The notes beneath the pieces are model-generated. The model worked only from the letters and a program-made list of their open reading frames with translations. It was not told the origin of the DNA and made no database searches. A stretch of DNA of 44,464 nt from Eubacteriales Family XIII. Incertae Sedis bacterium (lineage in GTDB: Bacteria > Bacillota > Clostridia > Peptostreptococcales > Anaerovoracaceae): contig JAISMX010000026.1 of the NCBI GenBank assembly GCA_031276515.1, forward strand, positions 1-44,464, read 5' to 3'. How positions within the stretch are numbered: position 1 is the first letter of the stretch; the number at the start of each line of letters is the position of its first letter. Positions 1 through 44,464 of this stretch are shown here, piece by piece. The position numbers and the translations under genes were made by a program.

Positions 1-672
1 AAGAACACGACGCTGGACACCTCCACGCTGGATCCGAATTCCGACGACAAGGGCCTGAAGCAGACGCGGCCGGCCTTCGGCGGCAACCTCATGGCCACGA
101 TCGTCTGCCCGCGCACGCGCCCGCAGATGGCGACGGTGCGCCCGGGCGTCATGACGCGGCGCGAGCGCGTCCCCGGCGCGAAGGGCGAGATCATCAACGT
201 GAGCCCGTCGCTGGCCGAGAGCGACATCAGAACCAAGGTCGTCGAGATCGTAAAGTCCGCGAAGGAGATCGTGTCGCTGACGGACGCCGACATCATCTGC
301 TCCGGCGGACGCGGACTCGGCGATCCCTCGGGCTTCAATCTGATCCGGAAATTCGCGGATAAAGTGGGAGGCGTTGTGGGCTCCTCGCGCGCGGCCGTGG
401 ACGCGGGCTGGATAGACCACTCGCATCAGGTGGGGCAGACGGGTACGACCGTCAAGCCCAAGATCTATTTCGCCTGCGGCATCTCGGGCGCGATACAGCA
501 TCTGGCGGGAATGCAGACCTCGGACATCATCGTCGCCATCAACAAGGACCCGGACGCTCCGATCTTCGAGGTGGCCGACTACGGCATAGTCGGCGATCTG
601 TACAAGGTGATTCCGCAGATCATAGAGGAGTGGGACAAGGCGGACGATCTCTACGAGGCGACGCTGCGCTGA
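1..672 (+). CDS. etfA: Electron transfer flavoprotein alpha subunit, 3' part
   Basis: This is the C-terminal 223 residues of EtfA; the reading frame is open from base 1 and the start lies outside the window. EtfA pairs with EtfB to carry electrons between acyl-CoA dehydrogenases and other redox partners. The FAD-binding domain is visible: the family block RPAFGGN (residues 24-30 of the fragment) followed by a stretch ending [13 protein letters not shown]. Next comes an [12 protein letters not shown]-like turn, an SRAAVDAGW motif, the VGQTG turn and an [10 protein letters not shown] segment, all hallmarks of the C-terminal FAD domain. A strong terminator follows 56 bases downstream, so this is the last gene of its operon, probably downstream of etfB. 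The identification is firm; the electron partner cannot be told from here. Confidence 0.95.
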
Positions 673-727
673 CGCCGGATCGATTCCGCGCGGCCGCGCG
701 GCCGGCCGTGCCGACACGGAGAATGAA

Positions 728-774
728 GAAGCCCCCGCGAAAGGCGACGCGCCTTTCGCGGGGGCTTCTCTTCC
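728..774 (+). terminator. Rho-independent terminator after etfA
   Basis: A perfect 18-bp inverted repeat (728-745 and 751-768) encloses a 5-base loop and is followed by TCTTCC. The stem is very GC-rich (GCCCCCGCG core). The U tract is weak, but the stem strength and position just after the stop codon make termination of the etf transcript likely. Confidence 0.85.
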
Positions 775-916
775 GAGCGAAGGGTGCGTGGTGACGTTTC
801 GACACGCCAATCGCTCACTGCGCAAGGGTACAAAACAATGCTGTTCGCCGGACCGCTTGGGACGGATTGCCCTCCATTGCCTTCCCGGCCTCTCGGCCTC
901 GGCGGAGCAAAAATCA

Positions 917-945
917 TTGACAGCCTCAAAAACATGGTATATGCT
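917..945 (+). promoter_or_regulatory. Sigma-70-type promoter upstream of the NhaC gene
   Basis: A perfect -35 box TTGACA (917-922) is separated by 17 bases from TATGCT (940-945), which matches the -10 consensus at four of six positions. It points toward the antiporter gene, whose start is at 1228. Confidence 0.55.
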
Positions 946-1227
946 TAAAGCATCTCGAAACAAAAATTTCCCGGGCGGCGTATCTTGTTTTTTGCGCCGG
1001 TTCTGCACGTCGCCACAATCCCCCATCCATTGGAGAGGAGGATATCGAAGTATCGATCGACGTGGGATTTCAATGCCCGGCTATCGCGAATTGACGGCTT
1101 TGGGGGAGGCCGTCGGTTCGGTCGTCCGTCGCGGCGCGCTCTCGGCGCCCAACGCTTCGGTCGGCGCCAAAATTGAAAACATTCAAATTGGTGTATTATT
1201 AGGGATTTTTGAAGGGAGGATAGGAAT

Positions 1228-2718
1228 ATGGGCAGGAAGATACCCATGAACCAGGTCGCCATCGTCATGGTCGTAACGATTCTGCTGTTCTGCTACGCGC
1301 TCAATATTTTTCACAAGATCTTCTTCAACGGACAAGAAACGTCGCCGCTTTACTGCGGCTACGGCGAATTGCACATCCCGCTGATCCTTGCGGCCGCGGT
1401 CGCCGCGATCGTCGCGGTTCTCAACGGCTATAGATGGAAATTTCTTGAAAATGGCATCATCGCGGGCATATCGCGGGCCATGCAGGCCTGTCTCATTCTC
1501 ATGGTCGTCGGTATGCTGATCGGCTCGTGGATCGCCGCGGGCATCGTTCCCGCCATGATCTACTATGGCTTGATGATACTGAACCCCGCCATCTTTCTGG
1601 TGTCCAGCTGCATCATCTGCTCCATCGTTTCGCTGTCGACGGGTTCTTCGTGGACGACCGCCGGCACGATAGGCATCGCTCTGGTGGGCATCGGCATGGG
1701 CCTCGGCCTGAACCCGGCCATGGTCGCGGGTTCCATCGTGTCGGGCGCCTATTTCGGCGACAAGATGTCGCCGCTGTCGGATACGACGAACATGGCGCCG
1801 GCGGTCGCGGGCTCGAACCTCTTCGAGCACATACGCCACATGATATGGACCGTCACGCCCTCGCTCGTCATCGCGCTCGTGATCTACGCCGTCATGGGCA
1901 TAGGCAGGATGGGCGCCGACATGGACATGTCCGCCGTCGCGGAGCTTCAAGCCGCGCTCGCGGCGTCGTTCAACATCAGCCCGCTGCTGCTCATCCCGCC
2001 CGTGCTGGTCATCGTGATGGTCGCGCTCAAGGCGCCCGCGATCCCCGGCATGCTGGGCGGCGCCATCCTCGGCGTCATCATGGGGATGATCTTCCAGGGC
2101 GTTCCGCTTTCGGATTGGTTCGGCCTCTTGCATTACGGCTACGAATCGGCGACGGGCAACGCGGACATCGACGCGCTTTTAACAAGAGGTGGAATGAATT
2201 CCATGATGTGGACGGTCAATCTCATCATATGCGCGATGATGTTCGGCGGCATCATGGATTCCTCGGGCATGCTGGCGACCTTGGCCGAAGCCATGCTGAA
2301 GCTCGCGAAGAACGTGGGCGCCCTCGTCACGGTCACCGTGGTTTCCTGCATTCTCATGAACGTCATAGCCTCCGACCAGTATCTGTCGATCATCCTCACG
2401 GGCAGAATGTACAGGGAGGCTTTCGAGGACATGCGCCTCAAGAACAAGAACCTCTCCAGATGTCTCGAGGACTCCGGCACGCTCACGTCGCCGCTCGTTC
2501 CTTGGAACACCTGCGGCGCGACCATGCGCACTTTCCTCGGCGTGCCGACGATTCAGTACGCGCCCTTTGCCTTCCTGAACCTGCTCAATCCGCTCGTCTC
2601 GATATTCTATGGCTTCACGGGCATTTCCATGGAGAAGATGACGGAGGAGGAATATCAAGCCGTGCTTGAAAACAGGAAGATCGAAAAAGAGGCCGCGCTG
2701 CGGGCCGCGGAGGCTTAG
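1228..2718 (+). CDS. NhaC family Na+/H+ antiporter
   Basis: A 496-residue polytopic membrane protein with about 11-12 hydrophobic segments, the usual size for NhaC antiporters that exchange cytoplasmic Na+ for H+ (some members exchange malate/lactate or amino acids instead). Family signatures include the block around residues 130-140 with LSTGSSWTTAGT, the SGAYFGDKMSPLSDTTNMAP motif at about residues 171-190, and the late LEDSGTLTSPLVPWNTCG motif near residue 410-428. The start is supported by a GGGAGG ribosome site 9-10 bases upstream of the ATG. The gene stands alone behind a long leader. The family is firm; the transported substrate is not settled by sequence. Confidence 0.9.
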   Translation: MGRKIPMNQVAIVMVVTILLFCYALNIFHKIFFNGQETSPLYCGYGELHIPLILAAAVAAIVAVLNGYRWKFLENGIIAGISRAMQACLILMVVGMLIGSWIAAGIVPAMIYYGLMILNPAIFLVSSCIICSIVSLSTGSSWTTAGTIGIALVGIGMGLGLNPAMVAGSIVSGAYFGDKMSPLSDTTNMAPAVAGSNLFEHIRHMIWTVTPSLVIALVIYAVMGIGRMGADMDMSAVAELQAALAASFNISPLLLIPPVLVIVMVALKAPAIPGMLGGAILGVIMGMIFQGVPLSDWFGLLHYGYESATGNADIDALLTRGGMNSMMWTVNLIICAMMFGGIMDSSGMLATLAEAMLKLAKNVGALVTVTVVSCILMNVIASDQYLSIILTGRMYREAFEDMRLKNKNLSRCLEDSGTLTSPLVPWNTCGATMRTFLGVPTIQYAPFAFLNLLNPLVSIFYGFTGISMEKMTEEEYQAVLENRKIEKEAALRAAEA

Positions 2719-2890
2719 GCGCCGTTGCGAAACAGATGGTACACGATGTATGAACGGATCTTTGGATCGAGCTTCGATGTGATTTTGGAGCGATAAACCC
2801 ATGTGCGAGGCGTCCGGGCATCCGCTATGGAAAACCCGCCGCCTCGCTTCGTTGCAATAACGGGCTTGCCTCGGGCGGGCCTTGAGAGGC

Positions 2891-3847
2891 ATGGACAAAA
2901 AAACGGCGGAAGCGGTGCGGCGCATGGTCGAAAACGGATACGCGCGCGAGACGGACGGTTTTGAGGCGTTTTCCCTGCGCGACGGATGTTTGGCGCGCGG
3001 TTCCGCGGCGGGCGCGCCCGTACCCTTGAACACCGCGTTCGCGCTTGGGGTGATACGTCTCGCCGCGACGCTCGACTGTGATGTGTCGAAGGAACTCAAA
3101 AAGGAGCTGCGAACGGCTTTTGGCGCCGCGCCGGCCAAATCGCTGCTCCGCGAGGAAATGACGGCGATTCTGGCGCCGCCGCACGGCGCGCGCGGGCTGA
3201 AAATCGCGGCGGAAACGGGGCTTTTGCCCCACATCCTCGGCGCGGGCGTCTGGGAAAGTGCGCGCGGCGTCGAGCGCGAGGAATTCATGACGCTCGTCGA
3301 GAATTTGGAGCTGGCGCGCCCCGAGACGGCGTATCGCTGGGCGCTGCTGTTCCGCAGGTTCGACCGCAAGCGCATGGAAGCCGCCGTAATGGCGCTGCGC
3401 TTCGACGCCGACACGGAGAGGAAGCTGCTGAAAACCCTGCGCTACGCGGATAAGATATACTTTCTGAACACAAAGCTCGAATTCAAGCGATTCGTGAACC
3501 GCTGCGGCTTCGACGACTATTACTTCATAGACAGGGTCGCGCGGCAGGAAAAGAAGATCTTCGACCGCCGCGATTTGAAGATAGAAAACAGGCTGTACAT
3601 ACTCGAGGAAATCAAGGCCAAGGGCGAACCGCTCACGCGGGACGATTTGGCGGTCGGCGAGGCCGACCTTCTCGAAGGCGGAATTTGCGCCTCGGGGGAA
3701 GAGTGCGCGCGCATCCTGTCCTCGCTCATGGACCTTGTGATCGTAAAGCCGCGGAACAACAGACGCGACCTCCTGCTCGAGGAAGCCGCGCGGATCAAGA
3801 AAAATCCCTTGCGTCTCCTGACGAACAAGGTGAATTGGATAAAATGA
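2891..3847 (+). CDS. tRNA nucleotidyltransferase-like protein lacking the catalytic head
   Basis: A 318-residue protein resembling only the neck, body and tail of class II CCA-adding enzymes / poly(A) polymerases. Residues of about 45-120 match the family region that normally follows the head domain (hydrophobic helix, then REEMTAILAPPHGARGL and ETGLLPHIL). The C-terminal part carries an ADLLEGGICASGEECARILSSL segment, like the tail motif of the family. The N-terminal nucleotidyltransferase head with its GxGS and DxD residues is absent, and the 172 bases upstream cannot encode it. It may bind RNA without catalysis, be a relic, or have a new role. The downstream dehydratase gene overlaps its stop codon (ATGA), so the two are translationally coupled. 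Confidence 0.65.
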   Translation: MDKKTAEAVRRMVENGYARETDGFEAFSLRDGCLARGSAAGAPVPLNTAFALGVIRLAATLDCDVSKELKKELRTAFGAAPAKSLLREEMTAILAPPHGARGLKIAAETGLLPHILGAGVWESARGVEREEFMTLVENLELARPETAYRWALLFRRFDRKRMEAAVMALRFDADTERKLLKTLRYADKIYFLNTKLEFKRFVNRCGFDDYYFIDRVARQEKKIFDRRDLKIENRLYILEEIKAKGEPLTRDDLAVGEADLLEGGICASGEECARILSSLMDLVIVKPRNNRRDLLLEEAARIKKNPLRLLTNKVNWIK

Positions 3848-5847
3848 CGCGGCGCGGCGCCGCCCGTCGCGCCGAAAAGGGCGAGCCTTCGAATATGGTA
3901 AAATACATCCGCATAGCCGCGTTGATCCTGATCGACGCCGTTACGGTCAACATCTCATTCATACTGGCCTATCTCATGCGTTTTGATTTCAACGTGGAGT
4001 CGGAGCTTTTTTTGAATTACATCTCCGCTTACGCGGACAACATATTCGTTCTCACGGCCGCGGAGCTCGTCGTGTTCTTCGTCTGCGGCCTGTACCAGAG
4101 CCTTTGGCGCTACGCGGGCGCCGAGGAAATCGTGAAGATATTCGCCACGACCGGCATCGCGATCCTCGTATGCATCAGCTATATGCATTTCATGCAGCAG
4201 CCGGTTCCGAGGAGCGTGTTCATCATGAGCTTCGTCCTGAACGTCTTCTTTGTGGGCGGCGTGCGGATCATGTACCGGCTCTTTCGGACGATTCGGCAGC
4301 AAAAGGGTTTCAATCTGCGCGGTCTGCTGATACGATTCGGAAGCATGGAGCTCGTCGGCGGCAACGTTTCCAAGGTGATGGTCGTGGGCGCGGGCGACGC
4401 GGGGGCGTCGATGATCAAGGAGATACGGCGTCACCCCGAATACGGCAAGAAGGTCGTCGCGGTCATAGACGACGATCCTTCCAAGCGGGGCAAGCGCATC
4501 GTGGGCGTGAAGATCGCCGGCGGCCGGAAGGATATACGAAGCACGGCGCGGCGCTGCGGCGCGGACGAGATCATCATCGCCATTCCTTCGGCCACGAAAA
4601 AAGAAATTCAAGCCATCGTCAACGAGTGCAACAAGACGCGCTGCAAGCTCAAGATATTGCCGGGTCTCATAGACCTGATCAACGAGAACGTGAGCATCAA
4701 CACGCTGCGCGACGTGGACATAGAGGATTTGCTCGGCCGGGACCCCGTGCAGGTCAATCTGCGCGAGATCAGCGGCTACATCGAGGGGCGCATCGTCATG
4801 GTGACGGGCGGCGGCGGTTCCATCGGCTCGGAACTGTGCCGGCAGCTCGCGACCTTCCGCCCCAGGCGGCTCGTGGCGGTCGATATCTATGAGAATTCCG
4901 CGTTCGAGCTGGCGGAGGAGATGAAAACGCGATTCCCGACGCTCGCCTTCGAGGTGGCCATCGCCTCGGTGCGCAGCAGGAAGCGCATGGAGGACGTGTT
5001 TCGCAAATACATGCCGCACGTCATCTTCCACGCGGCGGCGCACAAGCACGTTCCGCTCATGGAGCTGAACCCCAAGGAGGCCGTGGTCAACAACATCCTC
5101 GGCACCGCCAACATGGTCGCTCTGGCGGACGCCTTCGCCGTCGAGCGCTTCGTGATGATCTCCACGGACAAAGCCGTGAATCCGACGAATGTGATGGGCG
5201 CGACCAAGCGGATCGCGGAGATGATTTTGCAGGAGAGAAACCGCAGATCCAGAACCACGAACTTCACCGCCGTTCGCTTCGGCAACGTGCTCGGCAGCAA
5301 CGGCAGCGTGATTCCCGTATTCAGGAAGCAGATCGAAAACGGAGGCCCCGTCACCGTGACGCATCCCGAAGTCACGCGCTACTTCATGACCATACCCGAG
5401 GCGGTGCAGCTCGTGATACAGGCGGGCGCGATGGCCGAGCGGAGCGGGATGTTCATACTCGACATGGGCGAGCCGATACGCATCATAGACCTCGCGGAGA
5501 ACGTCATACGCCTCTCGGGCTACAGGCCCTACGAGGACATCGACATCGTGATCACGCAGCTTCGCCCCGGCGAGAAGCTGCACGAAGAGTTGATCTTGGA
5601 GGCCGAATCCGCCAAGCCCACGAGCCACGAGAAGATTTTCACGGGAACGCCGCCGCCGCCCTCGGAGGCGCTGCTCGCGCTGCTCGACGGCGCTCGCCCG
5701 CTCAAGGAGGTCGTGTACGGCCCGGTGATGGGGATGAAGGACGAACAGGTGAAGGAATGGCTCCGCTCCTTGGCGCCGACCTATACGATAGCGAAGAAAA
5801 AGACGGAGATGAGAGGAGTTGTGATCGAAAATGACGAAGGAGAATGA
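3844..5847 (+). CDS. Membrane-bound UDP-sugar 4,6-dehydratase, CapD/PglF type
   Basis: A 667-residue nucleoside-diphosphate-sugar epimerase/dehydratase used in making capsular or glycan precursors, typically converting UDP-GlcNAc to a 4-keto-6-deoxy sugar. Four N-terminal transmembrane helices (to about residue 145) are followed by a CoA-binding-type Rossmann domain with GAGDAGASMIKE near residue 181. The catalytic SDR domain comes next, with the NAD motif VTGGGGSIGSE near 319 and the STDKAVNPTNVMGATK block near 440-455, where the usual Tyr is Met as in this subfamily. The ATG at 3844 overlaps the upstream stop; an in-frame ATG at 3895, nearer the first helix, is an alternative. The gene overlaps glucose-6-phosphate isomerase by 17 bases, tying sugar-phosphate and envelope-sugar synthesis together. 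Confidence 0.88.
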   Translation: MTRRGAARRAEKGEPSNMVKYIRIAALILIDAVTVNISFILAYLMRFDFNVESELFLNYISAYADNIFVLTAAELVVFFVCGLYQSLWRYAGAEEIVKIFATTGIAILVCISYMHFMQQPVPRSVFIMSFVLNVFFVGGVRIMYRLFRTIRQQKGFNLRGLLIRFGSMELVGGNVSKVMVVGAGDAGASMIKEIRRHPEYGKKVVAVIDDDPSKRGKRIVGVKIAGGRKDIRSTARRCGADEIIIAIPSATKKEIQAIVNECNKTRCKLKILPGLIDLINENVSINTLRDVDIEDLLGRDPVQVNLREISGYIEGRIVMVTGGGGSIGSELCRQLATFRPRRLVAVDIYENSAFELAEEMKTRFPTLAFEVAIASVRSRKRMEDVFRKYMPHVIFHAAAHKHVPLMELNPKEAVVNNILGTANMVALADAFAVERFVMISTDKAVNPTNVMGATKRIAEMILQERNRRSRTTNFTAVRFGNVLGSNGSVIPVFRKQIENGGPVTVTHPEVTRYFMTIPEAVQLVIQAGAMAERSGMFILDMGEPIRIIDLAENVIRLSGYRPYEDIDIVITQLRPGEKLHEELILEAESAKPTSHEKIFTGTPPPPSEALLALLDGARPLKEVVYGPVMGMKDEQVKEWLRSLAPTYTIAKKKTEMRGVVIENDEGE

Positions 5848-7102
5848 GACGAAAAACACCTTGACTTTGGAGCTTTTGGGTTGTCCTTCCGTGAGCGATG
5901 CCGAGCTCGCGCGGATCGAGGAGATACACGAGGGCCTTACGTCGGGCGACGAGGCGTTCACGGGCTGGGTCGGCCTGCCTTATAAGGGGGAGAGCGAGGA
6001 AACGGCGCGGCTCAAAGCCGCCGCCGCGCGCATCGGCTCGCAATGCGGAGTCTTGGCGGTGGTCGGCATAGGCGGCTCCTACCTCGGCGCGCGGGCGGCG
6101 CTCGAGATGTGCGGCGCGGGCGGCGCGGCGCCGGGCGGCGCGGCGCCGGGCGGCGCCGAAATCCTGTTCGCGGGCCAGAACATCAGCGGCACATACCACG
6201 CGGAGCTGATCGACCGGCTCAAGGACGAGGATTTCTGCGTCTGCGTCATATCCAAATCGGGAACGACGACGGAGCCCAACATCGCCTTCGCGATACTCAA
6301 GGATCTGCTGATCAAGCGCCATGGCAGGGCGGAGGCCGCGAAGCGCGTCTACGCGATCACCGACCCCGAGGGCGGAACCCTGCGGGCCGAAACGGAGGCC
6401 GAGGGCTACGAGAGCTTCGTCATCCCGCCGGACGTCGGCGGCAGGTATTCGGTGCTCAGCCCCGTCGGCCTGTTGCCCATGGCCGCCGCGGGCATCGACG
6501 TGGACGCGGTGCTGGCCGGCGCGCGGAGGGCCGCGGCGGACGACCTGCGCGGCTTGGCCGCGCGGCTGGCCGCCACGCGCAAGGCCCTGGCGGACGGCGG
6601 CAAGACGGTCGAGATATTCGAGCACTACGAGCCGGCGCTGTTCTCCTTCGCCGAATGGCTGAAACAGCTCTACGGCGAGAGCGAGGGCAAGGAGGGCAAG
6701 GGCCTCTTTCCCGCCGCGCTGTCCTTCAGCACCGACCTGCACTCCATGGGCCAATTCCTGCAGGAAGGCAATCAAATCTTCTTTGAGACGCTGCTGGACG
6801 TCAAGGCGCCGCCGCGCGATGTGCTCGTGCCGGCGGGCGCCGACCCGCTGCTCGCGGGCAAGAGCATGAACGAGATCAACCGCGCCGCCGCGGAGGGCGT
6901 CATAGCGGCGCATCGGGCCGCCGGCATACCCATCGCGCGCGTGGGCGTTCCCGATCTGTCGCCCCACAGCTTCGGCGCGCTCGCGTATTTCTTCGAGCTG
7001 ACCTGCGCGTACACCGCGAGGTTGATGGGCGTCGATCCCTTCAACCAGCCGGGCGTTGAACAGTACAAACGCGAGATGAAACGCCTATTGACAAATAATT
7101 AA
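5831..7102 (+). CDS. pgi: Glucose-6-phosphate isomerase
   Basis: A 423-residue cytoplasmic enzyme interconverting glucose-6-phosphate and fructose-6-phosphate; the length is typical of the compact bacterial form. Visible signatures are VGIGGSYLGARA, the phosphate-binding KSGTTTEP, GGRYSVLSPVGLLP, DLHSMGQF and the C-terminal QPGVEQYK with its catalytic lysine. The start lies inside the end of the upstream dehydratase gene, so the two genes form one operon. An oddity is an alanine/glycine/proline-rich loop (GGAAPGGAAPGG) encoded by a perfect 15-base tandem duplication. Confidence 0.95.
   Translation: MTKENETKNTLTLELLGCPSVSDAELARIEEIHEGLTSGDEAFTGWVGLPYKGESEETARLKAAAARIGSQCGVLAVVGIGGSYLGARAALEMCGAGGAAPGGAAPGGAEILFAGQNISGTYHAELIDRLKDEDFCVCVISKSGTTTEPNIAFAILKDLLIKRHGRAEAAKRVYAITDPEGGTLRAETEAEGYESFVIPPDVGGRYSVLSPVGLLPMAAAGIDVDAVLAGARRAAADDLRGLAARLAATRKALADGGKTVEIFEHYEPALFSFAEWLKQLYGESEGKEGKGLFPAALSFSTDLHSMGQFLQEGNQIFFETLLDVKAPPRDVLVPAGADPLLAGKSMNEINRAAAEGVIAAHRAAGIPIARVGVPDLSPHSFGALAYFFELTCAYTARLMGVDPFNQPGVEQYKREMKRLLTNN
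6119..6157 (+). repeat. 15-bp tandem repeat inside pgi
   Basis: The unit GGCGGCGCGGCGCCG occurs twice back to back (6119-6133 and 6134-6148), followed by a partial third copy. It keeps the frame and encodes a Gly-Ala-Pro loop, probably made by slippage. Confidence 0.8.
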
Positions 7103-7116
7103 CAATATTGTAATAT
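7088..7116 (+). promoter_or_regulatory. Sigma-70-type promoter for the 3-hydroxybutyryl-CoA dehydrogenase gene
   Basis: TTGACA at 7088-7093, a 17-base spacer and TAATAT at 7111-7116. The -35 box overlaps the last codons of pgi, and the start codon of the next gene is 60 bases downstream. Confidence 0.7.
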
Positions 7117-7176
7117 GGAAATGTGGAATTTGTAAGCATAACAGCTGTTTTTAATGAAAGAAAGGGGACGAAAGCA

Positions 7177-8022
7177 ATGAAAAAGATAGGCGTGTTAGGA
7201 ACCGGAACCATGGGCGCGGGCATCATACAGGTTCTCGCGCAGAACGGCTACGAGGTGGTCCTGCGGGCCAGGCGCCAGACCTCCGTGGACAACGGCATAG
7301 CCGCCGTCACGAAGAACCTCGAAAAGCTGGTCGCGAAGGAAAAGCTCGCCGCGGCGGACAAGGACGCCATACTCGCCCGCGTCAAAGGTTCGACGGACAT
7401 AAGCATCGTCGCGGACGCGGATCTGATCATCGAGGCGGCCACAGAGGAAATGGAGTCCAAGAAGGCGCTGTTCGCGGAGCTCGACAAGCTTTGCGGCCCG
7501 AACACCATCCTCGCGACGAACACCTCTTCGCTGTCCATCACGGAGATCGCGTCCGCGACGAACAGACCCGACAAGATCATAGGCATGCACTTCTTCAATC
7601 CCGTTCCCATGATGAAGCTGATCGAGATCATCAAGGGCTTGGCCACCTCGGAGGAGACGAAGAAGACCATCGTGGAGCTCGCCGTAAAGATCGGAAAGAC
7701 CCCCGTCGAGGTCGATGAAGCGCCCGGTTTCGTCGTGAACAGGGTGCTCGTCCCGATGATCAACGAAGCCATCGGCATTCTGGCCGACGGCGTCGCCTCG
7801 GCGGCCGACATCGACGAGGCCATGAAGCTCGGCGCGAACCACCCGATGGGGCCCTTGGCGCTCGGCGATCTGATCGGTCTCGACGTATGCCTCGCCATCC
7901 TGGAGGTGCTGCACAAGGAATTCGGCGACGACAAGTACAGGCCGCACGTTTTGCTGCGCAAAAAGGTGCGCGGCGGGGAGTTGGGCAGGAAGTCGGGCAA
8001 GGGCTTCTTTGAATACAAGTAA
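7177..8022 (+). CDS. hbd: 3-hydroxybutyryl-CoA dehydrogenase
   Basis: A 281-residue soluble enzyme that reduces acetoacetyl-CoA to 3-hydroxybutyryl-CoA in butyrate-type fermentation, or works in the reverse sense in acyl-CoA oxidation. It shows the N-terminal Rossmann motif GTGTMGAGI and the substrate-domain signature [17 protein letters not shown], with the catalytic His. It also has the [11 protein letters not shown] block and the C-terminal [12 protein letters not shown] typical of the family. An AAAGGGG ribosome site precedes the ATG. The gene has its own promoter, and a large palindromic element follows its stop codon. The function is firm and fits the etf gene nearby. Confidence 0.94.
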
Positions 8023-8025
8023 TGT

Positions 8026-8174
8026 TACTACTCAAACCCCACGCCATTTTTGCCCATCTCGGAACCTGCCGTCCCATATTGGCTTCCTCACGTACGTCTT
8101 ATGTACGCTCCGGGAGCCAAATGGAACGGCAGAACCCGATCTGAACAAAACTGACGCGGCGTTCGAGTAGTTTT
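8026..8174. repeat. Long imperfect palindrome, copy 1 of a dispersed repeat
   Basis: About 150 bases fold into one long imperfect hairpin. The ends are CTACTC and GAGTAG. The middle pairs CTGCCGT with ACGGCAG, and the tip pairs GGCTTCC-type and GGGAGCC-type arms around ACGTAC and GTACGC. Two segments of its left arm (8030-8052 and 8053-8069) recur exactly, in inverted orientation, at 17598-17620 and 17554-17570. This suggests a small mobile palindromic element (REP- or MITE-like). It may also act as a transcription barrier after hbd. Confidence 0.7.
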
Positions 8175-8230
8175 GATTGGTATCTTTGGAGCAGGGATCT
8201 TGCATTCAAAAGGGGAGAGGATTTTATCGG

Positions 8231-9319
8231 ATGAAATCGCGCAGATCCAAATACGCCGCGGGAGGCTTACCCATGGGCTTTCGCGTCGTCGACGTACCGG
8301 CGAAGAGACGCAGCTTCGGATGGGGCAAGACGTTTTTAATCGGTTTCGTCGCGTTCGTGGTTTTGCTGGTTCCGGCGATGTTCGGAATCTCGAAGCTTTT
8401 CGCGAAGCCGATTCTGGGCGGCGAGGGGGCGCTGTCGGATGAGGTGAAGACATCGCAGCTCGACCCGGACGATCCGAATTACGACATATTCAAAAATACC
8501 GAGCGGCTCAACATATTGCTGCTCGGGCTCAACGGGAAGCTGACCGACACGATCATGCTCGGCAGCTACAACCTGAAAGAGCAGCAAGTGGACATCATTT
8601 CCATACCCCGGGACACTTATTACGAGCGCCCCGAGGCGAAAGACGCGGCGCAGCGCAAGATCAACGCCGTCTACGGTTCGAGCGGCGTGGACGGCACGGC
8701 GGCCGCCGTGCGGGACGTGCTGGGCGGGATACCGATCGACTATTACGTCGTCGTGGATTTCGAGGGGGTCGCAAAGGCCGTCGACGCCATAGGCGGCGTC
8801 ACCGTGAACATCCCCATCGACATGAATTACGACGATCCTTACGCGAAGCCGCCGCTCCACATACATTTCCAAAAAGGCGAACAGACCCTGAACGGCGAGG
8901 ACGCCGTCAAATTCCTGCGATTCAGGAAGAACAACAACGGCGGCGGCTATCCAAGCCAGGACATCGGACGGACGGAGGCGCAGCGCGCGTTCATGAAGGC
9001 GGCGTTCAAGAAGGCCCTCGGCCCGAATCTGCCGAACCTCGTGAAGACCGTCATGGAGAACGTGGAATCCGATCTGACGATCGGCGCGGCCGGTCTGCTC
9101 GCCATCAAGCTTGCGGGCCTCGACGCGGAGAACATCCGCGGACACTATCTGGAAGGCGAAGACGGCAAGAAAGATCGCCTAAATTACTGGTTTGTCGACA
9201 AAGAGGCCGCCTTGGCGATGGTCGACGGCATCTACAATCCGCCGCCGGAAGAACCGCCGGCCGAGGAACCGGCGGAGGGTGCGGCCGGGGAAGCGCCGGC
9301 GCCGGCGGCCGGGGAATAG
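8231..9319 (+). CDS. LytR-CpsA-Psr (LCP) family wall-polymer ligase
   Basis: A 362-residue protein with a short basic cytoplasmic start and one membrane helix (about residues 37-58); the rest is outside the cell. The LCP catalytic domain spans about residues 85-300, with the motifs [38 protein letters not shown] and the arginine-bearing FLRFRKN. LCP proteins transfer teichoic acids, capsule or other glycopolymers from lipid carriers to peptidoglycan. The C-terminal tail is Pro/Glu/Ala-rich low-complexity sequence. The ATG at 8231 follows a GGGGAGAGGA stretch. A paralogue follows immediately downstream. Confidence 0.9.
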   Translation: MKSRRSKYAAGGLPMGFRVVDVPAKRRSFGWGKTFLIGFVAFVVLLVPAMFGISKLFAKPILGGEGALSDEVKTSQLDPDDPNYDIFKNTERLNILLLGLNGKLTDTIMLGSYNLKEQQVDIISIPRDTYYERPEAKDAAQRKINAVYGSSGVDGTAAAVRDVLGGIPIDYYVVVDFEGVAKAVDAIGGVTVNIPIDMNYDDPYAKPPLHIHFQKGEQTLNGEDAVKFLRFRKNNNGGGYPSQDIGRTEAQRAFMKAAFKKALGPNLPNLVKTVMENVESDLTIGAAGLLAIKLAGLDAENIRGHYLEGEDGKKDRLNYWFVDKEAALAMVDGIYNPPPEEPPAEEPAEGAAGEAPAPAAGE

Positions 9320-9343
9320 CGCGCTCTCCGCGCGCCATTCCCC
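9312..9343 (+). other. Stem-loop at the end of the first LCP gene
   Basis: GGGGAAT and GCGCGC arms pair with GCGCGC and ATTCCCC across the stop codon, with no T tract after it. It may stabilise the mRNA end or cause partial termination. The following bases up to the second LCP gene hold nothing else I could support. Confidence 0.4.
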
Positions 9344-9560
9344 CGTCCTTGCCCCGATTCTGTAACGCAAAAGTAATAATTTAATTTCAAATCCCGCTTT
9401 ATTTTTGCGCGAAACAAGTATAGAATAAAGTGTAATGCACAATTTCGGCCGCGAAGCATAAAATTTTCGTTTTGATATTTGTTTTGCGTCCATCATACTC
9501 GCCGCCATTGCAACCGGTGGGTTGCAACAAGCATTTGCCATTCTTGCGTTTGTTCAAATC

Positions 9561-10691
9561 ATGATTGAAAAAATAAAATTCAAAAAAACACCGCGCGCCT
9601 CGGATGCGGGCGGAACGGCCAAATCGTCCGTCTCAAACGGCGCGGGCGCAAAATCGAACAGCAAGGCGACGGTCTTCTGGATACCCTTCCTCGCGGCCTT
9701 CATCCTCCTCAGCATAGTCTTGGTTCCCGTGATGGGCGCGATTTTGGAGTATCGCCCCCTCGCCGCCGTCTCGGAGGAGGGCGAGGACGGCGAAGAGAAG
9801 GAATTGGTCATATTGGAGGAGGACTTCACGGATTACTTCATTCCGAGCAACAGCCCGTTCTACGCGGCGTTCAAGGACAAGAAGCGCGTGAACTGCATGC
9901 TCCTCGGCGTGACGCGCGAGAACCTGACCGACACGATCATGCTCGTCAGTTTCGACCTCGAAGCGCGGCACGTGGACGTCATCTCGATTCCGCGCGACAC
10001 CTACTATCACAGGGAAGGCTACAACGACGACGCCCAGAACAAAATCAACGCCGCTTACAGGAAGGATCCGCTGAATTCGGCCAAGGCCGTGAGCGAGATA
10101 CTGCTCGGCATGCCCATCAACTACTACGCCGTGGTCGAATACGACGGCGTGGAGCGCATCGTGGACGCGATCGGAGGCGTGCCGGTGGATGTGCCGAAGG
10201 GCTTCGACTACGAGGACAGATGGGCCAAGCCGCCTCTTATCATACACCTGAAGCCGGGCTTGCAGACCCTGAACGGCGCGGACGCCGTGAAATTCCTGCG
10301 CTACAGGAAAGGTTATCCGGACCAGGATATCGGACGCATCGGCGCGCAGCAGGCCTTCATTAAGGCGGCCTTAAAACAGGCATTGCAGTCCGATTTGTCG
10401 AAACTGGCCGCGACGATTCGCGAAAACGTGACCTCGGATATGCCCATGAGCAAGATGCTGTATCTGGCCCAAAAGGCCATGGGCATGTCGCCGGAAAGCA
10501 TTTCGACCTATGTGCTGCCGCACAAATCCGCTTATTTCCTCTATCCCGATACGATAAAGATAGAAGAAATGATCCGTGAGATATATTCCGTGCGGCCGGA
10601 GCCGATCACTCCGGATGGCGTTTCCGGGGAAGAAGACGCCGAAGGCGATGCCGGCGCCGGGGAAAAGCCCGAAAAAGAAGCCGCCGAGTGA
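9561..10691 (+). CDS. LCP family wall-polymer ligase, second paralogue
   Basis: A 376-residue paralogue of the upstream LCP protein: cytoplasmic basic start, one membrane helix at about residues 37-60, then the LCP domain. The motifs are [40 protein letters not shown] and [15 protein letters not shown]. The tail is acidic and Glu/Ala-rich. The assigned ATG at 9561 has no strong ribosome site; an in-frame ATG at 9522 would add 13 residues. Tandem LCP genes often share or divide wall polymers. The end lies 55 bases before rho, so the genes may be cotranscribed. Confidence 0.88.
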
Positions 10692-10746
10692 CAAGGACCT
10701 GTTCAAATTCGCAAATGGCTTTTTAACAGGTCCCAAGGAGAATGGT

Positions 10747-12372
10747 ATGGACGAAGCAACACTGAGATCGAAGAAAATTGCGGAGCTGCGCGAGATCGCG
10801 AGGGCGTTCAAGATTCCCGGCTACGACAAGCTGAAGAAGGCGGAATTGATGTCGGCGCTCACGGCGGGCGGCGCGGAGGCCGGAACCGGAACCGCCCCCA
10901 TGGGCTTGGCGGCGCAAGCGGCGCGGGAGACGGCGGCCCTCGCCAAACCGGCGCCGGCGCGCCGGGGACGCAGAATCGCGACCCAAGAGGCGCAAACCGG
11001 GGCGACGGCGCAGGCCGAGACAAGCGCGATTCCCGCCGAACCCTCGCCGACGGCCTTTGCGGGCGACAAGTCGCCGCCAAAGGAGGCCGGCGAGGAAAGA
11101 CCCGCGCCTCGCCCAAGCGAGACGCCGAAGGATGCGGCGGCGCAGCGGGCCGAAGCGCCAAGGGAAACCGCCGCGCCAAGGGAACCCGCGGCCCGCCAAA
11201 CCGAAGCCCAAAGGGAGTCCGCCGCCGAAAGCGATGAGAAAAAGAACCGCTACGAGGTCTACGGCATACTCGAAATAGCCGACGGAGGTTTCGGATTCCT
11301 GCGCTTCCACAATTTCCTGACCAGCGAAAAAGACGTCTACGTTTCTCCATCCCAAATCAGAAGATTCAACCTTAAAACAGGCGACAAAATAAACGGCGTT
11401 GCGCGCCGCCCCAACGAAGGGGAACGCTTTGGCGCGTTGCTCTACGTCTTCAAGGTCAACGGCGACGAGCTGAAGATTTCCATAGAAAGGCCGGATTTCG
11501 ACAACCTGACGCCCATATTTCCCAAGGAAAGGCTGAACCTCGAGGACGGTTCGAGAGATTTGTCGATGCGGCTGATCAATCTCGTGGCGCCCATAGGCAA
11601 GGGCCAGAGGGGCCTGATCGTCGCGCCGCCCAAGGCCGGCAAGACGGTGCTTTTGAAGAAGGTCGCGAACACCATAGAAAAGACGCACCCCGAGGTGGAA
11701 TTGATCGTCCTGCTCGTGGACGAACGCCCCGAGGAAGTGACGGACATGCAGCGCTCCATCAGCGGCGAGGTCATCTATTCGACCTTTGACGAACAGCCGC
11801 AGAATCACGTCAAGGTCGCAGAAATGGTGCTGGCGCGGGCGCAGCGTCTCGTGGAGCACGGCAAGGACGTCGTGATCCTCCTCGACAGCATAACGAGGCT
11901 CGCGCGGGCTTACAACCTCGTCGTGCCGCCGTCTGGAAGGACGCTCTCCGGCGGTCTCGACCCGAGCGCGCTCTACAAGCCCAAGAAGTTCTTCGGCGCG
12001 GCGCGCAAGATGGAGGAGGGCGGCAGCATCACGATACTCGCGACCGCCTTGGTCGAGACGGGCAGCCGCATGGACGATGTGATCTTCGAGGAGTTCAAAG
12101 GCACCGGCAACATGGAGCTGCATCTGGACAGGAAGCTGTCCGAGAAGCGCATCTTCCCCGCCATAAATCTGAACAAATCCGGCACGAGGCGCGAGGATCT
12201 GCTGATGGATCAGGACGAACTCGAAGCCATCTGGATCATGCGCAGGGCCATGGCGAATCTCGGCACGCAGGACGTGACCGAGATGATCATAGACCATCTC
12301 GCGCACACGCGATCGAACGCGGATTTTATACGCGTTATACGCAAGGTTTTGGTTGATCGCAACGGCCACTGA
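10747..12372 (+). CDS. rho: Transcription termination factor Rho
   Basis: A 541-residue hexameric RNA-dependent ATPase that terminates transcription. Domains in order: Rho_N helical domain (residues about 1-40); a long Ala/Pro/Glu/Arg-rich low-complexity linker (about 41-166); the RNA-binding cold-shock-like domain (about 168-240, with GFGFLR and [12 protein letters not shown]); then the RecA-type ATPase. The P-loop APPKAGKT lies at about 293-300, followed by [11 protein letters not shown] and [11 protein letters not shown]. The linker makes it longer than the roughly 420-residue E. coli protein, as in many GC-rich Gram-positives. AAGGAG lies 7 bases upstream of the ATG. The neighbour prmC fits the common rho-(rpmE)-prmC-prfA arrangement. 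Confidence 0.96.
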
Positions 12373-12442
12373 AATAAATCAAAGTCATCGCGGCCTTTGC
12401 GCGGTTTTGATTTGACTTTTAAATACCGGAGCGAAAGAATTC

Positions 12443-13321
12443 ATGAGTTTGGAAATAAAGGAAATGTTAAGGGTGGCGGAGGCGCGGCTCGCGGACGCGG
12501 GATGCGAGGAAGCGAAGGCCGACGCGGAGGAGCTGCTCTGCTTTTTGATGAAGTTCGACAGGACGCGGCTTTTCGTGAATTGGAGCAAGGAGCCGGATGA
12601 GAAGCTCTGCGATGCGTATTTCGCCCTTCTGGACGAAAGGGCTTCGCGGAAGCCGCTGCATTACATCATCGGCCGGCGGGAATTCATGGGCCTCGATTTT
12701 GCCGTGGACGAGCGCGTCCTCATACCCAGGCAGGACACGGAATGCCTTGTGGAAGCACTGCTCGCGTACATGGAGCGCGAAAAAAAACCGCTCCGCGGTT
12801 GGCGCGTCCTCGAAATCGGCGTGGGAAGCGGCGCGATAGCCGTCAGTCTGTGCAAGAACAGGGCCGATCTGCGCGTGAAAGCCACGGACATCAGCCGCGC
12901 GGCGCTCGCGGCGGCGCGGGAGAACGCCGCCGCCTTGGGTGTGCGCGACCGCATACGCTTTGCCGAAAGCGATATGTTCGACGGTCTGCGGGCGGGTCTC
13001 GGCGCCGCCAAATATCACATCATCGCGTCCAATCCGCCCTACATCCCGAGCGGCGCGCTGCGCACGCTGGCGCCGGAAATCAGAGAGCACGAACCTGCGG
13101 AGGCTTTGGACGGCGGAGCGGACGGCCTCGACGCGTATCGGCGTCTCATGGAAGGAGCGCACCTGTACCTTGTGAAAAAAGGCGCGATCTTTTTTGAAAT
13201 CGGCTTCGATCAGGCGGAGGCCGTCTCGGATTTGATCAAAAAAACGGGGCGTTACGAAGCGCCTTCGATCTTCAAGGACCTTTCCGGAAACGACCGCGTG
13301 GTTTTCGCGCGCGCAATGTGA
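12443..13321 (+). CDS. prmC: Release factor glutamine methyltransferase PrmC (HemK)
   Basis: A 292-residue SAM-dependent enzyme that N5-methylates the glutamine of the GGQ motif in peptide release factors. The N-terminal helical bundle (about 1-80) is followed by the methyltransferase domain. The SAM motif is VLEIGVGSGAIAVSL at about residues 126-140, and the NPPY catalytic motif (SNPPYIPSG) lies at about 194. The PLHYIIGRREFMG segment is also typical. It lies directly after rho, although rpmE and prfA are not next to it here. Confidence 0.94.
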   Translation: MSLEIKEMLRVAEARLADAGCEEAKADAEELLCFLMKFDRTRLFVNWSKEPDEKLCDAYFALLDERASRKPLHYIIGRREFMGLDFAVDERVLIPRQDTECLVEALLAYMEREKKPLRGWRVLEIGVGSGAIAVSLCKNRADLRVKATDISRAALAAARENAAALGVRDRIRFAESDMFDGLRAGLGAAKYHIIASNPPYIPSGALRTLAPEIREHEPAEALDGGADGLDAYRRLMEGAHLYLVKKGAIFFEIGFDQAEAVSDLIKKTGRYEAPSIFKDLSGNDRVVFARAM

Positions 13322-13341
13322 CGCGCACTTCATTTCTTCGC

Positions 13342-14733
13342 TCAAACCCCATCCGATTTTTTGGCTTCTTCGATGATTATTCCACGATTTTCCAATGCAA
13401 GAAAAAGGGTGATCGCCGCCATGATCGCGATGCCGGCCCCGCGCAAGCGGCTTAGCGCAACCGAGAGCAGGACGAGGGGATTCGAACCCCGGAGGCTCGC
13501 AAAGCCGTCCGCGTAGTCCGCATAGGATTCCGCGCCGGCGTCGGCGGCGGCTTGCATAAACAAATCCGCGAGGCCGCTTCCGCAGTAAAGCATGACGGCC
13601 GTCGTAAGCGCGCCGACGATGAGCGAACGGAAGAGCGCGCCGCCCGTGACGGGGAGCACCGCCGCGAGCACATAAGGAATGATCGCGAGACCCGCGAAGG
13701 GCAGGATGCGATTTCCCGGCAGGATGGCGGCGAGGAACACGCTGAGCAAGGTCAGGATCGGCGTGCAGGCCAAAACGAGCGGATGCCCGAGAGCGCAGAC
13801 GGCGTCCATGCCGATGTGCATGACGCCGCGATGCTTGAAGCGTCTCCGCGCGAGGGCTTCCGCCGCCTCGGCGACGGGACGCACGCCTTCCATCAAAAAG
13901 GCGAGCAGCTTGGGCGTCAGAGCGAATGCGGCGCTCATCAGCATGGCGTTCGCGAGAGCGTCGGCTGCGAATTCGGAGATCGAAACGGTCTCCGGCTCGC
14001 CGATCCCCGCAAGCAGCGCGCAGATAAGGCCGAACGCAAAGCCGATGAAAGCCGGCTCGCCGAATACGCCGAGACGTTTTTGGATGGCGTCCATATCGGC
14101 TTTTGGCCTGTTCAATCCCGGCAGATATTCCACGATTTTGTTCGCCACGAACGCGACGGGAACGAAGGCGGCGGTGAAACCGTGCGGCATGGACAGTCCG
14201 CGCAGACCGGCGCATCGTTCGAGACGGGGCGCCATCCTGTCCGCGATGATCAGGACGACGGCCATGTTGAGCGCCGCCGCCGCGAGACCCAAGGGATAGC
14301 TGCCCGAGGCGTACTGCACCATTATGCCGGCGTAGGCGAAGTGGCGATAGCCGATGATGTCCGCATTGATCGTCCGCGTGGTGTTTGTCGCGAGCATCAG
14401 CAGGTTGACGGCGGCGCCGAGCGGGAGAATCATCGCGCCGATTTTCGATGCGGAGACGATTGCCGCAAAGGGCGGTTCGCCGATGTCGATGCGTTCCGCG
14501 GTCAGGCCGGCGTTTTCGATTATGGCGCGCACCGCCGGCGCGAGCGCGCTTTCGAGCAGTTCGGCCATGACGCCGAGTCCGACGAGGCCGGCGCCCACGG
14601 TGAAGGCGGCGCGCAAGGCCTTGCTCGCGGGGAGACCGAAGCAGCGGCCGAGACCCGCGATGAGGACGATCGCGATCACCGATGCGTTGAGATTTTCATG
14701 TATGGGATGAAGCGAATCGATCACGCTTTGCAT
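13342..14733 (-). CDS. PTS galactitol-family permease component EIIC
   Basis: A 463-residue membrane protein with about ten to twelve hydrophobic segments. It resembles the EIIC subunit of the galactitol (GatC) phosphotransferase family, which carries sugars or sugar alcohols across the membrane during phosphorylation. Family-like features are the N-terminal start near an H-P-x-H-E-N motif, KIGAMILPLGAAVNLLML, a GEPAFIGFAFG segment with GEPETVS, and a C-terminal GSNPLVLLS block. AAAGGAG lies about 6 bases upstream of the ATG. No EIIA or EIIB gene lies next to it, so the phosphoryl-transfer partners must be elsewhere, or the protein works differently. Confidence 0.75.
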   Translation of the reverse strand: MQSVIDSLHPIHENLNASVIAIVLIAGLGRCFGLPASKALRAAFTVGAGLVGLGVMAELLESALAPAVRAIIENAGLTAERIDIGEPPFAAIVSASKIGAMILPLGAAVNLLMLATNTTRTINADIIGYRHFAYAGIMVQYASGSYPLGLAAAALNMAVVLIIADRMAPRLERCAGLRGLSMPHGFTAAFVPVAFVANKIVEYLPGLNRPKADMDAIQKRLGVFGEPAFIGFAFGLICALLAGIGEPETVSISEFAADALANAMLMSAAFALTPKLLAFLMEGVRPVAEAAEALARRRFKHRGVMHIGMDAVCALGHPLVLACTPILTLLSVFLAAILPGNRILPFAGLAIIPYVLAAVLPVTGGALFRSLIVGALTTAVMLYCGSGLADLFMQAAADAGAESYADYADGFASLRGSNPLVLLSVALSRLRGAGIAIMAAITLFLALENRGIIIEEAKKSDGV

Positions 14734-14794
14734 GCGTTTGTCTCCTTTCGGCGCCTAATTCGCCGCGCGTCTCGCGGCAGCCGCATATCCTTTT

Positions 14795-15412
14795 TTAAGC
14801 TTTGGCTTCCCGCAGCCGCGCCTCGGCGTCTTCGAGCGACGCGAAGCCGTATTTTTTCACGCTGTTTTCGATGATCGCGCGCGAGATGCTCCGCCCCGAT
14901 TCGCGGAGCCGCGACAGGTGCTCGAGATACAGGCGCAGCGTGCGGAGCGAGAAGGTCGAAAGCTCGCCCAGCATGTAGGCCTCCGCCGAGGGGTGCTCGT
15001 CCGTCTGCCGGTCAATCCGGCTCGGCCGGCTTCGCGCGGCGAGAAGCGGATACTCCGCCGCGAACGCGTCGTAATCCGCCAAGCACAGATCCGCGATCCG
15101 CCGCACCGCGGCTTTTTTATCGTCGGAAACCGGCGGCAGCCTGTCCTTTATCGCTTGAAATTCGAGCGGCGCGGTGTATTCCATGATGTAGGCGTATTTT
15201 TCGGTGAGGAGATTTCGCCCGTCTTCCCGCGCCTCTTCGAGGTCGGCGAGATAACTGCGGAGCATATCCTCGCTCCACGCCTCAAATTGGCTTCCGCGCA
15301 TGAGGTCGAAGGTCGCGCGGTCGTCTTGGCAATCGGCCCGGCCCGATACGCTCTCCACCTTGTCGAACATATCCCATTCCATGGCGATGATCGCGTCTGT
15401 CAATTTTTTCAC
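14795..15412 (-). CDS. DUF4125 family protein
   Basis: A 205-residue soluble protein of unknown function. It contains a conserved-looking acidic start (IIAMEWDMFDKVESVSGRA) followed by a DDRATFDLMRGSQFEAW segment, which I associate with the DUF4125 family. I choose a GTG start at 15412 because GGAGG lies 5 bases upstream; a TTG four codons earlier is possible. It is the last gene of a three-gene minus-strand operon after a TPR protein and a DUF4037 protein, a combination I recall as recurrent in anaerobic Gram-positives. No catalytic motif is obvious. Confidence 0.7.
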   Translation of the reverse strand: MKKLTDAIIAMEWDMFDKVESVSGRADCQDDRATFDLMRGSQFEAWSEDMLRSYLADLEEAREDGRNLLTEKYAYIMEYTAPLEFQAIKDRLPPVSDDKKAAVRRIADLCLADYDAFAAEYPLLAARSRPSRIDRQTDEHPSAEAYMLGELSTFSLRTLRLYLEHLSRLRESGRSISRAIIENSVKKYGFASLEDAEARLREAKA

Positions 15413-15451
15413 GCGTGCCTCCAAATTTCCAAAAGGTTGGCGGTCGGCGGT

Positions 15452-16378
15452 CTACTCCGCCATCACGTGCATGCGCGCGATGCGCTCGTCCGCGATGCCC
15501 CGCATGATGTCGGGGGCGTGGTCGAGCAGAAAATCGCCGGTCGCGGATGTGAGCCCCTGCGCTTTCAGCGCCGCGAGCACGTGGGCGCATATCTCCTCGA
15601 TCAGCTCCGCCCTTCGCGCCGCGCCGGCGTTTTCGTCGCAGAGCGCGCCGATCAGCGCGTGGGCTTCGGGAACGATTTCCATGCCGGCGAGGCTGCGGTG
15701 CGCCCATTTGTACCACGGCGTATAGCGCTTGTTCAGCAGATGCACCATGGAGCAGGCCGCCGCGACGAATTCGGACAGCGCGCGCAGGGCCGCGGGCGCG
15801 TCGCCGCGCTTCACGCAGCGCGCGTGGTTGTACTGCCCGGCCTGCGCCATGCCGGCGGCGCGCGCGGCGAGCTTCTTCAGGCGTATGTCCTCGGGATAGA
15901 ATTCCAGCAATCGGCTTCGGATCGCGCCGAAAGCGCCGAGCGCGTCCTCGAACACGGCGCCGCTCACGGCCGCCGACAGGAAATGCTCGGGTATCCTGCG
16001 CCATTCGTCCAAGCTCTCGGGCGCGCGCGGCAGACCCGTGAACTTCGTATAGAACAGCGTGAAGCGCATGGCGGACAGGCGCTGTTCGCCGTAGCTGACG
16101 GGATCCCGCGCGGCATAGCCCAGGAAGCGCCGCGGAAGCGTCAGATAAGCCGCCCGCAGCTCCGCGCCGATCTCCGCCTCGTCCTCGTCCGTCAGCCACA
16201 TGCAGAAGCCGGGGCCAAAGTCGTGATCCCGCGAGAGCGCGTCGTCGAAGCCGAGGCAGTCGGAGCCTTCCCCCGCGAGACCGCAGGCGATGCGATCCTT
16301 GTGCTTCGGGAATTTCCGCGCGAGCATTTCCTTGCCGCAGTCCCTATAGTAGCGCTCGGCCAATTCCAATCCCTTCAC
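15452..16378 (-). CDS. DUF4037 family protein, nucleotidyltransferase-like
   Basis: A 308-residue protein. The segment GLAGEGSDCLGFDDALSRDHDFGP near residues 27-50 resembles a nucleotidyltransferase-fold motif (GS followed by a D-x-D-like pair), as described for DUF4037 proteins. The remainder is helical and resembles HEPN-like or substrate-binding bundles. The start is assigned to a GTG at 16378 with AGGGATGG just upstream, because the protein then begins at the usual KGLELAERYY; no nearer ATG exists in frame. It lies between the TPR and DUF4125 genes. The substrate is unknown; an adenylyl- or aminoglycoside-type transferase is conceivable but unproven. Confidence 0.7.
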   Translation of the reverse strand: MKGLELAERYYRDCGKEMLARKFPKHKDRIACGLAGEGSDCLGFDDALSRDHDFGPGFCMWLTDEDEAEIGAELRAAYLTLPRRFLGYAARDPVSYGEQRLSAMRFTLFYTKFTGLPRAPESLDEWRRIPEHFLSAAVSGAVFEDALGAFGAIRSRLLEFYPEDIRLKKLAARAAGMAQAGQYNHARCVKRGDAPAALRALSEFVAAACSMVHLLNKRYTPWYKWAHRSLAGMEIVPEAHALIGALCDENAGAARRAELIEEICAHVLAALKAQGLTSATGDFLLDHAPDIMRGIADERIARMHVMAE

Positions 16379-16436
16379 GCCGCCATCCCTCGCTTCGGCC
16401 TTCTTCCCGCCGCGCAACAACGCCTCGCTTCGGCAT

Positions 16437-17381
16437 TCACCGGTTCCGCGCGTCCGCCGCCGCGCGCGCGAATTCGTCCGCCTCGCGCAGGGCGTCGCGC
16501 GCGGCGTCGTGCGCCTCGCCGAAGATGCCGCCGAACACATCGGCGGCCGCGCGCATGAAGCGCGTGGCCGCGTCGTAATCGCGCATGCGGGCGGCGAGAC
16601 GCGCCATGTTGCGGCAGCACACGCCGTAATCGGCGTTTTCGCCGAACATGGCCCTTGTCTTCTCGGCGGCGTCGCGCAGGTGCGCCATCGCCTCCTCGTT
16701 CTCGCCGGCGGCGGCCAGCATCGCCGCCCTGCTGTTCAGCGCGGCCGCGAAATGCGCGCTCTCGTGCGGCAGCGAGCGGAAAAGGCCGATCGCGCGATCC
16801 AGCAGCGACGCGGCCGCGTCGGTTTCGCCGTCCTCCGCGCGAAGCGCCGCCAGATTGGCGCAGGCCGTCGCCAATTCCTCCTTGCGTTCCGCGAGCCCTT
16901 CGAGGATATCGACGGTTTTCGCCAGATATTCGACGGCCTTTTCATTCTCGCCCGTGCTCCTGTGGAGCAGGGCGATGTGGTTCAGCGCGCCGGCGTAGAG
17001 GTAGTCGTTCCTCTCCGGCAGGGCGTCGTATATGCGAATGGAGCGCAGGAACATTTTTAGCGCCCGATCCGTGTCGCCCATCATGCGATAGGCGCCGGCC
17101 ATATTCGTGAGATTGGAGGCGTAGTTCGCCGAATCCTCGCCGAACATCTTCGCGATGAGCGCTTCCGCCTTCCGGAAGGCGCGCAGGGAATCCTCGTACC
17201 TGCTGACGCCGCGATAATAGCAGCCCAACTCGCTCATGCAGAGCATGTGTTCGGCGTTCGCGCCGCCGTCCCTCTTTGCCGTTTCCTCCGCCATCTCGGT
17301 CAGAAAGGCTTCGACGGCGCCCTCCTCGCCCGAGGCGTATATCTCGTCCAAGAGCGCGTAAAAATCTTCGTCCGTCTTCAT
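16437..17381 (-). CDS. Tetratricopeptide repeat protein
   Basis: A 314-residue all-helical protein built of about six TPR-like units from residue 45 onward. Examples are NLTNMAGAYRMMGDTDRALKMF, ALNHIALLHRSTGENEKAVEYL and NLAALRAEDGETDAAASLL, with the usual alternation of small and aromatic residues. TPR arrays mediate protein-protein contacts. The ATG at 17381 has an AAAGGA site about 10 bases upstream; another ATG two codons earlier sits too close to it. It is the first gene of the TPR-DUF4037-DUF4125 operon, transcribed from the promoter at 17480-17508, and may act as a scaffold or sensor for the other two. Confidence 0.8.
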   Translation of the reverse strand: MKTDEDFYALLDEIYASGEEGAVEAFLTEMAEETAKRDGGANAEHMLCMSELGCYYRGVSRYEDSLRAFRKAEALIAKMFGEDSANYASNLTNMAGAYRMMGDTDRALKMFLRSIRIYDALPERNDYLYAGALNHIALLHRSTGENEKAVEYLAKTVDILEGLAERKEELATACANLAALRAEDGETDAAASLLDRAIGLFRSLPHESAHFAAALNSRAAMLAAAGENEEAMAHLRDAAEKTRAMFGENADYGVCCRNMARLAARMRDYDAATRFMRAAADVFGGIFGEAHDAARDALREADEFARAAADARNR

Positions 17382-17479
17382 AAGCATCGCTTCCTTTCGT
17401 TTTCGCGGGCGGGTTCGCGCGGTTCGTCTTCCCGCCGCTCCCGGCGCGGGCATGCCGCAACGCGACTCCGGTGTTTTCT

Positions 17480-17508
17480 ATTGTATATGGCTCCCTCGCT
17501 TTTGTCAA
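17480..17508 (-). promoter_or_regulatory. Sigma-70-type promoter of the TPR operon
   Basis: On the minus strand, TTGACA (17508-17503), a 17-base spacer and TACAAT (17485-17480) form a near-consensus promoter about 100 bases upstream of the TPR gene start. Confidence 0.8.
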
Positions 17509-17509
17509 T

Positions 17510-17558
17510 TCTTACAAACGGGCCGGCCGCAGGTCTTACAAACGGGCCGGGCCGCAGG
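17510..17558. repeat. Tandem 24/25-bp repeat
   Basis: Two copies beginning TCTTACAAACGGGCCGG (17510-17533 and 17534-17558) differ only by one added G. They abut the -35 side of the TPR operon promoter on one end and the dispersed repeat on the other, so they could be operators for the minus-strand promoter or duplicated element ends. Confidence 0.75.
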
Positions 17559-17620
17559 TTCCGAGATGGGTACCCGTTCACAAGTTCCGGGCATAAACAA
17601 AAATGGCGTGGGGTTTGAGT
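17554..17620 (-). repeat. Copy 2 of the dispersed palindromic repeat (partial)
   Basis: Two blocks are identical, in inverted orientation, to the left arm of the element at 8026-8174: 17598-17620 matches 8030-8052 (23 bases) and 17554-17570 matches 8053-8069 (17 bases). A 27-base insertion separates them here, and the right arm of the palindrome was not found. Confidence 0.75.
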
Positions 17621-17632
17621 GGTTGCGCATAA

Positions 17633-17666
17633 AAAGCCGGGCGAAGGTGTTCCTCCGCCCGGCTTT
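17633..17666 (-). terminator. Terminator downstream of the BKACE gene
   Basis: AAAGCCGGGCG (17633-17643) and its complement CGCCCGGCTTT (17656-17666) form an 11-bp stem with a 12-base loop. A-rich and T-rich flanks suit minus-strand termination of the BKACE operon. Confidence 0.8.
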
Positions 17667-17756
17667 GCGCGTAAAGTGGGTTTTGCCCGGGGCATTCCGC
17701 CGCGCCGCCATGGTTCGCCGCTCGAATTTGAGCGGGCGCGCGGCCGGGGCGCGCGA

Positions 17757-18596
17757 CTACACCTTTTTCTTGACGCCCAGTATCGCGCGCGCCTCCTCGG
17801 CGTTCGCGATCTCGCGGCCCGCGAGCTTTCCGAATTCCGCCGCGCGGGCGACCAGCTGCGCGTTTGTCGCGAGAACGCCCCTGTCGAAGAAGATGTTGTC
17901 CTCGAGGCCGACGCGCAGACCGTCGCAGCCCTCGGCCAGGCCGAGCAGCATGCAGGGGATGTGGCTCCTGCCTATGCCCGTGATGGACCACGTGGAACCC
18001 GCAGGTATCTTTGGAAGCAGGTAGGAGAGCGCCTCGGCGTCGCCCGGCATGCCGCCCGTGACGCCCAGCACGAACTGCACATGGCAGGGGGTTTTCAGGA
18101 CGCCTTTTTTAATGTAGTAATTGATGTTTCCGATCATGCCGCCGTCGAAAATCTCAAGCTCCGGCTTGATGTCGAGCTCCTGTACGTACTTGCCGAGCTT
18201 TTCGAGGAAGGCCGGCGTATTGAGGAAGACGTAGCTGTTGGCCCAGTTCATCGTGCCGGGGTCGTAGGAGCACATTTCGGGTTTCAGGACGGGCAGGTGT
18301 CCCATGCGGAGCTCTTCGGAAAACTTGGAACCCGAGGTGGTCAGGTTCAGTATGGCGTCGAGACCCTCGGCCGCAAGGGCGGCGCGAATCTTTCCGACCG
18401 CCTCGACGAAGATTTCCGTGTCCATGGAGTTGGCGCCGTCCTTGTCGCGGACGTGGATGTGAAGCACGGACGCGCCGGCCTTGACGCAGGCGACGGAATC
18501 GGCCGCGATCTCATCCGGCGTGATGGGCACGTGCGGCGTTTGCGCTTTGGTCGTGCCGGCGCCGCAGAGCGCCGCGGTGATGATTAATTTTCCCAT
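17757..18596 (-). CDS. Beta-keto acid cleavage enzyme (BKACE, DUF849 family)
   Basis: A 279-residue TIM-barrel, Zn-dependent enzyme of the family that condenses a beta-keto acid with acetyl-CoA, giving acetoacetate and a new acyl-CoA. Typical members act on 3-keto-5-aminohexanoate (lysine fermentation) or dehydrocarnitine. Seen in the sequence: the starting strand KLIITAALCGAGTTK, the metal-binding HIHVRDKDG near residue 46, the LNLTTSG block near residue 90, and the late GLEDNIF motif. The ATG at 18596 is preferred over one four codons upstream because it gives the usual family start. It is the last gene of a minus-strand operon with a 3-hydroxyacyl-CoA-dehydrogenase-like protein, which points toward a beta-hydroxy acid being oxidised and then cleaved. 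Confidence 0.85.
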   Translation of the reverse strand: MGKLIITAALCGAGTTKAQTPHVPITPDEIAADSVACVKAGASVLHIHVRDKDGANSMDTEIFVEAVGKIRAALAAEGLDAILNLTTSGSKFSEELRMGHLPVLKPEMCSYDPGTMNWANSYVFLNTPAFLEKLGKYVQELDIKPELEIFDGGMIGNINYYIKKGVLKTPCHVQFVLGVTGGMPGDAEALSYLLPKIPAGSTWSITGIGRSHIPCMLLGLAEGCDGLRVGLEDNIFFDRGVLATNAQLVARAAEFGKLAGREIANAEEARAILGVKKKV

Positions 18597-18660
18597 AATT
18601 CGAAGCATTTCCTTTCAAGTAATTGTATGGCCACACATTTGAAACTTCCGGCAAAACCAC

Positions 18661-19623
18661 TCAAACCGGGTCGTCCATGAATTTTTTCGCGATTTTGAAT
18701 ATCTCAAACAACTGCTTGTCGCGCTTCGCCAGCAAGGCCTGCTTGTCCACGCCCGTGTAATCGTAAAAGCCCTTGCCGCTCTTGAGACCCAGCTCGCCCT
18801 TGTCGATGTGCGCCTTGAGCGTGGCGGGCATGTCCACCTCGGGCGGCAGGGTGTAGCTCTTGTTTTTGTAGTTGTTGGCCGTCATGTCGAGGCCGCCGAA
18901 ATCGGCGCGCTTGCACAGGCCCAGCACGACCGCGCGCGGAATGAAGCTGGCCTTCACGGCCTTGTCGATGTCCTCCGGCGTGCAGTAGCCGTTGTCGAGC
19001 AGGTAGAACACCTCCTGATTCAGGCACATCTGCATGCGGTTCGCGATGTAGCCTCGGATGAACTTCTTCATCGGCACGGCCGTCTTGCCGCATTTTTCGA
19101 GGAGCGCAACCGTTGTCGAGAGGTATTCCTCGGGAGCGGCCTCGCTCTTGACGACCTCCACCAGGGGGATCAGCTGCGGCGGCGCGTACCAGTGCGCGAT
19201 CACGGCCTGCGGCAGACGATTCGGAGGCACGATCTCGAACACGTTCAGCGCGGAGGTGTTGGACGCGATGATGCAGTCGCCCTTCGCGAATTTGTCGATC
19301 TCCGCGAACAGCTCGGTCTTTGCGTCGCGGTTTTCGACGATGGTCTCCATGATGAAGTCCGCGTCCCGCACGGCTTCCGAAACGGAGGACGCGAAGTTGA
19401 CTCGCGCGCAGACCGATTCCACCGCCTCCTTGGGCAAAAGCCCCTCGTCCGCAAAGGTTTCGAGGCTTCCCTTCAGCGTCTTCTTCGCCTTTTCCCGCGT
19501 CTCCTCGCTCCGCGTCCACAGGGCGGTCGCATGGCCGCCCATCGCGAATATCTGCGCTATGCCGGGGCCCATGGTACCCGCGCCCAGCACCGCGATTCGT
19601 TTGATGTCATCGATTGATTTCAT
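18661..19623 (-). CDS. 3-hydroxyacyl-CoA dehydrogenase family protein
   Basis: A 320-residue NAD-dependent dehydrogenase. The Rossmann motif AVLGAGTMGPGIAQ lies at about residues 11-24, the SNTSAL block near 118, the HWYAPPQLIPLVEVV substrate motif near 139-153, and an SGKGFYDY C-terminal signature. The IPLVEVV type is shared with carnitine 3-dehydrogenase and gulonate/lambda-crystallin-like dehydrogenases, rather than with strict butyryl-type enzymes. Together with the BKACE gene downstream it resembles the carnitine dehydrogenase plus dehydrocarnitine cleavage pair, though the true substrate is open. The start is 2 bases after the stop of the cyclase gene, with a GGAGGAAGG site upstream. 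Confidence 0.85.
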   Translation of the reverse strand: MKSIDDIKRIAVLGAGTMGPGIAQIFAMGGHATALWTRSEETREKAKKTLKGSLETFADEGLLPKEAVESVCARVNFASSVSEAVRDADFIMETIVENRDAKTELFAEIDKFAKGDCIIASNTSALNVFEIVPPNRLPQAVIAHWYAPPQLIPLVEVVKSEAAPEEYLSTTVALLEKCGKTAVPMKKFIRGYIANRMQMCLNQEVFYLLDNGYCTPEDIDKAVKASFIPRAVVLGLCKRADFGGLDMTANNYKNKSYTLPPEVDMPATLKAHIDKGELGLKSGKGFYDYTGVDKQALLAKRDKQLFEIFKIAKKFMDDPV

Positions 19624-19625
19624 AA

Positions 19626-20528
19626 TCAGAAAGAACCTTCCTCCCAAGCCACGAGCCGCACCATTCCGCCGTCCGCCATCTCGCAACGGAAGGGGAAGGC
19701 GGCGATGATCATGCGCTTTCCCGTGCATTCGTCTATGTTGCCGCCGGCGTTTTCGACGGTGCAGACCCCGTGCTGCATGAACAGGCGGTGACAGGGCTCG
19801 TAATCCGGGAATTCCACGGTCGGATCCTTGCCGGTCGCGGCGCGGTAGGCCGTGTCGAGCCATGGCATCTGCTCCTTGAGCGGATGGTGCCACAGCGGCG
19901 CGTCGGTCGCGCCCCAGGTGCCGCTGATGCCCTTGACGCGCTTTTCGTGGATCAGCCACTTCGCGACCTCGGGACCCATGCCGGGGTAATAATTGTAGTA
20001 TTTGTCGTTGTTGACGCGCCAGAGATGCTGGAAGCCCGTATTGACGACGACCCAGTCGTTCTCGCGTATTTCGAGGCCGTCCTTCTTCGCGGCCTTCTCG
20101 AAGTCGGCGGGCTTGAGCTCCACCCAGATGTCGCCGAACTTCTTGGGGTCGCCCTCGCCGGCGTCCCATTTTTTGTTGAATTCGGGCAGGAGGTGGCGCA
20201 TGTCGAGTATGACGCCCGTGCCGATGCAGTGCTCGAGCGGAATCTCGTTCAGGCTGTAGCCGTAGCGGGCGCGATCCACCTCTTCCTCGTGCAGGACGTG
20301 GTTGGGGGCGTCCATGTGCGTTCCCGCGTGGAGCGTACCCGTGTAGGTCATCGTGCGCTTGTGGAAGCGCCCCAGATACTGGCCCCGGGGGAACAGCAGA
20401 TCCTGCCGCGGGCCGGGGAAGGGCCAGAGCGGGGTGTCGACGCCCCAGGGCGCCGAGAGGTCATAGATCTTTGTCATTTTTTCTGTTTTCAGGTAAAACT
20501 TGTTCTTGTCCAGGGGCATGTAGGCCAT
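19626..20528 (-). CDS. Cyclase family (kynurenine-formamidase-like) metal hydrolase
   Basis: A 300-residue protein of the metal-dependent cyclase/formamidase family. Seen: the start KIYDLSAPWGVDTPLWPFPGP, and the metal-binding HAGTHMDAPNH motif near residues 67-77, which matches the family HxGTHxDxPxH signature. A late GGNIDECTGKRMIIAAFPF segment is also present. Members hydrolyse N-formylkynurenine or open and close ring amides and lactones. It is longer than the roughly 210-residue KynB proteins. The ATG at 20528 has GAGGAGGAG about 6 bases upstream. As the first gene behind a MerR-type promoter, it probably starts the catabolic pathway completed by the dehydrogenase and BKACE enzyme. Confidence 0.85.
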   Translation of the reverse strand: MAYMPLDKNKFYLKTEKMTKIYDLSAPWGVDTPLWPFPGPRQDLLFPRGQYLGRFHKRTMTYTGTLHAGTHMDAPNHVLHEEEVDRARYGYSLNEIPLEHCIGTGVILDMRHLLPEFNKKWDAGEGDPKKFGDIWVELKPADFEKAAKKDGLEIRENDWVVVNTGFQHLWRVNNDKYYNYYPGMGPEVAKWLIHEKRVKGISGTWGATDAPLWHHPLKEQMPWLDTAYRAATGKDPTVEFPDYEPCHRLFMQHGVCTVENAGGNIDECTGKRMIIAAFPFRCEMADGGMVRLVAWEEGSF

Positions 20529-20636
20529 GTTCGTCTCCTCCTCATTCCGGGTGGTTGTTTGATTGGCTTGTCGGACGCCAAGCGCCCGATTGCCGAATTC
20601 GTTGCCCAAACCTTTGCCGCCGCCGATAATACGTTT

Positions 20637-20667
20637 ATTATAAACCTTGGCACTGTTCCAAGGTCAA
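20637..20667 (-). promoter_or_regulatory. MerR-type promoter of the cyclase/dehydrogenase/BKACE operon
   Basis: On the minus strand TTGACC (20667-20662) and TATAAT (20642-20637) are separated by an over-long 19-base spacer. Between them lies a perfect inverted repeat, ACCTTGG-N7-CCAAGGT (20644-20664). A 19-base spacer carrying a centred dyad is the classic arrangement activated by MerR-family regulators through DNA distortion. No MerR gene lies in this window. Confidence 0.75.
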
Positions 20668-20794
20668 GGCGCTTTCGGGAATTAAATTCTTCATCGGATA
20701 CAATTGGATACAATCAATGGCCAATGCTCGCCGGCAACATGAAATCGCCACTGCTTGCTTAGCGCAAGCTTACCGCGTTCGAGAAAAAAAACGC

Positions 20795-20861
20795 TTGACA
20801 ATGCTGTGCGGCGCATGTTAAACTGAACATGTAATCAGGACCACATATATGTTTAATATGT
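20795..20861 (+). promoter_or_regulatory. Operon A promoter and operator-like block
   Basis: TTGACA (20795-20800) with an 18-base spacer to TAAACT (20819-20824). An inverted repeat CATGTT-N6-AACATG (20814-20831) covers the -10 box. A second, ACATAT-N7-ATATGT (20843-20861), includes TATATGTTTA. From the -35 box through the leader, the sequence is nearly the same as at 32365-32475, and the TAATCA...CATATATGTTTA core recurs at 36282-36297. One regulator for all three sites is inferred. Confidence 0.8.
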
Positions 20862-20867
20862 TATTGA

Positions 20868-20917
20868 TCGGAAAACCGAAGGTAACGTTGCGGTGCGCAG
20901 TGTTGCCTTTTTTATTT
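20868..20917 (+). terminator. Operon A leader hairpins with attenuator-like terminator
   Basis: A small hairpin TCGG-AAAA-CCGA is followed by an 11-bp stem (20881-20891 with 20897-20907, including G-U pairs), loop GGTGC, and a run of T residues (20908-20917). This is a complete intrinsic terminator inside the 5' leader, about 85 bases before the first gene. Regulated read-through (attenuation) is inferred. Confidence 0.75.
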
Positions 20918-21001
20918 CAACGGACACAATCGGGCAACCGGAGATTCGCGATATGCATATTAAACTTTGCGATTGTTTGATTTTTGATTAAGGAGAGCTT
21001 T

Positions 21002-23038
21002 ATGCAATTGTCGCAAGTGATTGAGAGTGATGCGCTTCGATTGTTTCTCGGATCGACCGTATTGGGCGTGGACATAGGTTCCCGCACCGGAAAAGCCGCG
21101 CTTTTTAAGGACGGACGTTTTTTTGTGGCGCAAACGCCCACCGGCTTTGACATGCAGAGCACCGCGGACGAGTTGATCGCCGAACTGTTCGACGACGCGA
21201 AAGCGTCTTGGGAGGATATAGACTATGCGGTCGGAACGGGTTACGGAAGGGTGACGCTCCGCTTTGAAAAAGTACCCTATGAACTCGTCACGGAGATTTC
21301 GTGCCATGCGATGGGCGCGCATCTTCTCAACAAAGAAACGCGAACCATCATCGATATCGGAGGACAAGATTCCAAAGCGATTAAAGTGAATACCGAAACC
21401 GGAAAGGTCGAAGGTTTCATTATGAACGACAAATGCGCCGCCGGAACGGGAAGATTTCTGGAGAAAGCGGCGACGCTCCTTGAGCTTACCATCGACCAAT
21501 TGGGAGAAGAATCCGTTCTGTCCGACAATCCGGCGGCCATCGGCACGCAATGCGTCGTCTTTGCGGAATCCGAGATTATTTCTCTGCGCGCAAAAGGTTA
21601 TGCGATCAGGGACATCGCGGCGGGCGTGCATTTGGCGACGGCAAAACGCGTCGTGACCTTGCTCAACAGATTGGGCGTTGAACCCGGCGTGTTTTTTTCG
21701 GGGGGCGTGTCGAACAATATCGGAATGCGCAAAGCGATCGAATACGAATTGAACACGCGGAATCTGCCGATCAAGATCGACGCCATCCACACCGGCGCCT
21801 TGGGCGCCGCCGCCTTGGCCGCGCAGGCTTTTCGGGAAGGGGCGGAAAACAGAAGCGGGGCGGCGGCGCTTGCGGTTTCCGACCGGCGGCATATATCGGA
21901 AGTGATCGAGCGGACCGAAGCGCGGAAACGGGAATTGATACGGCAGGAGGATAAACCGCTGGCCGCGTATATGTGCTCCTATACGCCGCTGGAAATTTTT
22001 TCGGCGGCGGACATTCCGGCGATTCGCCTTTTTACGGCCGGAAACACCGAGGAAGTGGCGAGCGGCGAAGTGATCACGCAAAGCGTCTTCTGCGATTTCG
22101 TAAAGAGCATTCTCGGCAAATTCCAGATGCAAGACCCGCTTTACAAGAGGGTGGACAAGATATTCGGATTTTACACATGCGACTGCATCAAGAAGGTATG
22201 CGAAGCGACCGATGAATTTTTCGCGCCCACGGAACTGTATGTGCTGCCTCGCATGAAAAACAGAACGGATTCTCGGGAGTTTTACAGAGAGGAAATCCTG
22301 AATTTTCGGGACGACGCGGAGAAGTTGAGCGGTCATGCCATATCCGATGAAAACGTTGCGTCGCAGATCAAGCTGTACAACGAAATACGCGAAACATTGG
22401 AGGAAATATCCGCGTTGCGCAAGCGGCCGGATCCGCCGCTGACGGGAGAGGATTTTCTGGATCTCATGACGGCGTATTATTACCTCCCGCCGGACCGCTT
22501 GCTCCGGAGTTACAAAAAAGCGCTCAAGCGCCTGTCGAGCGTTCCCGATACGGGCCGGAGGCCCATCCGCATCATGATGGCGGGCGGAATTGTGGCGGAA
22601 GGCGACAGAAGGCTGATACATTTGATTGAAAAGCACATGGGCGCGCGCGTCGTGACGGAAGACCACTGCACAGGCGTCAAAATCGCAAAAACGCGCATCC
22701 GGGAAGGCGGCGACCCGTATGCGGCGCTTGCCGAAGGCTATATTGACCAATCCCCCTGCGCGCGCATGAAACCGCTGAGCGACCGCATTCGCTATTCGGG
22801 AGATTTGGCTGAGGAGTACGCCGTGGACGGCGTGGTTTACGCCTATCTGAAGTTTTGCCCCTGTTACGGACAAACAAAACATAAGTTTTTCCAATATTAT
22901 CAAACGTTGGGAATACCGGTGCTGGAACTTCCGATCGACTATTCCAAGAGCGACGAAGGGCAGATGAAGACCAGGTTGGAAGCCTTCGTCGAAGTGCTGA
23001 AAGAAGGTCTTGTTTCTCAAAACAAAGCGGCAATATAG
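21002..23038 (+). CDS. Fused activator ATPase and 2-hydroxyacyl-CoA-dehydratase-type reductase subunit
   Basis: A 678-residue fusion. Residues about 18-280 form a BadF/BadG/BcrA/HgdC ATPase domain: the ASKHA phosphate motif VDIGSRTGKAA, IDIGGQDSKAIK, and the two cysteines that hold a subunit-bridging [4Fe-4S] cluster, Cys145 (NDKCAAGTG) and Cys184 (TQCVVFAES). Residues about 315-678 form an HgdB/BcrB/DCCP-type domain rich in possible cluster ligands: Cys325, Cys364, Cys393/395/400, Cys556 and Cys619/621. Activator and catalytic subunits are normally separate proteins. It is the first gene of operon A, with AAGGAG 7 bases before the ATG. No CoA ligase or CoA-transferase is nearby, so a non-CoA substrate, as for double-cubane-cluster proteins, is plausible. 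Confidence 0.88.
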   Translation: MQLSQVIESDALRLFLGSTVLGVDIGSRTGKAALFKDGRFFVAQTPTGFDMQSTADELIAELFDDAKASWEDIDYAVGTGYGRVTLRFEKVPYELVTEISCHAMGAHLLNKETRTIIDIGGQDSKAIKVNTETGKVEGFIMNDKCAAGTGRFLEKAATLLELTIDQLGEESVLSDNPAAIGTQCVVFAESEIISLRAKGYAIRDIAAGVHLATAKRVVTLLNRLGVEPGVFFSGGVSNNIGMRKAIEYELNTRNLPIKIDAIHTGALGAAALAAQAFREGAENRSGAAALAVSDRRHISEVIERTEARKRELIRQEDKPLAAYMCSYTPLEIFSAADIPAIRLFTAGNTEEVASGEVITQSVFCDFVKSILGKFQMQDPLYKRVDKIFGFYTCDCIKKVCEATDEFFAPTELYVLPRMKNRTDSREFYREEILNFRDDAEKLSGHAISDENVASQIKLYNEIRETLEEISALRKRPDPPLTGEDFLDLMTAYYYLPPDRLLRSYKKALKRLSSVPDTGRRPIRIMMAGGIVAEGDRRLIHLIEKHMGARVVTEDHCTGVKIAKTRIREGGDPYAALAEGYIDQSPCARMKPLSDRIRYSGDLAEEYAVDGVVYAYLKFCPCYGQTKHKFFQYYQTLGIPVLELPIDYSKSDEGQMKTRLEAFVEVLKEGLVSQNKAAI

Positions 23039-23055
23039 AAGAAAGAGGGAAAAAG

Positions 23056-23919
23056 ATGGGCTTGTTGAAAGACATCATCGATCCGGAATTGACCGAACGC
23101 ATCGGGAACGACGGATTTATCGGACTGGACATCGGTTCCACGACGGGAAAGGCCGTTCTGATCAGCGGCGGCGAATATTTTACGGAAATCACTCCGACCG
23201 GCGTGTACGCGCAGCCGACGGCGGACAAGCTGATGGAGAAACTGTTTAAAAAATCGGGACGGCGCCTGTCCGACATCAGGGCCGTCACGGGAACGGGCTA
23301 CGGGCGGGTCTCTCTGGATTTTGGAAGGACGCCGAGCAGGATCATCACGGAAATATCGTGTCATGCCATCGGATGCCACTATCTGAACCGGAATACGCAA
23401 ACGATCGTGGATATAGGCGGGCAGGATTCGAAAGCGATCAAAGTCGACGCGCGCAACGGAAAAGTGATCGACTTCGTCATGAATGACAAATGCGCGGCGG
23501 GAACCGGGCGCTTTCTCGAAAAAGCGGCGTATCTTATGGATATTTCCATGCAAGATCTTGGAAAAGAGGCCTTGAAAGCGGAAAAGCCGGCTGATATCAG
23601 CAGCCAATGCGTTGTCTTCGCGGAATCGGAGTTGATTTCTCTCAGGGCAAAAGGAGAAAGCCGCGCGAATATCGCGGCCGGCATCCATATCGCCACGGCG
23701 AGACGCATCAAGAATCAAATCAACCGATTGGGATTGTCGCCGGAATTGGTGTTTTCCGGAGGAGTTTCCAATAACCACGGTATGCGTGCCGCGATTGAAG
23801 ACGTGTTGGGAATCAAAACGACGGCGCTCAGGCTCGACGCTATTTTTGCCGGCGCGTTGGGAGCGGCCATTCTCGCGCAGGGAAACGAAGCCGCCTTGGC
23901 GAACGCAAGCGCCGGTTGA
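23056..23919 (+). CDS. BadF/BadG/BcrA/HgdC-type activator ATPase
   Basis: A 287-residue stand-alone activator. Family proteins form dimers around one [4Fe-4S] cluster and use ATP to push an electron at very low potential into a dehydratase or reductase partner. Motifs: GLDIGSTTGKAV, VTGTGYGR, VDIGGQDSKAIKV, Cys146 (NDKCAAGTGRF), Cys185 (SQCVVFAES), SGGVSNN and a GALGAA end. It is clearly homologous to the N-terminal half of the preceding fusion protein, so the two activator domains may form a heterodimer, as BcrA and BcrD do in benzoyl-CoA reductase. It starts 17 bases after the fusion gene. Confidence 0.92.
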   Translation: MGLLKDIIDPELTERIGNDGFIGLDIGSTTGKAVLISGGEYFTEITPTGVYAQPTADKLMEKLFKKSGRRLSDIRAVTGTGYGRVSLDFGRTPSRIITEISCHAIGCHYLNRNTQTIVDIGGQDSKAIKVDARNGKVIDFVMNDKCAAGTGRFLEKAAYLMDISMQDLGKEALKAEKPADISSQCVVFAESELISLRAKGESRANIAAGIHIATARRIKNQINRLGLSPELVFSGGVSNNHGMRAAIEDVLGIKTTALRLDAIFAGALGAAILAQGNEAALANASAG

Positions 23920-24004
23920 CGCGGACGCCGCAGCCGGCGTTCGCGAATTCGGGATAAAACGCAAAAACGAAATTTCGCATACGAAAACGAAACGGTGACT
24001 GAAT

Positions 24005-25249
24005 ATGGCAGAAACAAAAGAAAAAAAGTACATCCCTCCCGTCGATTTCGGAAGGCAGACGCAGATCGAGCACATAGAATACAGCAGAGACGTGGTGCAT
24101 CGCTATTCCCCGTCGATCCGCAGACTTTTCAATCTGGGATTGACATATGTCGAAGATGTGGAAAAACAGGTGCGCGACGAGGGGAAGCGGGCGCTGTGGT
24201 GCGGGCCGCCCTGGGCGATGCCTCTGGTGTACGCCGCGGATTATCTGCCCTTGGAATACGGAGAGCTCGCGCGGCTCAGCGACGTCGACGCCATTTCCAT
24301 TGCCGAAAATCATTTCCAAATGCCCGCCGAAGTGTGCTCCATGGTAAAGGCGACCGTCGGAGAGCTGTACAAGCGCAGGAACAGCGGAATCGACAAAATC
24401 TTCAGCATGGGGAACACCTGCGAGCCCTTCAATCAGGCGTGGGAAGTCCTGAAGGACGAAGGATACGATATCTATAACGGCGAAATCGTGTTCCGCGCGC
24501 CCGGAGTCGACGGAGAGCGATATGAAAAAATCCTTCGATTCTTTTTGAAAGAAATCGAATCCTTTTATTGTTGGATGACCGGGGCGCGAGACGTGAACAA
24601 GGAAAAACTTTTTATCGAATTGCAGCGCAGAAACCGCATCATGACAAAGATCAAGACCATTATGGAGCTTCGCGTGCCGCATCCGTTCTATGTGCGCAGT
24701 CTCGCCGTGATGTATCTGTTGAACGGCTTGAACAATTATCTGGGAAAGCCGGACGAATTTGAAGATGTGCTGGACGGACTCATCGATGAACTGCTGGCGC
24801 GCGGAGATTCCTCCGAAGACCGGGATCGCGTGATTCCTTTGGTTTGGTCCGGGGGAAGCGGTCAGGAATTCGGCGTATACGAAGCCGTGGACGAGGCAAA
24901 CGGCGCGCTGTTGGGTTTTGTGGCCATCGCGCCGTACGACAAATTGTTCAATTTGGAGATCGACCCCGTGGAGTCGCTCGCGCGCTGGCAGCTGGACAGC
25001 AGAGGCGCCGGAGCTTCCGTTTACATGCGGCGCGCGCTCGAAGAAAAAATCGACGAAATCGGCGCAAAGGGATTGATTCAGTATGGCTTCATCGGTTGCT
25101 CGCAGCATGGCGTGGCGCGTGAAATGTTCCGCGACTATTTTCATCAAAAAGGCATCCCGAGCATCAACATCGAAGGAACGTTTCAGGTCGGGCCTCCGTC
25201 GGGACAGGTTCTGACGCGGATCAATGCGTTTATTGAAATGCTCGCGTGA
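24005..25249 (+). CDS. 2-hydroxyacyl-CoA dehydratase / reductase family subunit (HgdB/BcrB-like)
   Basis: A 414-residue protein of the HGD-D family. Cys66 (RALWCGPPWAMPLVYAADYLP) sits in the typical first motif. Cys111, Cys139 (SMGNTCEPFNQAW) and Cys365 (GFIGCSQHG) are further candidate ligands of a [4Fe-4S] or double-cubane cluster. Family members receive electrons from HgdC-type activators to dehydrate 2-hydroxyacyl-CoA, dearomatise benzoyl-CoA, or reduce small molecules. It lies directly after the two activator genes and before an ABC importer, so it probably pairs with the C-terminal domain of the fusion protein to form the catalytic heterodimer. The substrate is unknown. Confidence 0.85.
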   Translation: MAETKEKKYIPPVDFGRQTQIEHIEYSRDVVHRYSPSIRRLFNLGLTYVEDVEKQVRDEGKRALWCGPPWAMPLVYAADYLPLEYGELARLSDVDAISIAENHFQMPAEVCSMVKATVGELYKRRNSGIDKIFSMGNTCEPFNQAWEVLKDEGYDIYNGEIVFRAPGVDGERYEKILRFFLKEIESFYCWMTGARDVNKEKLFIELQRRNRIMTKIKTIMELRVPHPFYVRSLAVMYLLNGLNNYLGKPDEFEDVLDGLIDELLARGDSSEDRDRVIPLVWSGGSGQEFGVYEAVDEANGALLGFVAIAPYDKLFNLEIDPVESLARWQLDSRGAGASVYMRRALEEKIDEIGAKGLIQYGFIGCSQHGVAREMFRDYFHQKGIPSINIEGTFQVGPPSGQVLTRINAFIEMLA

Positions 25250-25267
25250 TATTGGGGAGGGCGCAGA

Positions 25268-26050
25268 ATGTCTCAAGGTGACAAAAAAGAGAACCTTGTC
25301 GGGAGATTTTTCGAAATCTCGATTATCCTCATCGTTATAATCATCGCTTGGCTCTTCATTCCTCTGAAGGCGCAGAACATGTTCGTGCCTTCGTTGTTTA
25401 CGATCCTCGGCGCCTTCAAAGAACTAACTCTCAACGGTGAGCTGTGGATCGATATCGTCACCAGCCTGAAGCTGTCGTTTCTGGGGCTTTTGATTTCCAC
25501 CGTTGCGGGGATTGCGCTGGGTTTGCTGCTCGGTTGGTTTGTCAAGCTCGAACGCTATCTGGACACGGTATTGCAAATCATGCGGAACACGCCGGTCCTG
25601 TCGGTTCTGCCGATTTTTGTAATCGCCTTGGGAATCGGCGACATGTCCAAAATCGCAATCATTGTGTGGGCTACGTTTTTCCCGATACTTCTCAACACGA
25701 TTCAAGGCGTCAAAAACGTGGATTCAACGCTTATTCGCGCCGCGGAATCCATGGGCATCGCCAGAGTCGGATTGTTCCTTAAAGTTGTTTTGCCCGCTTC
25801 GTCGCCGTTTATCATCGCGGGTTTTCGCCTCAGCGCGGGGGTATCGCTTCTGGTCATCGTCGCGGCGGAGATGCTGGGAGCGAATCACGGGCTGGGCTTT
25901 ATGATCTTCAATTACCAGCATTCCTATCAAATCCCGAAAATGTACGTCGGCATCATTACCTTGGCGGTCATCGGCGTATTGCTGAACCTGCTGATCGTGA
26001 AGTTGGAAGCCAAATTGACGCGATGGCAGGAAAAAGCAAATGCGAATTGA
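25268..26050 (+). CDS. ABC transporter permease, SsuC/TauC/NrtB type
   Basis: A 260-residue inner-membrane permease with about six transmembrane segments and the EAA-like cytoplasmic loop AAESMGIARVGLFLKVVLPASSPFI near residue 160-185. This type imports sulfonates, nitrate, taurine or thiamine precursors together with a periplasmic or lipid-anchored binding protein. A GGGGAGGG ribosome site lies 6-9 bases upstream. Operon A has a single permease gene, so a homodimer is expected, paired with the binding protein at 26109 and the ATPase at 27933. Confidence 0.92.
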   Translation: MSQGDKKENLVGRFFEISIILIVIIIAWLFIPLKAQNMFVPSLFTILGAFKELTLNGELWIDIVTSLKLSFLGLLISTVAGIALGLLLGWFVKLERYLDTVLQIMRNTPVLSVLPIFVIALGIGDMSKIAIIVWATFFPILLNTIQGVKNVDSTLIRAAESMGIARVGLFLKVVLPASSPFIIAGFRLSAGVSLLVIVAAEMLGANHGLGFMIFNYQHSYQIPKMYVGIITLAVIGVLLNLLIVKLEAKLTRWQEKANAN

Positions 26051-26108
26051 TATAGCTGCAAGTGGTAAAAATGGAATATGTTTGTTTAGCGAGAAAAGGA
26101 GAACGGTT

Positions 26109-27209
26109 ATGAAAACGGGAACGGCAAGAGCAAAAATGAGTATTGTCTTAGTATTGTTGGCGTTGGCGGTCGCGGCGATTTCGCTCACCGCGTGCGGCGG
26201 CGGAAGCGCCGGAGGCGGTGAGAGTGCCGGAGGGAACGCGGAATCCGCCGAAACCGCCACGGAAGAATCGGGAGCCGCGGAAAGCGCGGGAGACGCGGAA
26301 GTGTTTACGCTCAAGGTTCCGGGATTGAGCGAGGGGCCGGTGCGTTTGAATCCTTTGACGATCGGCCATGAAAAAGGATTCTTTCAAGAATACGGCATTG
26401 AATTGGAGGACCAAGGCAGCGTCGCAATCAATCAGCAGATTTCCGCCATCCTGTCCGGCAGCATCCATACGACGGCCATCATGACGGCGGAAGGTGTGCC
26501 GGCCATCGACAACGGCGCGCCGATCATTGCCGTCGCGGGAGGAGTCGTGACGACGCCGGATTGGCCGCACATGACATTTTTAGTTAAAAAAGGGAGCGAC
26601 ATCAAGACCGGCCGGGACTTCATAGGGAAAAAGATTGCGACGGCGGCCGCGAACGGCGGCTGCACCGGCGGATTCCCGCTGGAATTCATGCGGCAAGCAG
26701 GTGTGGAAAACGCCATCGAACAAGTCGAATTGATTACGGTGCCGGAAGAAGCTTTGATCGAAACCCTGAATCAGGGCAATACGGATATCATCGGCACACA
26801 TCTGGCGCCAAGCGTGGTGAAAAAGCTGTACGGCGACGAGTTCGACATCGTTTTCAGCGATTGGGATCTTGCCGAGGACAAGCTTGGCGACATGCAGTTC
26901 TATTTCACGAGAGAGTTCACGGAGGAAAATCCCGATGTCACGCGTCGCTTTGTCTCGGCATTGGCAAAGACCTTCAACTGGATCAACGAAAATCCCGACG
27001 AGGCGTACGAAACATACAAAAACGCCGTACCCAACATCAATGAAGATATTTTCAGCGTGAACCAATATTCAAAGGATGCGCTGATCGACAAAGCGCACGT
27101 GGATATATGGCTGGAGCTTCTGGGCAATCCGGGACAGGTGCAGCTGCTTAAAAACAAATTGACATTCGACGATGTGGCGACGAACGAGTTCAATCCGAAC
27201 GCTTCCTGA
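26109..27209 (+). CDS. ABC transporter substrate-binding lipoprotein, SsuA/NMT1 type
   Basis: A 366-residue exported lipoprotein. The signal peptide ends in the lipobox LTAC with lipid-anchored Cys29, followed by a Gly/Ser/Glu-rich spacer to about residue 60 and a bilobed binding domain of the SsuA/TauA/NMT1 class. Typical segments are GHEKGFFQEYGIELE and SAILSGSIHTTAIM. Its ligand would be the compound delivered to the operon A reductases. A run AAAAGGAG lies upstream of the chosen ATG. Sequence alone does not tell a sulfonate from another small anion. Confidence 0.9.
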   Translation: MKTGTARAKMSIVLVLLALAVAAISLTACGGGSAGGGESAGGNAESAETATEESGAAESAGDAEVFTLKVPGLSEGPVRLNPLTIGHEKGFFQEYGIELEDQGSVAINQQISAILSGSIHTTAIMTAEGVPAIDNGAPIIAVAGGVVTTPDWPHMTFLVKKGSDIKTGRDFIGKKIATAAANGGCTGGFPLEFMRQAGVENAIEQVELITVPEEALIETLNQGNTDIIGTHLAPSVVKKLYGDEFDIVFSDWDLAEDKLGDMQFYFTREFTEENPDVTRRFVSALAKTFNWINENPDEAYETYKNAVPNINEDIFSVNQYSKDALIDKAHVDIWLELLGNPGQVQLLKNKLTFDDVATNEFNPNAS

Positions 27210-27232
27210 GCGAATCGTCGTGGGGAGGAATT

Positions 27233-27931
27233 ATGGAAATAATTTCAAAAGAATTGAAGGCATTGCTGTATGAGGAAGGTGCGGATTTGGTGGGCTTTGC
27301 CGACTTGAGCGAAACGGGCAGCGCACTTCCGTTTGGGGTGTCGATTGCCATAGGGCTCTCCATTGAAGCGCTCGATTCCCTGCGCGAGGGCGATAAAACA
27401 AGATACAAAGCGGAAGTGTTTCCGCTTGAAGACATCGAACGAATCGTCGACGTCGGGGCCAATTATCTGAACCGAAAGGGTTATAAAACCGTTCAACTGA
27501 CGGAAGCGTTTATGCACAGCGAGGCATTCGACATGGATATTCAGTTAAAGACGATTGCGACAAGGGGCGGTCTCGGCTGGGTGGGCAGGTGCTCATTGCT
27601 TGTTACCGAAAAATTCGGACTCGCGCAGCGCCTCTCCGCTCTCATCACCGACGCGCCGCTCCTTGCCGACCGTCCGGTCACGCAATCGTTTTGCGGGGAT
27701 TGCAACTTGTGCGTTCGCAACTGTCCCGGAAAAGCGATGTCCGGAAGGCTGTGGAACCCCCAAAAACCGCATTGCGATCTGTACTTTGATTTGAAGTCCT
27801 GCTTGCGGGGCGCGGATATCTGCGGCGAACGAATCCCGAGGCAGAAAGGGCTGAAGCTGTGCGGGCAGTGTCTCGGTTTTTGTCCGCACACAGAGGATTA
27901 TATCAACCGCGTAAAACGGCGAGGAGCTTGA
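27233..27931 (+). CDS. QueG-like double [4Fe-4S] protein
   Basis: A 232-residue protein related to the Fe-S part of epoxyqueuosine reductase and reductive dehalogenases. RGGLGWVGRCSLLV near residue 110-123 matches the QueG GWIGK-type motif. The C-terminal region holds two cluster motifs: CGDCNLCVRNCPGKA near 160-174, and later CGQCLGFCP with additional cysteines. It is much shorter than QueG (roughly 380 residues) and is embedded in operon A. It may be an electron carrier to the reductases, or a dedicated (possibly corrinoid-dependent) reductase. No corrinoid-binding motif could be confirmed. A GGGGAGG site precedes the ATG. Confidence 0.75.
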   Translation: MEIISKELKALLYEEGADLVGFADLSETGSALPFGVSIAIGLSIEALDSLREGDKTRYKAEVFPLEDIERIVDVGANYLNRKGYKTVQLTEAFMHSEAFDMDIQLKTIATRGGLGWVGRCSLLVTEKFGLAQRLSALITDAPLLADRPVTQSFCGDCNLCVRNCPGKAMSGRLWNPQKPHCDLYFDLKSCLRGADICGERIPRQKGLKLCGQCLGFCPHTEDYINRVKRRGA

Positions 27932-27932
27932 A

Positions 27933-28793
27933 ATGGAAAATGAATACAGAATCGTGGCGGAGAATTTAAACCTCGTCTATCGAATCAGGAGAGCGAAAAA
28001 AGATCCGAATCCGAGGAGCCTTCACGCGCTCAAAGACATCAGCCTAAATGTGCGCTCGGGCGAATTTCTCACCGTTGTGGGGCCTTCGGGATGCGGGAAA
28101 TCCACATTTCTCTATATCCTTGCCGGGCTGATCAAGAAAACGTCGGGAAATGTCCGAATCAACGGACAGGAGATCAAAGGGCCGGCGCTGGACAGAGGCA
28201 TCGTCATGCAGGCGTACGCCTTGTTTCCGTGGCGCACGGTTCTGAAAAATGTCGAATTCGGCTTGGAAGTAAAAAAATTGCCGAAACGGGAACGAAAGTC
28301 GATCGCCCGCGAGTTCATCGAACTCGTGGGCCTGAGCGACTTTGCGGATCGCTATCCCTATGAGCTGTCCGGCGGCATGAAGCAAAGGATCGCCATCGCC
28401 CGCGCTCTGGCTTACAACCCCGACGTTCTTTTGATGGACGAGCCTTTTGCGGCCGTGGATGAACAGACGAGAGGGAGTCTTCAAGCGGAAACGCTGCGAA
28501 TATGGGAAAAAACGAACAAGACGATCATCTTCGTGACGCACAGCATCGAGGAAGCCGTCTATCTCTCCGATCGAATCGTCGTCATGACATCCGGACCGGG
28601 AAAGATTCGCGGCATTGTGGATGTCGCCCTGCCCCGTCCTCGAGACGAAGCCATCAAGAACACGAAGGAATTTGCTTCGTACCGAAACAAGGTGTGGACC
28701 TTATTGCAGACGCCCTGCGAAAGAACGGAGAAGGTGGAGCGCATATTCGATTATACGGAGTTGGTCAGCAGACCGCAGGACAATGCGATCTGA
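27933..28793 (+). CDS. ABC transporter ATPase, SsuB/TauB type
   Basis: A 286-residue nucleotide-binding subunit with Walker A GPSGCGKST near residue 51-59, Q-loop VMQAYALFPWRTV, signature LSGGMKQR and Walker B VLLMDEPFAAVD. An H-loop VTHSIEEAVYLSDR follows. It energises the permease at 25268. Its start is one base after the stop of the QueG-like gene, showing tight coupling. A terminator-like hairpin follows before the molybdoenzyme gene. Confidence 0.93.
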   Translation: MENEYRIVAENLNLVYRIRRAKKDPNPRSLHALKDISLNVRSGEFLTVVGPSGCGKSTFLYILAGLIKKTSGNVRINGQEIKGPALDRGIVMQAYALFPWRTVLKNVEFGLEVKKLPKRERKSIAREFIELVGLSDFADRYPYELSGGMKQRIAIARALAYNPDVLLMDEPFAAVDEQTRGSLQAETLRIWEKTNKTIIFVTHSIEEAVYLSDRIVVMTSGPGKIRGIVDVALPRPRDEAIKNTKEFASYRNKVWTLLQTPCERTEKVERIFDYTELVSRPQDNAI

Positions 28794-28819
28794 GCGAATG
28801 AACGGCGGAAAGCGGCATT

Positions 28820-28857
28820 GCCGAAAATCTTGCGCAAGGAAGATTTTTCGGCTTTTG
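28820..28857 (+). terminator. Internal terminator-like hairpin in operon A
   Basis: GCCGAAAATCTT (28820-28831) pairs with AAGATTTTTCGGC (28840-28852) with one bulge, followed by TTTTG. It lies between the ABC ATPase and molybdoenzyme genes and could reduce expression of the last two genes of operon A. Confidence 0.6.
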
Positions 28858-28899
28858 TCATAAGCGGCAATGCGAACGAGGGACAGGAGGACGCACACA

Positions 28900-31830
28900 A
28901 TGGCTCAGTACGGAATGTTGATCGATCTGGAGCGCTGCACGGGATGTTATTCCTGTGTGGTTTCCTGCAAACAGTACTTTGGAACGCTTCCCGGCGTGGA
29001 TTACAATCAAGGGCATTTTGTCGAATGGGGGGAGTACCCGGACGCGCACCGACGCTATATCTCGACAATGTGCAATCATTGCGAAAACCCGCCGTGCATG
29101 ACGAGCTGCGCATTTGGCGCCACATACAAAGCGCGGGAAGGCCCGGTTCTGACCCATCCGGAAAAATGCACGGGTTGCGGCGAATGCGTCAAGGCCTGCC
29201 CGTACGGACAGCGCTTTCTAACACGGGAGGTCGAAACGGCTTTCCCGGGCCATCCCATGCCGGCGGAGGTCGAAAGCGCCGTGCGCCTGCGCAAGGCGGA
29301 AAAATGCACGCTCTGTCAAGACCGCATCGCGGAAGGGCTGGAACCGATCTGCGTGGCGCTTTGCCCCGGCCGATGCCGCATCTTCGGGGATCTCTTGGAT
29401 GCGGAAAGCGAGATCAACTACTACATAAAGCTTTACGGGGCGATCAAAATCGAAGGCACATCCTTGTATTACGTTTTGCCGGATGGCATGGACCCCGCGC
29501 TGTTGCCGCCCGGCTACGATTCCGACACGGGAGCGCTGACGCCGACGACCAAAAAAAACGCTTTGGCGCGCAGAAAACCGGGCGATCCGGATTTCAGAAC
29601 GCTCACGGACGGCTTGTTCAAATCCCGCGATTGGGTGCGGAAGAACGACGACAGGAAACCGAACATCGGCGGAGAATACAAATACACATATTGCGCGCAA
29701 TGCAACCATATGCCAAAATGCGGCGTGAAAGCCGTGGTGAAAGACGGGAAGGTCTTGCGCATTGAGAGGCGCGAAGAATACGGACCCGAGTTGCTCTGCA
29801 CGATCGGAAACGCTACGGTGCAAGATTTGTACGCGCCCGATCGCGTTTTGTATCCGCTTCGCCGCACGAATCCCAAGGGAGAAAGGAGCGTGTGGAAGCG
29901 CATTTCTTGGGAAGACGCGATTTCCGAGATTGCGGAAAAATTAAACGGCGTGAAGGAGAAATACGGCGCCGAAAAGGTTTTCTTCATGTCCGGAGACGCG
30001 AAAGAGCCCCGGTCCGTCGTGCAGCGTCTCGCCTACAGTTTCGGTTCCCCGCATCTCGGCTCCGAGAGTTCGACTTGCTATACGGCGGCGGAGCTCGCCG
30101 TGCGGCTCATCTACGGAATGGAAGGGAGGGCCATAGCATCGCTGAACAGCGGCGCCTCGCCCGACATCAACGACACGAAAGCGGCGATCATCTGGGGCAA
30201 CAATCCCGGCGTTTCCATGGCGGGGATGTACAACGGCTTGAAAACGACGCGCGAATTCGGAAATGTCAAATTTATCGTGGTCGATCCGCGCGTCACGAAC
30301 ACAACGGAAAATTTTGCCGACGTTCATCTGCAGATCCGGCCGGGGACGGATGGCGCCCTCGCGCTTTTTTTCGGGAATTATTTAATTGAACACGATGCTT
30401 ACGACAAAAAATTCGTCGAAGAATGGACGCATGGATTTGAGGAATACAGGGCGCTCGCCGCGCGGTATACCCTTGCGAGGACGGCCGAAATTTGCGGAAT
30501 TCCGGCGGAACGCTTGCGACGCGCGGGCGATATCCTCGTGGAAGCCGGCGCGCCGATCACAATTCGATCTTCTTGCGCTTTCCCGCAGCATTTTAACGGG
30601 ACGGACAATATGCGGGCAATGATGCTGCTCGTTCCGCTGACCGGCAGTCTGGACGTCGAAGGCGGGCATCCGATCGTAAACGAACCGTTGGAATTCGACA
30701 TGTGGGGCGGTTCTTATCCCTTCGCGCGCGTGGACGACTTGCTGCCAAAACTCAGCCATTTGAGGCTCGACCGCAAGGATTTTCCGCTTTGGTCCGACTT
30801 TGACATTCAGGGCATGATGCAGGTCAATCTGCTGCCCGAATACGTGCGGGACGGGGGGCTGCGCGCCGCGCTGCTCGTCGGCGTGAACACAATGATGTGG
30901 GCGCAGACGCACGAATATCAACAAGCGTTTCGCGACATGGAGTTTGTCGCCGCCGTGGATTTCCGGGAAAATCCATGGACGCACGACTATGTCGACATGT
31001 TGCTTCCGGCCGCCATGTCTTTTGAGCGGGCGGCGCCGCTCAGCGTAGTCGGCGGTCGTCGCGTATACCTGCGCGAGCCGATTGTGGAACCCGCGGGCGA
31101 AGCCAGAAGCGATTATCGGATCATCTGCGACATAGGCGCGGCGCTTGGTCTCGGCGACGCGTTTTTCGGAGGCGGCGAAAAAGCCGAAGAGAGCTGCATC
31201 CGAGAAATACTTCGCACGACGGGAGGCGCGCGGGAAATCACACTTGAAGAATTGCGCGCGGCATCGCCGGACGGGATTACGATCCCCTTGCGAAAAGGAG
31301 TGAAATACCGGAAATGGGAGCTGGGTCTTTTGCGTTCCGACGGCAAACCCGGATTTTCGACGCCCTCCGGCAAGGTTGAGTTTGTGTCGGAGATCCTTCG
31401 CCGGTACGGCTACGAACCCTTGCCTCTTTACCGAGAACCCGCGCACAGCCCCGTTTCCACACCGGAGCTTGCGGAGAAGTATCCATTGATCCTGTGCGCG
31501 GGCGCGCGCGTTCCGTATTACTGTCAATCCGGCGGCCGCAGTCTGCCGTGGCTTCGCAGATTCATGCCCGAGCCGACGGTAAATCTCAGCAGATCGGATG
31601 CGGAAGCGCGCGGGCTGAAAGAAGGAGAACTCGTGCGCATCACTTCGCCGGCAAACGAAAACGGCATCGTCGCAAAGCTCGTGATCACAAATACATTGCG
31701 TCCCGGCATGATCGACATGTATCACGGATGGCCGCAGGCGGACGTCAACGAACTCGTCCCGCGCATCTTTGACCCGCTCGGAGGGTTTCCTCCTTTCCGA
31801 GAGGGGCTTTGCCGGATAGAAAGGGCCTGA
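28900..31830 (+). CDS. Molybdopterin oxidoreductase with fused N-terminal four-cluster ferredoxin
   Basis: A 976-residue fusion of two normally separate subunits of the DMSO-reductase superfamily. Residues about 1-200 are a DmsB/PsrB-type electron-transfer domain with four cysteine sets (C13-16-19-23, C58-61-66-70, C90-93-96-100, C136-139-151-155). The catalytic part starts near residue 260 with its own [4Fe-4S] motif (C265, C268, C274, C300). The likely Mo/W ligand is Cys393 in SSTCYTAAELA, as in the Cys-ligand polysulfide/thiosulfate/arsenate branch. No twin-arginine signal is seen, so it is probably cytoplasmic. AGGAGG lies 7-8 bases before the ATG. It could oxidise or reduce a sulfur oxyanion, an S-oxide or another product of the operon; the substrate is unknown. 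Confidence 0.9.
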   Translation: MAQYGMLIDLERCTGCYSCVVSCKQYFGTLPGVDYNQGHFVEWGEYPDAHRRYISTMCNHCENPPCMTSCAFGATYKAREGPVLTHPEKCTGCGECVKACPYGQRFLTREVETAFPGHPMPAEVESAVRLRKAEKCTLCQDRIAEGLEPICVALCPGRCRIFGDLLDAESEINYYIKLYGAIKIEGTSLYYVLPDGMDPALLPPGYDSDTGALTPTTKKNALARRKPGDPDFRTLTDGLFKSRDWVRKNDDRKPNIGGEYKYTYCAQCNHMPKCGVKAVVKDGKVLRIERREEYGPELLCTIGNATVQDLYAPDRVLYPLRRTNPKGERSVWKRISWEDAISEIAEKLNGVKEKYGAEKVFFMSGDAKEPRSVVQRLAYSFGSPHLGSESSTCYTAAELAVRLIYGMEGRAIASLNSGASPDINDTKAAIIWGNNPGVSMAGMYNGLKTTREFGNVKFIVVDPRVTNTTENFADVHLQIRPGTDGALALFFGNYLIEHDAYDKKFVEEWTHGFEEYRALAARYTLARTAEICGIPAERLRRAGDILVEAGAPITIRSSCAFPQHFNGTDNMRAMMLLVPLTGSLDVEGGHPIVNEPLEFDMWGGSYPFARVDDLLPKLSHLRLDRKDFPLWSDFDIQGMMQVNLLPEYVRDGGLRAALLVGVNTMMWAQTHEYQQAFRDMEFVAAVDFRENPWTHDYVDMLLPAAMSFERAAPLSVVGGRRVYLREPIVEPAGEARSDYRIICDIGAALGLGDAFFGGGEKAEESCIREILRTTGGAREITLEELRAASPDGITIPLRKGVKYRKWELGLLRSDGKPGFSTPSGKVEFVSEILRRYGYEPLPLYREPAHSPVSTPELAEKYPLILCAGARVPYYCQSGGRSLPWLRRFMPEPTVNLSRSDAEARGLKEGELVRITSPANENGIVAKLVITNTLRPGMIDMYHGWPQADVNELVPRIFDPLGGFPPFREGLCRIERA

Positions 31831-31846
31831 AAGGAGGTTCATGAGG

Positions 31847-32368
31847 ATGATTTTCTCTGTCGAAAGTGTTTTTGAAAGCGTTTCTCTGTTCGCGCTTGTG
31901 CTGATTACATTTGTCATACATGGCAGATTCGGAAAAAAACCGGTTCTGACGCCCGGGATACGCGTGCTTTCGGGAATCGGCGTTGCGATCGCGATTGCCT
32001 TCATCGTTTTGATTGCCGCGAAACTCGGAAGTGACGCGAACGCGTTCATCGCGTCGGCGGCATATGCGCTGCGGATCGCTTTCGCCGCGGCGCTCGCCTA
32101 TCCCTTCGTGCTGTTCCTGATTCGCCCAACGCTGGAGGCGACGGGTTCGCATGACTATATCGACCTGATCCTGATCGTGCTTGCGATTCCGGTGTTTGCG
32201 CTGAGTTTGTTCCTCTTGTTTACGCCATCGGCGAAGGGATTGTCTTTTTTTTACGCGCAGGTGTTTTTCACCGTGCTCGCGGCGCTAAACTGTCTGTTGA
32301 TCGCGCGCATTTTCGGAGACGGACTGAAGCGGAAACGCGGTCGTGAGAAATCAAAAAAAACCGCTTGA
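31847..32368 (+). CDS. Five-helix membrane protein, possible anchor of the molybdoenzyme
   Basis: A 173-residue hydrophobic protein with about five predicted membrane helices and a strongly basic C-terminus. I do not recognise a family. Its position directly after a DMSO-reductase-type fusion suggests a DmsC/NrfD-like role as quinone-linked membrane anchor, though it is shorter than those proteins and has no clear haem or quinone motif. The ATG at 31847 suits the AAGGAGG site (9 bases); an ATG at 31841 would be too close. The operon B -35 box overlaps its stop codon. Confidence 0.6.
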   Translation: MIFSVESVFESVSLFALVLITFVIHGRFGKKPVLTPGIRVLSGIGVAIAIAFIVLIAAKLGSDANAFIASAAYALRIAFAAALAYPFVLFLIRPTLEATGSHDYIDLILIVLAIPVFALSLFLLFTPSAKGLSFFYAQVFFTVLAALNCLLIARIFGDGLKRKRGREKSKKTA

Positions 32369-32432
32369 CAATGATGAGATCCCTGTGTTAAACTGAATTT
32401 GTAATCATGATTGCATATATGTTTAGTATGTT
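32365..32432 (+). promoter_or_regulatory. Operon B promoter and operator-like block
   Basis: TTGACA (32365-32370), an 18-base spacer and TAAACT (32389-32394), then TAATCA...CATATATGTTTA and TATGTTATTGA. Almost the whole stretch is shared with the operon A promoter at 20795-20870. The -35 box overlaps the stop codon of the preceding membrane-protein gene. Confidence 0.8.
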
Positions 32433-32441
32433 ATTGATCGG

Positions 32442-32486
32442 AAAACCGAAGGTAGCATTGCGGTGCGCAGTGTTGTTTTCGGTTTT
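32442..32486 (+). terminator. Operon B leader hairpin (20-bp stem)
   Basis: AAAACCGAA plus GGTAGCATTGC (32442-32461) pairs without interruption (G-U pairs allowed) with 32467-32486, loop GGTGC, ending in TTTT. The 5' arm overlaps the small TCGG-AAAA-CCGA hairpin (32438-32449), so the two folds exclude each other. This is an attenuator-like arrangement. Confidence 0.7.
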
Positions 32487-32531
32487 CCAAAATGGTGGCG
32501 GTACGCGCGCGCCGGCATGGGGGCAATGGAA

Positions 32532-32780
32532 ATGGTAAAAAACGGTGGAGCGACAGCGTCCGTGGGTACAACCGGCATTTGCGACGAAAGACCCGAAGCA
32601 GCCGATGCGCGGCATTCCGCCGACACCGGCCGCGCGAGAACGGTTGCGGGGAACCTGCGAGAACAGGATTTGAAACGGATCATAAGCTATATCAACGACA
32701 TACGATACGGCTCCGTGACCGTGATCATTCAGGACGGGCATGTGCTTCAGATTGAGAAAAACGAAAAAATCCGGCTTTGA
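32532..32780 (+). CDS. DUF2292 (YezD-like) small protein
   Basis: An 82-residue protein whose last 40 residues (IISYINDIRYGSVTVIIQDG, then HVLQIEKNEKIRL) match the DUF2292/YezD family. These are small proteins of unknown function that I recall being encoded near sulfate/sulfonate uptake and cysteine genes. The start is uncertain: ATG at 32532 has GGGGG 8 bases upstream; ATGs at 32526 and 32517 are alternatives. The N-terminal half is low complexity. It is the first gene after the operon B leader, which supports a link of the whole regulon to sulfur supply. Confidence 0.75.
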   Translation: MVKNGGATASVGTTGICDERPEAADARHSADTGRARTVAGNLREQDLKRIISYINDIRYGSVTVIIQDGHVLQIEKNEKIRL

Positions 32781-32843
32781 CGGAGGGACTTGGGCGGCTT
32801 TGGCCGGCTTCCATCCGCAAGCGAAACGAAGGGAGTGGCAAAG

Positions 32844-33308
32844 ATGGCAAGTGTGGGGGACGTGAGACCGGACTCGAAAACGGGCCGAAACATCCTCGGC
32901 GTTCCGATTCTCGTGATCGGCGTCGCAATCGCGGTCGTGCCGCGATTGGTCTATCAGGCATTCGAAAGCATGGACGGCATGGTCATGCAATGTTATGCGA
33001 CCGCGAACGCGGAAATCGCGGTCGGCGCGGCGATCGTAATCTTCGGGGGGCTGTATTTTTTCGCGAAATCCGCGACGCTCAGGCTGACCGCATCCCTTTT
33101 GGCCCTCCTGTCGGCGGTGTTTGCGCTGCTCTTTCCGACCGCGCTTACGGGCTTATGCGGAGACGCGCACATGGCCTGCCACACGCTGACGCTGCCCATG
33201 CTGATCGCGAGCTCTTCCCTGATCATCCTGTTTTCGCTGATCGGCGCCGCGCTGTCCGTCCGCACGCTGCTGCGCGCGACGAGGGAACGCCGCGCGTCGG
33301 GACTTTGA
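32844..33308 (+). CDS. DUF4418 family membrane protein
   Basis: A 154-residue protein with four predicted membrane helices. A conserved-looking extracytoplasmic loop holds cysteines and histidine (GLCGDAHMACHTLTLPM near residues 106-122), matching my recollection of DUF4418. GGGAGTGG lies upstream of the ATG at 32844. It precedes an FtsX/LolD-type ABC pair and probably forms part of that transporter or a sensor for it. The CxxxxMxCH-like loop could bind a metal or haem; this is speculation. Confidence 0.75.
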   Translation: MASVGDVRPDSKTGRNILGVPILVIGVAIAVVPRLVYQAFESMDGMVMQCYATANAEIAVGAAIVIFGGLYFFAKSATLRLTASLLALLSAVFALLFPTALTGLCGDAHMACHTLTLPMLIASSSLIILFSLIGAALSVRTLLRATRERRASGL

Positions 33309-33339
33309 CGTCGGCCTCGCCGGACGCGGAGGAATGCAC

Positions 33340-34530
33340 ATGTCGAGTTTTTCCATCGCGCGAAACAATCTGCTGCACAGGCCTTTTCGATTGTGCTGCC
33401 TCGCCGCGCTCATCGCCGTGACCGCCTTCGTGATCGCCGGCGGCACGCTGTTCGGATTGGGTCTGCGAAACGGCGTCGCGAGCACGGCGGCGCGTCTCGG
33501 GGCGGACGCCATGTTCTTGCCCGTGGGCGCCGAACGGAATCTGGAGGGCGCGCTGCTCGAAGGAAAGCCGAGCACCTTCTACCTGCCGGGCGACGCGGTG
33601 CGCGCGCTTTCCGAGCTGAAGGGCGTCAAGCGGACTTCGCCGCAGCTCTACATCTCCACATTCGATTCGGCGCACTGCGGCGCCCTCGTGCAGATCATCG
33701 GCTATGATCCGGAAACGGATTTCGTGGTTACGCCTTGGCTGAAGGAGAACGGTTCGAGCGAGCCGGGCCGCGGCGAGATCGTGATCGGAAGCGACATAAA
33801 CTTGGCGCTGGGAGAGAAAATGCTGCTTTTCGGCGCGAGTTGCGTCGTGGTCGGCAAGTTGGAAAGGACGGGCATGGGCTTCGACGCGACGGTTTTCGTG
33901 GGCAAGGAAACGGCCCGCATGCTGATCGACGAATACGAGACGTACATCGGCGCGATTCCGATGCCGGATGAGAACGCGGCTTCGGTCGTCACCGCGGAGA
34001 TCGAGGATGGTCTCGATCACGAGACGTTTGTAAAAGAAGTCCGAAAAGAGCTTGACGGCGTGAACGTGATTCTGCCGCAGGCCATCATCGGAAATCTGGC
34101 GCGAAACCTCGATCTGACCATAGGCGTTCTGATGGGCATTCCGGCATTGCTTTGGGTTCTCTCGGCCTTCGTCCTCGTGATCGTGAGCACGATCACCCTG
34201 CACGAGCGCAAGCGCGAATTCGGTGTGCTGCGCGCGCTCGGGGCGACGCGGAAAAAGCTTCTCGAAATCCTGCTGGCCGAATCCGTCCTGCTCGGCGTCC
34301 TGGGCGCCGGCGCGGGGGTCCTGCTGTTCTGCGTGACGGCGCTGCCCTTCAACGCGCTCCTCGAGAGCAAGCTCGCTTCGGAATACCTGCTCCCCTCCGC
34401 CGACGTCACCGTGCCGGTGCTGATCGCCTGCTTCCTCCTGTGCGCGGCGGGCGGGCCGATCGCCGCCTTCGCGTCGGCCGCGGGCATCGGACGCGCGGAA
34501 ACCTCGCTTATAATGCGGGAGGATGTGTGA
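33340..34530 (+). CDS. FtsX-like (MacB/LolC-type) ABC transporter permease
   Basis: A 396-residue permease of the MacB/FtsX type: one N-terminal helix (about residues 21-43), a large extracytoplasmic domain (about 45-250), and three C-terminal helices. The HERKREFGVLRALGATRKKLLEILLAES coupling segment is typical of FtsX family proteins. Such transporters do mechanotransmission, export or envelope remodelling rather than classic import. The ATG at 33340 has GGAGG 7 bases upstream; the ATG two codons earlier is too close. The ATPase gene overlaps its stop codon (TGATG). Confidence 0.88.
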   Translation: MSSFSIARNNLLHRPFRLCCLAALIAVTAFVIAGGTLFGLGLRNGVASTAARLGADAMFLPVGAERNLEGALLEGKPSTFYLPGDAVRALSELKGVKRTSPQLYISTFDSAHCGALVQIIGYDPETDFVVTPWLKENGSSEPGRGEIVIGSDINLALGEKMLLFGASCVVVGKLERTGMGFDATVFVGKETARMLIDEYETYIGAIPMPDENAASVVTAEIEDGLDHETFVKEVRKELDGVNVILPQAIIGNLARNLDLTIGVLMGIPALLWVLSAFVLVIVSTITLHERKREFGVLRALGATRKKLLEILLAESVLLGVLGAGAGVLLFCVTALPFNALLESKLASEYLLPSADVTVPVLIACFLLCAAGGPIAAFASAAGIGRAETSLIMREDV

Positions 34531-35207
34531 TGCTGCTTTCGGTTTCGGATCTCAAGAGAACGTACAGGCGCGGAGAGAGGATGTTCTCCGCGGTGGAGGA
34601 TGTCGCGTTTGCGATGGACGGGAAGGATTTCATCTGCATCACGGGCGAATCCGGCAGCGGCAAGAGCACGCTGCTGCATCTGCTCACGGGGCTTCTCAAG
34701 CCGGACGCCGGGCGCGTGCTGTTCGAGGGGCGGGACATCGCGGCGCTGTCCGACGGCGAGCGCTCCCGTCTGCGAAACGGCCGCATCGCCTGTGTTCCGC
34801 AGGGCTACAGTCTGCTGAACAATTTCTCCGTCCTCGACAATGTGCGTCTGCCCCGCTGTCTGTACGGCGAGAAGCGCGGCGCGCGCGCGGAAACGCTGAA
34901 GAAAGCGGAGCGCCTGCTCGCGCGCATGGGCATCGCCCCGCTCGCCGCCGAGCGGCCGCAAAATCTCTCCGGCGGCGAACAGCGCCGCGTCGCGATCGCC
35001 CGCAGCCTGATCGCCGATCCGGCCCTGCTCGTCGCGGACGAGCCGACCGGAGATCTCGACCCCAAGACGGCGACCTCGATCTTGGAATTTTTTGCCGAGA
35101 TTCATGGGGAAGGGACGGCGATCGTTATGGTTACGCACGAGAGGGAACGCATCCCCTTCGCCAACAGGCATTTTGTCATGGACGGGGGCAGACTGTGGGA
35201 GGAGTAG
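34530..35207 (+). CDS. LolD/MacB-type ABC transporter ATPase
   Basis: A 225-residue ATPase with Walker A GESGSGKST, signature NLSGGEQRR, Walker B LLVADEPTGDLD and the H-loop VTHERER. Its size and the DEPTGDLD motif put it in the LolD/MacB/FtsE group that works with FtsX-like permeases. It overlaps the permease gene by one base and lies just before the NifH-like gene, so the same transcript links this transporter to the nitrogenase-like system. Confidence 0.92.
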   Translation: MLLSVSDLKRTYRRGERMFSAVEDVAFAMDGKDFICITGESGSGKSTLLHLLTGLLKPDAGRVLFEGRDIAALSDGERSRLRNGRIACVPQGYSLLNNFSVLDNVRLPRCLYGEKRGARAETLKKAERLLARMGIAPLAAERPQNLSGGEQRRVAIARSLIADPALLVADEPTGDLDPKTATSILEFFAEIHGEGTAIVMVTHERERIPFANRHFVMDGGRLWEE

Positions 35208-35290
35208 AGAGTATGGCGCCGGCGCATACCGACTATGAATCCCATATTTCGAAAAACGGTTGATCCGGGATCCACAATACGGGAGGAAAT

Positions 35291-36169
35291 ATGGCAAAAA
35301 AGGAAATCAAGCAAATCGCGATCTATGGCAAGGGCGGCATCGGAAAATCCACGACCACGTCCAATCTCAGCGCGGCCCTGTCAGACATGGGCTACAAGGT
35401 GATGCAGTTCGGCTGCGACCCCAAAGCGGATTCCACGAACACGCTGCGCGACGGCAGCTACATCCCCACCGTGCTGGAACTTCTTAGGGACAAGAGCAAG
35501 GTGGACGCGCGCGACGCCATCTTTGAAGGCTACAATGGCATCTACTGCGTGGAAGCGGGCGGGCCGGCGCCGGGCGTGGGCTGCGCGGGCAGGGGCATCA
35601 TCACGGCGGTGCAGCTTCTGAAGCAGCAGAACGTCTTCGAGGATTTGGATTTGGATTACGTGATTTACGACGTTCTCGGCGACGTCGTGTGCGGCGGCTT
35701 CGCCGTGCCGATTCGTGAGGGCATCGCCAAGCATGTTTTCACGGTTTCCTCATCGGATTTTATGGCAATCTACGCCGCGAACAACCTGTTCAAGGGCATC
35801 CAGAAGTACTCGAACTCGGGAGGCGCGCTGCTCGGCGGCGTGATCGCGAATTCGATCACATCGGAATACCAGCGCTCGATCATCGACGACTTTGTGGCGC
35901 GGACCAAGACGCAGGTCATGCAGTACGTTCCCCGCTCCATCACCGTCACGCAGTCGGAGTTGTCGGGAAAGACGACCATCGAGGCCGCGCCGCATTCCGA
36001 ACAGGCCAAAGTATACCGGGAATTGGCAAAGCGCGTGGACGCGCACACGGAATCCGTGACCCCCTCGCCGCTGGACGCGCAGGAGCTCAGGAGTTGGGCC
36101 GCCGAATGGGCGGATCAGATATTGGCGATAGAGAGCGGAGAGGTGAAGGACGCCGCACAGGCGATCTGA
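35291..36169 (+). CDS. NifH-like ATP-dependent reductase component
   Basis: A 292-residue P-loop ATPase of the nitrogenase iron-protein family (NifH/BchL/CfbC/MarH). The Walker A is GKGGIGKST (residues 13-21). GCDPKADST follows near 41-49. The two cysteines that bridge a [4Fe-4S] cluster across the homodimer are Cys98 ([10 protein letters not shown]) and Cys134 ([14 protein letters not shown]). It would deliver single electrons with ATP hydrolysis to the NifD/NifK-like pair encoded in operon C. The C-terminus is slightly longer than in classical NifH. A GGGAGG site lies upstream. It is separated from nifD/K-like genes by an operon boundary, unlike nifHDK or marBHDK. Confidence 0.92.
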
Positions 36170-36241
36170 ACGCGGAGCAACGTACAGACGCCCCCACGAC
36201 GACGTCGAAAATATCGCCCGAATTATGTTTTTAAAAAGTTG

Positions 36242-36302
36242 TTGACAAAGTGAAGTCCATCGTTTATTATAGTAAACATACTAATCATATATGTTTACTA
36301 TA
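36242..36302 (+). promoter_or_regulatory. Operon C promoter and palindromic operator
   Basis: Near-consensus promoter: TTGACA (36242-36247), 17-base spacer, TATTAT (36265-36270). A perfect 13-bp inverted repeat, TATAGTAAACATA (36268-36280) and TATGTTTACTATA (36290-36302), overlaps the -10 box and start region, as expected for a repressor site. Its right arm contains the TATATGTTTA block also present upstream of operons A and B. Confidence 0.88.
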
Positions 36303-36311
36303 AGCTGTTGA

Positions 36312-36357
36312 CCGGAAGACCGGAGATAGGCGTAAACGCGCTTGTTGCCGGTCTTTT
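36312..36357 (+). terminator. Operon C leader hairpins, attenuator-like
   Basis: Hairpin 1, CCGG-AAGA-CCGG (36312-36323), corresponds to TCGG-AAAA-CCGA upstream of operons A and B, with a compensating U-A to C-G change. Hairpin 2 pairs AAGACCGG (36316-36323) with CCGGTCTT (36348-36355) around an inner GCG-TAAA-CGC stem and ends in a T-rich stretch. The two share bases and cannot form together. Terminator/antiterminator control is inferred. Confidence 0.7.
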
Positions 36358-36434
36358 GTTACACATAAGATTGAAATTTCGGAGTGTCAAAGTTTTCGAA
36401 GAAGGCAAGATATGTGAATGGAAGGAGGATTTTA

Positions 36435-37382
36435 ATGGTACACGCCGCGAATGTTCTGACGGACTTGATCGGACGCACGCCGCTTCTGAAAGCGGGCAGG
36501 TCGGTGGAGAATAAAGCAATTGCCGCAAACATTTATTTTAAATTGGAGTTTTTCAACCCGCTTGGCAGCGTAAAGGATCGCATCGCTTACAGTATGATTG
36601 TGGATGCGGAGAAAAACGGGCGGCTTCGCCCGGGCGACACGATCATCGAACCGACCTCCGGCAATACGGGCATCGGGATTTCCTTTGTGGCCGCCGTGCG
36701 CGGGTACAAGGTGATTTTGACGATGCCGGAAACAATGAGCGTCGAGCGCCGCAGCCTTGTCAAAGCCTTGGGCGCCACAGTGGTTCTGACGCCCGGTGCG
36801 GACGGCATGAGAGGGGCTGTTCGAAAAGCGGAGGAACTCAATTCCCAAATTGAGAGAAGCGTGATTCTGCAACAATTCGAAAATCCGGCCAATCCGTCCA
36901 TTCACGCGAGTACGACGGCCGAAGAAATATGGAAGGATACGGAAGGCGCCGTCGATCTCTTTGTGGCGGGCGTGGGGACCGGCGGAACGGTGACAGGCGT
37001 GGGAGAATCCCTTAAACGCAAAAACCCGGATATTCGGGTGGTCGCCGTGGAACCCTTTGAGTCGCCGGTGCTTTCCGGAGGCGCGCCGGGCTCTCACAAA
37101 ATCCAAGGAATCGGCGCCGGTTTTACCCCGCAGGTTTATCGGCCGGACGTCGTCGATGAAATTTTTAAAGTTCGCTCGCAAGAAGCCATCGATACGGCGC
37201 GCGAGCTGGCGCGTTTGGAAGGCTTGCTGGTTGGCATATCGTCGGGCGCCGCCGCGTTCGCCGCGATTCAGATCGCGGCGCGCAAAGAAAATGCCGGAAA
37301 AAACCTCGTGACAATTCTTCCGGATACGGGAGAGCGATATATTTCCACGGCGCTTTATCAGGAACCGTCGGCGAATGCCTGA
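36435..37382 (+). CDS. cysK: Cysteine synthase (O-acetylserine sulfhydrylase)
   Basis: A 315-residue PLP enzyme that joins sulfide to O-acetylserine to make cysteine. The PLP lysine is Lys47 in NPLGSVKDR; the phosphate and substrate loop TSGNTGIG lies near 75-82, and [10 protein letters not shown] near 180. AAGGAGG sits 6 bases before the ATG at 36435. It is the first gene of operon C, directly upstream of the NifK-like gene. It is thus placed to capture sulfide released by the nitrogenase-like enzyme. The family also contains cystathionine beta-synthase-like and O-phosphoserine-using variants that sequence reading cannot exclude. Confidence 0.92.
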
Positions 37383-37431
37383 GATGGCGCCAAAATCAAA
37401 ATACAAGAACAGTATTGGAGGAATGTCGAAG

Positions 37432-38784
37432 ATGCAACATTTTATTGAACGGCCCAGATCTTCCTGTGCCCTTGGCGGCGCGATCGCAACGCTGACTTCC
37501 CTGCCGCGCGTGATTCCGATTCTGCATACGTCGGGCGGTTGCGGGCAAAATCTCTCAGGGGCCTTTGCTTCCGGGGGCGGCAATTACGGATCGGGTTACT
37601 GCGGCGGCGGAACGATTCCGACCAGCACGGTTTCGGAGAATGAAATCATCTTTGGCGGGGAAGACCGTCTCCGGGAAGAGATAGAGAATACGCTGGATGT
37701 GATGAATGGCGAGCTCTTTGTGGTCGCGACGGGGTGCATGACGGAGATGATCGGCGACGACGCGGAAAGCGTCGTTGAGGGATTTCGAAAACGCGGCGTT
37801 CCCATCGTCGCGATCAGCACGCCAAGTTTTGTCGGAGATTCTTATTGCGGTTACGAAATCGCGCTGAACGGAATTTTCAACCAATATTTGGAGCCGAATT
37901 TGGAATCGGCCGGGAAACGGGCGAAGGCCGTTCCGGCGATCAATATCTTCGGCGTGATCCCGGCATACGACCCTTTCTTCCGCGGAGATCTTGAAGAAAT
38001 CAGCCGATTGCTCGGTTCGCTTGGCTATGCGGTCAACACGTTTTTTACTCCGGATCAGACCTTTGAGAATATCTTGCGCGCCCCGTCGGCCGCGCTGAAC
38101 ATAGTATTCTCCCGCACTTACGGGATCGGGTTCGCGGAGCGGTTCCGCGAGCGTTACGGAACGCCTTACTGGCTTACGGACATGCCGATTGGACCGGAAG
38201 CCACGGATCGCTTTCTGCTGGAATTCGCCGAACGGACCGGCGCGTCGAAAAAAAAGGTTCGCGATCGCATCGCGATTGAGAACAAAATCTTTTATAAATA
38301 TTTTGAGCGAACCGCCGACATCTTTCGCGATTCGGATTTCAAATATTACACCGTAACCGTGACAAATTCAAACTACGCCATTCCTGTGGCGGGATATCTC
38401 ATGCGGGAACTCGGATGGGTGCTGAAAGGGTCGTATGTGACGGATATTTTGGAAGAATCGCAGAAAAAATCGCTCAACGACGCTTTTGACGCCGAAGGAT
38501 TTCCGATTCCGCTTCGCTTTGAGACCGACACCGGCAGGATAGCGGAATCGATCACCCGAAGTCTGCCCGAATACAAAGGCAGTCGTTATTACAACGCCGC
38601 GACGCCGCTGTTCATTGTTGGCAGCACGCTGGAAAAAGCGACGGCCGCGGCGCGCGGCGCCGGCCAGTTGTCCGTCAGCTATCCGGCGTACAACCGCATG
38701 ATAGTCGACAGGGGCTATGCGGGGTATCGCGGCGGTCTGCACCTTTTTGAGGACATCGTGGGTACGTTGGTTGGAGGAAAATGA
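37432..38784 (+). CDS. NifK-like subunit of a nitrogenase-like reductase
   Basis: A 450-residue protein of the nitrogenase component 1 family. By comparison with NifK, Cys12 (PRSSCALGGA), Cys37 (HTSGGCGQN) and Cys102 (ATGCMTEMIGDD) correspond to the three beta-subunit P-cluster ligands (Azotobacter Cys70, 95, 153). The C-terminal SYPAYNRMIVDRGYAGYRGG block is NifK-like. It lacks the long N-terminal extension of Mo-nitrogenase NifK: the first ligand is only 12 residues from the start. ATG at 37432 is chosen because GGAGGA lies 9 bases upstream; the ATG at 37423 is too close. Operon C places it after cysK and four ABC genes before its NifD-like partner. The next gene overlaps its stop. Confidence 0.9.
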   Translation: MQHFIERPRSSCALGGAIATLTSLPRVIPILHTSGGCGQNLSGAFASGGGNYGSGYCGGGTIPTSTVSENEIIFGGEDRLREEIENTLDVMNGELFVVATGCMTEMIGDDAESVVEGFRKRGVPIVAISTPSFVGDSYCGYEIALNGIFNQYLEPNLESAGKRAKAVPAINIFGVIPAYDPFFRGDLEEISRLLGSLGYAVNTFFTPDQTFENILRAPSAALNIVFSRTYGIGFAERFRERYGTPYWLTDMPIGPEATDRFLLEFAERTGASKKKVRDRIAIENKIFYKYFERTADIFRDSDFKYYTVTVTNSNYAIPVAGYLMRELGWVLKGSYVTDILEESQKKSLNDAFDAEGFPIPLRFETDTGRIAESITRSLPEYKGSRYYNAATPLFIVGSTLEKATAAARGAGQLSVSYPAYNRMIVDRGYAGYRGGLHLFEDIVGTLVGGK

Positions 38785-39605
38785 CAGTGGAGGGAAACGC
38801 GAAAAAGGCGGAAACCGGCGGCATACGCGGAATATTGCGGGTTTTGTCGCGCATTCACCACAGGATTATGGGCCTGTATCTGTTCATTCTCTTTTTGATC
38901 CTGTGGCAGATCGCGCCGTCTGTGGGATGGACCAACCCCGTGCTGATTCCTTCGTTTTCAACGGTGCTGGCAGAAGGCGCGTACATCGGCCTCGGGAACG
39001 TTCTCGTCCACATTGCCATTAGCATGAAACGGGTTTTTGTCGGATTTATCATCTCCACCGCGGTTGCCTTGCCATTGGGTTTTATCCTTTCGGGGGCGCT
39101 TCCGCGCATCGCGGAAGCGCTGAATCCGCTGATGCACTTTTTGTCTCAGGTTCCGCCGTTTATTTTGTATCCGGTTTTTTTGATCATCGTCGGACCCGGG
39201 GAGTTTGGAATCTACGCGGTCATTCTCTGGTCCGCCTTCTGGCCGATTCTTTTTACGACCATTGACGGCATGCGCGGCATTGACGCCCGCCTGATCCAAT
39301 GCGCGCGCTCTATGAACGCCGGCAACTTTGCGGTGTTTACGAAAGTGGTGTTCCCGGCCATCTTCCCGAACCTCGTACTGGGAATTCGCTCCGGGCTTAC
39401 GATGAGCTTCCTCATGATGGTCGGCGCGGAAAGCCTGGGCGCGGCCTCCGGCATGGGATTCATGATACGGAACGCACAGCAGATCGGCGCCGTCGCGCGG
39501 ATTTATCTCGGGGCGCTCCTTGTGGCAATTGTTGGATTTTTGCTTAATTTTGCCGCGGTGGAAGTCGAAAAAACCTTGGTGACTTGGAAGGAGATAGCGC
39601 AATGA
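38781..39605 (+). CDS. ABC transporter permease 1, SsuC/TauC type
   Basis: A 274-residue inner-membrane permease with six to seven hydrophobic segments and the conserved cytoplasmic loop CARSMNAGNFAVFTKVVFPAIFPNL. The start codon overlaps the NifK-like stop (ATGA). With the next gene it would form a heterodimeric channel for a small organic anion, fed by the binding protein at 40511. The family covers sulfonate, taurine, nitrate and thiamine-precursor importers; the substrate cannot be read from the sequence. Confidence 0.92.
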   Translation: MTVEGNAKKAETGGIRGILRVLSRIHHRIMGLYLFILFLILWQIAPSVGWTNPVLIPSFSTVLAEGAYIGLGNVLVHIAISMKRVFVGFIISTAVALPLGFILSGALPRIAEALNPLMHFLSQVPPFILYPVFLIIVGPGEFGIYAVILWSAFWPILFTTIDGMRGIDARLIQCARSMNAGNFAVFTKVVFPAIFPNLVLGIRSGLTMSFLMMVGAESLGAASGMGFMIRNAQQIGAVARIYLGALLVAIVGFLLNFAAVEVEKTLVTWKEIAQ

Positions 39606-40372
39606 GCAATCTTGCAAAATCAAGGAAATTTTTCAGCGGCATCGTTCCGGTACTCGCGTTTTTCGCGCTATGGGAAATCGGCGCGAATTATGTGCCAAAC
39701 GGACTCATATCCCGTCCGTCGCGCGTGTTCGTGGCGATGGCGAGGGAGTTTGCCGGAGGGGAGCTTTTCCGGCAAACAGGCATCAGCCTAAGTCGGATTC
39801 TCCTTGGCTTTTCGGTGGCTGCGGTGGGCGGCATTGTTTTCGGCTTTGCTCTCGGGACGTTTTTTCGCCGGATGGAACGTTTCTTCCTGCCCTTTTTCCA
39901 AGTGTGCGAGAAGTTGAATCCATTCGCGATTATCCCGGTATTCATGATTTTATTCGGCGTGGGAACGCTGGAAAAGGCCGCCGTCGTATTTTGGGCTTCT
40001 TTCTGGCCGGTTCTGTTCAACACGCAGTTCGCCGCGAAAGCCGTCGATCCGCAGTTGATGCTCGCCGCCCGTTCCATGGGGGCGAACAGGGCGGAACTGT
40101 TTGCGGGCGTCATCCTGCCGTATACGATGCCGGGTATATTCACAGGGCTGAAACTGGCGGTGCGCGTCGCGTTTTTCATGATCATCGCGTCGGAGGTGAT
40201 CGGCGCCTCCACCGGTCTGGGTTGGTTTTACGTGCGAAGTTCCGCCCTGTACAAACTGGATCTCATGTATGGCTCCATTTTGTACATAACGCTGCTCTCG
40301 ATACTCGCAAACTTTATTTTTGAGCGTCTGGAGAAGCACTTTATGTCATGGAAGGAGGATGCGTTTTCATGA
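39602..40372 (+). CDS. ABC transporter permease 2, SsuC/TauC type
   Basis: A 256-residue paralogue of the preceding permease, with the loop AARSMGANRAELFAGVILPYTMPGIF. Its ATG overlaps the stop of permease 1 by four bases. Two different permeases are unusual for SsuABC systems, which normally use a homodimer, and differ from operon A, which has only one. The 138 bases after it hold a short open frame without a ribosome site; I see no gene there. Confidence 0.92.
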   Translation: MSNLAKSRKFFSGIVPVLAFFALWEIGANYVPNGLISRPSRVFVAMAREFAGGELFRQTGISLSRILLGFSVAAVGGIVFGFALGTFFRRMERFFLPFFQVCEKLNPFAIIPVFMILFGVGTLEKAAVVFWASFWPVLFNTQFAAKAVDPQLMLAARSMGANRAELFAGVILPYTMPGIFTGLKLAVRVAFFMIIASEVIGASTGLGWFYVRSSALYKLDLMYGSILYITLLSILANFIFERLEKHFMSWKEDAFS

Positions 40373-40510
40373 GGCAAAACATTTTTGTCCGCGACGATGC
40401 GCGGCGCGCAAAGAGATGCGCCATATACTTTTTATCCGAACCCCGATGTCGGCGCGCCCACACCGGTCCTTCATTAAGATTTGCCGAATCGAGAAAGGAG
40501 AAATTTCATC

Positions 40511-41590
40511 ATGTCTCTTGGGAAGAATAAAAAAATAGCTTTGATCGCGGGCGTCGCGGTGCTTGTGGCGGCGGGCGTGGTCGCCGGATCCATCATCGGA
40601 AAAACGCAGAGGTCAATAGACCCTTCCGGCGCGTACACGAGCGCCGATACGGGTTCCGCACAGGCGGAAACCGCGTCGGGCGAACCGGAGGACATCATAA
40701 CGCTTAAAACCTTTACCCGAAAGTACTGCACGTCCACCCCTTGGGTGGTGGGCGAAAAGAAAGGCTTTTTTGAGAAAAACGGCATCAGGATTGAGTATAT
40801 TGGCGAGGTACCCGATCCGCAGCAACTTCCGGCCGTACTGAACGGTTCCGCGGACATCGGAGGCGATCTGCCGCACGCGCTGGCCTTGCATGTCAAAGAA
40901 GGCGCGGAAATCAAGGCGGTTACCCTGAATATGGTTGATCCCGCCCCGGATGTCGATCCGAAATTCCGGCATATGCGCTTTGTCGTCGCGGCGGACAGCC
41001 CCATTCAGACCTTGGAGGACATTAAAACGTATAAAGAGGGCGAGAAAATTTTGAGCAACAGTCTGCCTCCGTCGTGCAACGATTTTGTGCTCGACATCAT
41101 CTTCGACAAGTACGGTCTGGACCGTTCGCGAATCGAATACGTGTATTACGAATCCGATCTCGCCGCATTGCAGGCGCTGGACCAGGGAAATCTTGACATA
41201 GCCACGATCCATCCTCCGTTTTACTATTTGGCGGAAGAATCGGGATACAGGCTCATAGCGGATTCCGCGGACAGCGGACTGGGCGCCGCCGCGGGTACGA
41301 CGCTGTACTATTTCACGAATCGTTTCATCGAAGAAAACCCTGAGGCGGTGCAGCGCTTTGTCACAGCCATCAAAGAGGCGCAGGAATGGGCAAACGCGAA
41401 CGAAGATGAAGCCATACGGCTTACGGGAGACTATATCGGATCGGAAATCCGGGCCGTACACTATTATTACACCGGATCGGGATTTCCGCAGGAATTGTTG
41501 GAACCGTGGCTGAATTATCTCGTGGAGAAAGGGTCGTTGCAGGAAGGCGAAATCACGCTCGACGACATCTCCACCACGCAGTTCCAATGA
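40511..41590 (+). CDS. ABC transporter substrate-binding protein, SsuA/NMT1 type
   Basis: A 359-residue exported binding protein. The N-terminus has a hydrophobic stretch (about residues 9-30) but no lipobox cysteine, so it is likely held by an uncleaved membrane anchor or secreted, in contrast to the lipoprotein of operon A. The binding domain has VVGEKKGFFEKNGIRIEYIGEV, LPAVLNGSADIGG and the ALDQGNLDIATIHPPF hinge segment, as in sulfonate/nitrate/THI5-type receptors. AAAGGAG lies about 11 bases before the ATG. It defines the substrate of the nitrogenase-like system, which remains unknown. Confidence 0.88.
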   Translation: MSLGKNKKIALIAGVAVLVAAGVVAGSIIGKTQRSIDPSGAYTSADTGSAQAETASGEPEDIITLKTFTRKYCTSTPWVVGEKKGFFEKNGIRIEYIGEVPDPQQLPAVLNGSADIGGDLPHALALHVKEGAEIKAVTLNMVDPAPDVDPKFRHMRFVVAADSPIQTLEDIKTYKEGEKILSNSLPPSCNDFVLDIIFDKYGLDRSRIEYVYYESDLAALQALDQGNLDIATIHPPFYYLAEESGYRLIADSADSGLGAAAGTTLYYFTNRFIEENPEAVQRFVTAIKEAQEWANANEDEAIRLTGDYIGSEIRAVHYYYTGSGFPQELLEPWLNYLVEKGSLQEGEITLDDISTTQFQ

Positions 41591-42504
41591 GCGGGGCGGA
41601 TCGGATCGCGGCGGGCGGCGTGACTGCGCACGAGAACAACCGTCCGCCCAAAATAGAAATTCACGGCATCGAACGGATTTTCCTGAAAAAAAACGAGACC
41701 AACGGCGCGCAGGAATCCTTTGTGGCGTTGAAGGACGTGAATTTGAAGGTCGAAAGCGGCGAATTCGTAACGGTGGTCGGGCCGAGCGGCTGCGGCAAAT
41801 CCACGCTCCTGTTCCTGTTGTCCGGACTTGCGTCGCCGAGCCGCGGGGAAATTTTGATCAATGGCGATAAAGTCACAGGCCCCGCGCTCAATTGCGGAAT
41901 CGTACTGCAGGGCTACGCTCTGTTCCCTTGGCGTTCGGTGCGGAAAAACATTGAATTCGGCTTGGAACTCAAGTCGGTTCCCAAGAAGGAGCGCAAGGAA
42001 ATCAGCGATTACTATATCAATCTGGTTGATTTAACCGGATTTGAGAACCATTACCCATACCAGCTCTCCGGCGGGATGCAGCAGCGCGTGGCGATCGCCC
42101 GTGTGCTTGCCTATGACCCGGATGTCCTGCTCATGGACGAACCCTTTGCGGCGGTGGATGCCCAGACGCGCGAAACAATGCAGGATGAGTTGTTGAATAT
42201 TTGGGAGAAGACACAAAAAACGATCGTTCTTGTAACGCACAACATTGAGGAAGCCATTGGCCTTGCGGACCGCGTTGCGGTGATGAGCAGGAATCCCGGG
42301 ACGATCCGGGATGTTGTGCCTGTGAATCTGCCGCGTCCGAGGAGGATCGGCGGCGTGCGCAACACCCCGGATTTTCAAATCCTTTCGCATCATATCTGGG
42401 AGCTTTTGCAAGACAAAGGCTCCCGCGGCGGGAGCGGCGCCCAAAGCGCCGCCGTCCCCCGCGTCGATATCGGGGAACACATCCGGGACGATGCCGTAAT
42501 TTGA
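41587..42504 (+). CDS. ABC transporter ATPase, SsuB/TauB type
   Basis: A 305-residue ATPase with Walker A GPSGCGKST near residues 67-75, Q-loop VLQGYALFPWRSV, LSGGMQQR signature and Walker B VLLMDEPFAAVD. An H-loop VTHNIEEAIGLADR follows. It is strikingly similar in motif sequence to the ATPase of operon A. The ATG overlaps the binding-protein stop. The C-terminal tail is Gly/Ser/Arg-rich. The NifD-like gene follows 59 bases later, which supports a dedicated transporter for the nitrogenase-like enzyme. Confidence 0.93.
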   Translation: MSGADRIAAGGVTAHENNRPPKIEIHGIERIFLKKNETNGAQESFVALKDVNLKVESGEFVTVVGPSGCGKSTLLFLLSGLASPSRGEILINGDKVTGPALNCGIVLQGYALFPWRSVRKNIEFGLELKSVPKKERKEISDYYINLVDLTGFENHYPYQLSGGMQQRVAIARVLAYDPDVLLMDEPFAAVDAQTRETMQDELLNIWEKTQKTIVLVTHNIEEAIGLADRVAVMSRNPGTIRDVVPVNLPRPRRIGGVRNTPDFQILSHHIWELLQDKGSRGGSGAQSAAVPRVDIGEHIRDDAVI

Positions 42505-42563
42505 ACCAACGTTTCGACAGGGTACAAACCCGTCCGTTGAAGGACGAAGAGGAGGCTTGACAG

Positions 42564-44096
42564 ATGAATTATTTTGAATTGAAAATTCCCCCCGTGCGAG
42601 ACCAACGCATGACCGTCAGCGACAGTTTTTCGGGAAACGGGTGCGAAATGATGGATTGCGCGAAGTCCGGGTGCATGCTGCGGTACAATCGGCGTTTCCG
42701 TCAATCCGGCACCTGCCAGATGTCCATCAGCATACTCATGGCGGCCACGCTCGAAAACGCCGTTTTGATCATGCACGGACCGATCGGTTGCGGCGCCACG
42801 CTTCATACCGCGGGGGTTGGCGCCGCAAAGGGAAAGCTGAACCGGGGAAAAGCGGCCCAACCCTTGGTCTGGCTGTCCACCAACCTGAAGGAAAGCGACG
42901 TCGTTAACGGAGGGGAAGAAAAACTAATTGAAACCATTCGCTACGCGGATCGGGAATTTCGGCCTGAAATCATCTTCGTCATCTCCACATGCGCCCCGAA
43001 TATCATCGGAGACGATGTTGAGAGCATTGTGGTGCGGGCGCAGGAAGAATCGTCCGCGATCATCACGGCGATTCACTGCCCAGGTTTTCGTTCCCGCGTC
43101 ATATCCAGCGCCTACGACGCGTTCTATCACGCGATTCTGCGTCATTTTCCGTTCGAGCCGGAACCGTTCCGCGATTTCACGCCGCTTGATCCGGGGGATC
43201 CCGCGTACGAAGCGGAGCGAGAGCGCTATCGACACAAAAAGAATCACACAGTCAACCTTTGGCGTCTGGAATCGGTCGGCGCCGCGGACGAGCGAGAAAT
43301 CACGAGGTTGCTGAATGCGATCGGGCTGTCGGTGCGGATTGTCGCGGAATACGCAAGCCGGGACGAGATTCGGTTCGTCAGTCAAGCGGGGCTCAATGTG
43401 AGCATGTGCAACGTGCATGACGAGTATGTCATGAAATACCTTCAGGAGAAATTCGGCACGCCGTATATTGTCGCCGGCATTCCCATCGGTTTTCGCGGGA
43501 CACGGGCTTGGCTGCTCGCAATCGCGCGCCATTTCGGCCTGGAGAAGGAAATGGAAAAACTCGCGGATTATGAGGAAAAACAGGTCAGGGAGGCGATCGA
43601 ACCGCTTTTGCCCGCGATACGCGGGAAGCGCGTGCTGATGTGCGGCGGCATCGTCCGGGTTGGGGAAGACGCCGTATTGCTGCAGGAGCTCGGCATGGAT
43701 GTGATAGGCGTTCGCGCCTATCATTATGACGACACCGTGCTTCCGCTTTATGAGCGGATTACGGAGGAACTGCCGAAGACGCTGCAGTATTCGGTCAGCA
43801 CGGAGCGGTTTGAGCTTGCGAACCAAATTCGCAGGATCAAGCCCGATATTATGGTCTCGCATGTCGGCGTACAAGGCGACATCGCGAAATTCGGGGTACC
43901 CTCCGTGCAATCCTTCGACACCGAAAAGGGTTTCCTCGCCTACAACGGCATTTTCACACGGGTTCGCAGTATCGCGTTCGGGCTTGAAAACACGTCCTAT
44001 CAAAAACGGCTCAGCGAACACATTGAACTTCCGTATAAGGATTCGTGGTATGAAAAGGATCCGTTTTATTACGTGGGCGAAGAATCGGCCGGGTGA
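42564..44096 (+). CDS. NifD-like subunit of a nitrogenase-like reductase
   Basis: A 510-residue protein of the nitrogenase component 1 family. Cys51 (SGTCQMS), Cys76 (HGPIGCGA) and Cys143 (STCAPNIIGDD) align with the alpha-subunit P-cluster ligands (Azotobacter Cys62, 88, 154). Cys282 (LNVSMCNVHDEYV) aligns with cofactor ligand Cys275, so a nitrogenase-like cofactor is plausible. By my alignment, Arg96, Gln191, His195 and His442 are replaced (Gly84, Ile180, Tyr184, Gln449). An extra N-terminal Cys-x4-Cys-x4-Cys (27, 32, 37) is present. It is the last gene of operon C. N2 reduction is unlikely; reduction of an imported small molecule is inferred. It is longer than NifD-like CfbD or BchN. Confidence 0.9.
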   Translation: MNYFELKIPPVRDQRMTVSDSFSGNGCEMMDCAKSGCMLRYNRRFRQSGTCQMSISILMAATLENAVLIMHGPIGCGATLHTAGVGAAKGKLNRGKAAQPLVWLSTNLKESDVVNGGEEKLIETIRYADREFRPEIIFVISTCAPNIIGDDVESIVVRAQEESSAIITAIHCPGFRSRVISSAYDAFYHAILRHFPFEPEPFRDFTPLDPGDPAYEAERERYRHKKNHTVNLWRLESVGAADEREITRLLNAIGLSVRIVAEYASRDEIRFVSQAGLNVSMCNVHDEYVMKYLQEKFGTPYIVAGIPIGFRGTRAWLLAIARHFGLEKEMEKLADYEEKQVREAIEPLLPAIRGKRVLMCGGIVRVGEDAVLLQELGMDVIGVRAYHYDDTVLPLYERITEELPKTLQYSVSTERFELANQIRRIKPDIMVSHVGVQGDIAKFGVPSVQSFDTEKGFLAYNGIFTRVRSIAFGLENTSYQKRLSEHIELPYKDSWYEKDPFYYVGEESAG

Positions 44097-44464
44097 ACGG
44101 ATCAATGGTTACAGTTCAAAGGTTCAATCAAAACTATTCACGAAAACTTTACAATTTCGTGCGACAAACCTCCTTGACAAAACCGCCCCCGAAGGAACGC
44201 ATAAACCGTACGCATGTCCGGCCGGCTTTTATCTGCGCTCGGGACCCAACTCACAAAAGTCAGACCGTGACAGCTTGGGATTGAGCAAAAGCCGCGCCGG
44301 CACAAATCCCCGCGGCTGTCGATTCTGTTTTCTTGGCGCCGGATGAGCGTTTTTTAGCGGTTCCCTAAAATGTGTGACCGTTCTGTAACCGGCGCTGTTG
44401 TATAATTGTGTTAAAAAGTTTGTAAATCGTTGTACGCCGGTTATGTCGGACTTGCAGCGCAAGG
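44097..44464. other. Region downstream of the NifD-like gene to the window end
   Basis: No supported gene lies in these 368 bases. A small hairpin CACGAAA...TTTCGTG occurs at 44139-44161, without a T tract. A promoter-like GTTGTATAAT lies at about 44397-44406 with no good -35 box, possibly for a gene beyond the window. The open frames on both strands lack ribosome sites and recognisable motifs. I could not identify a clear terminator for operon C. Confidence 0.4.

Follow-up and report, generated by a model that had tools for sequence, protein, structure and literature searches.

In the class I benzoyl-CoA reductase (BCR) BzdNO, BzdN holds an [8Fe-9S] cluster and BzdO a [4Fe-4S]-OH2 cluster; its fold family is capable of sulfur chemistry, as in the 4-thiouridine desulfidase TudS, which has a single BCR-I/HAD domain (PMC11971306). 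Among nitrogenase-like enzymes, IsrBHDK acts with SsuCAB in isethionate assimilation, the Isr D subunit having lost two P-cluster Cys and the cofactor Cys/His (PMC11423573), and methylthio-alkane reductase (MAR) cleaves C-S bonds (PMC12552129). Beyond Isr, Isl, and Xsc, the question of how anaerobes use sulfonate sulfur without oxygen is open (PMC11423573). Here we compare with these systems a locus on a 44,464-nt stretch of contig JAISMX010000026.1 (hereafter the window) from a Eubacteriales Family XIII bacterium, a gut-type anaerobe. All features given below lie on the forward strand unless stated otherwise.

Three adjacent genes encode the reductase. The first, Fus (21002..23038; 678 aa, ATG at 21002 with AAGGAG upstream), joins an activator ATPase (BcrAD_BadFG) and a double-cubane-type HGD-D subunit in one reading frame, as identified by Pfam, NCBIfam, and PDB matches (4eht and 7yyl/6eno). 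Ten other genomes or records encode full-length homologues, about 48-58% identical, in which the two domains stand in this order, and this rules out a frameshift or chance fusion. The activator part carries the pair Cys145 and Cys184, and the HGD domain carries Cys325, 364, 393, 556, 586, and 619—invariant in 9 homologues and aligned with the six Cys of the double-cubane-cluster protein DCCP and of BzdN—which suggests that this domain holds an [8Fe-9S] cluster of the DCCP/BzdN type. The AlphaFold model of Fus is of low quality (pLDDT 61). Next come a second activator ATPase of the HgdC/BcrD type (23056..23919; TIGR00241, 239 bits, over the cut-off) with the pair Cys146 and Cys185, and a 414-aa HgdB-like subunit (24005..25249; HGD-D E 6e-33). 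In the latter, Cys111, Cys139, and Cys365 are invariant in 25 homologues and, by profile alignment, share columns with the Cys of the alpha-type subunits BzdO, HadB, and MbdO. Their arrangement is that of the [4Fe-4S]-OH2 site of BzdO, and we propose that the HgdB-like protein houses the active site, at a [4Fe-4S] cluster bound by these three Cys. Its predicted structure (pLDDT 86) gave Foldseek matches in the PDB at E<=0.001 only from DCCP, HAD, and BCR-I. Glu87 was considered as the counterpart of BzdO Glu65, a pairing that the profile alignment does not fix. Judged by their sequences, Fus, the second activator, and the HgdB-like subunit have the layout of a class I BCR, an ATP-driven enzyme that acts in the breakage of aromatic rings. 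The earlier note had described these reading frames, domains, and activator Cys pairs and had likened the set to the four parts of BCR with one fusion; all of this was borne out, with two activators and two HGD-D subunits.

Do the two HGD-D subunits belong to a described family? The HGD-D fold and an HgdC-type ATPase with two cluster Cys place them in the BCR-I/HAD/DCCP superfamily. The closest profile is double_cubane (NF040772; cut-off 350 bits), yet Fus (230.4 bits) and the HgdB-like subunit (61.2 bits) fall below it. Scores against the NCBIfam BCR families are likewise under their cut-offs (BcrC 72.8/421, BzdN 85.1/454, BcrA 145/578, BcrD 112.6/313, and BzdQ 188.9/380 bits), as is that against the HadC equivalog (68.7 vs 700 bits). 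In a tree of 37 sequences, whose reference rows sit on long branches, each subunit falls in its own clade (100/100), separate from DCCP/YjiM and the CoA-ester enzymes and outside the BzdN/BzdO and MbdN/MbdO clades. This phylogeny, of the kind that the earlier note had proposed as a check, separates both subunits from the CoA-ester dehydratases. Membership among those dehydratases is ruled out by scores, Cys pattern, and tree, and membership in DCCP by scores, the three-Cys HgdB-like subunit, and the tree. Because only three of the six double-cubane Cys are present in that subunit, the pair resembles a BzdNO heterodimer and not a DCCP homodimer; the earlier label of a double-cubane type therefore fits the six Cys of Fus but not the enzyme as a whole.

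Several likenesses and differences follow from these comparisons. Class I BCR (BzdNO/BzdPQ; 8s02; PMC11971306) has the same fold, the same two activators and two HGD-D subunits, and the same division into a subunit with the six-Cys [8Fe-9S] pattern and one with three Cys. In contrast to it, one activator here is fused to the double-cubane subunit, the subunits form separate clades with scores far below the equivalog cut-offs, and the set contains tandem HgdB copies (in relatives), an importer, and sulfur genes in place of a CoA ligase. The aligned part of MbdN (9g87) keeps only three Cys. DCCP/DCCP-R (6eno, 7yyl) and YjiM give the nearest profile or PDB sequence match to the Fus domain and share the six cluster Cys, but DCCP forms homodimers in which each subunit carries a double cubane, and its activator is a separate protein, whereas the second subunit here has three Cys only. 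HadBC (3o3m) shares the fold, the activator type, and a three-Cys active-site subunit; it differs in that the fused subunit here keeps six Cys and that the two subunits form their own clades. TudS, unlike the present enzyme, is built of one domain, and we know of no HgdC-type activator linked to it.

The operon continues well past the three reductase genes. The earlier note's attached SsuABC-type importer is present at 25268-28793, with family matches to an SsuC-type permease (25268..26050), an SsuA/NMT1-type lipoprotein substrate-binding protein with the lipobox LTAC (26040..27209), and an SsuB-type ATPase (27933..28793). Against TIGR01728 (sulfonate-binding protein; cut-off 163.5 bits), this SsuA scores 60.6 bits and the second SsuA of the window 79 bits, so that by sequence both show only a family resemblance to sulfonate SsuA. 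NMT1-type proteins have many ligands. SaoABC organometal transporters gave the best NCBIfam matches, but an identity with them was rejected, at 145/295, 37/300, and 252/360 bits against the cut-offs. Between SsuA and SsuB lies a small two-cluster Fe-S protein (27233..27931, by family matches), which resembles QueG and reductive dehalogenases in their C-terminal parts and could possibly be an electron donor. Then follow Mop (28870..31830), a cytoplasmic fusion of Fer4 and molybdopterin oxidoreductase by its family matches, and a predicted 175-aa membrane protein (31841..32368), for which profile searches returned no family match and which, after a gap of 10 bp, is likely the last gene of the operon. 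Acetylene hydratase is the best structural match of Mop; a paralogue (68%) directly precedes nifB elsewhere in the same genome, and Mop is not present in the gene sets of relatives. An operon of CoA type (cyclase, 3-hydroxyacyl-CoA dehydrogenase, and BKACE) runs divergently on the other strand and ends 0.4 kb upstream of the reductase operon.

What accompanies the reductase? The operon and its functional context reach at least to 44096, well past 21002-25249, and 10 kb downstream lies a nitrogenase relative resembling MAR, with an SsuABC of its own and a cysteine synthase. This locus comprises a small DUF2292 protein (32517..32780), a homologue of which precedes cysK in genome G147 and for which (as DUF2292/YezD) a search of open-access papers found no function; an ABC exporter made up, by family matches, of a DUF4418 protein, an FtsX-type permease, and a LolD-type ATPase (32844..35263); a NifH-type reductase (35291..36169; TIGR01287, 408.6 bits, over the cut-off); the cysteine synthase CysK (36384..37382; TIGR01139, 436 bits, over the cut-off); the MarK-like NflK (37375..38784); a second importer, SsuCCAB (38781..42504, by family matches); and the MarD-like NflD (42564..44096). 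MarK (9d9u_C/9fmg) is the best PDB match of NflK, at 222 bits vs 115 for the next, and MarD (9fmg_A/9d9u_A) that of NflD, at 198 bits vs 101. NflK keeps its three P-cluster Cys, and NflD keeps its P-cluster Cys and the MarD cofactor ligand columns Cys270 and His429. Nitrogen fixation by these genes is ruled out, the pair being MarDK-like and the genome holding no other PF00148 protein; an Isr identity is ruled out by the presence of both P-cluster Cys and the cofactor Cys/His that Isr lost. With MarBHDK (9fmg, 9d9u; PMC12552129) the window's enzyme also shares a genomic NifB, but the columns of Arg428—proposed as a hallmark of MAR—and of His194/Trp195 hold Ser/Gly and other residues, and its operon contains CysK and SsuABC.

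A promoter-leader element is common to the two reductase loci. Copy 1, a 137-nt repeat before the reductase operon (20784..20920), contains TTGACA, 18 nt, and TAAACT (20795-20824), the conserved block CATATATGTTTAATATGTTATTGATCGGAAAACCGAAGGT, and a terminator-like hairpin (20878-20910), as read from promoter and hairpin scans and a fold z of -3.35. Another copy precedes the NifH operon (32354..32490; 82-85%), and directly before cysK stands the core only (36286..36328; 79%), a short match with E 0.005. Whole-genome BLAST of the 1.9-Mb assembly placed the element at exactly four sites, which precede Fus, CysK, NifB, and the NifH operon; CATATATGTTTA is a candidate regulatory stretch for these four operons. 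One candidate meaning considered for the element is a CymR motif. No Rfam family matched before the reductase operon, so no known riboswitch is present there. Among the G147 genes, no shared promoter element was found.

Is the linkage conserved? Both reductases lie on one contig in seven genomes (the window's, G494, G495, G496, G498, G499, and G147), a small count because matches to the fusion were sparse across the 348, 148, 395, 296, and 4 genomes scanned. The usual run is SsuABC, Fus, HgdB (up to 4-5 tandem copies), activator, NflKD, and CysK; in G496, G498, and G499 it reads SsuBCC, Fus, HgdB (n copies) with the activator, SsuA (n copies), NflK, NflD, and CysK. With their counterparts in the linked loci, NflD and NflK of the window share only about 34-42% identity. 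In G147 the order is SsuA-Fus-HgdB-SsuC-SsuB-sulfite reductase (NIR_SIR, siroheme), the sulfite reductase following directly, with MetK, CysK, MetA, MetY, NifB, NifX, and NifH around the run. Only there does a sulfite reductase lie inside the operon; the window's genome encodes a homologue. HgdB and SsuA each occur in up to 4-5 tandem copies, which suggests several substrates, and the segment that is hypervariable among HgdB copies (67-73) forms the loop following the first strand and adjoins the cluster site. The sets of Azoarcus (L022, with acyl-CoA genes nearby), Lachnospiraceae (L018), and Spirochaetia (L019/L020) do not adjoin nitrogenase-like or cysteine genes. The earlier note had seen no CoA-activating enzyme, and neither a CoA ligase nor a transferase occurs in the sets of the window, G147, or the Deltaproteobacteria/Syntrophomonadaceae loci; the statement does not extend to one distant Spirochaetia relative, where the gene for an AMP-binding ligase lies downstream of SsuB in the same row of genes.

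What might the enzyme do? Since its genes belong to a sulfur-scavenging cluster that also encodes a nitrogenase-like enzyme, it probably extracts sulfur from imported organosulfur compounds. We consider it moderately probable that it is an ATP-driven, CoA-independent reductase cleaving such compounds, most likely sulfonates to sulfite, for cysteine synthesis. SsuABC would import the substrate, an organosulfur compound and most probably a sulfonate; the free activator and the one fused in Fus would draw electrons one at a time from a ferredoxin-like donor and energize them with ATP. From the putative [8Fe-9S] double cubane of the Fus C-terminal domain, where they would gather, the electrons would move on to the HgdB-like subunit and its open-site [4Fe-4S] cluster; there the substrate would be held without CoA and its C-S bond reductively cleaved. 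The sulfite released would be reduced to sulfide by siroheme sulfite reductase and used by CysK for cysteine, and the co-encoded, co-regulated NflHDK would handle other organosulfur substrates likewise. The nearest functional analogue is the isethionate reductase IsrBHDK with SsuCAB (Rhodobacter capsulatus; PMC11423573), which also couples an ATP-driven, low-potential reductase and SsuABC to sulfur assimilation; Isr, however, is nitrogenase-like and the present enzyme HGD-type, and the window's NflD retains the cofactor Cys/His missing from Isr. The earlier note had suggested a small non-CoA substrate: the non-CoA part likely holds, but NflHDK, the common promoter element, and the surroundings with CysK, NifB, and sulfite reductase make organosulfur assimilation a better fit than a generic small-molecule reductase.

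Other readings account for parts of this evidence. The importer could bring in an aromatic or hydroxy acid, with a ligase elsewhere making the CoA ester for class I BCR/HAD-like chemistry. The class I BCR layout, the CoA operon next door, the Spirochaetia ligase, and the acyl-CoA genes of Azoarcus are all in keeping with such a CoA-ester reductase or dehydratase, but we judge it unlikely: the separate clades, the widely missed BCR/HAD cut-offs, the ligase-free sets, the sulfur genes, and the promoter shared with CysK and NifB argue against it, and separate, ordinary HAD pairs of the genome (437 bits to HadB) already cover such work. Alternatively, the HgdC/HGD set might have no substrate of its own and serve NflDK as a source of super-reduced electrons or in cluster handling. 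Against this idea, to which we assign a rather low probability, stand the NifH that the NflDK of the window and of G147 each possess, the Lachnospiraceae genome with an HGD set and no nitrogenase-like gene, and the HgdB copies varying beside the cluster site, which fit substrate range and not electron supply; in its favor are several genomes in which the set and NflDK form one operon, on stretches without a NifH gene, and the promoter shared with NifH and NifB.

A DCCP-like reduction of acetylene, azide, hydrazine, or a similar small molecule, inorganic or unsaturated, would suit the closest profile and the acetylene hydratase match of Mop. It appears very improbable given the three double-cubane Cys missing from the HgdB-like subunit and the restriction of Mop to the window's set, and it leaves importers and sulfur genes unexplained. 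Nor do we give much credence to a sulfur-free imported substrate whose reductase genes merely share sulfur- or redox-starvation control; the breadth of the SsuA family would allow it, but the consistent adjacency of CysK and the in-line sulfite reductase of G147 speak against it.

Our literature search of open-access papers found no HGD-type enzyme in sulfonate use and, in the literature searched, no description of HgdC-type and NifH-type super-reductases in one pathway. We tentatively suggest, as a possibility somewhat short of even, that this is the first CoA-independent member of the BCR type, cleaving sulfonate C-S bonds with an [8Fe-9S]/[4Fe-4S] pair, convergent and co-regulated with a nitrogenase-type C-S reductase and using its tandem active-site subunits as a kit for covering a range of substrates. 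With gene set, substrate hypothesis, and regulon defined, the proposed CoA-free relative of BCR and its part in anaerobic use of sulfonate sulfur become directly testable. The locus would join two classes of ATP-driven super-reductase, HgdC-type and NifH-type, in one pathway.

What kind of reductase does this locus encode? Its anatomy is certain: a 678-aa protein (Fus; 21002–23038, ATG at 21002) joins, in a single frame, an activator domain (BcrAD_BadFG, 1e-52) to an HGD-D domain (2e-79) and is followed by a second activator (Act; 23056–23919) and an HgdB-like subunit (HgdB; 24005–25249). The open reading frames of the window bore out the earlier note's frames and its activator cysteine pairs, 145/184 in Fus and 146/185 in Act. 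Because the gaps between genes are short (17, 85, 18, −11, 23, 1, 76, and 10 bp), Fus, Act, HgdB, SsuC, SsuA, a small Fe-S protein, SsuB, a Fer4-molybdopterin protein, and a 175-aa membrane protein probably form one operon ending at 32368. The 232-aa Fe-S protein between ssuA and ssuB (27233–27931) carries two clusters, resembles the C-terminal half of QueG/reductive dehalogenases, and was absent from the remaining loci that we examined. The Fer4-molybdopterin fusion (28870–31830), at the end of the reductase operon, has a paralogue (68% identical) directly 5′ of nifB on contig 81 of the same genome (L030 3222–6221). Neither has a Tat signal, their nearest PDB match is acetylene hydratase, followed by formate dehydrogenase H, and the fusion is absent from the Fus/HgdB sets of relatives. 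A divergent operon (17757–20609, − strand) encodes a cyclase, a 3-hydroxyacyl-CoA dehydrogenase, and a BKACE-type enzyme; contig 81 also has a BKACE/dehydrogenase/thiolase set.

We placed both proteins in a 37-row tree including DCCP (double-cubane cluster protein), YjiM, BzdN, BzdO, MbdN, MbdO, HadB, HadC, and the remaining HGD proteins of the genome. Fused HGD domains formed one clade and HgdB-like subunits another (100/100 each), outside all known functional groups; the deeper order is unsure, as some reference rows are long-branched and several are only the parts present in PDB alignments. Clustering with CoA-ester dehydratases, set beforehand as refuting the earlier note's non-CoA reading, was not seen in this tree. 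True dehydratase pairs are encoded separately in this genome, and one of them scores 437 bits to HadB. Fus/HgdB is a new variant within the superfamily of class I benzoyl-CoA reductases (BCR-I), 2-hydroxyacyl-CoA dehydratases (HAD), and DCCP, outside each of its named families. Six cysteines of the Fus HGD domain (325, 364, 393, 556, 586, and 619), kept in nine homologues, align with six positions of DCCP and BzdN, while Cys111, 139, and 365 of HgdB, kept in 25 homologues, align with three invariant cysteines of the HadB/BzdO/MbdO type. The fold evidence comes from an AlphaFold model of HgdB (pLDDT 86, pTM 0.88; the poor Fus model was left out), which matched only DCCP, HAD, and BCR-I structures at E ≤ 0.001. 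BzdNO holds an [8Fe-9S] double cubane in BzdN, viewed by its authors as an electron store, and in BzdO a three-cysteine [4Fe-4S] cluster with water as open ligand, viewed as the active site (PMC11971306). By analogy, the simplest reading is that Fus would be the electron store and HgdB the active site.

Is this reductase tied to other functions in the genome? A 137-nt repeat lies before Fus (20784–20920) and before the NifH operon (32354–32490; 82% identical). BLAST against the whole 1.9-Mb assembly found it in only two further places, directly before NifB on contig 81 (77%) and directly before CysK (79% over 41 nt). All four copies share a TTGACA box, a −10 box, and a CATATAT(G/A)TTTA block just 3′ of the latter; the leader of the Fus copy contains a terminator-like hairpin, and an Rfam search of the element gave no family match. 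Its placement before Fus, the NifH operon, NifB, and CysK is an independent line of evidence for joint regulation of the HGD-type reductase with the nitrogenase-like enzyme, the maturase of that enzyme's cofactor, and cysteine synthase.

The earlier note missed the nitrogenase-like, CysK, and second Ssu genes at 35291–44096, which encode a NifH-like protein, CysK, NflK, two SsuC, SsuA, SsuB, and NflD. The best PDB matches (9d9u/9fmg) are MarK for NflK (222 bits vs. 115 for the next structure) and MarD for NflD (198 vs. 101), both from methylthio-alkane reductase (MAR). NflDK keeps the P-cluster cysteines of D and K and the cofactor-ligand columns Cys270/His429 of MarD, but not its Arg428 or His194/Trp195 pair (residues from PMC12552129). 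We also considered isethionate reductase (Isr), and rejected it: Isr is without these D-subunit ligands (PMC11423573), and because NflD keeps their columns, NflDK is, as judged from its residues, a MAR-like enzyme and not an Isr. A radical SAM protein of NifB type encoded in the genome scores 243 bits, under the full-length NifB cut-off, and no further nitrogenase component-1 protein was found in the assembly (77% complete). The NifH operon opens with a small DUF2292 protein (32517–32780), another of which precedes cysK in genome G147 (L035 about 4920–5100, − strand); it is possibly a sulfur-linked small regulator. Between the shared promoter and nifH (32844–35263) lie genes for a DUF4418 protein, an FtsX-type permease, and a LolD-type ATPase. 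Contig 81 (L029 14529–18913 and L030) groups a corrinoid-activating protein, UroD-type methyltransferases, a corrinoid protein, SsuABC, the molybdopterin paralogue, and NifB, along with an OAH/OAS sulfhydrylase split over two frames.

Does the association hold in other genomes? Relatives of HgdB turned up at 13 loci in one scan of genome contigs. Two Deltaproteobacteria (G496, G499) share the order SsuB-SsuC-SsuC-Fus-HgdB(2 to 4)-Act-SsuA(2 to 5)-NflK-NflD-CysK; G498 has HgdB copies on both sides of the activator, then five SsuA, NflK, NflD, and CysK; and the Syntrophomonadaceae G494/G495 have SsuC-Act-Fus-HgdB-NflK-NflD. G147, from the same phylum as the window's genome, has SsuA-Fus-HgdB-SsuC-SsuB, then a siroheme sulfite-reductase protein, with CysK, MetK, MetY, MetA, NifB, NifX, NifH, SsuCBA, NflD, and NflK within about 28 kb. 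In four stretches (L013, L014, L021, L049) one operon holds as many as four or five HgdB-like subunits in tandem, and tandem SsuA copies number up to five. By a rough estimate, the chance of finding a nitrogenase-like gene within 15 kb is 0.01 to 0.07 in each genome; the linkage is seen in seven, whose lineages are not independent, and G497, G500, and G504, where the contig ends, were counted neither for nor against. Relatives from Lachnospiraceae, Spirochaetia, and Azoarcus are counter-examples: the Lachnospiraceae genome contains no nitrogenase-like gene, and the Spirochaetia carry theirs away from the set. On the flanks of the Spirochaetia set lie genes for a C45/AAT-type N-terminal-nucleophile hydrolase and an AMP-binding ligase (L019 7186–7920; L020 4789–6312); in these bacteria they might release or activate the substrate. 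On an Azoarcus sp. KH32C plasmid, activator, fusion, and HgdB stand alone (L022 11997–16188), adjoined by an AraC regulator and a YfhL-type ferredoxin, with no visible sulfur context around them. In G309, Fus and HgdB accompany two more HGD proteins, of which one is DCCP-like, as well as a PEP-mutase/isocitrate-lyase-like protein (L036 16545 to L037 3346), and about 20 kb away is a nitrogenase-like HDK set that differs in type; the substrate here is perhaps another.

How might the system work? The substrate would be imported by SsuABC, a role suggested by family resemblance, with scores under sulfonate cut-offs; the two activators, like others of their family, would raise electrons using ATP; and these could be stored on the double cubane, as in BzdN, and reduce the substrate at the open [4Fe-4S] cluster of HgdB, as in BzdO. 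Sulfite set free would then be reduced by a sulfite-reductase homologue, encoded in line with the set in G147 and on contig 44 in the window's genome, with CysK following. Sulfonates are favoured over thioethers as substrates because of this sulfite reductase and the Isr precedent; the MAR-like NflDK may act on thioethers or other sulfonates. A range of substrates is suggested by the tandem HgdB and SsuA copies, together with a segment in the loop that follows the first strand (67–73), which is hypervariable among HgdB copies. We consider it fairly probable that the Fus/HgdB system serves organosulfur assimilation; CoA-free C-S cleavage of sulfonates is the best single reading of its role, held tentatively and at somewhat less than even chances.
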